Assembly (NCBI GenBank): GCA_019058015.1
Contig: JAHLWH010000019.1
Location: 1 to 37,758 of the forward strand
Origin: Promethearchaeota archaeon
GTDB lineage: Archaea; Asgardarchaeota; Lokiarchaeia; Sigyniarchaeales; SOKP01
Length of the DNA stretch: 37,758 nt
Reading direction: 5' to 3'
Positions 1 through 37,758 of this stretch are shown here, in pieces. Each line of letters opens with the position of its first letter. The stretch's first letter is position 1. The notes under the pieces are model-generated. The model made no database searches, was not told the origin of the DNA, and saw only the letters and a list, made by a program, of their open reading frames with translations. Made by a program: the position numbers and the translations under genes.

Positions 1-1
1 T

Positions 2-265
2 AAAAATGAAGATGGGTACTGGCAATTAAAAAATGTGAATAAACATTGCTACTTTTTTGATGAAAAAACCAAATTATGCAGTATTTATGAGTTCCGTCCT
101 GAAGGATGTAGGTATTATCCTTTAATTTATCTTGAAGATATTAAGATGTGCTCTCTTGATACCGATTGTCCAAGATGCGACAAGTTTTATCAGGATTGGA
201 GAGAACGTAGAGTAGCAACACAAAATTTGATGCAATATTTAAAAAATTACAATTTTATTGAATGA
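2..265 (+). CDS. YkgJ-like Cys-cluster (zinc/iron-chelating) protein, 5' truncated
   Basis: The reading frame is open to the left window edge, so the first in-frame GTG (35) is not the real start; the N-terminal part lies outside. The visible 87 residues carry a spaced set of cysteines with the hallmark CxIYxxRPxxCRxYP and a later DCPRC. This matches the C-terminal half of the YkgJ/UPF0153 Cys-cluster family, small cytosolic proteins predicted to bind zinc or an Fe-S cluster. The first CxxxCC motif expected in the family would lie upstream of the window. The biochemical role of the family is not settled. The next gene on the same strand starts about 200 bases downstream, so co-transcription is uncertain. 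Confidence 0.72.
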   Translation, partial: KNEDGYWQLKNVNKHCYFFDEKTKLCSIYEFRPEGCRYYPLIYLEDIKMCSLDTDCPRCDKFYQDWRERRVATQNLMQYLKNYNFIE

Positions 266-468
266 ATGGAAAATGTAATAAAAAACATGAGTTTAATGAA
301 TTTTTTTTAATTCTTATATTATTTTTTTCTTTAAGTTCATGGGGATCCAGATTTTTTTTAACACCAAAACTGTTTGGAATATTTTGAAATCTAATATGAG
401 AATAGATTATACTTTTTTCATAATTATCTTCTGTATTCTAATGGTTTCATTTACTTTTTAATAGATTA

Positions 469-1374
469 ATGATATATGAAGATATGGATGATTCCTTTTA
501 TTTATTAGGAGTTTTATTAGCAATACTAACAGGAGTAGTAAATAATTTTGGAACTGTATTGCAAAAGAAAGTTGTAAATGATCTCCGAGAAGATTCAAAA
601 TTTATGAGGAGTTTGATTAAGAGACCATTATGGCTTCTAGGATTAGTTATGGGGCTAGGTCTCGGTACATCTTTTTTTCTAACAGCTCAAATATTTATTG
701 GACCAGCACTCATCCCAGGTCTCATGGCTTCAGGTTTAATTGTTCTAGCTCTGGGTTCAATTAAAATTGTAGGGGAGAAATTAAAGAGAGAAGAAATAAT
801 AGGAATTATATTGATGATTCTAGGTATATTTTTATTGGGCATTAGCGAATTATCAATTAATATCGCTGAAACAAATTTATTAGAAGTAGGTTTTCTTATT
901 AGAACAATAATTTTCACCATCCTTTTAACTATATTTGCTGCATTTTGCGGAATTTTTCAAAAAAAAAAAGAAAAATATAAAGGAATATTATTAGCAATTT
1001 TTTCAGGTTTTATGTTCGCACTTTCAAATTTTTGGATAAGCCCATTAATGGGTGTTATTTCTCATATTTTTGGAGGCATGTATAACTTAGGTGAACTTAT
1101 ACTATTTATTTCCTCATCGATAATTTTAGTTTTAACTAATATGATTGGTATAATGACAATTCAACAGTCTTTTAGAGTAGATCAAGCAAGTAATATGATT
1201 CCTATTCAACAAGTGCCGATACAAACAACACCGATAATAGTATATTTTTTAGTATTTTTATTAGCTGCTCCTAATGTCTATTCTATTTTTTATTTAATTG
1301 TTGGTGTCATTTTAATTCTTTTTAGTTCATTTTTATTAGGAAAAAAACAAGCTCAATTAGAAGAAATCAAATAA
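469..1374 (+). CDS. NIPA/DMT-superfamily-like multi-pass membrane protein
   Basis: The protein has 301 residues and about nine hydrophobic segments by eye, starting with a helix carrying GVVNNFGTVLQKKVV, then PLWLLG, GPALIPGLMASG, and a C-terminal dibasic tail. This architecture fits the drug/metabolite transporter superfamily. The N-terminal helix followed by QKK resembles the NIPA magnesium-transporter group, but substrate cannot be read from sequence. The loop with SNMIPIQQVPIQ is identical in the paralog at 8170-9063 and probably matters for function. An internal ATG at 484 (MDDSFYLLG) matches the paralog's N-terminus and is an alternative start. No strong ribosome binding site decides between them. 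Confidence 0.6.
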   Translation: MIYEDMDDSFYLLGVLLAILTGVVNNFGTVLQKKVVNDLREDSKFMRSLIKRPLWLLGLVMGLGLGTSFFLTAQIFIGPALIPGLMASGLIVLALGSIKIVGEKLKREEIIGIILMILGIFLLGISELSINIAETNLLEVGFLIRTIIFTILLTIFAAFCGIFQKKKEKYKGILLAIFSGFMFALSNFWISPLMGVISHIFGGMYNLGELILFISSSIILVLTNMIGIMTIQQSFRVDQASNMIPIQQVPIQTTPIIVYFLVFLLAAPNVYSIFYLIVGVILILFSSFLLGKKQAQLEEIK

Positions 1375-1454
1375 AATTATTAAAAGGTTAAGATAATTGG
1401 TAATTAGAATTGAATTGTCTTAGAGTTAAAAAAAAATTTTTTTCTGAATGAAAT

Positions 1455-2252
1455 ATGGCAAAAATGATTTTCTTTCAAGCACATCCAGATGATTTGGAGC
1501 ATAAATGCGGGCATATAATGCATTATCTTGCCACAAAAAGTAATAATAAGTATATTATTAAAATTGCTTCAATGACTAAAGGTGAATTTGGCCTTCCAGG
1601 TGCTCAGTATGATAAGTTTAAAGGCGATTTCCTTGCAAAAGTCAGAATGCGCGAACTATTTAATGCTGAAAGTATTCATGGTATCCCTCCTGAAAATATC
1701 GAATTTTTTGGTTATATAGATGGTTTTGTAAAATTCAATAAAGAATTTATTAAAAAAATTACTGTTTATCTCACACGAGAAAAACCAGATATAATATTTG
1801 CCCCAGAAGCGCTTTACACTTGGTATTATCATATGGATCATGTCAATACTGGTAGAGCAATATTTTATATAATTCACAATAAATTAATTGATTTTACTCC
1901 TATTCTATATTTCTATACTTCATTAAGCCCGAATTTTTTCTTTGGGTTTAAAAAAGAAGATCTTGCATTAACATATCAATTACTTGCATGTCATAAAACG
2001 CAAAATTGGTTACTTAATTATACAACAATTCCTTATAAATTTACGAGTAGATTTGCTGGAAGAAAAATCAGAGGTTGGAAGTACGCAGAACCTTTTCGAC
2101 GTGTTTATTTTAATAAAATCAATTTACAAAAGAATAAACCATCGTTAATAGTGCGAATTTTTACTCATTTTTTTTCCAAACTACCATGGTTCAAGGCAAA
2201 ATATCCTCAAGACATATTGTTAGAACTTAAAAAGAAAAAAGGCAGAAAATAA
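1455..2252 (+). CDS. PIG-L/LmbE-family deacetylase
   Basis: The 265-residue protein opens with the family signature AHPDDLE at residues 9-15 (zinc ligands His, Asp and the catalytic Asp). A downstream HMDHVNTGRA region supplies the third zinc-binding His. PIG-L enzymes hydrolyse N-acetyl groups from amino sugars, such as N-acetylglucosaminyl-lipids, mycothiol precursors or sugar antibiotics. The length is normal for the family, and there is no signal peptide, so it is probably cytosolic. The C-terminal 50 residues are basic and could lie against a membrane. It sits 80 bases after the membrane protein and 62 bases before an SDR, a plausible co-transcribed run. The acyl substrate is unknown. 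Confidence 0.85.
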   Translation: MAKMIFFQAHPDDLEHKCGHIMHYLATKSNNKYIIKIASMTKGEFGLPGAQYDKFKGDFLAKVRMRELFNAESIHGIPPENIEFFGYIDGFVKFNKEFIKKITVYLTREKPDIIFAPEALYTWYYHMDHVNTGRAIFYIIHNKLIDFTPILYFYTSLSPNFFFGFKKEDLALTYQLLACHKTQNWLLNYTTIPYKFTSRFAGRKIRGWKYAEPFRRVYFNKINLQKNKPSLIVRIFTHFFSKLPWFKAKYPQDILLELKKKKGRK

Positions 2253-2314
2253 TGTTATAAAATAAAGAAAAATTTAAGAAAAAAATCAAATCATATTATA
2301 TATAGGTATAAAAA

Positions 2315-3091
2315 ATGAGAGTAAAGGGTAAAATTGTTGTATTGACCGGAGCAGCTTCTGGAATTGGAAGATCTACCGCAATTTTATTTGCTAAAGAAGG
2401 TGCAATACAAGTTCTTTCGGATATAAATGAAGAAGGTTTAAAAAAAACATATGAAATGATAGAAGAAGGTAAAGATAGAACCACTATAATGAAAGTAGAT
2501 GTGAAAAATCCTGAAGAAGTTAAGAACATGATTGATATAACAATAGAAAAACATAGAAGAATAGATGTTTTAATTGTTAATGCAGGTGTAGTACGAGTGG
2601 GACAGGTTGAGACTTTTCCTGATGAAGATTATGATCTATTAATTGATGTTAATCTAAAGGGAACACATTATACATGTAAATACGCAGTTCCTTATTTTAA
2701 AAAACAAAAATCGGGTTCAATAATCACACTAGCTTCTGTTGCGGCTCATATTGGACAAGTTGCACACGCAAATTATTGCTCCACAAAAGCAGGTGTGTTG
2801 GGTTATACTAGAGCTTTAGCTTTGGATTTAGCTCCCTATAATGTTCGAGTTAACAGTGTTTCACCAGGAGCAACCGATACACCTATGTTACAAAGTGATG
2901 TAGCGAAACAAGCTAGAGATAGAGGTGTTACATACGAAGAAATTAAAAAAGAATTTGAACAGGAGGGTGTCATGGGACGGTGGGCAACCCCAGAAGAAAT
3001 AGCTTCAGGTATTCTTTTTTTGGCAACTGAAGAATCTTCCTATATGACAGGGGCTGATATACGCTTAGATGGCGGGTGGACAACTCAGTAA
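2315..3091 (+). CDS. SDR-family NAD(P)-dependent oxidoreductase
   Basis: Classical short-chain dehydrogenase of 258 residues. It has a TGAASGIG cofactor loop (11-18), an acidic Asp36 after the second strand (favours NAD over NADP), NAG at 89-91, and the catalytic tetrad Asn113, Ser141, Tyr154 and Lys158. The PG motif and C-terminal LDGGW are also present. The family oxidises alcohols or reduces ketones, commonly on sugars in clusters like this. It precedes the GH5 glycosidase by 89 bases and is not a close copy of the SDR at 11096-11842. The specific substrate cannot be assigned. Confidence 0.9.
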   Translation: MRVKGKIVVLTGAASGIGRSTAILFAKEGAIQVLSDINEEGLKKTYEMIEEGKDRTTIMKVDVKNPEEVKNMIDITIEKHRRIDVLIVNAGVVRVGQVETFPDEDYDLLIDVNLKGTHYTCKYAVPYFKKQKSGSIITLASVAAHIGQVAHANYCSTKAGVLGYTRALALDLAPYNVRVNSVSPGATDTPMLQSDVAKQARDRGVTYEEIKKEFEQEGVMGRWATPEEIASGILFLATEESSYMTGADIRLDGGWTTQ

Positions 3092-3180
3092 AAATTTTTT
3101 ATTAAAAATTATGAAACACGGTCTTATAGGATCTTACATCTGAAAAACTTTATTTTTAGAACAAAACTAATTAAATTAAA

Positions 3181-5103
3181 ATGGCATTAAAAATTAAAAA
3201 AGAATGGTTTATTGATGAAAAAGGTCGAATAGTATTATTGAGAGGAGTGAATTTAGGAGGGAGTTCAAAAGTTCCTGTGACTCCTAATGGAGCAACTCAT
3301 ATCAAAACAGATTTTAGTGATTATAGGGATGTTTCTTTTGTAGGTCATCCTTTTCCAATAAAGGAAGCAGATGAACATTATAAACGATTAAAACATTGGG
3401 GTTTCAATTGCTTGAGATTTCTAGTAACTTGGGAAGCAATCGAACACCAAGGGCCTAAGCAATACGATAAAGAATATTTAGATTATGTTGAAGAGTTATT
3501 AAAAATTGCTGAGAGCTATGGGTTTTATACATACATTGATCCACACCAAGATGTTTGGAGCAGAATGACGGGTGGAGATGGAGCCCCTAGCTGGACTTTT
3601 GAAAAGGTCGGTTTAGATTATACGAAGTTTGACGCTTCTGAGGCTGCTTTTATAATGCAATATCGATATGATCCTGAAGATCCGAAAAAATACCCTCCAA
3701 TGTATTGGGTTGGGAATACTTATAGATTTGCAAACGGATCGATGTGGACACTTTTCTTTGGTGGAAACGATTTTGCGCCATCGTTAAAAATAGAAGGTGT
3801 TAATGTTCAAGATTACTTGCAAAATCACTTTTTTGACGCAATTAAACAAGTAGCGTTAAGAGTAAAAGATAATCCCTATGTAATTGGATTTGAAACGTTA
3901 AATGAACCTAATGAAGGATGGATAGGGAAATATGTTGATGGAAGCGAATGGAAGGGCATTTCTGAAGTATTAGGATATGCATTTACCCCAAAAAATGCAA
4001 TGCTTACGGGAGCAGGATATCCTAGAACAGTTGGTTATAGAGAAGTTAAAAGATTTGGCGTTAAAGAAACCAGAAGAGACGAATTAAATAGAGACAAAAA
4101 TTCATGTTGGTTGGAAGGGTTAGAGGATATTTGGAAAAAGGAGGGTGTTTGGGATTTAGACGATAATGGCAATCCAATTGTTTTAAATAACGATTACTTT
4201 GTAATTAAGAACGGGAAAAAGATCGATTTCTGTCACGACTATTTATCTCCTTTTATAAAGAGATATACTGAAGCTGTCCGAAGTGTTATCACTAATGCAA
4301 TAATTTTTTTTGAGTGTTCATCGGAAAGTATGATGAAAGGGGAACCTTTACATTTAGATTTACCGAATAATATTGTGAATGCTGCACATTGGTATGATGT
4401 GGCTACGATAGGTACAAAACGAGCAATGATCAAGGCAAATTTCAATATCATCACGGGAAAACCAGTCGTTGGAAAAAAAAATGTCCAAAATATGTTTAAT
4501 TCACAACTTGAAAACATTAGAAGTTTCTCTAAATCGATACATGGAGGAATTCCAACTTTAATAGGAGAATTTGGGCTAACTTATGATATCAATAAAAAAG
4601 AAGCGTATGAAATATTTAAAACCGAGCCAAATCAAGCTTGGAAAACTCATGTAAAAGCACTTAATTTGTATTACAACGCTTTGGATATTAACCTCTTAAG
4701 TTCTACTCAATGGAATTATACTGCTGATAATAATAACGTGTGGGGAGACTTATGGAACTTGGAGGATTTATCAATCTTTAGCAAGGATCAACAGATCGAT
4801 CCAGCTGATATAAATAGCGGAGGAAGGGCAATTAATGGTTTCTGTCGTCCACATTTCATTCGTTGTGCTGGTATTCCATTAAAAATGGAGTTTAACATTA
4901 AGGATGGAACATTTAATTTTGAATTTGATGGAAAAACTTCAATTCAGGCGCCAACAATTATTTATATTCCAAAAATTCATTATCCGAATGGCTATGAAAT
5001 AAATGTTTCTGAAGGAGAAATTAAGAAAGAAGAAGATATACAATTAGTTTTGGTAAAAATAAAAGAGGATGGAGTTCATACCATAAATATTACAAGAATT
5101 TAA
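3181..5103 (+). CDS. GH5-like glycoside hydrolase with C-terminal beta domain
   Basis: The 640-residue protein begins with the clan-A opening RGVNLGG (21-27). It has the acid/base glutamate in FETLNEPNEGW (Glu242), a substrate-site HWYD (402-405) and the nucleophile in IGEFGLTYD (Glu463). This is the retaining GH5 layout, closest in feel to the endoglycosylceramidase-related members, which also carry a C-terminal beta-sandwich; residues about 565-640 look like that domain. No signal peptide or membrane anchor is visible, so it probably acts inside the cell on imported oligosaccharides or glycolipids. The flanking SDR and Gfo/Idh/MocA genes support a sugar-degradation role. The exact substrate is unknown. 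Confidence 0.82.
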   Translation: MALKIKKEWFIDEKGRIVLLRGVNLGGSSKVPVTPNGATHIKTDFSDYRDVSFVGHPFPIKEADEHYKRLKHWGFNCLRFLVTWEAIEHQGPKQYDKEYLDYVEELLKIAESYGFYTYIDPHQDVWSRMTGGDGAPSWTFEKVGLDYTKFDASEAAFIMQYRYDPEDPKKYPPMYWVGNTYRFANGSMWTLFFGGNDFAPSLKIEGVNVQDYLQNHFFDAIKQVALRVKDNPYVIGFETLNEPNEGWIGKYVDGSEWKGISEVLGYAFTPKNAMLTGAGYPRTVGYREVKRFGVKETRRDELNRDKNSCWLEGLEDIWKKEGVWDLDDNGNPIVLNNDYFVIKNGKKIDFCHDYLSPFIKRYTEAVRSVITNAIIFFECSSESMMKGEPLHLDLPNNIVNAAHWYDVATIGTKRAMIKANFNIITGKPVVGKKNVQNMFNSQLENIRSFSKSIHGGIPTLIGEFGLTYDINKKEAYEIFKTEPNQAWKTHVKALNLYYNALDINLLSSTQWNYTADNNNVWGDLWNLEDLSIFSKDQQIDPADINSGGRAINGFCRPHFIRCAGIPLKMEFNIKDGTFNFEFDGKTSIQAPTIIYIPKIHYPNGYEINVSEGEIKKEEDIQLVLVKIKEDGVHTINITRI

Positions 5104-5196
5104 TAAATATTTTTTTCCTTATTATTGTTATTATTATTATTTTAACTAGTTAATTTGGATTAATTTATAATAAAAAAAAATGCAAAAATAAAATAA
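5104..5196. terminator. Convergent intergenic with T-runs for both strands
   Basis: The GH5 gene (+) and the Gfo/Idh/MocA gene (-) end toward each other here. A T6 run follows the GH5 stop at about 5111-5116. A nine-A run at about 5172-5180 reads as T9 on the minus strand just after the other stop. Short T-tracts without hairpins are the usual archaeal termination signal, so the gap probably stops both transcripts. It also holds a short interrupted TTA microsatellite at about 5119-5142. Confidence 0.45.
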
Positions 5197-6330
5197 TTAT
5201 TCCCATTTCAAATTTCCATAATTTTTTTGCATTACCTCTTCTAAACCATCTAAAATGCTTTTTGTACCCATGGTTTTATAAGTTTTCATTAATTCATCCA
5301 TCGTTGTGATGGTCCCTTTTTTAGCAGAAAGATAAGAAAGAAGTACTACAGCAACACCTTGTTTTGCTTGTTCGGGAGTAAATTCTGGCTCCTTATCTTC
5401 TAGAATGCATTCGGCAAAATAAGCATCTTCATGTCCCATGGATATTTTATAATATTTTGGAAATGAACCGTGTTCAATTGAGGGGCTATAAAACTCTCCC
5501 TTTTTTTCTGCATCTGGATGTGAAGAAAGAATTTGAACGGGTTTTTCCCAGGAATGATCTTCAAGAATAGTACCTTTGGTTCCATGCAACTCCGTTCTAT
5601 TGGTGGGAGGATGAACTGTATTAGAAGAAATATCAACAGTTATTATAGCTCCACTTTTATATCGTAAGAGAACAATTGCAGTATCTTCTCCTTTATTAGG
5701 GGGAGAATTCATAGTTTTTCCCAGCCAGCATTGTGCAGAATCGACCTCTCCAAGAAACCAATTTAACATGGTAAATTTATGAACTCCTTGATCAGCAACA
5801 ACCCCACCACCTCCCCTATCATAAGTAAATGACCAAGAATCTGGATTGAGAAATTGATCAGGGCTAACATAGGCACCCTCATAAGTTCGACCAAGAAAAA
5901 CATCTCCAATAAAACCGCAATCTATAGCATCCTTTATAAATTGATGGGCAGGAAGAAAGCGATGATTTTCTGCAATCATGAATTTCACGTTTGCTTTTTT
6001 AGTTGCTGCTATCATTTCATCGCATTCTTCAAGCGTGGTTGCCATCGGTTTTTCGCAAATAACGTGTTTCCCTGATTCAGCTGCAGCAACAACCATATCT
6101 TTATGAAGATAATGAGGGACCATGATGAGTACAGCATCAATATCGCTCTTAAAAAAATTATCTAAATTTAAATAAGTCTCTAGTTTAGAATATTTGGTAA
6201 CACTGTTTAGTTTTTTCTCGTCGATATCATATGCAGTAACGAACTTTATTTTCGAATTATTTTTGGAGCCAAGCTTATGAAAACGCCATACCGCCCCCGT
6301 CCCAATTATACCAAATTTAACAAAATCCAT
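5197..6330 (-). CDS. Gfo/Idh/MocA-family oxidoreductase (copy 1)
   Basis: The 377-residue protein has an N-terminal Rossmann domain with a glycine loop (about residues 8-12), Asp35 after the second strand and the family signature EKP at 93-95, whose Lys is catalytic. The C-terminal alpha/beta substrate domain is present. Family members are NAD(P)-dependent sugar or inositol dehydrogenases. It starts at an ATG preceded by AGAGGT. The paralog at 9896-11020 shares its MDFVK N-terminus and the EFTPEQA region near the C-terminus. It lies 102 bases downstream of the M24 peptidase gene on the same strand. Confidence 0.9.
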   Translation of the reverse strand: MDFVKFGIIGTGAVWRFHKLGSKNNSKIKFVTAYDIDEKKLNSVTKYSKLETYLNLDNFFKSDIDAVLIMVPHYLHKDMVVAAAESGKHVICEKPMATTLEECDEMIAATKKANVKFMIAENHRFLPAHQFIKDAIDCGFIGDVFLGRTYEGAYVSPDQFLNPDSWSFTYDRGGGGVVADQGVHKFTMLNWFLGEVDSAQCWLGKTMNSPPNKGEDTAIVLLRYKSGAIITVDISSNTVHPPTNRTELHGTKGTILEDHSWEKPVQILSSHPDAEKKGEFYSPSIEHGSFPKYYKISMGHEDAYFAECILEDKEPEFTPEQAKQGVAVVLLSYLSAKKGTITTMDELMKTYKTMGTKSILDGLEEVMQKNYGNLKWE

Positions 6331-6432
6331 AAAATCATACCTCTAACATTTTATAATTTCGTGAATGAATTTCTTAAGTTTTTGCACGAATATTAGAAAT
6401 AAATAAATATTATTCTCATTTTTTATTCGACT

Positions 6433-7557
6433 TTATTTAACAAAAATGTTTTTATCTAAACTTGAAAGCCTTTCACAACCAGATTTGGTAATCCTATAGC
6501 AATCTTCTACCCCAATCAAACCCTGATTTTTGAAATTTTGCCAAATTTCAATATCAAGAACCATATTCTCTTCAAACGGAATATCAAGGGTCTTCATTGG
6601 ACTGAACAAATGAGTTTCCTCACATTCTAATCCAATGCTATGACCTGTAATGAAACACCTTCCTCGCCTTGCAAGAGATTTATGATAATTTTTAGCATTA
6701 TTGTATAATTCTTTCATGTTTAAACCAGGTTTAATGTTCTTTACGCAATATTCTTGTACCTTAATTATTCGATCCATAACTTCTTCAGCACCATCAGGTA
6801 TTTCTCCTATTACTAGTTCCCTACTAACATCTGATACATATCCTTTCCAAATGGTTCCAATATCAAATCTATTAAGATCCCCGGATTTCATGGTGGTTCC
6901 TATTCCTGGTGCTTCGGGATCAGAGGGTCCCAAGTTCATTGTAAGATGATCCCATCCTTCTGCACCTTCATCAACTATAGTTCTTCTAGCGATTTGTAAT
7001 AATTCATTATCTGTTATTCCTTCATGAGCCGCATCAATCATGGCTTTTATTGCCTTTTCAGAAATTTCCGTAGACTTTCTTATGCGTTTCACTTCCTCTT
7101 CTGATTTAATTAACCGCATGTCCAAAAAAGCTTGATCGCCATTAGCAAAGGTCGCATTTGGAAATTTATTTCTTAAATATTCAGATTGATAAGAGGGCAT
7201 TAGAGATTCATATCCGATATTTTTTTCTGATAACCCCCATTTTTCAATTCTATCTGATACTTCTACCATTGCTGCTTTAGGAGACCCAATTCCACTTACA
7301 TCCTTAACCCAAGAAAATTTATCTACACTACTGTATGTAATCCAAGTTATTAAACTTTCCTCTCCATCCCTCCGTACTAAAGATAAACTTGGATATTGAT
7401 TATATAAGACATATAAAATAGGATTGGGAGCCACATGTAACGTTGGTAAGCCAGTTGTATAAAATACATTTACCGGAATAGAAGCAACCAACACATCAAT
7501 ATCATGTTTTTCCAAAATGTTGCGCGCTTTTTCTTTACTAAAACCAATTGGTTCCAT
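6433..7557 (-). CDS. M24-family (Xaa-Pro dipeptidase/creatinase-like) metallohydrolase
   Basis: The 374-residue protein has an N-terminal creatinase-like domain (about 1-145) and a C-terminal pita-bread domain. All five dinuclear metal ligands of active M24 peptidases can be placed: Asp232, Asp243, His306, Glu337 and Glu351. It should therefore be an active metal-dependent hydrolase, probably a proline dipeptidase or aminopeptidase, with an amidohydrolase-like creatinase role as the alternative. It is cytosolic, without a signal sequence. A second, broken copy of its 3' end lies at about 9723-9863 on the opposite strand, which shows the locus has been duplicated and rearranged. Confidence 0.88.
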   Translation of the reverse strand: MEPIGFSKEKARNILEKHDIDVLVASIPVNVFYTTGLPTLHVAPNPILYVLYNQYPSLSLVRRDGEESLITWITYSSVDKFSWVKDVSGIGSPKAAMVEVSDRIEKWGLSEKNIGYESLMPSYQSEYLRNKFPNATFANGDQAFLDMRLIKSEEEVKRIRKSTEISEKAIKAMIDAAHEGITDNELLQIARRTIVDEGAEGWDHLTMNLGPSDPEAPGIGTTMKSGDLNRFDIGTIWKGYVSDVSRELVIGEIPDGAEEVMDRIIKVQEYCVKNIKPGLNMKELYNNAKNYHKSLARRGRCFITGHSIGLECEETHLFSPMKTLDIPFEENMVLDIEIWQNFKNQGLIGVEDCYRITKSGCERLSSLDKNIFVK

Positions 7558-7646
7558 TTTATATCAAATCATTAATTATTAATTTAGTTGTAATTTTCAA
7601 AATCTTTTTCAATTAAAGAAAAAAAATAAATAGAAGCTTAAAATTT

Positions 7647-7988
7647 CTAATCTATATCCATAAATATCTCTAATTTTTGTAGACTTCCCATATCTCCTTT
7701 GGTTTTAAGTTCTCCCTCCATAAATGCTTCCATTGGATCTTCTTCTCCAGTGGCAATACCAATAAAGACATCTGAGTTAACTTCTAAACCCATTACTGCA
7801 TTTTCGTCAAAACCATCCTCTATTCTTGCTTTTTTATTCTCAAAAATCATTTTTAGTTTATAATCAATATCAGGAAATTCGAATTGCATTATTTTATTAA
7901 ATCCCTCAAATTCATCTGCGATTTCTGGATCGTCTAACATTTTGACCCATCTATTTAGAGCATCTTTAATTTCTTCGGCAGTAGCCAT
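7647..7988 (-). CDS. SCP2 sterol-binding-domain protein
   Basis: This 113-residue protein consists of a single SCP2-type lipid-binding fold, with an N-terminal helix, the repeated GFDENAVMGLEV and GIATGEED strands, and the closing segment GELKTKGDMGSLQKL typical of the family. Such proteins bind fatty-acyl or other hydrophobic ligands in the cytosol. I place the start at the ATG at 7988 because AAAGGTG lies about 6 bases upstream; an in-frame GTG at 7997 overlaps that ribosome binding site. It is 89 bases upstream of the M24 gene on the same strand. A lipid-handling link to the FATP-like synthetase at 19500 is conceivable but not shown. Confidence 0.8.
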   Translation of the reverse strand: MATAEEIKDALNRWVKMLDDPEIADEFEGFNKIMQFEFPDIDYKLKMIFENKKARIEDGFDENAVMGLEVNSDVFIGIATGEEDPMEAFMEGELKTKGDMGSLQKLEIFMDID

Positions 7989-8169
7989 TAAATACACCTT
8001 TCAATTATTTTTTTAATTACATTTTTATCTTTTTTTATTAAAACTTTTATTTTTAATTAAGAAATGTTTTGTTTTTGTAATTTATATAATTTTTTATACA
8101 TATTTTGTGGATTTAGCAATTCCTTAACGATGTTTTCAAATTTTTTTGCATCTATTAGATTTTCCCTTA

Positions 8170-9063
8170 TTATTTTATTGCTTCTAATTGCGCTTGCCTT
8201 TTTGCTAGTAAAAACGAACTTATTATGATAATAATAACACCAACACTCATGTAGATAATAGAAAGGAAGCTAGGAGGAGTTAACATAAATACTATAAAGT
8301 AAAATAATACTGGCGTCACTTGTATGGGAACTTGTTGAATCGGAATCATGTTTGATGCCTGAGCAACTTGAAAAGCTTGCGTAATTTTCATGATTCCAAT
8401 AATACTACCTACAATTAAAATTGCTACACAACAAAGAAATAAAATAAGTTCTCCTAAACTAGAAGTACCTCCGAAGACATGAGCGATGACGCCCATCAAT
8501 GGTGCAATCCAGAAGTTCGTGAGTGAAAATTGGAATCCTGAAGAAATAGCTAATAAAATCCCTTTAAACTTTTTACTTTTTCTTTGAAGAATTTCACATA
8601 AACCGGATCCTATAAATAAAACTACTGTAAAAATAGCCATTCTAAAAACAAGAGCTATTTCTAATAAATCTATATTAGAGATATCAATTGACAATTCACT
8701 AATACCGAGTAAGAAAATCGCAAGTATCATTAATAATATTCCCGTTATTTCTTCTTTTTTTAAGGTTTCACTAACAATTTTGACAGACCCGATAGCAAGA
8801 AAAATTAAACCAAAAGCCATTAATCCCGGAATTAATGCTGGACCAATATATAACTGAGCCAACATGAAAAATATTGATCCTATTGCTAGTTCCATCAATA
8901 AACCCATTATCCAAAGCGGTTTTTTCACTAAATTACGGAAAAATTTCTCCTCCTCTGCAACAACTTCATTAACTACTTTTTTCTGGAAAACTAACCCGAT
9001 ATTATTCACGCTTCCCGAAGTAATTGCTAGGAAGACCCCAAGCCAATATAAAGAAGCATCCAT
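8170..9063 (-). CDS. NIPA/DMT-superfamily-like membrane protein (paralog)
   Basis: The 297-residue protein has about nine hydrophobic helices and aligns end to end with the protein at 469-1374. Shared blocks include KKPLW/KRPLW, GPALIPGLMA, IFLLGISELSI, the identical SNMIPIQQVPIQ loop, and the QAQLEEIK/QAQLEAIK tail. Sequence shows a membrane permease-like protein but no substrate. The two copies lie about 7 kb apart in opposite orientations, on either side of the GH5, Gfo1 and M24 genes. The start ATG lacks a strong ribosome binding site, and no other in-frame ATG, GTG or TTG is available just upstream. Confidence 0.6.
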   Translation of the reverse strand: MDASLYWLGVFLAITSGSVNNIGLVFQKKVVNEVVAEEEKFFRNLVKKPLWIMGLLMELAIGSIFFMLAQLYIGPALIPGLMAFGLIFLAIGSVKIVSETLKKEEITGILLMILAIFLLGISELSIDISNIDLLEIALVFRMAIFTVVLFIGSGLCEILQRKSKKFKGILLAISSGFQFSLTNFWIAPLMGVIAHVFGGTSSLGELILFLCCVAILIVGSIIGIMKITQAFQVAQASNMIPIQQVPIQVTPVLFYFIVFMLTPPSFLSIIYMSVGVIIIIISSFLLAKRQAQLEAIK

Positions 9064-9317
9064 TTCTTTCAGCTCATCTATTTTTTCTTTTTTATAAAAT
9101 ATATAATCATTAATTGGTTTAATCAGTTAATAAATCTTTTTTCGAAAAAGTCGAATTGTTCGTAATAATTTATGCATGGGAAAAAAAAAGCTGTTAAAGT
9201 TAATTTAAATTTTACTTCTTCTTTTAGCAATTTAACTAAAATATGTTATAAAATTAATCCTCTACCTCAATAAATCTAAAAACTTTTGAAAATCTTCAAT
9301 CTATGTATTATATCTAT

Positions 9318-9722
9318 TTAGACCGTCATGCCACCATCAATAGACAAGCTTATTCCAGTGCAAAATTTATTGAGAGCAAGAAATAGCACACCTTCTGCAA
9401 TTTCTTCGGGTGATCCTAACCTTCCCAAAAGTTGGCGTGCAATAAATTGACTTCTTGGTTCCTCAGGATGTTCAAATTTTGCTAATCGTTTAGCTAGAGA
9501 AGGTGTATCAGTTGTACCTGGGCAAATACAGTTTACTCTTATTCGATCTTCGATATAATCAATAGCCATAGCTCTCGTCATGGATAACACTGTACCTTTA
9601 GATGCAGTATACGCAGTTCTTTCCTTAACTCCTTTAAATGCAACAGATGAAGCATTATTTATTATTGTTCCTTTAGTTTTTTTCAAATAATGAATAGCAT
9701 ATTTTGATACTAAATAAATAAA
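9318..9722 (-). pseudogene. 5'-truncated SDR gene (duplicate of the 11096-11842 SDR)
   Basis: Only the C-terminal part of the operon SDR is present, matching that protein from about residue 116 to the end. The Tyr-x3-Lys and C-terminal GGM segments are retained, but the whole cofactor-binding TGxxxGIG half is missing, so it cannot bind NAD(P). The DNA is close to the intact copy: I count 5 differences over the 60 bases aligned from 9331 and 11109, all transitions. The open frame runs on to 9770, but its first 16 codons are antisense to an M24 peptidase remnant, so they are accidental. It is a recent broken duplicate. Confidence 0.85.
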
Positions 9723-9863
9723 TCTATTAATCAGATGATTATTTATATTGAAGTTTGGCAAAATTTTCAAAATTTTGGCTTACTTGGAATTGAAGATTGT
9801 ATTACAATTATCAATACTGATTGCGAAAGGCTTTCGAGCCTTGACAAGAATATTTTTATTTAA
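9723..9863 (+). pseudogene. 3' remnant of an M24 peptidase gene
   Basis: Translating the + strand in the frame ending with the TAA at 9861-9863 gives about 45 residues that match the last part of the M24 protein encoded at 6433-7557. They include IEVWQNFQNFGLLGIEDC (intact gene: IEIWQNFKNQGLIGVEDC) and end with CERLSSLDKNIFI. Everything 5' of the metal-ligand Glu region is gone. The fragment joins the truncated SDR head to head at about 9720, in the orientation opposite to the intact M24 gene. The upstream edge is approximate because similarity fades around 9714-9729. Confidence 0.82.
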
Positions 9864-9895
9864 TAAAATTCTAAATTTAGAAAGTTAATTTTAAT

Positions 9896-11020
9896 TTATC
9901 CAGAATAATTATTCTGAATTACATGTTCTAAGCCTTCTATTATGCTCTTAGTTCCTTTTGTTTGATAAATTTCCATTAAGTCTTCAATATTAGCAGTTTT
10001 TCCCATTTTTGCAGATAAATAACCAAGAAGTATAGTGGAGATTGCCGATCTCGCTTGTTCAGGAGTAAATTCAGGCTCTTTATCTTCTAGAATACAATTA
10101 ATGAAATGTGAATCTTCAATTCGAGAAGAAATTTCATAATATTTAGGATAAGGTCCATGTTCAATTTTAGGTTCATACCAAATTCCAGAGTTTTTTCTGA
10201 AATCTTCATGAGTTGAATTAATTTTAACTGGATTTTTCCAAGCATGATTTTCTAAAATTGTTCCTTTTGTTCCATATATTTCTAAACTATTAGTTGGAGG
10301 AGTAACAACACAAAAGCTAACGACTGTTTCTGCGATTACTTTATTTTTATATTTTAAAAAAATCATTGCATTATCTTCTGCTTTTTCATTAAGGCTCGTA
10401 CATTGTTTTGTTAACCAGCAATAAGCAGATTCTACTTCATCATTCAATATCCAATTCATTGTAGCAAATTTATGAGCTCCCATATCCATTAAGCAACCTC
10501 CACCAGCCATAATTAGATGACCTTTCCAAGATTTAGGATCTAAAAGTGCTGGAATTTCATTAACGCCTTCATAAGAACGAACCAAAAACACATTTCCAAT
10601 CAATCCGTTCTGAACTGCTTCCATTATATATTTATGAGCAGGTAAAAATCTATGGTTCTCTGCAATCATAAATTTAACACTTGCTTTTTTAGTCGCCTTA
10701 ATCATTTTGTCACAACCTTCTAATGTTGTAGCCATTGGTTTTTCACAAAGAATATGTTTTCCAGCTTCAGCAGCAGTTATTACCATTTTTTCGTGAAGAT
10801 AGTGCGGCATCATTAAAAGAATTGCATCAATATCGCTATTAAGAAATTTTTCATAAGTTGGGAATGCAGTTAATTTAAATTTTTTAGCGTTTATTTTCGA
10901 TTTCTTCTTATCAGCGTCATAAATTGACATTAATTTAATTTTCGGGTTGCTTTTACAAGCATTACTATGAATTCTCCATGCTTCACCACATCCAACAATA
11001 CCTAATTTAACAAAATCCAT
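9896..11020 (-). CDS. Gfo/Idh/MocA-family oxidoreductase (copy 2)
   Basis: This 374-residue protein has the same layout as copy 1: a Rossmann glycine loop near residues 8-12, a CEKPMATTLE segment carrying the catalytic Lys, and MAGGGCLMDMGAHK in the substrate domain. I start it at the ATG at 11020 because AAAGGA precedes it at good spacing and copy 1 begins with the same MDFVK. The longer frame from 11041 has no such support. It is the last gene of the KDG kinase operon, 75 bases after the SDR. It is probably an NAD(P)-dependent dehydrogenase for a sugar or sugar acid; the substrate is not known. Confidence 0.9.
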   Translation of the reverse strand: MDFVKLGIVGCGEAWRIHSNACKSNPKIKLMSIYDADKKKSKINAKKFKLTAFPTYEKFLNSDIDAILLMMPHYLHEKMVITAAEAGKHILCEKPMATTLEGCDKMIKATKKASVKFMIAENHRFLPAHKYIMEAVQNGLIGNVFLVRSYEGVNEIPALLDPKSWKGHLIMAGGGCLMDMGAHKFATMNWILNDEVESAYCWLTKQCTSLNEKAEDNAMIFLKYKNKVIAETVVSFCVVTPPTNSLEIYGTKGTILENHAWKNPVKINSTHEDFRKNSGIWYEPKIEHGPYPKYYEISSRIEDSHFINCILEDKEPEFTPEQARSAISTILLGYLSAKMGKTANIEDLMEIYQTKGTKSIIEGLEHVIQNNYSG

Positions 11021-11095
11021 AATATTTTCCTTTAAAAACATTCATATTCAAAAATAAATTTAATTAAAAATTATTTCTAGTTTTATAGTATCTCT

Positions 11096-11842
11096 TTAAA
11101 TTATCATGCCACCATCAACAGACAGGCTTATTCCAGTGCAAAATTCATTGAGAACAAGAAATAACACACCCTTCGCAATTTCTTCGGGTTTTCCTAGCCT
11201 TCCTAAAGGTTGGCGTGCAATGAATTGGCGTCTTGCTTCTTCAGGATCATCAAATTTTGCTAATCGTTTAGCCAGAGAAGAAGTATCAGTTGTACCTGGG
11301 CAAATACAATTTACTCTTATTCGATCTTCGATATAATCAATAGCCATGGCTCTCGTCATGGATAATACTGCACCTTTAGATGCGGTGTATGCAGCTCTTT
11401 CCTTGACTCCTTTTAATGCAACGGATGAAGCATTATTTACTATTGTTCCTTTAGTTTTTTTTAAATAAGGAATAGCATATTTCGATATTAAATAAATCCC
11501 ACGTACATTTACAGCCATTGTTTTATCCCAATCTTCAGTAGAAATATTGTCTATTCTCCCTGGAAGTACAATACCTGCATTATTAAAAAGAATATCAATT
11601 TTTCCATATTTTTCAATTGTTTTTATTATAATTCTCTTAGCATCTTCTTCTTTCGAAACATCCCCTTGAATAAAAATAGCATCACCACCCGAACTTTTAA
11701 TGGTATTCACAACTTTTAAAGAAGACTCAGATAAAGAGTTGCAACAAACTTTGGATCCTTCTTTAGCAAATAAGACAGCTGTTGCCCTTCCAATGCCCGC
11801 TCCCGCTCCAGTAATAATAGATACTTTTCCTTCCAATTTCAT
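11096..11842 (-). CDS. SDR-family oxidoreductase of the KDG operon
   Basis: The 248-residue protein carries TGAGAGIG (11-18), NNAG (87-90), Asn112, Ser139/140, Tyr152 and Lys156, and ends with DGGM. Residues after the second strand (Asn35-Ser36) are not acidic, which leans toward NADP. A strong ribosome binding site (GGAGGG) precedes the ATG. It follows the BKACE gene by 32 bases, so it likely acts on a sugar acid or keto acid in the same pathway. A truncated copy of its 3' part lies at 9318-9722. Confidence 0.9.
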   Translation of the reverse strand: MKLEGKVSIITGAGAGIGRATAVLFAKEGSKVCCNSLSESSLKVVNTIKSSGGDAIFIQGDVSKEEDAKRIIIKTIEKYGKIDILFNNAGIVLPGRIDNISTEDWDKTMAVNVRGIYLISKYAIPYLKKTKGTIVNNASSVALKGVKERAAYTASKGAVLSMTRAMAIDYIEDRIRVNCICPGTTDTSSLAKRLAKFDDPEEARRQFIARQPLGRLGKPEEIAKGVLFLVLNEFCTGISLSVDGGMII

Positions 11843-11874
11843 TATTTTCCCTCCTGTTATTAAAAATAGATTAA

Positions 11875-12672
11875 TTATAACTCAATAATTTTTCGCGCTT
11901 CAGAAGGATCAGCTACATCACGGCCCATTTCTTTACAAATTCTCACCATTCGAGCTACTAATTCCGCATTATTTTTTGCGGGAACTTCTTTCCTTATGAA
12001 AGGATAATCTTCAGTTCCAACACGAACATTCCCACCATGTGAAATAGCTAAGGTGGCGATTTTTGTTTGTTTTTCTCCCATAACACTAATAGTATGTAAG
12101 CAATTTTCTGGCATATATTTTATCCGATGTAAATATTCATCAGCTGTAGGAGGAGACCATGTGCCGCCAGCCCAGTTAAAAAATAATGTTAAGACATGAG
12201 GACTTTCAATTAAACCTTTCTCTATTAAATAGTTCAAATTCCAATATGATCCCGTGTGCCATACTTCCCACTCAGGTTTAATGTTAAACTCTCTACATTT
12301 TATACAATATTCTTCCAATTCTTCTAGAGAGTGAATTCGATTCAAGTTCACTTGGGTAAAATGTTCATCATGATGATTCAATATAATAGAAAGCATATCT
12401 GGTCTTGCTTCAAAATCTCCTTTTCTATCAGGGATAATATCACTAGACATACCTCCTTGAATTATTACATCACATTGTTCTCTAATTTTATTTACAATTT
12501 CAACCTCTTCTCCTCTAGGAAGATGTACATGAGCTATAGCAGCACCTGCCTCATAGCATTCTACTACATCTTGGATTAATGCATCAGTAGTTTCAGCCCA
12601 ATTTTTAACGTTTGGATAAATCCAAGAATTTGCAGTTGTAGCAGTTAAAATTAATTTTTCATATTCTTTCAT
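11875..12672 (-). CDS. BKACE (DUF849) beta-keto acid cleavage enzyme
   Basis: The 265-residue TIM-barrel-type protein starts near the family pattern with ILTATTANSW and has the metal-binding HVH pair (His48, His50) in AAIAHVHLPRG. VRVGTEDY near the C-terminus is typical of the family. BKACE enzymes use Zn to condense a beta-keto acid with acetyl-CoA, releasing acetoacetate and a new acyl-CoA; 3-keto-5-aminohexanoate is one known substrate among several. I choose the ATG at 12672, preceded by GGTGAT, over a TTG at 12687 that overlaps the aldolase gene. Its place directly after a KDPG aldolase is unusual and suggests a keto-acid substrate derived from sugar breakdown. Confidence 0.85.
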   Translation of the reverse strand: MKEYEKLILTATTANSWIYPNVKNWAETTDALIQDVVECYEAGAAIAHVHLPRGEEVEIVNKIREQCDVIIQGGMSSDIIPDRKGDFEARPDMLSIILNHHDEHFTQVNLNRIHSLEELEEYCIKCREFNIKPEWEVWHTGSYWNLNYLIEKGLIESPHVLTLFFNWAGGTWSPPTADEYLHRIKYMPENCLHTISVMGEKQTKIATLAISHGGNVRVGTEDYPFIRKEVPAKNNAELVARMVRICKEMGRDVADPSEARKIIEL

Positions 12673-12679
12673 TACTTTA

Positions 12680-13363
12680 TCACCCAATTTTTTGTTTTTT
12701 GAATTTTTTAATTAATGCTAATGTTCTAGCTATATTTCCTTCGATTTTTTCCCAATTTTCGGATTCAATATACTCTTTCGTTATTAATTTAGAGCCAATA
12801 CCAAGTGCAATGACTCCTGCATCAAACCATGCAATAATATTTTCTTCGTTTATATCAACTCCTCCAGTTGGCATTAATTTTAGCCAAGGCATTGGTGCTA
12901 ATATGGCTTTAGCAAATTTTGGGCCACCTAATTCACCAGCTGGAAAAATTTTAATTATTTCACATCCCAACTCCTCTGCTTTTGATATTTCAGAAGGTGT
13001 TCCGCAACCTGGACAATAGGGAATTCTTCTTCTATTACAAAGTTTGGCGATAGATGGATTTAATAATGGACCTACTACAAAGCTGGCTCCGTTGTTAATA
13101 TAAAGAGCAGCAGTATAAGGTTCAATAACCGATCCAACTCCAAAAATTAACTGTGGTTTTTCTTTTTCAAAATATTTAACAAGTTTTGTGAAAACATCAT
13201 AAGCAAAATCACCTCTATTTGTAAATTCAACAATCTTCCCACCACCTTTTGCAATACTCTCAACTATTTTTCGAGCAATGTCAAAATTCTTATTATAAAA
13301 TACTGGTACAAGACCTTGCTCAACAATTGTGTTATATACTTCCAAACTTGAAAATCTTGCCAA
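12680..13363 (-). CDS. eda: KDPG/KHG aldolase
   Basis: The 227-residue protein is a class I aldolase with a GLVPVF opening (18-23), the proton-shuttle glutamate in KIVEFTNRG (Glu46), the Schiff-base lysine in IIKIFPAG (Lys138) and the phosphate-binding PTGGVD (165-170). It splits 2-keto-3-deoxy-6-phosphogluconate (or a related acid) into pyruvate and glyceraldehyde 3-phosphate. The gene starts at a TTG; no ATG fits the N-terminus, and the upstream ribosome binding site is weak. It lies 22 bases after the KDG kinase gene, which makes its substrate, the semi-phosphorylative Entner-Doudoroff route. Confidence 0.88.
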   Translation of the reverse strand: MARFSSLEVYNTIVEQGLVPVFYNKNFDIARKIVESIAKGGGKIVEFTNRGDFAYDVFTKLVKYFEKEKPQLIFGVGSVIEPYTAALYINNGASFVVGPLLNPSIAKLCNRRRIPYCPGCGTPSEISKAEELGCEIIKIFPAGELGGPKFAKAILAPMPWLKLMPTGGVDINEENIIAWFDAGVIALGIGSKLITKEYIESENWEKIEGNIARTLALIKKFKKQKIG

Positions 13364-13385
13364 AATTAATCACATTTTTAATTAA

Positions 13386-14423
13386 TTATCTAGAGACACG
13401 CCCAGAAGTGTCTCCTCCCATCAATTTAAGAACTTCATCAATAGACACTAAATTAAAATCTCCATATATTGTATGTTTTAAACATGACGCTGATACTGCA
13501 AAATTTAATATTTTTTGATAATCATCTTTATACTTTAGAAATCCAAAGATTATACCTGCAGCGAAGGAATCGCCTCCACCAACTCGGTCTACTATTTGAG
13601 TTATGTCATATTTTGGTCCAATATATAATCTGTCTCCATTAAAAAGACCACCTGACCAAGTATTATGACTCGCAGATATTGAACCTCGTAAAGTTATTGC
13701 TATATTTTTCAAATTTGGAAATTTTTTCATCAATTGTTCTCCTACAAATTTATATTTTTGTGCATTTATTTTCCCAGAGGATATGTCAGTTTCTGGTGTC
13801 TTAATACTAAAGACTTTATCTGCATCCTCTTCATTCCCAATTGCAAGGTCGCAGTAATTAACAAGTTCTGACATAATATCAGATGGTTTTTTTCCATATT
13901 TCCATAATTTACTTCTATAATTTAAATCACAAGAAATAAAAACTCCTTTATTTTTTGCTACTTTTACTGCTTCGAGACAAATATCTGCTAAATTTTGTGA
14001 AATTGCTGGAGTAATCCCTGTCCAATGAAACCAATTTATTTCTTCAAAAATTTTATCCCATTCAAACATACCAATTTTAGCAGTTGAAATAGATGAATTC
14101 GCTCGATCATAAATCACCTTACTTCCTCGGGTTGAGGCTCCTTTCTCAAGATAATATATACCAAGCCGATCTCCACCCCTTATAATTTTATTAGTATTAA
14201 CACCATACTGACGTAAAAATTGAATACATGCATCTCCAATTTCATTTTGAGGCAATCTTGTCACATAATATACGGGGATGCCAAAATTCGCCAATGATAC
14301 AGCTACATTAGCTTCTCCTCCGCCATAGATTACTTCAAATGATCTAGCTTGTATAAAACGCAAATAACTTGGAGGTGAAAGTCTAAGCATTATTTCTCCA
14401 AAAGTAACAACTTTTTCATTCAC
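13386..14423 (-). CDS. kdgK: PfkB-family 2-keto-3-deoxygluconate kinase
   Basis: The 345-residue ribokinase-fold protein has the sugar-binding GGGEANVA loop (34-41), characteristic of KDG kinases, and the phosphoryl-transfer motif GGGDSFAAG with catalytic Asp285. It should convert 2-keto-3-deoxygluconate to the 6-phosphate with ATP in the cytosol. As first gene of the minus-strand operon (kinase, aldolase, BKACE, SDR, Gfo/Idh), it points to degradation of uronic or aldonic acids. Its neighbours make KDG kinase more likely than other PfkB sugars. The promoter must lie in the AT-rich gap just above 14423. Confidence 0.85.
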   Translation of the reverse strand: MNEKVVTFGEIMLRLSPPSYLRFIQARSFEVIYGGGEANVAVSLANFGIPVYYVTRLPQNEIGDACIQFLRQYGVNTNKIIRGGDRLGIYYLEKGASTRGSKVIYDRANSSISTAKIGMFEWDKIFEEINWFHWTGITPAISQNLADICLEAVKVAKNKGVFISCDLNYRSKLWKYGKKPSDIMSELVNYCDLAIGNEEDADKVFSIKTPETDISSGKINAQKYKFVGEQLMKKFPNLKNIAITLRGSISASHNTWSGGLFNGDRLYIGPKYDITQIVDRVGGGDSFAAGIIFGFLKYKDDYQKILNFAVSASCLKHTIYGDFNLVSIDEVLKLMGGDTSGRVSR

Positions 14424-14807
14424 ATTAATTCTCTCTTTGATGGTTTGATCTTTAAATTAATGGTTTTTTTAAATTGCTTTAATATATTTTAATGACATTT
14501 TGAAATATTAAATCCTTTTATTTAAATTTTTAATAAAAGATAAAAAAAGTAAAAATGATCGATTCTATCTTACATTAACTTAACAAAATTAACAGTATGA
14601 ACGTAATAACGGTATCTTCTGATTCTTTTGCTATCCTTAAAAATTCATTTGCTTTATATTGCTTAAATCCTTTTTACAAATAAAATTTTTAAAATATTCT
14701 TAAATAGAAATATAAAATAATGAAGGAAAACAAATACTCATTTTTGATATATTAAAAAAAAAAAAACAATAAAATAAGAAATATAAAAATTAAATTTTTC
14801 CAAAAAA
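14424..14807. other. Intergenic stretch, 384 bases, no gene
   Basis: This is very AT-rich DNA between the Cys-rich small gene and the KDG kinase gene, both on the minus strand. I see no open frame with family-like content, no RNA gene and no repeat. It must hold the promoter of the sugar-acid operon. On the minus strand, TTTAAATA-like and AAATATAT-like boxes lie about 60-110 bases above the kinase start, but none is clear enough to call. A 13-A run near the 14754 end is listed separately. Confidence 0.5.
14754..14766 (-). terminator. T13 tract downstream of the Cys-rich gene
   Basis: A run of 13 A on the + strand reads as T13 on the minus strand, about 42 bases past the stop codon of the Cys-rich gene at 14808-15086. 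A hairpin-free T-tract is the standard archaeal termination signal, so this probably ends that transcript. Confidence 0.5.
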
Positions 14808-15086
14808 TTAAGAATCTAATTGCTTTTGGAGATCAATATAAATCGGAATTTCTTTCCCTTTCTCTTCTACAACTACCTTTAATAATCCATCCTCAATGGC
14901 TGTACTAATTGGAACAATAGGGGCTTTTTTCTTTTCAGATTTCGTTCCCTTTGCGAGCATTCCCTTATTAGCTAAACAGGTATGCTCTTCATCATAAAGG
15001 TAACATTTTGAACAACAGAATCCAACAGGCATATGTCCTACTATTGAACATTTATCGTAATTATCACAATTACAATTATTACACAT
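14808..15086 (-). CDS. Small Cys-rich protein (probable metal-binding), unknown family
   Basis: The 92-residue protein has an N-terminal half packed with cysteines: CNNCNC at 2-7, KCS at 12-14, then GFCCSKC and a later Cys at about residue 37. This suggests one or two zinc or Fe-S sites. The C-terminal half has a basic linker with KSEKKK, followed by a short beta-rich segment. A strong ribosome binding site (AGAGGAG) precedes the ATG. A shorter paralog with the same Cys spacing follows upstream at 15173-15343. I do not recognise the family and assign no function. Confidence 0.7.
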   Translation of the reverse strand: MCNNCNCDNYDKCSIVGHMPVGFCCSKCYLYDEEHTCLANKGMLAKGTKSEKKKAPIVPISTAIEDGLLKVVVEEKGKEIPIYIDLQKQLDS

Positions 15087-15172
15087 TTTTTTTACTCCTC
15101 TTTTACTTATGATGAATTTCTCTTATTTTTTCTGTTCCTTTAGTACGTATTTCCCTGCTCAAGATAAATTGT

Positions 15173-15343
15173 TTAAGACTCGAAAATGTCTAGAAATTGA
15201 TCTACTGTTTTCTCGATTCCTCTTGAACATTTCGAAGGAAGTGTTGCATCGTAACAAACGCATAAGTTGCAACAAAATCCATAAGGTTGGTAACCGACTA
15301 CGGAACATTTTTCTTGATTTTCACAATAACAATTATTACACAT
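15173..15343 (-). CDS. Small Cys-rich protein, 56 residues, paralog of 14808-15086
   Basis: A 56-codon frame starts at the ATG at 15343 and ends with TAA at 15173-15175. Its first 32 residues align with the neighbour at 14808: CNNCYC versus CNNCNC, KCSVVGYQPYGFCC versus KCSIVGHMPVGFCC, and a shared YD after the fourth Cys group. A further Cys lies at residue 39. The C-terminus is unrelated and short. The conserved cysteine pattern across two tandem genes argues it is real rather than chance. The upstream ribosome binding site is weak. Its function is unknown, with metal binding likely. Confidence 0.7.
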   Translation of the reverse strand: MCNNCYCENQEKCSVVGYQPYGFCCNLCVCYDATLPSKCSRGIEKTVDQFLDIFES

Positions 15344-15905
15344 TTTTACATCATTTTTAAAATTTTTTTTGTTGTGATATTAAAATCAAAATTTTTCACT
15401 AATGATATATTACGATAAATGAGTATTTAAATATGATCATTTTTTGCAATTTCTTTAAATAAGAATTTCATTCTCCTACTTTTTGTCACTTCTTATTATT
15501 GTCTAAGATCAAAATAAAATATTTCGAATTTATATCTAAATTTAATATTCTGGATCACAAACTTTTAAGAATTCTGATTAATAAATTAATCATTTCTTGT
15601 TAAATTAAGATATCTTCATAATAAAATGATCGAAATAGATCAAATATTAAACATGAATTAAAAGAATTCATAATAAAAATGGAAAATGGCTGTAAGATAA
15701 TATAAAATTTAATGAAAAAATTATAAGGAAATTTAATAAGAGAGAAATGAATACGCAATAAATTGAATATTAATTTTACAATTCCCTCTATCGATTATCA
15801 AATTTAAAATTTCTCCTTAATTTAATAGTCTTTAATGAAGTGATTGTGTGAAAAGTAGAAAATAAATATCAATTAATATGAAAAAAAAGTTAAAAAATCG
15901 AATTT
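15344..15905. other. Intergenic stretch, 562 bases, no gene recognised
   Basis: Very AT-rich DNA with frequent stops in all frames. I see no tRNA-like, CRISPR-like or repeated structure. It contains the region upstream of the 56-codon Cys-rich gene and downstream of the FMN-reductase-like gene. A decayed gene without surviving similarity cannot be excluded. Confidence 0.5.
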
Positions 15906-16490
15906 TTAATTAAGTTTTTTTAACAGCCAAGCCATATTTTTCCCTAAATTCTCAAAAGTTTTTTTACCTTCTTTATCATCCTCTACTTCACCTGGTTCTA
16001 ATCCGAAACCCATGTTCCAATAGCTTGAACCTGGCACTATCATTTGGTTTATTAAAAAGAAGTAGTTAATTGCGCTCATAACCTGAGTTGCTCCGGCTCT
16101 TCTTACGGCAATAACAGCTGCACCCACTTTTCTTTTAAGCATATCACCATTTACCTTAGCTACTAGCCCTGCTCTGTCAATTAAAGCTTTTATTGGAGCT
16201 GTTACATTACTGAAAAATGTTGGAGACCCCATAATAATTCCATCTGCATCAAGCATCTTAGCAATATATTCGTTCATTTTATCGTCCTCAATACTACACC
16301 TTTTATTTTGATTTTCATCGCAAAGATAACACTCCCTACATTGGCTCAATTTCTCCATACCAATCCAAATTAACTCACACTTAATTTGTTCTTGCTCGAG
16401 CTCGTTCATCACCATTCGAAGGCAGTGATAAGTGTTTCCCTTTTCTCGAGGGCTTCCATTAAACAATACAACCTTTATTGCCTTTTCCAT
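15906..16490 (-). CDS. NAD(P)H-dependent FMN reductase / iron-sulfur flavoprotein-like
   Basis: The 194-residue flavodoxin-fold protein has the FMN phosphate loop NGSPREKGNT (about 10-19), a compact CRECYLC cysteine cluster at about 51-57 with a further Cys at about 65, and the flavin-side GSPTFFSNV motif. The Cys cluster resembles archaeal iron-sulfur flavoproteins, which carry FMN and a [4Fe-4S] cluster. It likely moves electrons between ferredoxin or NAD(P)H and small oxidants. A perfect ribosome binding site (AAGGTGATT) precedes the ATG. No operon partner is visible. Confidence 0.85.
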   Translation of the reverse strand: MEKAIKVVLFNGSPREKGNTYHCLRMVMNELEQEQIKCELIWIGMEKLSQCRECYLCDENQNKRCSIEDDKMNEYIAKMLDADGIIMGSPTFFSNVTAPIKALIDRAGLVAKVNGDMLKRKVGAAVIAVRRAGATQVMSAINYFFLINQMIVPGSSYWNMGFGLEPGEVEDDKEGKKTFENLGKNMAWLLKKLN

Positions 16491-16620
16491 ATAATCACCT
16501 TTTTCAATTACTTTATTCTATCATAGATAATTAAATTATATTTCGGTTTAAATTTCAAAACAAATTTATTAATGCGAATAATATAAATAATAATACAGCC
16601 ATTTACCTTCTTGAAGAAAT

Positions 16621-16788
16621 ATGACCGATATCTAATTTTCTGTATCTGAGGAATTATTAAAAAGGATGAAAAAATATCCCGAAATTAAATGGGATACTAT
16701 TGTGCAGGCTGCTGTAAAATATTATCTCGAAAAATTAGAAATTGCGGATAATAATAAAGAAATTGAATCGATGACAAAATTATCATGA
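16621..16788 (+). pseudogene. Broken ribbon-helix-helix (VapB/CopG-like) antitoxin
   Basis: Reading from the ATG at 16621, the fifth codon is TAA (16633-16635). The frame then continues with FSVSEELLKRMKKYPEIKW and AAVKYYLEKLE to a TGA at 16786-16788. The pattern of a short beta strand, then EELLKRMKKYPEIxW and a second helix, is that of VapB-type ribbon-helix-helix antitoxins. The stop removes the strand needed for DNA binding unless an internal start is used; the ATG at 16666 would give only about 40 residues. No matching toxin follows on the same strand. Likely a solitary, decayed antitoxin. Confidence 0.65.
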
Positions 16789-16835
16789 GTCATCTGAATC
16801 ATCTTAGAACGCATCAATTGAAAAAAAATTAATAA

Positions 16836-17162
16836 TTATACTACTAAATTTTTTTTATATTTTTTTAAAATTTTTACGATTTCTAATTCCGCTTCGGAGA
16901 TTCTATATTTTAAAGCAATATTTCTTTTTTTAAGTTCATCGATTATTTGCCATATTGATATACCCGCTATTTCCGCTGCTTTTCCCAAAGAAATTTTTTC
17001 ATCTATATAATCTTTAAGAGCATATTCAAGTTTTTCTTGAGCAATACTTTTCCATAATAATCGTCTTATCAATGAAGATTGCTCTTCTTTAAATAAATTT
17101 CGTAAATCATCAATTTCTTTTTTCAAATCATCAGGTATTACAATTGATATTTTATCTCCCAT
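16836..17162 (-). CDS. UPF0175-family antitoxin
   Basis: I start this gene at the ATG at 17162 (108 residues) because AAGGTGA lies just upstream. A longer frame from 17225 reads through the toxin gene. An N-terminal ribbon-helix-helix-like segment (ISIVIPDDLKKEIDDL) is followed by the UPF0175 helix-turn-helix signature ISLGKAAEIAGISIWQII and a basic C-terminus. Family members pair with DUF3368 PIN toxins, exactly what lies upstream. The start overlaps the toxin's end by 11 bases. The order here is toxin first, antitoxin second, so translational coupling probably sets their ratio. Confidence 0.85.
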   Translation of the reverse strand: MGDKISIVIPDDLKKEIDDLRNLFKEEQSSLIRRLLWKSIAQEKLEYALKDYIDEKISLGKAAEIAGISIWQIIDELKKRNIALKYRISEAELEIVKILKKYKKNLVV

Positions 17163-17649
17163 ATTTTTCACCTTTTTCAATATATTCTTGAAGAATATCT
17201 GCTGATACCCAACTATCTTCAGCATAATTTTTTATATTTGATTTATATTCGAATAAATCAAACTTTTTTGAAATTAATAATTCGAACATCGTCGCAATAG
17301 TAGTTTGGAAGTTAATTCTTAATATTTGCGCAACATTTCGAGCTTTCTTGTCATCAATAATTAGAAGTCTATTCTGTTGTTTTGCTAATTCAAGCGCTTC
17401 TGTTTCACCTTTACCTAAATGTGGATATTGTGATTTTTCAAAATCCTTTAAATTTATCACAATTATTTTTTCCTCATTAATATATTTTTCAATAATATAA
17501 GATTCTGAGTAATTATTTTCTTTACCTTCAATAACCAATTCATTATAAACAGCCTTAGGAATTAAAATCTCATTAAAATGATCGATTACATAACCAATTT
17601 TGCCTAATTTTGTTAAATGAATTAATGGACTTGAATTTGAAATTACCAT
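17152..17649 (-). CDS. PIN-domain toxin, DUF3368 type
   Basis: The 165-residue protein opens with VISNSSPLIHL, in which Asn replaces the usual first PIN aspartate, as is common in DUF3368 members. Further acidic sites sit in GKGETEALELA and IDDKKAR, the rest of the Mg-binding RNase pocket. It should be a ribonuclease toxin inhibited by the downstream UPF0175 protein. No ribosome binding site precedes the ATG, and a TATA-like box lies about 26 bases upstream, so the transcript may be leaderless. An inverted repeat at 17668-17685 overlaps that box. Confidence 0.82.
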   Translation of the reverse strand: MVISNSSPLIHLTKLGKIGYVIDHFNEILIPKAVYNELVIEGKENNYSESYIIEKYINEEKIIVINLKDFEKSQYPHLGKGETEALELAKQQNRLLIIDDKKARNVAQILRINFQTTIATMFELLISKKFDLFEYKSNIKNYAEDSWVSADILQEYIEKGEKYGR

Positions 17650-17667
17650 ATTATATTATATGAAATT

Positions 17668-17685
17668 ATCATATAAAAATATGAT
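17668..17685 (-). promoter_or_regulatory. Inverted repeat over the toxin-antitoxin promoter
   Basis: The sequence has a perfect 7-base inverted repeat (ATCATAT and ATATGAT) with a 4-base A spacer, 19 bases upstream of the PIN toxin start. On the minus strand it contains a TATA-like TTTTTATATG. The position suits an autoregulatory operator bound by the UPF0175 antitoxin. In DNA this AT-rich, such a repeat can occur by chance, so this is a suggestion only. Confidence 0.35.
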
Positions 17686-17828
17686 TATATAAGAAATCCT
17701 CCCCCATATAATTTTATTTATATTTTATAAAGATATTATGGAAAAAAAAAGATATCCCAATTCTTTCTAATACAGTTAGATTAGCCAAATATTAGATAAT
17801 TTCTCAAAAAACGGGGTTTTAATCCTTT

Positions 17829-17993
17829 TTATTGATTTTTTTGTTTTTTTAAATATTGCACAGTTCGAAAAAGATGTAATTCAAAAAGCATCTCATCATC
17901 AGGAAATTCCATTCTTACTTCTCGAATTATTTTTTCTTTTTCTTCCTCTGATAAATTTAATTCCTTTAACAAAATTTCTATATCATATAACAT
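17829..17993 (-). CDS. Small acidic helical protein, likely antitoxin of the second PIN pair
   Basis: A 54-residue protein starting at the ATG at 17993, chosen because AGAGGGA precedes it; a longer frame to 18032 would overlap the toxin gene. It is mostly helical and acidic, with LLKELNLSEEEKEKIIREV and a conserved-looking FPDDEMLFELHLFRTVQYL region. It lies 10 bases after the PIN gene at 18004-18456. Small helical proteins directly after PIN toxins of this type are usually their partners. I do not recognise a named family. Confidence 0.65.
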   Translation of the reverse strand: MLYDIEILLKELNLSEEEKEKIIREVRMEFPDDEMLFELHLFRTVQYLKKQKNQ

Positions 17994-18003
17994 TTTTATC
18001 CCT

Positions 18004-18456
18004 CTATAATTCTGGTGGAGCAAGAATTTCAATAGATCTATAACCTTCTTTTAAATTAATTAAATTGACTCCAATTCGAGTTTTTCTCTTTACAATATGT
18101 TTAAAATTCCAACTGATTAAAATGTCTATGGAATAAACTGTTGTCAAAGCTATATGTATAGCATCATTTTCATATTTTTTTGGAATAATCCCTTCTTTAA
18201 TGTAAATTTCTGTTAATTCCTTTACTTCTGGTGTAAATTTAATTTTTGTTCCATTTTTCAGAAGGTATTTCAATTTATTTTTTAATTCTTGATTTGTAAT
18301 ACCATTAATTTCATCAAGATTTATATCAGAAAAGAAAAGTTCATAATTTTTTATGAAATTCCAAAAGTTTTCTGTTTGTTTTTGACGATTCAAATTTCTC
18401 TTATCATATAATGCACTATATACCGATGTATCAAGATATATTTTTAATTTCTTCAT
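18004..18456 (-). CDS. PIN-domain protein, probable VapC-type toxin
   Basis: The 150-residue protein begins with KIYLDTSVYSAL, carrying the first catalytic Asp. ENDAIHIALTT provides the middle acidic residues, and DILISWNFKHIV and VNLINLKEGYRSIEI close the fold, the pattern of a widespread archaeal and bacterial PIN group. It should be an RNase toxin, active in the cytosol with Mg. Its likely partner follows after 10 bases, so both toxin genes in this patch precede their antitoxins. Confidence 0.8.
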   Translation of the reverse strand: MKKLKIYLDTSVYSALYDKRNLNRQKQTENFWNFIKNYELFFSDINLDEINGITNQELKNKLKYLLKNGTKIKFTPEVKELTEIYIKEGIIPKKYENDAIHIALTTVYSIDILISWNFKHIVKRKTRIGVNLINLKEGYRSIEILAPPEL

Positions 18457-18643
18457 TTATCTTCTTTTTTTTTTGATAAAAATCTTTAATTTATCTTAAT
18501 ATCTGTTCTCTAACAATGTTAATATTATTTAAATATTAATATTTAACTTGGCCATTGTACTATTATATAATTCCTTCTTTTTATGATATTAAAATTAATC
18601 ATCATGAATTAAGTTGAATAAATATAATATAAATTGACTAACC

Positions 18644-19438
18644 ATGAAAAAAAGCAATAAAGAATTTGATTTTGTTAAGGGAATATTAACAGATATAGAT
18701 GGAACACTTTATTTTAAAGGAGTTCCAATTCCAGGAGCAATAGAAACTGTTTCTAGACTTCGTGATGTTGGTATTAAACTTATTTTTTTAACGAATACAG
18801 ACAGTAAATCACCACGAACAGTAATAAGAACCCTTCAGGAATATGGGTTTAATATTAAAGATGAAGAAGTTTTTACGCCCATTATTGCCTTAAAAGAATT
18901 TTTATCAAATTATCCCAATAAAAAATCTTATTTGGTGACTACCAAAGAGGTTAAAATGGAATTTCATGGTATTGCTCAGGTTAAAGGCTCTGAAAAAGCT
19001 GATTTTGTTATCATAAGCGACTTTCATGATGATTGGAACGTTAATCGCCTCAATAAAGCATTTAAATATATATTAAAGGGTGCAAAACTTCTGGGAACGC
19101 AGGGAAATCGATATTATCTTGATCGTAATGGTGAGCCAGTTATTGATACAGGTTCTTTCGTACAAATGCTAGCTAGTGCAGCTAATGTAACTCCAAGGAT
19201 ATTTGGGAAACCCTCAGCAGATTATTTCAGTAATTCTTTAAAAAAAATTAATCTTACTGCAAATGAAACTATTGTCATTGGTGATGACCTTGAATCTGAT
19301 ATCCAAGGAGCAAACAACGCCGGTATTAAAGGTGTGTTAGTAAAAACTGGGAAAGGACAATTTATAAAACCTTCAGAAATGTTAATAAAACCTTATAAGA
19401 TCATTAATTCCTTTAGTTCTATTTTTGAATTTTTTTAA
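18644..19438 (+). CDS. HAD-IIA family phosphatase (NagD/LHPP-like)
   Basis: The 264-residue protein shows all HAD motifs: DIDGT with Asp17 nucleophile and Asp19 acid/base, LTNT (motif II), the lysine in FGKPSADYF (motif III) and IGDDLESDI (motif IV). The cap inserted between motifs II and III is of the C2 type, as in NagD, phosphoglycolate phosphatase and LHPP. It should dephosphorylate a small phosphorylated metabolite; the exact one is not evident. It stands alone on the + strand and converges on the acyl-CoA synthetase gene. Confidence 0.88.
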   Translation: MKKSNKEFDFVKGILTDIDGTLYFKGVPIPGAIETVSRLRDVGIKLIFLTNTDSKSPRTVIRTLQEYGFNIKDEEVFTPIIALKEFLSNYPNKKSYLVTTKEVKMEFHGIAQVKGSEKADFVIISDFHDDWNVNRLNKAFKYILKGAKLLGTQGNRYYLDRNGEPVIDTGSFVQMLASAANVTPRIFGKPSADYFSNSLKKINLTANETIVIGDDLESDIQGANNAGIKGVLVKTGKGQFIKPSEMLIKPYKIINSFSSIFEFF

Positions 19439-19499
19439 AATTTATATATCACTCTTCTTATCAGATTATATTATATATTCTTGATTGAAAAATCGAATT

Positions 19500-21284
19500 C
19501 TAAAATCTTAATTTTCCTTCTTTTATTTTTTGATATGCAGAATTGTCGAGCGGCATATATTGTTTCTTATTTGAATTCCAGAAAAAAAGTGGATCTTTAA
19601 TTATTTTAATATTATATGCTTCTTTTCGGAGATCTGTTTTTTTTATTTTTTCTGGTCCAGTAGTCTCAAGTTCATCACATAACCTAAAAAACCTGGGGAT
19701 AGAATAACCAGGTAATACTTCGACAATAAATCGAGAAAAATCATCAATTTCAAATTTAATTGACGGATTTAATTTGATAGCTGCCATGCCCGCCTTCCCT
19801 TCTGTATTGGGAATTACAACACCATAAACAGCAGACATATATATTGCTTTATAGGAATTTAAAATTGCTTCAACCTCTAAAGTGGAAATATTTTCCCCTT
19901 TCCATCGAAATGTATCTCCAAATCTATCAGCGAAAGACACCCAGAGATCTTCATGGAGCTTTAACATATCACTTGTATTGAAATACTTGTCATTATTTTT
20001 AAAAACGTCACATAATATTTTCTTTTGAGTTTTTTCTTTATCTTTATATCCCGTAAAAAAGGTTTTTTTGTCTATCTTAATCAAAGCCATTCCAATGTCT
20101 TCAGGTTTGCATTTTAAACAAAAACCCCTTTCATTTTTATAGAGTTCACCTGTTTCTGGGTCAACTTTCGCTAATTCAAGCCCTCCTTGATTATTTCGTC
20201 CAATCATTCCTGGGATTTCCTCAACATTATATAATGATCGATGACCCTCAGTTAAACCATAGAATTCATAAATATGTTCAATTTGGAAACGAGACTGAAA
20301 TTGTTCCCAAATTTCCTTTCGAAATCCTAGTCCCAGCATTTTTTTAAGTGTTTTTCTCTGCTTTTGAATCATTTCATATTCAGATGGAGGTTGATTGAGA
20401 AGGTATCGAGGCATTTCTCCTACATATGTTGTAAAAGTCACTTGATATTTTTGAATATCTTTCCAGAATTCAGATGCAGAAAATCGTTTTCTTAATGCCG
20501 TTGCTGCACCTGCAAGAATTGCTGTCATCCAAGCGATTCCTATTGGAACATTGTGATATAAAGGCATTGCAATATAGACGATGTCATGAGAATCTACTTG
20601 AGCCAAAGCGAAGCCTAATATATACCCTTGAGTATATAACTTGAAACCTTGCATAATTACTGCTTTAGGTAATCCTGTTGTGCCTGAGGTAAACATATAA
20701 TATACAGTTTCTCGAACAATTGAGTTAAAGGTAGTATTAGGATTATTTTTAGAAATTGATTCAAGTTCTTTTGGCAACTCTATAAAATCATGTTTAATAT
20801 TTTGAGCATTATTAACAACAAAAATTTGGTTATTCTTATAAGGAAGCTTATCGACTATCTCATTAAATGACGATAAGCTATCTCCATCAATAATAATCCA
20901 CTTTGGTTCAACAATATTAAATGCATGAGTTAAGGCTTGCTTTTTTTGATTAACATTGATTAATGCACTAATTCCTTGAATTTTATTTATCCCAGTTGCA
21001 AAGAATAGATATTCAGGAGTATTTTCCAACATAATTGCGACGGTATCGTAGTGTTTTAACCCTAAATTTAGAAAATAATTAGCGATTCTATTGCTCTCCT
21101 TATTAAAATCTTGCCAAGTCCAAGAATTATCCTGAAAATATAAGGCTATATCTTTCGGTTTCTCCTTCGCTAATTGTTCAATGCGGATACCAATACTGTG
21201 TTTTGGATTTTGATGAACTTGTGTCATTTTTTTCGTAAATCGATTTAAAAATTCCACTTCTCTAAGAGTCATTGTTTTTACCAT
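19500..21284 (-). CDS. FATP/very-long-chain acyl-CoA synthetase-like AMP-forming ligase
   Basis: The 594-residue ANL-superfamily enzyme has the ATP loop YMFTSGTTGLPKA (196-208), a YGLTEG motif, and DRFGDTFRWKGENISTLEVE, the FATP (SLC27) form of the adenylate motif. Its C-terminus, FFWNSNKKQYMPLDNSAYQ, also follows the FATP pattern rather than that of FadD or acetyl-CoA synthetases. It should activate fatty or other carboxylic acids to acyl-CoA with ATP. A good ribosome binding site (AGAGGAAA) precedes the ATG. The Lys-rich unknown gene lies 119 bases upstream on the same strand. Confidence 0.85.
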   Translation of the reverse strand: MVKTMTLREVEFLNRFTKKMTQVHQNPKHSIGIRIEQLAKEKPKDIALYFQDNSWTWQDFNKESNRIANYFLNLGLKHYDTVAIMLENTPEYLFFATGINKIQGISALINVNQKKQALTHAFNIVEPKWIIIDGDSLSSFNEIVDKLPYKNNQIFVVNNAQNIKHDFIELPKELESISKNNPNTTFNSIVRETVYYMFTSGTTGLPKAVIMQGFKLYTQGYILGFALAQVDSHDIVYIAMPLYHNVPIGIAWMTAILAGAATALRKRFSASEFWKDIQKYQVTFTTYVGEMPRYLLNQPPSEYEMIQKQRKTLKKMLGLGFRKEIWEQFQSRFQIEHIYEFYGLTEGHRSLYNVEEIPGMIGRNNQGGLELAKVDPETGELYKNERGFCLKCKPEDIGMALIKIDKKTFFTGYKDKEKTQKKILCDVFKNNDKYFNTSDMLKLHEDLWVSFADRFGDTFRWKGENISTLEVEAILNSYKAIYMSAVYGVVIPNTEGKAGMAAIKLNPSIKFEIDDFSRFIVEVLPGYSIPRFFRLCDELETTGPEKIKKTDLRKEAYNIKIIKDPLFFWNSNKKQYMPLDNSAYQKIKEGKLRF

Positions 21285-21403
21285 AGAATTTCCTCTTAAT
21301 CACTTAATTTTTTAAAAATTTTTGAGATGAGTATAATTTAATTAGATTTAATTAATTAAACTTTTTTTTTACAAAATAGGAAAAAAAATAGAATTTGGGT
21401 TAT

Positions 21404-22279
21404 TTATGCTTTAAGTCTTCTAGGATTCTTAAAGAGGTCGAGTTCTTCTTTATCTGGGCTGAATTTATAATCAGATTTAGGGTCATCAAATTTTTTAAAA
21501 AGTTCTTTTACTGTTTTTTCAGCAACCTCTAAAAATTTGCAAGCACATGCAAATAAAGTGAGAATTTTAGTGAAAGTTTTATTTTTGCTTAATTCTTCAT
21601 CAAGAATTTCAATCTCCCATTTCCCGCCGAGATTAAGCTTTTTTCCATCAATGTCAGCGATCTTTCTTTCTTTTTCAGTGACTTCGAAATCAAGACCCAA
21701 CCCAACTTTCCCTTTAATTTCAAAAACTCTTAATGACTCATTATCTTTCTCTGGAAGTAACGGGAAAGCAAATTTCCATCCTTTTAATCTTCTGGATCTT
21801 ATAATTCTATATAAATTTTTATTCTGAGGTAAATTAACAATTAAAATAACGCCTGGATCACCTTTTATGTGATATGATTGGATCAAGGATTCTGTTGTAC
21901 TGATTTCAATTCCGCCTGTAAAATTTCCACCTTTATCATCTTTAATAGGGGTAAATGTTCTTATCTTTAAATCACGGTCTGCTAAATTTTTTTCTTTCCA
22001 AGACTTCTCATTATATGCAATTACTTGTCTTTTATCTGTATCTCCATCAATAGTAATATCTCCTTCGATTTCAAATCTTTTTGTAAAATATCTAGATTTA
22101 GCCGAATATTTTATACTTTTATGGAGTCCTAACTCGCTCATATGAGCAGAAGTTCTCCAAAAGTCGACTTCAATACGCTTGTAAACCTTATCTGAAGTTT
22201 TTTTGGTTTCAACCTTTTTTTCTTTTTTCTCTTTCTTTCTTTCTTTCTTGGTTTCTTTTTCTTTTTTCTTCTTAGCCAT
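21404..22279 (-). CDS. Unknown protein with Lys/Glu-rich N-terminus
   Basis: The 291-residue protein begins with about 27 residues almost entirely of Lys, Glu, Thr and Val, then a predicted beta-rich domain (about 35-230) with many charged strands, and a helical C-terminus with FACACKFLEVAEKTVKELFKKF. There is no transmembrane segment or signal peptide. I do not recognise the family; the central part faintly recalls LURP-one/scramblase beta barrels, but I cannot support that. The basic head could bind nucleic acid or acidic lipid. It lies upstream of the acyl-CoA synthetase on the same strand, and is divergent from the Fwd set A genes. Confidence 0.6.
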   Translation of the reverse strand: MAKKKKEKETKKERKKEKKEKKVETKKTSDKVYKRIEVDFWRTSAHMSELGLHKSIKYSAKSRYFTKRFEIEGDITIDGDTDKRQVIAYNEKSWKEKNLADRDLKIRTFTPIKDDKGGNFTGGIEISTTESLIQSYHIKGDPGVILIVNLPQNKNLYRIIRSRRLKGWKFAFPLLPEKDNESLRVFEIKGKVGLGLDFEVTEKERKIADIDGKKLNLGGKWEIEILDEELSKNKTFTKILTLFACACKFLEVAEKTVKELFKKFDDPKSDYKFSPDKEELDLFKNPRRLKA

Positions 22280-22382
22280 AGAATTTCAACTTATAAATTT
22301 TTAATTTAAAAAATTTACTAAGGATATTATAAAAAATTAATCTATTAAATCCTTTATTTTATTTAAAAGAATAATAAATCAA

Positions 22383-22390
22383 TTTATAAA
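22383..22390 (+). promoter_or_regulatory. Putative TATA box for Fwd set A
   Basis: TTTATAAA lies 43 bases before the ATG of the Fes/ferredoxin gene. A start site about 25 bases downstream would leave a 5' leader of about 20 bases, a normal archaeal arrangement. The gap 22280-22432 separates divergent genes and must hold promoters for both. The opposite promoter is not clear. Confidence 0.4.
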
Positions 22391-22432
22391 ATATTTTCCA
22401 AGATTTTTAATCTTAAAAAAAGTTTTTATTAA

Positions 22433-22936
22433 ATGGAAAGGATGTCGCAACTAAACTTTATGGATATTTATAAATTTTTACCAAAAACTAATTGTAAGGA
22501 ATGTGATTTGCCTACATGTATGGCATTTGCCTTAGCATTGGTTAAGGGTGAGAAACAGCCAAAAGATTGTCCTCCACTTCTCGAACCTAAGTATAAACAA
22601 AGTTTAGATAAATTAAATGAGTTATTTGAAGGGGTAGGAGTGGGGGGAAAAGACTTACATATTGATATTGATAATGAAAAATGTGATGGGTGCGGCGTAT
22701 GTGTGATTGTTTGTCCTGTTAATGCTCGATATTGTCCTAATTCTTTAAGTGGAAAATTACCAGATTTCCCTCCCAATGAATATCAATTATTTCAAATAAA
22801 AAACGGAAAATCAGAACTTTTAAATTTGGAATATTGTAGAAGATTAGAAGCAGAAGGACGAGAGCGTGAATGCCGAGTATGTGAAGTATATTGTCCACGG
22901 GATTCAATAGAAATTAAGTATTATACAGCCAAATAA
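22433..22936 (+). CDS. Fes-domain plus ferredoxin Fe-S protein of Fwd set A
   Basis: The 167-residue protein has an N-terminal Fes-type motif with Cys21, Cys24, Cys29 and Cys46, as at the N-terminus of acetyl-CoA decarbonylase/synthase gamma subunits. A classic CxxCxxCxxxCP ferredoxin site follows at Cys84, 87, 90 and 94. A final group at Cys135, 147, 150 and 154 may bind another cluster. It is the first gene before FwdB, 50 bases away, and probably delivers electrons to the FwdBD catalytic unit in place of FwdF/FwdG. An internal ATG at codon 4 is a possible alternative start. Confidence 0.8.
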   Translation: MERMSQLNFMDIYKFLPKTNCKECDLPTCMAFALALVKGEKQPKDCPPLLEPKYKQSLDKLNELFEGVGVGGKDLHIDIDNEKCDGCGVCVIVCPVNARYCPNSLSGKLPDFPPNEYQLFQIKNGKSELLNLEYCRRLEAEGRERECRVCEVYCPRDSIEIKYYTAK

Positions 22937-22986
22937 CATCTTCAAATTAAATAATAATTATAACTTAAATTAATGGAATGATATAA

Positions 22987-24321
22987 ATGACTCAAAGTAC
23001 AAAAAATCAAGAAAGAATCCAGAGATTTGTGTGTCCTGGATGTTCATTATATTGCGACGATAATCAAGTCATATATTCCGAAAATAATGAAATTATCGAG
23101 ACTTATGGTTTATGCTTAAAGGGTTATAAAAAATTAAATGAAATTAATTCAAAAAATCGCATCAAAAAACCCTTAATTCGCAAGAATGGTGAGTTAAAAG
23201 AAGTATCATTAGATAAGGCACTAAATAAAGTTAAAGAAATTATTAACTCTTCCCAAAAATCCCTCCTATATGGTTTTGTTAATACAACTTGTGAAGCACA
23301 AATAAATGGAATATGGCTTGCCAAGAAAATAAATGGATTCATTGAGTCTAATGCATCAATTTGTCATGGTCAAACTTATTCGAATGCTATCGAGAGTGGA
23401 TTCCATTCTACTACATTAAATGAATGTATTAATAAAGCTGACGTATTTATATTTTGGGGTTCTAACGCTGCAGAGTCCAACCCGAAATTTTTAACAAAAA
23501 CAATTTTTTCAAGAGGTAAATTTAGAATAACGGGAAGAGAAATAAAAACATTAATTTTAGTTGATCCTCGAAAAACCGCGACTTATGGAGTTGCTGGAGT
23601 TCGGGATTTGTATATTCCTTTAAAACCTGGCAAAGATTTGGAGCTAATTCAATTTTTAAAAGATATGATTTTAAAGGAAAAATCCGAAGTACCAGCTGAT
23701 GGTTTTGTTGGTGTTGATAAACAGGATTTAAATCGTCTCATCCTAAATTTGAAAGGTTCAGAAAATGGTGTAATCCTTTTTGGACAAGGAGTAATTAATT
23801 CCAATCCTAATGGAAATGTTATAAAGGCTTTAATTGAATTGGTGGATTTGATTAATGAAACTTCTAAGAGAAGTCGTTTTTCAATTATTCCTATGACCGG
23901 GCATAATATGAATGGTTTTATCCAAGTTTCTTTATCTTTATTGGGAAAAATGGACCAAATAGAATTTTCTGATAACCAACTTATCGAATCAAATAAAGAC
24001 TTAATTTCTAAAATAAAGGATGACGAATTTGACATGTCCATTATCGTTGCTTCGGATCCAATATCTAATTTACCGATAACCCTAAGCTCCAAATTAGCAA
24101 AAAAACCCATAATTGCAATTGATTGCTTTATTACCCCTACAACAAAATTAGCTGATGTTATATTGCCCGTGGCAATTACAGGAATAGAAACTGATGGACT
24201 TGTGTATAGAATGGATAATATTCCTATGAATTTGCAAAAAATAATCGATCCACCAGCTAATCTGCCTTCTGATGAGCAGATTTTGCTGAAAATAATACAA
24301 AAAATGGAGGAAAAAAGATGA
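22987..24321 (+). CDS. fwdB: Formylmethanofuran dehydrogenase subunit B (set A)
   Basis: The 444-residue molybdopterin-dependent catalytic subunit has the [4Fe-4S] ligands Cys16, Cys19, Cys23 and Cys43, and the Mo/W-coordinating Cys126 in ASICHGQTY. The formate dehydrogenase-like core includes FWGSNAAESNP, VDPRKTAT and VASDPISNLP. It interconverts CO2 and formate (then N-formyl-methanofuran via FwdA) in the reductive acetyl-CoA pathway. It is divergent from the set B FwdB at 28851-30167 but keeps all active-site cysteines. Its stop overlaps the next start (ATGA), a sign of tight coupling with FwdD. Confidence 0.9.
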   Translation: MTQSTKNQERIQRFVCPGCSLYCDDNQVIYSENNEIIETYGLCLKGYKKLNEINSKNRIKKPLIRKNGELKEVSLDKALNKVKEIINSSQKSLLYGFVNTTCEAQINGIWLAKKINGFIESNASICHGQTYSNAIESGFHSTTLNECINKADVFIFWGSNAAESNPKFLTKTIFSRGKFRITGREIKTLILVDPRKTATYGVAGVRDLYIPLKPGKDLELIQFLKDMILKEKSEVPADGFVGVDKQDLNRLILNLKGSENGVILFGQGVINSNPNGNVIKALIELVDLINETSKRSRFSIIPMTGHNMNGFIQVSLSLLGKMDQIEFSDNQLIESNKDLISKIKDDEFDMSIIVASDPISNLPITLSSKLAKKPIIAIDCFITPTTKLADVILPVAITGIETDGLVYRMDNIPMNLQKIIDPPANLPSDEQILLKIIQKMEEKR

Positions 24322-24692
24322 AATTACTGTTAAGTACAATACGCGAGTTAAAATATGATCAAAAAATCCTTATTAATGAATTATCTGAGAAAGAGCTCAA
24401 AGATAATGTAGCTATCTGCTTAATTCATCCAGAAACATACAATAAAATTGTGTCAAAATCTGGAGTAAATTTAAAATTAACAACCAGTTATGGTTCAGTT
24501 GTTTTAAAGCCAGTTTGGGATGAATCTATTCCCTTAGAAATGATTTACATAAATAAATCAATTTGGGCTAATCAAATCACCGGGGATTTTAAGCAAAAAA
24601 TTCTTTTTAAAAATTTAGAGGTTGAAATTGAGCCAACGGAAGAGGATGTTCCAGAAATCTCTAATCTATTAGAAAAACTGAAAAATTTCTAA
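24318..24692 (+). CDS. fwdD: Formylmethanofuran dehydrogenase subunit D (set A)
   Basis: This 124-residue protein has the molybdopterin-dinucleotide-binding beta-barrel domain, with VAICLIHPETYNKI, a GSVVLKP strand, and the IYINKSIWANQI segment that corresponds to IPMGPWANAV in the set B copy. In methanogens FwdD is a separate small subunit that completes the FwdB cofactor pocket. Its start overlaps the FwdB stop by 4 bases (ATGA), with GGA upstream. The glycine- and proline-rich cofactor loop (GPxP) seen in other FwdDs is shorter here. Confidence 0.85.
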   Translation: MKLLLSTIRELKYDQKILINELSEKELKDNVAICLIHPETYNKIVSKSGVNLKLTTSYGSVVLKPVWDESIPLEMIYINKSIWANQITGDFKQKILFKNLEVEIEPTEEDVPEISNLLEKLKNF

Positions 24693-24708
24693 GAGAGGAA
24701 TTAAAATA

Positions 24709-26385
24709 ATGTCCAATTTAATTATAAAAAATGGGATTGTTTTTGATCCGATAAATAATATTTCTGGTGAAAAGAAGGATTTATTAATTGAAGCAGGAAA
24801 AATTGTTGATAAATTCAAACACACTAATCCAAAAGATGCAAAATCTATAGATGCCAGTGGTAAAACAGTCATCCCAGGCGCAATAGATATTCACACGCAT
24901 ATTGCCTCACAACAAACTAATAATATCCGATTATTGGGCTCAAAAAATAAAGAAGTTCTACAATTTTGGAATGGGCTTACACTGGATTACTTAACAAAAG
25001 AATATGTTCAAAAGGGGTATACTTTTATTGTTGAGGCAAATGTATTCCCATCCTTAGCCAAACAAACTATTTTTAATTTTGGTCAAATTCCAATTTTAGA
25101 TAAAGCAATGCTGATTAATGCCAGCAATTTATGGTCTCTTGAATTGGAATATCAGAAGGGAGATATTGAAAAATTGTCAATATTTATCTCTGACTTCTTG
25201 GATTTAATCAAAGGTTTTGGAATAAAGATATATAATCCTTTTGAAGCAGAAGAATGGGATTTTAAAGAAATCAGAGATGATATAACGACAAATGGTCGAC
25301 TTTATAATTTTAATGCACTGGACGTTTTCAGAAATATGACTAAAACAATTGAGCAAATTGGATTACCCCATTCCATCCATGCTCATATTGACGGATATGA
25401 ATCAAAGATCGGGGAGTTAAATGCCATAAAAGTATTAGAGGATATTAAAACTCAAGGACTCACACCAAATCAATCAAGTCAAACAAAAATTAAACGTTCT
25501 CAAATATTCCATTTAGCTCATGCATCTGCTTATTCTTTTAACGACGATACTAAATTGATTAATTTTTTCAATTCAAATGACAATTTTGACCTTGATTTAG
25601 GTTTTATAAGTTTCAATCCTATAAATCCCCTAATTACATCGGATAGAAGGTTAATTAATAAATATTTGGATAAGAAAAAAGCTCCTAAGAAGTACCCCAT
25701 AATTAAAGGTGCAATTGAATCTGAAGGGGATCATTTTGAAACTTTCAGGACACTAAAAAAAGATAATTCGGAGTATTGCATGCTCTGGTCAAATGCTTTA
25801 AATTTAGCTTTAAGGATAAAAGATAAATGGAAACTTCAATTTTCAATAAATTTTCCCAATTATGCCCATTTAACTGACATTCCAGAAATTATCTCATGGT
25901 TATTGAATAAAAATTCTAGGACCACTTTTATGGAAAATATGAATAATGAATTTAAACAAGACAATCCAATCTTTAATATAGAAGATACTTTTTCCATTAA
26001 TGATTTAATAATCATAACACGAGCAAGTCCAGCTAAATCTTTGGGCTTGGGAGATATAAAAGGAAATTTGGGTATTGGAGCCGATGCAGATATTAATATT
26101 TTAAATATAAATCTTCAAGAAAAAGACTCAGCTTCTCAAATAGATGAGATTAAGAAAGCTTTTTCTGATATAGATACCGTGATTAAGAATGGAATTATTG
26201 TAAAACAGGGTGAAAAGATAAATCTAAATCATAAAGGTTCACTTTATTGGTCAAAAGGCACAGTTAATACCCAAAATTATGAAAAAATTATGGATAAAAA
26301 AAAGGAATTTTATAAAAAATATAGCTCAATCTTCTATGAATCATTGAAACCAAATACTGATAAAATTAAGTTAATTAAAATATAA
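24709..26385 (+). CDS. FwdA-like amidohydrolase lacking the catalytic Asp (set A)
   Basis: The 558-residue amidohydrolase has the FwdA frame: GAIDIHTHIAS (His62, His64), a candidate carboxylated lysine in GIKIYNP (Lys173), LPHSIHAH (His221, 224, 226) and HLAH (His268, 271). The TTDHPNGG segment that carries the catalytic and metal-binding Asp in FwdA reads SINFPN here: Asn381 and Phe382 replace Asp-His. The LGLGDIKGNLGIGADADI segment near the C-terminus is normal. In FwdA this dinuclear Zn site hydrolyses formyl-methanofuran; the change suggests a lost or different activity. Strong ribosome binding site (GAGAGGAA), 16 bases after FwdD. Confidence 0.85.
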   Translation: MSNLIIKNGIVFDPINNISGEKKDLLIEAGKIVDKFKHTNPKDAKSIDASGKTVIPGAIDIHTHIASQQTNNIRLLGSKNKEVLQFWNGLTLDYLTKEYVQKGYTFIVEANVFPSLAKQTIFNFGQIPILDKAMLINASNLWSLELEYQKGDIEKLSIFISDFLDLIKGFGIKIYNPFEAEEWDFKEIRDDITTNGRLYNFNALDVFRNMTKTIEQIGLPHSIHAHIDGYESKIGELNAIKVLEDIKTQGLTPNQSSQTKIKRSQIFHLAHASAYSFNDDTKLINFFNSNDNFDLDLGFISFNPINPLITSDRRLINKYLDKKKAPKKYPIIKGAIESEGDHFETFRTLKKDNSEYCMLWSNALNLALRIKDKWKLQFSINFPNYAHLTDIPEIISWLLNKNSRTTFMENMNNEFKQDNPIFNIEDTFSINDLIIITRASPAKSLGLGDIKGNLGIGADADINILNINLQEKDSASQIDEIKKAFSDIDTVIKNGIIVKQGEKINLNHKGSLYWSKGTVNTQNYEKIMDKKKEFYKKYSSIFYESLKPNTDKIKLIKI

Positions 26386-26407
26386 AATTGTTTAATTTTT
26401 GATAAAC

Positions 26408-26752
26408 TCACTCAAAAAGAAAAGATAGCATCTGTTCTACATCTTGAGGGGATAAATAAGCATATAATTCTTTATTTATTTCAAGATTATGCACAATTTT
26501 TTTATTTGGAAAAAATTTGCTAAAACAAATACAGCAGGGTATTCCAACTATTATTTTTTCATCAAAATTTTTTGATTGCTTCATTAGATTTAACAATTTT
26601 TTCTTAAGATTTATCGAATCGAGATCTTTTTTAAAATAAAAATCCAATAAATGACTTTTCTGAATTTTATTTTTACAAATCGGACATTTTGAATAGAATT
26701 CTAAAAATTCATTAAGTGTTTTTTTTTCATTATCAGTAAGTTTTCGGTTCAT
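26408..26752 (-). CDS. Small protein with two Cys-pair (zinc-ribbon-like) knuckles
   Basis: The start is placed at the ATG at 26752 (114 residues). A longer frame overlaps the saccharopine-dehydrogenase-like gene. It begins with MNRKLTDNEKKTLNEFLEF and has CPIC and CCIC knuckles about 50 residues apart, likely one shared zinc site. I recognise no named family and no function follows from the sequence. It lies directly downstream of the saccharopine-dehydrogenase-like gene and meets the set A FwdA gene end to end with a 22-base gap. It is short but its codon usage looks like its neighbours. Confidence 0.6.
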   Translation of the reverse strand: MNRKLTDNEKKTLNEFLEFYSKCPICKNKIQKSHLLDFYFKKDLDSINLKKKLLNLMKQSKNFDEKIIVGIPCCICFSKFFPNKKIVHNLEINKELYAYLSPQDVEQMLSFLFE

Positions 26753-26768
26753 CTTAATCAAAAAAAAG

Positions 26769-27875
26769 TTAATGGTGGTGAATAGCATTTTCTATAATAT
26801 AGATTCCTCGTTTTTTGAGTTCTTTTATCATTTTAGTAATATTTAGATCTGGACAACCTTCAGGTGGAAATACACCGGGAGTCATTATCTCTTTCTCAAC
26901 GATCATCTGGCTTGCTATAGAAGCGGGTGTCGAGGTTAATTTTGCTACAGCCCCTACAGTTGCATAAGACAATCTGATATTCTTCTGTTGTTTTTGGCCT
27001 ATTATTTCACTACTGAAAGCAGAAATTATTTCTCTTTTCTCAATCTCACCAGTTAGAAGAGGTAAAATCTTTAGAAAGAATTTACAGATCAGCTTCATAA
27101 TTAAAATATTTTTAATAGGAATGAGCTTATCCATGGTTCGTGTTAATTGCACATTCGACTCAGGGAGTATTCCACCTTTACATACAGCCTCATTTGTATT
27201 GATAAAACGCGGAATAGTTACTGGTTCGGGGTGTCCAACAAAATAAAGCGGAATTAACCCGCAAGGATCTGGGAATTTAATAACTTCGCGTTCTGATAAA
27301 GCTTTTACTTTTAACCATTCTCCATCTCTATAAATAGGAATTTTTCCCATAGCGATATGAGCCCAGTGCATCATTTGTCCAAGACCAATTGTTTCCCCAG
27401 TATCTTCAAACCATAAAACACGCACTGAACTTACCTTATCCAGCTTCTCTGCACCCATTTTTGCCATTATATTCGTTAAACCAGGCGATGCACCGAAATT
27501 TATGAGATAGGTTAATCCTTCCCGCTCCACACTTTTATTCATATTTAGAAGTGTCAATGTCACATCATGGTCATCGCATATATCAGCGTAGTTTATCCCT
27601 GCTTGGAGAGCGGCTCTGGGGATCCAATCACCAAACTCAAAGTATGGCCCAATATTATTGATAACTAGTTTATAATTTTTAAGAACCTCTATCAAAGTAT
27701 CAAAATGCCGAATGTCTAGTCTCTGAAAGGAAGCTCTTTTCCCTAATCGCTTTGCAAGTTGTTCTCCTTCAATTTCCCTTAAGTCAGCTATTGTAACATC
27801 AAAACCGCTTCTAACGAGATCATCTGCAATAAATCTACCAATCTCTCCGCAACCACCCAAAATTATAATATTCAT
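26769..27875 (-). CDS. Saccharopine dehydrogenase-like NAD(P)-dependent protein
   Basis: The 368-residue protein starts with a Rossmann loop GGCGEIGRFIADDL (8-21), and has VINNIGPYFEFG and NYADICDDHDV typical of the saccharopine dehydrogenase-like NADP domain. NFGASPGLTNIMA follows. Relatives include carboxynorspermidine synthase and lysine-pathway reductases, so a C-N bond-forming or amino-acid dehydrogenase role is possible. The C-terminal end is His-rich (IENAIHHH). A strong GGAGGT ribosome binding site precedes the ATG. It lies between the two Fwd sets, without a visible link to either. Confidence 0.8.
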   Translation of the reverse strand: MNIIILGGCGEIGRFIADDLVRSGFDVTIADLREIEGEQLAKRLGKRASFQRLDIRHFDTLIEVLKNYKLVINNIGPYFEFGDWIPRAALQAGINYADICDDHDVTLTLLNMNKSVEREGLTYLINFGASPGLTNIMAKMGAEKLDKVSSVRVLWFEDTGETIGLGQMMHWAHIAMGKIPIYRDGEWLKVKALSEREVIKFPDPCGLIPLYFVGHPEPVTIPRFINTNEAVCKGGILPESNVQLTRTMDKLIPIKNILIMKLICKFFLKILPLLTGEIEKREIISAFSSEIIGQKQQKNIRLSYATVGAVAKLTSTPASIASQMIVEKEIMTPGVFPPEGCPDLNITKMIKELKKRGIYIIENAIHHH

Positions 27876-27940
27876 TTAATTACCTCCATTCAGCATTAAA
27901 ACAAGGTTATTAAAAAATATTTTGATTATGAATTTCAAAA

Positions 27941-27974
27941 TTATAAAAGAGAATGAAAGTAAAGGCTCTTATAA
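27941..27974 (-). other. Imperfect stem-loop after the fwdC stop
   Basis: TTATAAAAGAG and CTCTTATAA flank a 14-base loop, with one unpaired A. It lies 60-93 bases past the fwdC stop in the transcript direction and upstream of the saccharopine-dehydrogenase-like start. It could mark the end of the set B transcript or be part of the next promoter region. The AT-rich context makes chance likely. Confidence 0.25.
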
Positions 27975-28033
27975 TTTAACTTGAGAAAGTATTAAATTAA
28001 TGAGATAATGATAAAAAGAGAATATAAAGAAAA

Positions 28034-28846
28034 CTACCTCGCTACATATAATCTTCCTTTAGTTTTTGCACTTGTTGCATGATCTCCACTATATTCAATA
28101 AACTTACCTGAGATCTTTTCACCGTCTGGCAATTCGATTTCTGAAACTTCTCCAATTTTTTTAAAGGATGGCATTATCCTGCCGATTTTTCCTTTCACTA
28201 CGACGAATCCACGCGCTTGATCGGCAGCAACTCGAGCTTCCGCATTACCTTCACAAATAATTATACCTCCGTGATTATGAAGGCCGAAAAACTGACCTGC
28301 AGAACCACAGATTAATTTTGGGAACCTTTTTTTTGGAGTAGAACCTCGAGCCCAAATCATTGATTCATATCCAACACTTCCTTTAACTTTTATCACTCCA
28401 TTTGTCATACCTTCCCAATTCCCTCTATATGCAGCACCTACATAATTCCCCGCATTCCCTGTAATTTCTAATTCGCCTCCTTCCATCATTGCTCCTGCCC
28501 AATCCGCAGCATTACCATTCACTACAATTTTTCCTCCATTCATTGTATTTCCTACGTGCATTCCCACATCTCCATTAATTGTAATTGCCCCACCGGACAT
28601 TTTTTCCCCGATTCTTTTTACTTTTGACAAATTTCCATTTATCACAATTTCAATATCATCTAAATTATTACCAGCCGTGCCTTTAATATCAAAATAATCT
28701 TTAAGTGAAAGTTTTTCATTACCATGAAATATTATTAGATTCGCTATGTCTTTTTGTGTTTTACCTTTGAAGTTATCAGGGGTTATGGATTCTGCTTCAA
28801 GAGAAAAAGTGGGTTCCTTCTTTAAAGTTAATTCAATCTTTCCCAT
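28034..28846 (-). CDS. fwdC: Formylmethanofuran dehydrogenase subunit C (set B)
   Basis: The 270-residue protein is a right-handed parallel beta-helix built from GG.I.V.GNA-type repeats (MSGGAITINGD, MNGGKIVVNGN, MEGGELEITGN). This is the glutamate-synthase-alpha-subunit-like domain characteristic of FwdC. It acts as structural scaffold in the FwdABCD core. I use the ATG at 28846, preceded by AAAGGTGA at good spacing; a GTG at 28858 overlaps FwdB. It lies 4 bases after FwdB and is the only FwdC in the window. Confidence 0.9.
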   Translation of the reverse strand: MGKIELTLKKEPTFSLEAESITPDNFKGKTQKDIANLIIFHGNEKLSLKDYFDIKGTAGNNLDDIEIVINGNLSKVKRIGEKMSGGAITINGDVGMHVGNTMNGGKIVVNGNAADWAGAMMEGGELEITGNAGNYVGAAYRGNWEGMTNGVIKVKGSVGYESMIWARGSTPKKRFPKLICGSAGQFFGLHNHGGIIICEGNAEARVAADQARGFVVVKGKIGRIMPSFKKIGEVSEIELPDGEKISGKFIEYSGDHATSAKTKGRLYVAR

Positions 28847-28850
28847 TCTT

Positions 28851-30167
28851 CTACTCACCTTTTAACTCCTTTACTTTTTCAATTAATTTTTCTATAATCT
28901 CATAATCTGCCATACAATCTTCGGGAGCATTTTTCACTTTTCTCAATCTAATTGGCACTTTATCCATACGATATGCCGTTCCTTCACATTCAATCCCGGC
29001 AATTGCTGGAGGGAGAATTATATCTGCCATTTCAGAAGTCGGCGTTTTATGGGGCTCAACGGATATTAAAGGTTTTTTTAGCATATTGATTACAGCATCT
29101 TTTGGAAAATTTGAAGCGGGGTCTGAGGCCACAATCAAGGTAACATCAAAATCGTTTCTTTTTAATATATCTACTGCTGAAAACTCACCTGGATTATAGC
29201 GGGGATAATCTCTTGAAAAATCTATGGAATATGGGTAACCAGTTGTCCATGTAAATACAATATTTGCTCCTGAAACATTATAATGACCTCTCATTGGAGT
29301 TAAATTAAATTTAGTATGCTCATTCAATTCCCTGATAAGACTTATTCCTGCATCTACATTTCTATGCTTGCCTTTTGACATAGTTAAGCCAAGACCAAAA
29401 AATAATACACCGAACTTACAAGATTTAAGGATTTCAACAAGCTCTTTAATTTGCTTGATAGGAACTCCTGCTACTTCTTTAACATCTAATTCTACACCAC
29501 GACACATAGCTCTAATAGCATTAAACAATTCATAATCTTCGCCAGGATTTAATCTAATATGCATATCTGCCATTTGGGCGGTATGAGTTGTTCTAGGATC
29601 TACAACAATTATTGTTCGGTCAAGATGGCCATCTACTCTGAAATAACCGCGAATAAAATCACTATATCGACTCATATGCCTTGGATGAGCATGAACTGGA
29701 TTGGAGCCCCAAAATAAAACTAAATCTGCCCGATTTTTATATTCACCCAAAGTACTTGTTGGGCAACCAACATCTTGAATAGCGAGAAGTGAAGGTCCGT
29801 GACAAACAGATGCGGTATTATCAAGAACTCCACCACAAATTTCCATTAATTCAACAGCCTTTCGCTGCGCATCACATTCGGTTGAACTCCATCCATATGA
29901 TAATGGTCTCTTTGCATTTGCTAATAGCTCAGCGGCTTTATTTAATGCTTCATCCCAAGTAACTTTCTCTAATTTGTCATTATTTCTCATCATAGGTTTT
30001 GTATATCTGTGCTCTGACACATTCGATGAGAAAAATTTTGCAGTTCCTATAGCACAAGCATTATCTACTTCAATAATCTTATTATCTTCTAAAATAATTT
30101 TTAAATCATCACAAAGCGTCCCACAGAAAGGACAAACTACATCTTCAAAATTTTTAAATTTTTTCAT
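28851..30167 (-). CDS. fwdB: Formylmethanofuran dehydrogenase subunit B (set B)
   Basis: The 438-residue catalytic molybdopterin subunit has cluster ligands Cys12, Cys15, Cys19 and Cys38, and a Mo/W-binding Cys122 in ASVCHGPS. It contains the FWGSNPVHAHPRHMSRY and VDPRTTHTAQMADMHI segments of canonical FwdB. It should reduce CO2 to formate with electrons from the adjacent ferredoxin-like subunits. It lies in FwdD-FwdB-FwdC order with short gaps. The set A copy is clearly diverged, so the two enzymes are likely distinct rather than redundant. Confidence 0.93.
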   Translation of the reverse strand: MKKFKNFEDVVCPFCGTLCDDLKIILEDNKIIEVDNACAIGTAKFFSSNVSEHRYTKPMMRNNDKLEKVTWDEALNKAAELLANAKRPLSYGWSSTECDAQRKAVELMEICGGVLDNTASVCHGPSLLAIQDVGCPTSTLGEYKNRADLVLFWGSNPVHAHPRHMSRYSDFIRGYFRVDGHLDRTIIVVDPRTTHTAQMADMHIRLNPGEDYELFNAIRAMCRGVELDVKEVAGVPIKQIKELVEILKSCKFGVLFFGLGLTMSKGKHRNVDAGISLIRELNEHTKFNLTPMRGHYNVSGANIVFTWTTGYPYSIDFSRDYPRYNPGEFSAVDILKRNDFDVTLIVASDPASNFPKDAVINMLKKPLISVEPHKTPTSEMADIILPPAIAGIECEGTAYRMDKVPIRLRKVKNAPEDCMADYEIIEKLIEKVKELKGE

Positions 30168-30182
30168 TTACTTTGCCTCTTT

Positions 30183-30563
30183 CTATTTATAACTTTTAAT
30201 TATTTCTAATGCTGTAAGAATCCTTCCACTTTTTACTACTTCAACCTCTGCTTCCGTTCCTTTGTATGAGGGCATACCGGTGCCATATGTTTCGGAATTA
30301 ATAACAGCATTTGCCCAAGGACCCATTGGAATAAAGATAATGCCAGGATGGGGTCCTTGTTCTGAAATTTGAGAATATACAACCACTTCCCCAAATTTTG
30401 TAGTGACCTTGACAGGTGTTCCAATCATACAATCCAATTTTGCAAAATCGTCTTTATCAAATTCACAAATTGCACAAGCTTTTATATTTTCCCTTCCTAG
30501 CTTTTGACCTTCAAGGGCAACTCCCTGGTCTATGGTTCGACCGGTGGTTAGAAAAAACTTCAT
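30183..30563 (-). CDS. fwdD: Formylmethanofuran dehydrogenase subunit D (set B)
   Basis: This 126-residue molybdopterin-dinucleotide-binding barrel starts MKFFLTTGRTIDQGV, a typical FwdD opening, and has GTPVKVTTKFGEVVV and IFIPMGPWANAVI. The ATG at 30563 overlaps the stop of the FwdF-like gene (ATGA) and is preceded by GGAAAGGA, so I prefer it to the upstream start at 30578. It completes the cofactor pocket of the set B FwdB, whose gene follows after 15 bases. Confidence 0.9.
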   Translation of the reverse strand: MKFFLTTGRTIDQGVALEGQKLGRENIKACAICEFDKDDFAKLDCMIGTPVKVTTKFGEVVVYSQISEQGPHPGIIFIPMGPWANAVINSETYGTGMPSYKGTEAEVEVVKSGRILTALEIIKSYK

Positions 30564-31273
30564 TTTATTCCTTTCCACCCCCTTCTCATTATTTTCAATC
30601 GTTCAACCATATCTGGCCAAAACGGCTCGTTATAATCACCAGAATATTTTACTTCAGTAATTTCAAGCTTTATTGCACCTGTTGGACAAGCATTATCACA
30701 AGTTCCACAATATATGCATTTTTTATCATCAAGCTCAATCTTAGGAGATTTTTCCCAACCAGGTGTTTCTTTTTGTTTTTCTGGAAGCGTTATAGCTCCC
30801 GTGGGGCAAACATCAACGCAAGTAGAACAACCACCTGCACATTCTTCTATAACAATACTGATCTTCCCTTCAACATACTGTTTAGCTTGACGGCCAATTT
30901 TTTCACAATCTTTTAATTCAAATTCTAATTTAGGTAGTGCTTTCTTTTGAACTAATGGTAAATCAATAGATTCTACTTTCTCATCATTATAATAAATTGA
31001 GAGCGCAAAGAATGGGCACATATAGACACAAACTCCACAAAAACTGCATTTATTCGGGTCATATATGTTTGGAACAAGATCTTCAGTAGATAACTTTATT
31101 GTTGCACCTATTGGTCCTCTAGATACAGCTTCCATAGGACAGACTTTGGAACATACTCCGCAACCCACACATTTTGTTTTATCCAAATCAAGCTGAGTAC
31201 TTTCAATCAAATATTTTACTCGAACACTTTCCATTTCTTTTGTTATTGTCCTTGATATTTTTGGAAATGACAT
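30560..31273 (-). CDS. Short FwdF-like polyferredoxin, four [4Fe-4S] sites
   Basis: The 237-residue protein has four clear CxxCxxCxxxCP-type sites: CVGCGVCSKVCP, CSFCGVCVYMCP, CAGGCSTCVDVCP (with one extra residue) and CIYCGTCDNACP. Canonical FwdF carries eight clusters, so this is about half its cluster count. It should be an electron wire in the Fwd complex, feeding FwdB from the HdrA/MvhD side. The gene overlaps FwdD by 4 bases. The start at 31273 is weakly supported (no good ribosome binding site). Confidence 0.85.
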   Translation of the reverse strand: MSFPKISRTITKEMESVRVKYLIESTQLDLDKTKCVGCGVCSKVCPMEAVSRGPIGATIKLSTEDLVPNIYDPNKCSFCGVCVYMCPFFALSIYYNDEKVESIDLPLVQKKALPKLEFELKDCEKIGRQAKQYVEGKISIVIEECAGGCSTCVDVCPTGAITLPEKQKETPGWEKSPKIELDDKKCIYCGTCDNACPTGAIKLEITEVKYSGDYNEPFWPDMVERLKIMRRGWKGIK

Positions 31274-31327
31274 CTTTATTTCTCAACTTCTAATTATTAA
31301 TAATCTTTTTAATTTCTTTAATTAAAA

Positions 31328-31594
31328 TTATTTGATTTCTAACATTTGAACTATTTTTATATTAATTGCCTTTTGCGGGCAAATTTCAACACAAACTCCA
31401 CAACCGGTACAATTTATAGTTCTATTCTCCTCATATATTTCATTTGCATAGCCATTTTTAACTAAAATAACTGCGTTTTTATCATTTAAATAACCTTTTT
31501 CTTTTAATTGATCAAAATTTACAGGACATGAAACCACGCAATCGTTGCATCCTGTGCACAAAACCTTATTTACTTCAATTCTATAAACTTTCAT
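31328..31594 (-). CDS. 2x[4Fe-4S] ferredoxin (FwdG-like)
   Basis: The 88-residue protein has two CxxCxxCxxxCP sites: CTGCNDCVVSCP and CTGCGVCVEICP. Between them is a short insertion with NGYANEIYEEN. This size and arrangement fits FwdG, the small ferredoxin of the Fwd complex that accepts electrons and passes them to FwdF. A GGAGGA ribosome binding site lies inside the end of the MvhD gene, so the two are tightly coupled. A stand-alone ferredoxin is the alternative. Confidence 0.85.
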   Translation of the reverse strand: MKVYRIEVNKVLCTGCNDCVVSCPVNFDQLKEKGYLNDKNAVILVKNGYANEIYEENRTINCTGCGVCVEICPQKAINIKIVQMLEIK

Positions 31595-31597
31595 TAT

Positions 31598-32026
31598 CTA
31601 TTCCTCCATTCTTAATGGATTTGGTCCAATTTCTTTTAATTCTTTAACAAATTCCTTTACAATTTCTGTTAATTCTGCACCTTCGCTTGCAGAAACTTGT
31701 GTGTATTTGACCCTTTTTGGATTAACTCCAAATTGTTCAAGCATTTTTATAAATAATGGCATCTTTCGAAATGTTTTAAGATTCCCTTCTACATAATGAC
31801 AATCACCGACATGACAATGACTTACAAGAACACCATCCGCACCATTTTTTAATGCTTGAATTACCATTAGTGGTTCCATCCGCCCCCCACACATAACTCT
31901 TAAAATTCTTAAATTTGCAGGTCTTTGCATACGGCTCGTACCTGCTTGGTCTGCACCAGCATATGTACACCAATTACAGCAAATTCCTAAAATATAAGGG
32001 TCAAAATCTTCTTTCACTTTAGCCAT
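31598..32026 (-). CDS. mvhD: MvhD-like [2Fe-2S] electron-transfer subunit
   Basis: The 142-residue protein begins with a CCNWCTYAGAD segment, then MCGGRM and HCHVGDCHY, the conserved cysteines of MvhD/FrhD-type proteins that link HdrA to an electron-input module. I choose the ATG at 32026, with GGGAGT upstream; the longer frame from 32041 overlaps HdrA. No MvhA or MvhG hydrogenase subunit gene is present in the window, so the electron donor is unknown. Confidence 0.92.
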   Translation of the reverse strand: MAKVKEDFDPYILGICCNWCTYAGADQAGTSRMQRPANLRILRVMCGGRMEPLMVIQALKNGADGVLVSHCHVGDCHYVEGNLKTFRKMPLFIKMLEQFGVNPKRVKYTQVSASEGAELTEIVKEFVKELKEIGPNPLRMEE

Positions 32027-32027
32027 T

Positions 32028-34034
32028 TTATTTACTCCCATTTTCTGTTTTTGCTAGTGGTGGAATGGCTGTATTGATCATAGCAAAAATTTGATCATCT
32101 GAAAAGTGATTCTGGACAATAGCATCTGATGGACAAGCCGCAGCGCATGTTCCGCAGCCTTTACAAAGAGCTTTATTGATAACTGCAATATTTTTAAATA
32201 CATCAAAACTTATTGCATTAAATGGACATAAGCTTTGACATGATTTACATCCGCTACATTTATACTCCAGAACTACAGAATAATATGGTTCGATTGCAAA
32301 TTCTCCCATTGCCATTAACGAAGCGGCACCAGAAGCTGCTCCTTTAGCTTGTGCTACAGCATCAGGTATATCCTTGGGTCCTTGAGCTACACCTGCAACA
32401 AATATACCATCTGTTAATGTGTCAACTGGACGAAGTTTCGGATGTGCTTCCATGAAGAACCCATCTGCAGAGCGTTGAATTGTCAATATTGAAGCAATCT
32501 GATCTGCATCATATCGGGCTACTAAACCGCATGATAAAACCAACATATCCAACTTAATTTCTATCTGCTTTTGAAGTAAAGTATCTTCAGCACGAACTAT
32601 AATGCTGTGATCTTCATCCTCATAAACTTCACCTATTCTGCCGCGAATATATTTTATTCCGAAATTTCTTCCAGCGGATTCATAAAATTCTTCATACCCC
32701 TTGCCAAACGCACGAATGTCCATATAAAAAATATAAATAGATGCTTCTGGATGCTTTTCTTTGTACTGTCTTGCTTGTTTGGTTGCATACATACAACAAA
32801 CACGGGAACAGTAATTATTTCCACCAGGGCGGAAGTTTCTACTCCCTACACATTGTAAAAACCCTATACTATGAGGTGGTTCTAAATCTGAAGGCCTTGC
32901 TGGTTTCCCTTCAAGAGGCCCAAACGAACTCAATAACCTTTCCATCTCTAACCCATTAATAACATTCGGATATTTACCGTATCCATACTGTTTTAATTCG
33001 GTAGGATCATATAAATCCCAACCGGTTGCAACAATTATTGTTCCTACTTTAATCTCGACATATTCAAGTTTATCATCAAACCTTATGGCATCCGGCTCAC
33101 AAACTTCCGGAGTTGCACAAATACCGCATTTTATACATTTTGTCATATCAATTGTAAATTCTCCTGGAACTGCTTGCGGGAATGGAATATAAATAGCCTT
33201 TCTTATTCCCAATCCCACCTCAAATTCATTAGCACATATAACAGGACATTCTATAGCGCATAAACCGCAACCCGTACATGCTTCTTGATCAACATAATGA
33301 GGTTTTTTCTTAATGGTTACATCAAAATTTCCTACATATCCATCTACCTTCTCAACTTCGGAATATGTCATAAGATGGATTTTTTCTTCCCTGCCAACAT
33401 CAACCATTCTTGGAGTTAAAATACATGCACTACAATCCATTGTCGGAAAGGTTTTATCTAATTGAGCCATATGCCCCCCTATAGTTGCCGTCCTTTCCAC
33501 CAAATAAACATCATATCCTTCTTTAGCTAAATCAATAGAAGCATTCATCCCAGCAATTCCAGCACCAATCACTAAACAAGCAGGCTCTACTTTTACTCGC
33601 TCAACTTCTAACGGTTTTAATTCACTTAATTTAGCAACAGCCATCCTAACGTGATCTTTAGCAATTTTAAACGCCCCTTCAGGATCATCTAAATTTACCC
33701 ATGTTGCATGCTCACGAATATTTGCCATCTCAAATAGAAATTCATTTACTCCTACCTCTTTAACCACCATTCTAAATGTTGGTTCATGCATTCGAGGACT
33801 ACATGCAGCAACAATCACACGATTTATTAATCCAGCTTCTATATCTTCCTTAATCATCTCTTGCCCTATACTGCTGCATATGAATTTATATTCCTTCGCA
33901 AGAGCAACATTTGGTAAAGTCTTCGCATATTCAGTAAGAGCAGGTACATCTATTACTCCAGCAATATTGATGCCACAATGGCATACGTAAACACCAATCT
34001 TTATTTCTTCATCATTTCTTAATGAATTAGACAT
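32028..34034 (-). CDS. hdrA: Heterodisulfide reductase subunit A, flavin-bifurcating
   Basis: The 668-residue protein has an N-terminal domain with VCHCG, then the FAD loop VIGAGIAGMNAS (about 152-163) and the HdrA-specific MDCSACILTPRM cysteine site. An inserted two-cluster ferredoxin (CTGCGLCAIECP, CIKCGIC) and a C-terminal two-cluster ferredoxin (CSGCKSCQSLCP, CKGCGTCAAACP) complete it. In HdrABC complexes FAD in this subunit bifurcates electrons between a disulfide-type acceptor at HdrB and low-potential ferredoxin. The ATG has AAAGGTGTGG upstream. Full-length and apparently intact. Confidence 0.94.
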   Translation of the reverse strand: MSNSLRNDEEIKIGVYVCHCGINIAGVIDVPALTEYAKTLPNVALAKEYKFICSSIGQEMIKEDIEAGLINRVIVAACSPRMHEPTFRMVVKEVGVNEFLFEMANIREHATWVNLDDPEGAFKIAKDHVRMAVAKLSELKPLEVERVKVEPACLVIGAGIAGMNASIDLAKEGYDVYLVERTATIGGHMAQLDKTFPTMDCSACILTPRMVDVGREEKIHLMTYSEVEKVDGYVGNFDVTIKKKPHYVDQEACTGCGLCAIECPVICANEFEVGLGIRKAIYIPFPQAVPGEFTIDMTKCIKCGICATPEVCEPDAIRFDDKLEYVEIKVGTIIVATGWDLYDPTELKQYGYGKYPNVINGLEMERLLSSFGPLEGKPARPSDLEPPHSIGFLQCVGSRNFRPGGNNYCSRVCCMYATKQARQYKEKHPEASIYIFYMDIRAFGKGYEEFYESAGRNFGIKYIRGRIGEVYEDEDHSIIVRAEDTLLQKQIEIKLDMLVLSCGLVARYDADQIASILTIQRSADGFFMEAHPKLRPVDTLTDGIFVAGVAQGPKDIPDAVAQAKGAASGAASLMAMGEFAIEPYYSVVLEYKCSGCKSCQSLCPFNAISFDVFKNIAVINKALCKGCGTCAAACPSDAIVQNHFSDDQIFAMINTAIPPLAKTENGSK

Positions 34035-34049
34035 TTATTTTCCACACCT

Positions 34050-34997
34050 TTATATCATTTGCTCTTTTATTTTTTGTATTAATGGTTGAATTGAAATAAA
34101 TGGGGGAACTCCTTTCAAATCATGACCAGCCACAAGCCCTAAATCTCCCGGGTTCATACCCATTGCTAATCCTAATAATTGATTGTAATAAATAATGGGA
34201 ATTTTATATGACTCGCCTATAATATCTTTAAATTTATCATTTACTTGCATTTGACCAAGATCCATTTGTAAATGACAAAATGGGCAACAAACTATACAAC
34301 AATCCACATTAACTTTTCGCATATTTTCAAGTTTTTCCCTTGTAAAATCAAGAGAAACCTCTAATGATGCTGTTCGGACGGCTCCTCCAGCACCACAGCA
34401 CATAATCTTATCTTTATAATCGATGCTTTTTGCACCCGTTATCTCAACCAATTCATCAAAGAATCTCGGTTCTTCATATTCCCCTCCCCAAGGCCTATTG
34501 GATGAATCTTTAAGAATATGGCAACCATAATGCACGCCAACTCTTAAATCTGGAAACTTAATCTTGATATAATCTTTAAGTTTATCAATACCAAAATCAT
34601 AATATAATACTTCAATTAGATGTTTAACCTCAATTGTTCCTTTGAATTCCCTCCCAATTTTCGCAAGATGTTTATTAACCATATCCCGTTTTTTCTTATC
34701 ATGCTTTAATAGATGATTTACTTCAAGTAGAGTTCCATAGCAACCGTTGCATCCCAGTGTAATATCTGCTTCATTCTCTTCGGCTATTGAAATATTTCGT
34801 GCTCCAATAACGAGCCAAGTTGTGATATCAAAACCCCTAAAAACCCCAGGAGCTGGACAGCAACTCGCACCTTGCATATCTACTAATTCAATTCCCAATT
34901 CTTTAAAGGTATTGCGAATGGATTGTTCAATAAAAGGGTATCTATTGGGAATAACACATCCTAGATATAATGAATATCTTAAGTTTTTTTCAGACAT
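34050..34997 (-). CDS. hdrB: Heterodisulfide reductase subunit B
   Basis: The 315-residue protein contains two CCG domains, with LGC, SCCPAPG and CNGCYG in the first, and YGC, MCCGAGG and CCPFCHLQMD in the second. These ligate the two noncubane [4Fe-4S] clusters where HdrB reduces disulfide. I use the ATG at 34997, since the family begins at about this residue; a longer GTG start at 35036 adds 13 unaligned residues. In an organism without evident coenzyme M/B genes the physiological disulfide is unknown. Confidence 0.92.
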   Translation of the reverse strand: MSEKNLRYSLYLGCVIPNRYPFIEQSIRNTFKELGIELVDMQGASCCPAPGVFRGFDITTWLVIGARNISIAEENEADITLGCNGCYGTLLEVNHLLKHDKKKRDMVNKHLAKIGREFKGTIEVKHLIEVLYYDFGIDKLKDYIKIKFPDLRVGVHYGCHILKDSSNRPWGGEYEEPRFFDELVEITGAKSIDYKDKIMCCGAGGAVRTASLEVSLDFTREKLENMRKVNVDCCIVCCPFCHLQMDLGQMQVNDKFKDIIGESYKIPIIYYNQLLGLAMGMNPGDLGLVAGHDLKGVPPFISIQPLIQKIKEQMI

Positions 34998-35132
34998 AAT
35001 GGTTTTTCTTTCTTTGATTAAATTGGGGTAAAACACATTCTCTGAACTTAAGTAATTAATTATTCAATTTGTATTAAAATTTTAGATTAAAAGATATACA
35101 AAATTGTGGAGGAAAGGTTATATTTTAAAATA

Positions 35133-36374
35133 TTATTTTAGATCATCTTCTTTTTGCATTTTTATGAACTGTATCGGAATAATTGAGCTCAGGGTAAGTA
35201 TTCCTACGACAACAAGTAGAATACCAGTATCTATGAATCCAGAAAGAAAAGTACCTAATGGTCCGAAAATAAGCATAGAAATAATTACCATTAGTGCAAG
35301 CATCTGATATTTATAGCTAAATTTATTTCCTGCAAACTCCATCATTAAAGAAACAAATGCAATATAGGCTATTGCATTTGGAATTAATACAAACATTCCT
35401 AATATGATTAAAGTCCAAAGATCCATCAGTGGAATACACATATCAAATAAACCAACAATAATTATTGAAAAATAAAGAATTTTCTTTCTATTACTATATT
35501 TCAACGCGATATTTATTAAGAGGTATCCAATAATATTAATGAAAGGCGCAAAAATCAGAAAGAACAAAAATATTTCAAAACATTCTTGACCAAACCTTTC
35601 CACTAACCATGGTTCGTAGGGAACTTGCACAAGTGCTTCTGAGAAGAAAAGGAGCAAAAATACACTTATACAAATGAAACTAAGTTTTAAATATGATTGA
35701 TCTAATGTTTTCATACTTTTCTTTTTAGAGATTTCTTGCTTTATACCTTTTTCTTCAAGGCTTTCTTGTCTATTTCCTTCATTAATAGTTTTATTATATA
35801 TAAAATAAGAAAGAATTATTAATGGAAATAGTGTGATTAATTGGAAAGTAAAGAGATTATTCCATTCGTTTATGTTATAAATATTATTAATAATTAAAAT
35901 ATAGGATAAATAAGCTAAAATATTACCCAATGAATTTCCAATTTGTATTAAGACAATTTTCCTTTTTTTCGTTTGAATATTAGGTGAAGTATCGATAATA
36001 TCTCCATCAATTGCAACATCGATTATTGATATGCAGAAATAGTTTATACTCCAAAAAATACCAAAAATAATCATAATTTGAATTGAAATAATCATCAACA
36101 GAAAACTGATAAATAGGCCAATACTACCCAAAAATATGTAAATTTTCCTTTTAGGATGTTGACCAGTTTTTTCAAAGGTTTTATCGGATATTAGTGCGAA
36201 TATCGGTTTAATTAAAAATGCTGAATATGAAATTAACTGAGCAAAAGCAATTTCTAATTCAGGAATTCCCAAAACCGTAATTAGTAGAACAGGTAAAAAA
36301 GTATTGAAAAACACTAAAAGGAGTCCTTGGACTAAATATCCAAAAAGATATGTTAGGCTATTTACTATTTTCAT
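35133..36374 (-). CDS. MFS transporter inserted between hdrC and hdrB
   Basis: The 413-residue protein has about twelve hydrophobic segments and a charged central loop (EGNRQESLEEKGIKQEISKKK), the major facilitator layout, with an ISDKTFEKTGQHPKRK loop between helices 2 and 3. The substrate cannot be inferred. I use the ATG at 36374, with AAGTGA upstream. It splits what would otherwise be a continuous Hdr/Fwd run and is separated from both neighbours by 127-135 bases, so it probably has its own promoter. Confidence 0.75.
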   Translation of the reverse strand: MKIVNSLTYLFGYLVQGLLLVFFNTFLPVLLITVLGIPELEIAFAQLISYSAFLIKPIFALISDKTFEKTGQHPKRKIYIFLGSIGLFISFLLMIISIQIMIIFGIFWSINYFCISIIDVAIDGDIIDTSPNIQTKKRKIVLIQIGNSLGNILAYLSYILIINNIYNINEWNNLFTFQLITLFPLIILSYFIYNKTINEGNRQESLEEKGIKQEISKKKSMKTLDQSYLKLSFICISVFLLLFFSEALVQVPYEPWLVERFGQECFEIFLFFLIFAPFINIIGYLLINIALKYSNRKKILYFSIIIVGLFDMCIPLMDLWTLIILGMFVLIPNAIAYIAFVSLMMEFAGNKFSYKYQMLALMVIISMLIFGPLGTFLSGFIDTGILLVVVGILTLSSIIPIQFIKMQKEDDLK

Positions 36375-36501
36375 TTTATTCACTTAAATTAGGATAGGTG
36401 GTCAATGTATTTAATATTAATATCCAGTACAAAGAATTCTTTTTTGTTTTTTATTAAAAAGAAGAAAAGAATGCCCTTTAAAGAAATATTTAAAGTATAA
36501 T

Positions 36502-37062
36502 TTACTTTTTTTCCGCTTTTTCTTCTTTTTTAGCGTATTTTCCCCAAGCAATAGTTTTATCAAAGCCCACACTACTAATTAATTCTTGCACTTCTTTAAC
36601 GTATTTAGGATCCGTATGGACTGTTGGAGGAACTCTGTTTACACCATAGGATTCTCTCATAATGTTCCATTTTTCATCATTAATGGGAACCCCATGACCT
36701 GTATCATAGAACATCCTACATAAATTGAGATGATTTGGCAAAATATACCCTCTTTGAACCGCTAAATTTCTTAAGAATATAATCATATCTGTAATCGGCA
36801 GATTACGCGGACATCTTTCAAAACAAGTATAGCAAGTAGTACAGAGCCAGAGTTCTTTATCTGAGAGAACTTCTTCAAGTCCTAAAATCGCTTTTCTAAT
36901 TATCGAGCGTGTTCTCAATGCAGTCCTTCTTCCGGAGGGACAACCGGCTGTGCAATTACCGCACTGAATGCAAGCACCAATTTCCGCATATCCTGCTTTT
37001 CTAAGTTCATTAGAGATATCATCTTTAATCTCTAAGATTCGATCAGATTTTAAATCTTCCAT
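36502..37062 (-). CDS. hdrC: Heterodisulfide reductase subunit C
   Basis: The 186-residue protein has two [4Fe-4S] sites in CIQCGNCTAGCPSG and CTTCYTCFERCPR, the HdrC pattern, with the usual helical C-terminus. A strong AAGGAGG ribosome binding site precedes the ATG. It relays electrons between HdrA and HdrB. The Lys/Glu-rich tail (YAKKEEKAEKK) is slightly longer than usual. It directly follows the FwdA gene (11 bases), linking Fwd and Hdr in one transcript. Confidence 0.93.
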   Translation of the reverse strand: MEDLKSDRILEIKDDISNELRKAGYAEIGACIQCGNCTAGCPSGRRTALRTRSIIRKAILGLEEVLSDKELWLCTTCYTCFERCPRNLPITDMIIFLRNLAVQRGYILPNHLNLCRMFYDTGHGVPINDEKWNIMRESYGVNRVPPTVHTDPKYVKEVQELISSVGFDKTIAWGKYAKKEEKAEKK

Positions 37063-37073
37063 TTTAATCCTCC

Positions 37074-37758
37074 TTAAGTGAGTGTAGTAATAATTTTTTG
37101 TTTAGGAAGATATGCTTCTTGAACGGGATAATTATTAAAATTAATTGAATAATGGTCTCTCCATTTCTCTTTTATATCTTGTATTACAGATTTCATGAGA
37201 TCATCACTTACACTTGCTTTTGTCCAAATGGTATTACCAAGTGGTGTGGCTACAACCTTTCCATCTATTACAACGATTTTTCCATCTTTTATTGTGTAAG
37301 ATGCATTTGTGAATGCTTTTTCGATTTCAATTCCTTTATGTCGATTATCAGGATTGAATTTATATAGGCAAACATCAGCTTGAGCACCTACTCCAAGATG
37401 ACCTTTCTCCGCAAAACCTAGGCATTTAGCTGTTCCAGAGCGAGTACATTGGGCTAATTCATAAAGTGTTAATTCGGTATCCAAATTTTCTAGTTCTGTA
37501 GCTGAGCTTGCTTTGGGTGATAATTCTTCCTTAAGCAAGATATCTCTGGATTTCTTATCCATAAGCCATTTTATAATTCTTGGATAAAACGTAAAAGGTC
37601 CACCATTGGGGTGGTCGGTCGTCAACAGTACTTGCTCTTTATTTTTCACAGATAACAACAATTCCAATCCAATAGCCCATTGAATTGCATTCACGGCAAC
37701 CTTTGGGCTAAATATATATGGCACAAGTCCGGAGCCGCATTCTGCCTCTACTTGACCA
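37074..37758 (-). CDS. fwdA: Formylmethanofuran dehydrogenase subunit A, C-terminal part (set B)
   Basis: The frame runs off the right window edge; the first in-frame GTG at 37724 is not the real start, since the reading frame continues upstream with family-like EAECGSGLVPYIFSPK. The visible ~227 residues contain the catalytic TTDHPNGGPFTFYPR segment, intact here in contrast to set A, and the GVGAQADVCLYK C-terminal region. It hydrolyses formyl-methanofuran at its dinuclear Zn centre. It is the most upstream visible gene of the Hdr-Fwd cluster. Confidence 0.92.
   Translation of the reverse strand, partial: GQVEAECGSGLVPYIFSPKVAVNAIQWAIGLELLLSVKNKEQVLLTTDHPNGGPFTFYPRIIKWLMDKKSRDILLKEELSPKASSATELENLDTELTLYELAQCTRSGTAKCLGFAEKGHLGVGAQADVCLYKFNPDNRHKGIEIEKAFTNASYTIKDGKIVVIDGKVVATPLGNTIWTKASVSDDLMKSVIQDIKEKWRDHYSINFNNYPVQEAYLPKQKIITTLT

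Follow-up and report, generated by a model that had tools for sequence, protein, structure and literature searches.

Asparagine at the place of the presumed catalytic aspartate in a Lokiarchaeal paralog of the formylmethanofuran dehydrogenase subunit FwdA

The window analyzed here is a stretch of 37,758 nucleotides from a Promethearchaeota archaeon (contig JAHLWH010000019.1, assembly GCA_019058015.1), and it contains two sets of genes related to formylmethanofuran dehydrogenase (Fwd). Set A is read from the forward strand. It starts with a small AcsC-type Fe-S protein (22433..22936), in which an N-terminal [4Fe-4S] domain of the CdhE/AcsC type (PF04060) is combined with ferredoxin-type Cys motifs; 12 Cys of this protein are conserved across all the paralog groups described below and leave room for three [4Fe-4S] clusters. 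The next genes encode FwdB*, a paralog of FwdB (22987..24321), FwdD*, a subunit with a molybdopterin dinucleotide-binding domain (24318..24692), and FwdA*, a paralog of FwdA with the amidohydrolase fold (24709..26385). The frame of the latter, described as intact in an earlier note on this DNA, is indeed uninterrupted from its ATG start and encodes 558 aa.

Set B is carried by the reverse strand and comprises a canonical FwdC (28034..28858), the sole FwdC found in the genome of the window, a canonical FwdB in which CH...MRGH is kept (28851..30167), FwdD (30183..30578) and a FwdF-like polyferredoxin assigned by homology and position (30560..31273). Reading of the sequence identifies an HdrA-like subunit adjoining this set (32028..34034, reverse strand) and, beyond it, an HdrB-like gene (34050-35036) followed by an HdrC-like gene (36502-37062). 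The C-terminal part of the set B FwdA (37074..37757, reverse strand) ends at the contig end. At one end of contig C105, which belongs to this genome too, lies a canonical FwdA cut off within its N-terminal half (L002 1453-2487); a hydrogenase small-subunit-like gene precedes it. Since both contig ends lie inside a canonical FwdA, they probably meet, although no sequence overlap was found between them. The left half of the window contains pairs of similar genes, encoding multi-spanning membrane proteins (469-1374 and 8170-9063), oxidoreductases (5197-6330 and 9896-11041) and short-chain dehydrogenases (9318-9770, which looks truncated, and 11096-11842). Two overlapping small genes (16836-17225 and 17152-17649) were judged by eye to be VapBC-like, with an antitoxin-type protein and a PIN-type toxin.

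In the FwdA of M. wolfeii, Asp385 is the residue which we take to be catalytic. The corresponding place in FwdA* is occupied by Asn381 (codon AAT, 25849..25851, forward strand), because SINFPN aligns over TTDSPN. Pairwise phmmer comparisons place FSINFPN over the LTTDSPN or LTTDHPN of the solved FwdA chains 5t5i, 9sw6, 7bkb and 8rja, and the same Asn381/Asp385 column is obtained in a MAFFT alignment of 80 related sequences. A misaligned Asp column can be ruled out, the pairwise and multiple alignments being in agreement and the flanking P-N and the next block being aligned as well. The earlier note had claimed the loss of the catalytic Asp, as part of a selective loss of Asp-His, from the comparison with the set B FwdA, used as an internal control. 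This control does read TTDHPNGG and the loss of Asp is upheld, but the His does not belong to a catalytic pair: M. wolfeii has Ser386 at this position, so that only the Asp matters and the loss of the DHPN His is uninformative. The substitution is not a peculiarity of one sequence either. Asn occupies the column in 51/51 full-length FwdA* orthologs, from 51 genomes of one Lokiarchaeal family, and Asp in 24/24 canonical FwdA. Even if its score with the TIGR03121 model of FwdA (302.1 bits) falls under the curated cut-off of 392.75, FwdA* is still recognizable as a homolog and matches the FwdA chains of solved structures along its whole length. In a review of these enzymes, a role in formate condensation is given to a "conserved aspartate", cited without a residue number (PMC11656701).

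The metal site around this position is otherwise preserved, as the earlier note had stated for the N-terminal HxH, Lys173 and the later His. The ligands are His62-x-His64 (24892..24900), Lys173 (25225..25227, equivalent to the carboxylysine Lys178 of M. wolfeii), His226 (25384..25386, His231 of M. wolfeii) and His271 (25519..25521, also His271 in M. wolfeii), all encoded on the forward strand. H62, H64, K173, H226 and H271 are kept in 51/51 orthologs and H224 in 50/51. A second change concerns Lys64, proposed to be the gatekeeper of the formate cavity (PMC11656701): its place is taken by Gln69 in the window (24913..24915, forward strand), by Gln in 49/51 orthologs and by Glu in the other 2/51, versus Lys in 24/24 canonical FwdA. 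Identity between FwdA* and canonical FwdA is about 28%. At seven columns, canonical FwdA has one constant residue and set A another; five of these seven lie at most 6 residues from a metal ligand (hypergeometric test against all canonical-invariant columns, P ~0.035). The new invariant residues of FwdA* include E179, E231, Y175, Y230 and N381. The sequences show no other Asp in the metal site, but they do show two clade-specific invariant Glu near the ligands, Glu179 (25243..25245, Gly184 in canonical FwdA) and Glu231 (25399..25401, Gly236 in canonical FwdA), both on the forward strand and standing in sequence 5-6 residues past the carboxylysine and His231, respectively. These two residues might assume acid/base work.

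The other subunits of set A have not remained canonical. FwdB* keeps the four N-terminal [4Fe-4S] Cys and the Mo/W-ligand Cys126 (C118 in M. wolfeii), which are present in every set A row covering them, and its score with the TIGR03129 model of FwdB (358.5 bits) is over the cut-off of 327.8. Arg288, present in all canonical FwdB rows covering the site, is replaced by Thr304 in the window (23896..23898, forward strand), by Gly, Thr or Ser in set A as a whole and by Ala or Ile in the related groups I-III. The equivalent Arg of formate dehydrogenase has been proposed as the site where formate, CO2 and azide bind, and the nitrate-reductase states are Arg-to-Thr plus His-to-Met (PMC10385643). The place of His119 is occupied by His127 in the window and by Gln or Leu in all other genera of the clade; H157, H160 and R187, conserved in all canonical FwdB, are lost in most set A FwdB*. 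The statement of the earlier note that FwdB and FwdD are intact could thus not be maintained, FwdB* being devoid of Arg288 in every ortholog and having His119 only in the genus of the window. FwdC, the beta-helix subunit that stabilizes the formate cavity (PMC11656701), is absent from every set A locus examined. Complete fwdC occurs in at most one copy per genome in the family, and the copy of the window belongs to set B. As far as these residues can tell, formate handling is lost from both catalytic subunits; since Arg288, Lys64 and FwdC are also gone, the substitution of Asp385 is not merely a one-residue loss within a working CO2-reducing complex.

Of 227 Asgard genomes searched, 51, including that of the window, contain a full-length FwdA* ortholog, with identities of 48-94%, and all 51 belong to the window's own family. 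A contig scan with the single FwdA* protein returned only the three nearest relatives, and the named near relatives are Lokiarchaeota MAGs. Almost all sufficiently long loci repeat the order Fe-S protein, FwdB*, FwdD*, FwdA*, so that the replacement is conserved, as Asn, within a clade sharing the same gene order. The frames are open in nearly all of the 51 genomes, and comparison with near relatives gives dN/dS values of 0.15-0.17 for FwdA* and, for the three remaining genes of set A, of 0.07-0.27. A pseudogene or a sequencing artefact is ruled out by these open frames and by the dN/dS of about 0.16. Together with the conserved ligands, the latter value agrees with the selective loss, as opposed to general decay, proposed in the earlier note.

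The surroundings of set A are less constant than its internal order. A distance of 2-3 kb separates set A from set B and HdrABC in the genus of the window; the two sets are far apart in other genera. The neighbors include MinD/NBP35-type ATPases, a NifX-like protein, an MttB-like protein and other genes. In about ten Lokiarchaeal loci (L077, L036, L038, L040, L044, L046, L053, L055, L056 and L183) the upstream start of the operon encodes a NifX-like protein and two MinD-type ATPases with inserted ferredoxin domains, and an NBP35-type ATPase adjoins set A in about eight other genomes. A role in methylamine or methyl-transfer metabolism, considered because of MttB/UroD-type neighbors, is unsupported, these neighbors not being conserved.

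The phylogeny places set A within a wider Asgard family. In a maximum-likelihood tree, FwdA* of the Lokiarchaeal family forms a single clade (100/100) and joins the smaller Asgard groups I (family f20 and one f4 genome), II (f26) and III (f19) in one paralog clade (100/100), apart from canonical Asgard FwdA. Lys64 is lost in all four of these groups; Asp385 persists in groups I and II but is missing from set A and most of group III. In group III the metal ligands are eroding too, and one row (L151) has Asp in an eroded site, so that the Asp column is weak evidence in this group. A single origin of the Asp loss, shared by set A and group III, is not favored, as group III groups with the Asp-bearing group I. 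For FwdB, a quick tree assembles the proteins linked to the small Fe-S protein into one Asgard-wide clade distinct from canonical FwdB (SH-aLRT 99), and most sampled Asgard genomes carry both kinds. The R-G-H motif with Arg288 is kept in unlinked canonical FwdB and found in no intact Fe-S-linked FwdB*; in row L229 the only Arg lies within a disturbed tail. Among Fe-S-linked FwdB*, Cys118 is lost in 18/65 rows and the four N-terminal Cys are kept in 65/65, which argues that electron transfer outlives catalysis.

Outside the Lokiarchaeal family, the Fe-S-linked set is found in another company. The order FwdD - FwdF - HdrA - Fe-S protein - FwdB* - CooC - CdhA - CdhC - CdhD - CdhE recurs in f28, where the genes were named by NCBIfam in locus L179, and parts of this type of cluster also occur in f18, f10 and f29. 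Clusters joining Asgard CO dehydrogenase/acetyl-CoA synthase (CODH/ACS) genes to HdrA, a FwdF-type polyferredoxin, FwdD, FwdB* and the Fe-S protein were observed in L179 (1187-13819), L219, L220, L221, L223, L228 and L232; the FwdB* of these clusters is devoid of the Mo/W-ligand Cys. FwdA accompanies the Fe-S-linked set only in f1, f19, f20 and f26 and, in a badly eroded form, in f9. The FwdA-like gene of an f9 genome (L225 2158-3717) has lost the carboxylysine and several His ligands, a decay more advanced than in set A, and its neighbors encode FwdD, HdrBC, FwdF, HdrA, the Fe-S protein and FwdB*. A different archaeal phylum has the Fe-S protein gene ahead of cdhE within a CODH/ACS operon without FwdB (L175 6258-8175; L176, L177). 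No CODH/ACS genes were found beside set A at the Lokiarchaeal loci, and no cdhA match in genomes G111, G100 and G101 (98-99% complete), all of which keep set A. The CODH link is therefore not obligatory in Lokiarchaeal genomes.

On balance, these observations lead us to favor, with modest confidence, the view that set A represents the Lokiarchaeal version of an ancient Fwd paralog distributed throughout the Asgard archaea, which would have abandoned the chemistry of CO2, formate and formyl-methanofuran and persisted as a metal-holding redox module. The residues dealing with formate are gone from FwdA* (Asp385 to Asn, Lys64 to Gln) and from FwdB* (Arg288 to Thr or Gly, and His119 to Gln in most genera). 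The complex would retain its metal centers, the [4Fe-4S] cluster of FwdB* and the Fe-S protein would conduct the electrons, and FwdA* would now be mainly a structural or a newly specialized subunit. The two roles suggested in the earlier note, a structural or regulatory FwdA and a hydrolase for another substrate, may thus both still apply. The clustering of these genes in several further Asgard families makes it probable that the ancestral complex joined HdrA and the polyferredoxin FwdF to CODH/ACS. A bolder formulation, to which we subscribe only tentatively, is that of a second ancient Asgard Fwd-like complex, FwdB*-FwdD*-[FwdA*]-AcsC-type Fe-S protein with HdrA and FwdF, which may have given up formate chemistry to serve as an electron conduit or activator of CODH/ACS, the Lokiarchaeal version being rebuilt further with a new set of acids at the metal site of FwdA.

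The most serious competitor, although we consider it rather unlikely, is an enzyme that remains active on a new substrate: the binuclear site of FwdA* would hydrolyze or condense with Glu179 or Glu231 in place of Asp385, and the Mo/W site of FwdB* would act on a neutral or larger substrate. All 51 orthologs keep the other metal ligands, and every row of set A keeps Cys118. Such strict invariance of Zn ligands and Cys118, combined with the new invariant residues, fits a new catalysis better than a pure electron-carrying or structural role. The seven switched columns, with their excess near the ligands and with the changes from Gly184 and Gly236 to Glu just after the carboxylysine and His231, make a new reaction a real rival. 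Neither a substrate nor a conserved metabolic neighbor suggests what this reaction could be, however, and the losses of H157, H160 and R187 in most set A FwdB* also speak against it. A further possibility, improbable in our opinion, is that FwdA* catalyzes no reaction itself and has a structural or regulatory part in the canonical set B complex of the cell, which it would join or modulate and whose FwdC it would borrow. The presence of no more than one complete fwdC per genome, the proximity of set A to set B and HdrABC in the genus of the window and the FwdA-like features still recognized by the family models would accord with such a role; in almost all genomes, however, set A comes with its own FwdB and FwdD, it is remote from set B in the other genera, and the 28% identity makes shared assembly interfaces doubtful.

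The NifX-like protein and the MinD- and NBP35-type ATPases found near set A could evoke a catalytically silent scaffold for building a metal cofactor, as NifEN is for NifDK. This is very improbable: none of these neighbors was observed in the loci from other Asgard families, where FwdB* is often without the metal-binding Cys. Relaxed, pseudogene-like decay of a redundant second copy, finally, is hardly credible. Set A is dispensable, a relative whose genome is 100% complete (G131) having canonical FwdA only, and metal ligands are lost in the FwdA of group III and of L225. In set A, however, decay is excluded by purifying selection on frames that stay open, and refuted by the invariance of Asn381 and of the metal ligands down to about 50% identity.

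The routine reading of an Asgard genome credits it with one or two formylmethanofuran dehydrogenases, and such gene counts serve to infer the Wood-Ljungdahl pathway and the CO2/formate metabolism of these archaea. Should the second set be unable to handle formate, inferences based on Fwd gene counts need to be corrected. A CODH/ACS-linked Hdr/Fwd-like module, if confirmed, would bear on the supply of electrons to or from acetyl-CoA synthesis in Asgard archaea, a central question for the closest relatives of eukaryotes. The succession of losses also constitutes a natural experiment in the dismantling of a two-site tunnelling enzyme, with Lys64 and Arg288 lost across the paralog groups having these subunits, then Asp385 and His119, and elsewhere the metal ligand itself. 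A literature search limited to papers outside subscription retrieved none describing the set A paralog or the Asgard Hdr/Fwd/CODH gene cluster; one study counts 83 Asgard FwdB homologs, in passages that do not separate the two kinds of FwdB (PMC10100899).

Among the closest known systems is the tungsten or molybdenum Fwd complex FwdABCDFG (M. wolfeii 5T5I, M. hungatei 7BKB, Ca. Ethanoperedens 8RJA). Set A shares with it homologs of FwdA, FwdB and FwdD, the amidohydrolase ligand set except Asp, the Mo/W-ligand Cys and the [4Fe-4S] Cys of FwdB. It differs by the absence of Asp385 and Lys64 in subunit A, of Arg288 in subunit B and of FwdC, and by an AcsC-type Fe-S protein that replaces FwdG/FwdF. 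Pseudoenzymes of the amidohydrolase superfamily, such as CRMP/DRP and the inactive DHOase-like domains, have kept the fold and lost catalytic residues and metal ligands. FwdA* resembles them by its preserved fold and its missing catalytic residue, but it keeps all ligands except the Asp. In methylotrophic bacteria, Fhc (6S6Y) is likewise a Fwd-derived complex, whose B subunit is not a CO2 reductase (PMC11656701, PMC10100899). The set A locus is without FhcC and FhcD, and the two complexes have lost opposite sites: Fhc keeps the hydrolase site and loses the Mo/W-pterin and FwdD, whereas set A keeps FwdD and Cys118 and loses the hydrolase Asp. The Hdr-Fwd supercomplex of M. hungatei (7BKB) and the association of Fwd with an F420-reductase module in Ca. 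Ethanoperedens (8RJA), finally, illustrate how a Fwd core can be joined to Hdr or other electron modules. Several Asgard families resemble them in that HdrA and FwdF are encoded with FwdB*; unlike them, the Asgard cluster also has CODH/ACS genes, and its Fwd core is without the formate residues.
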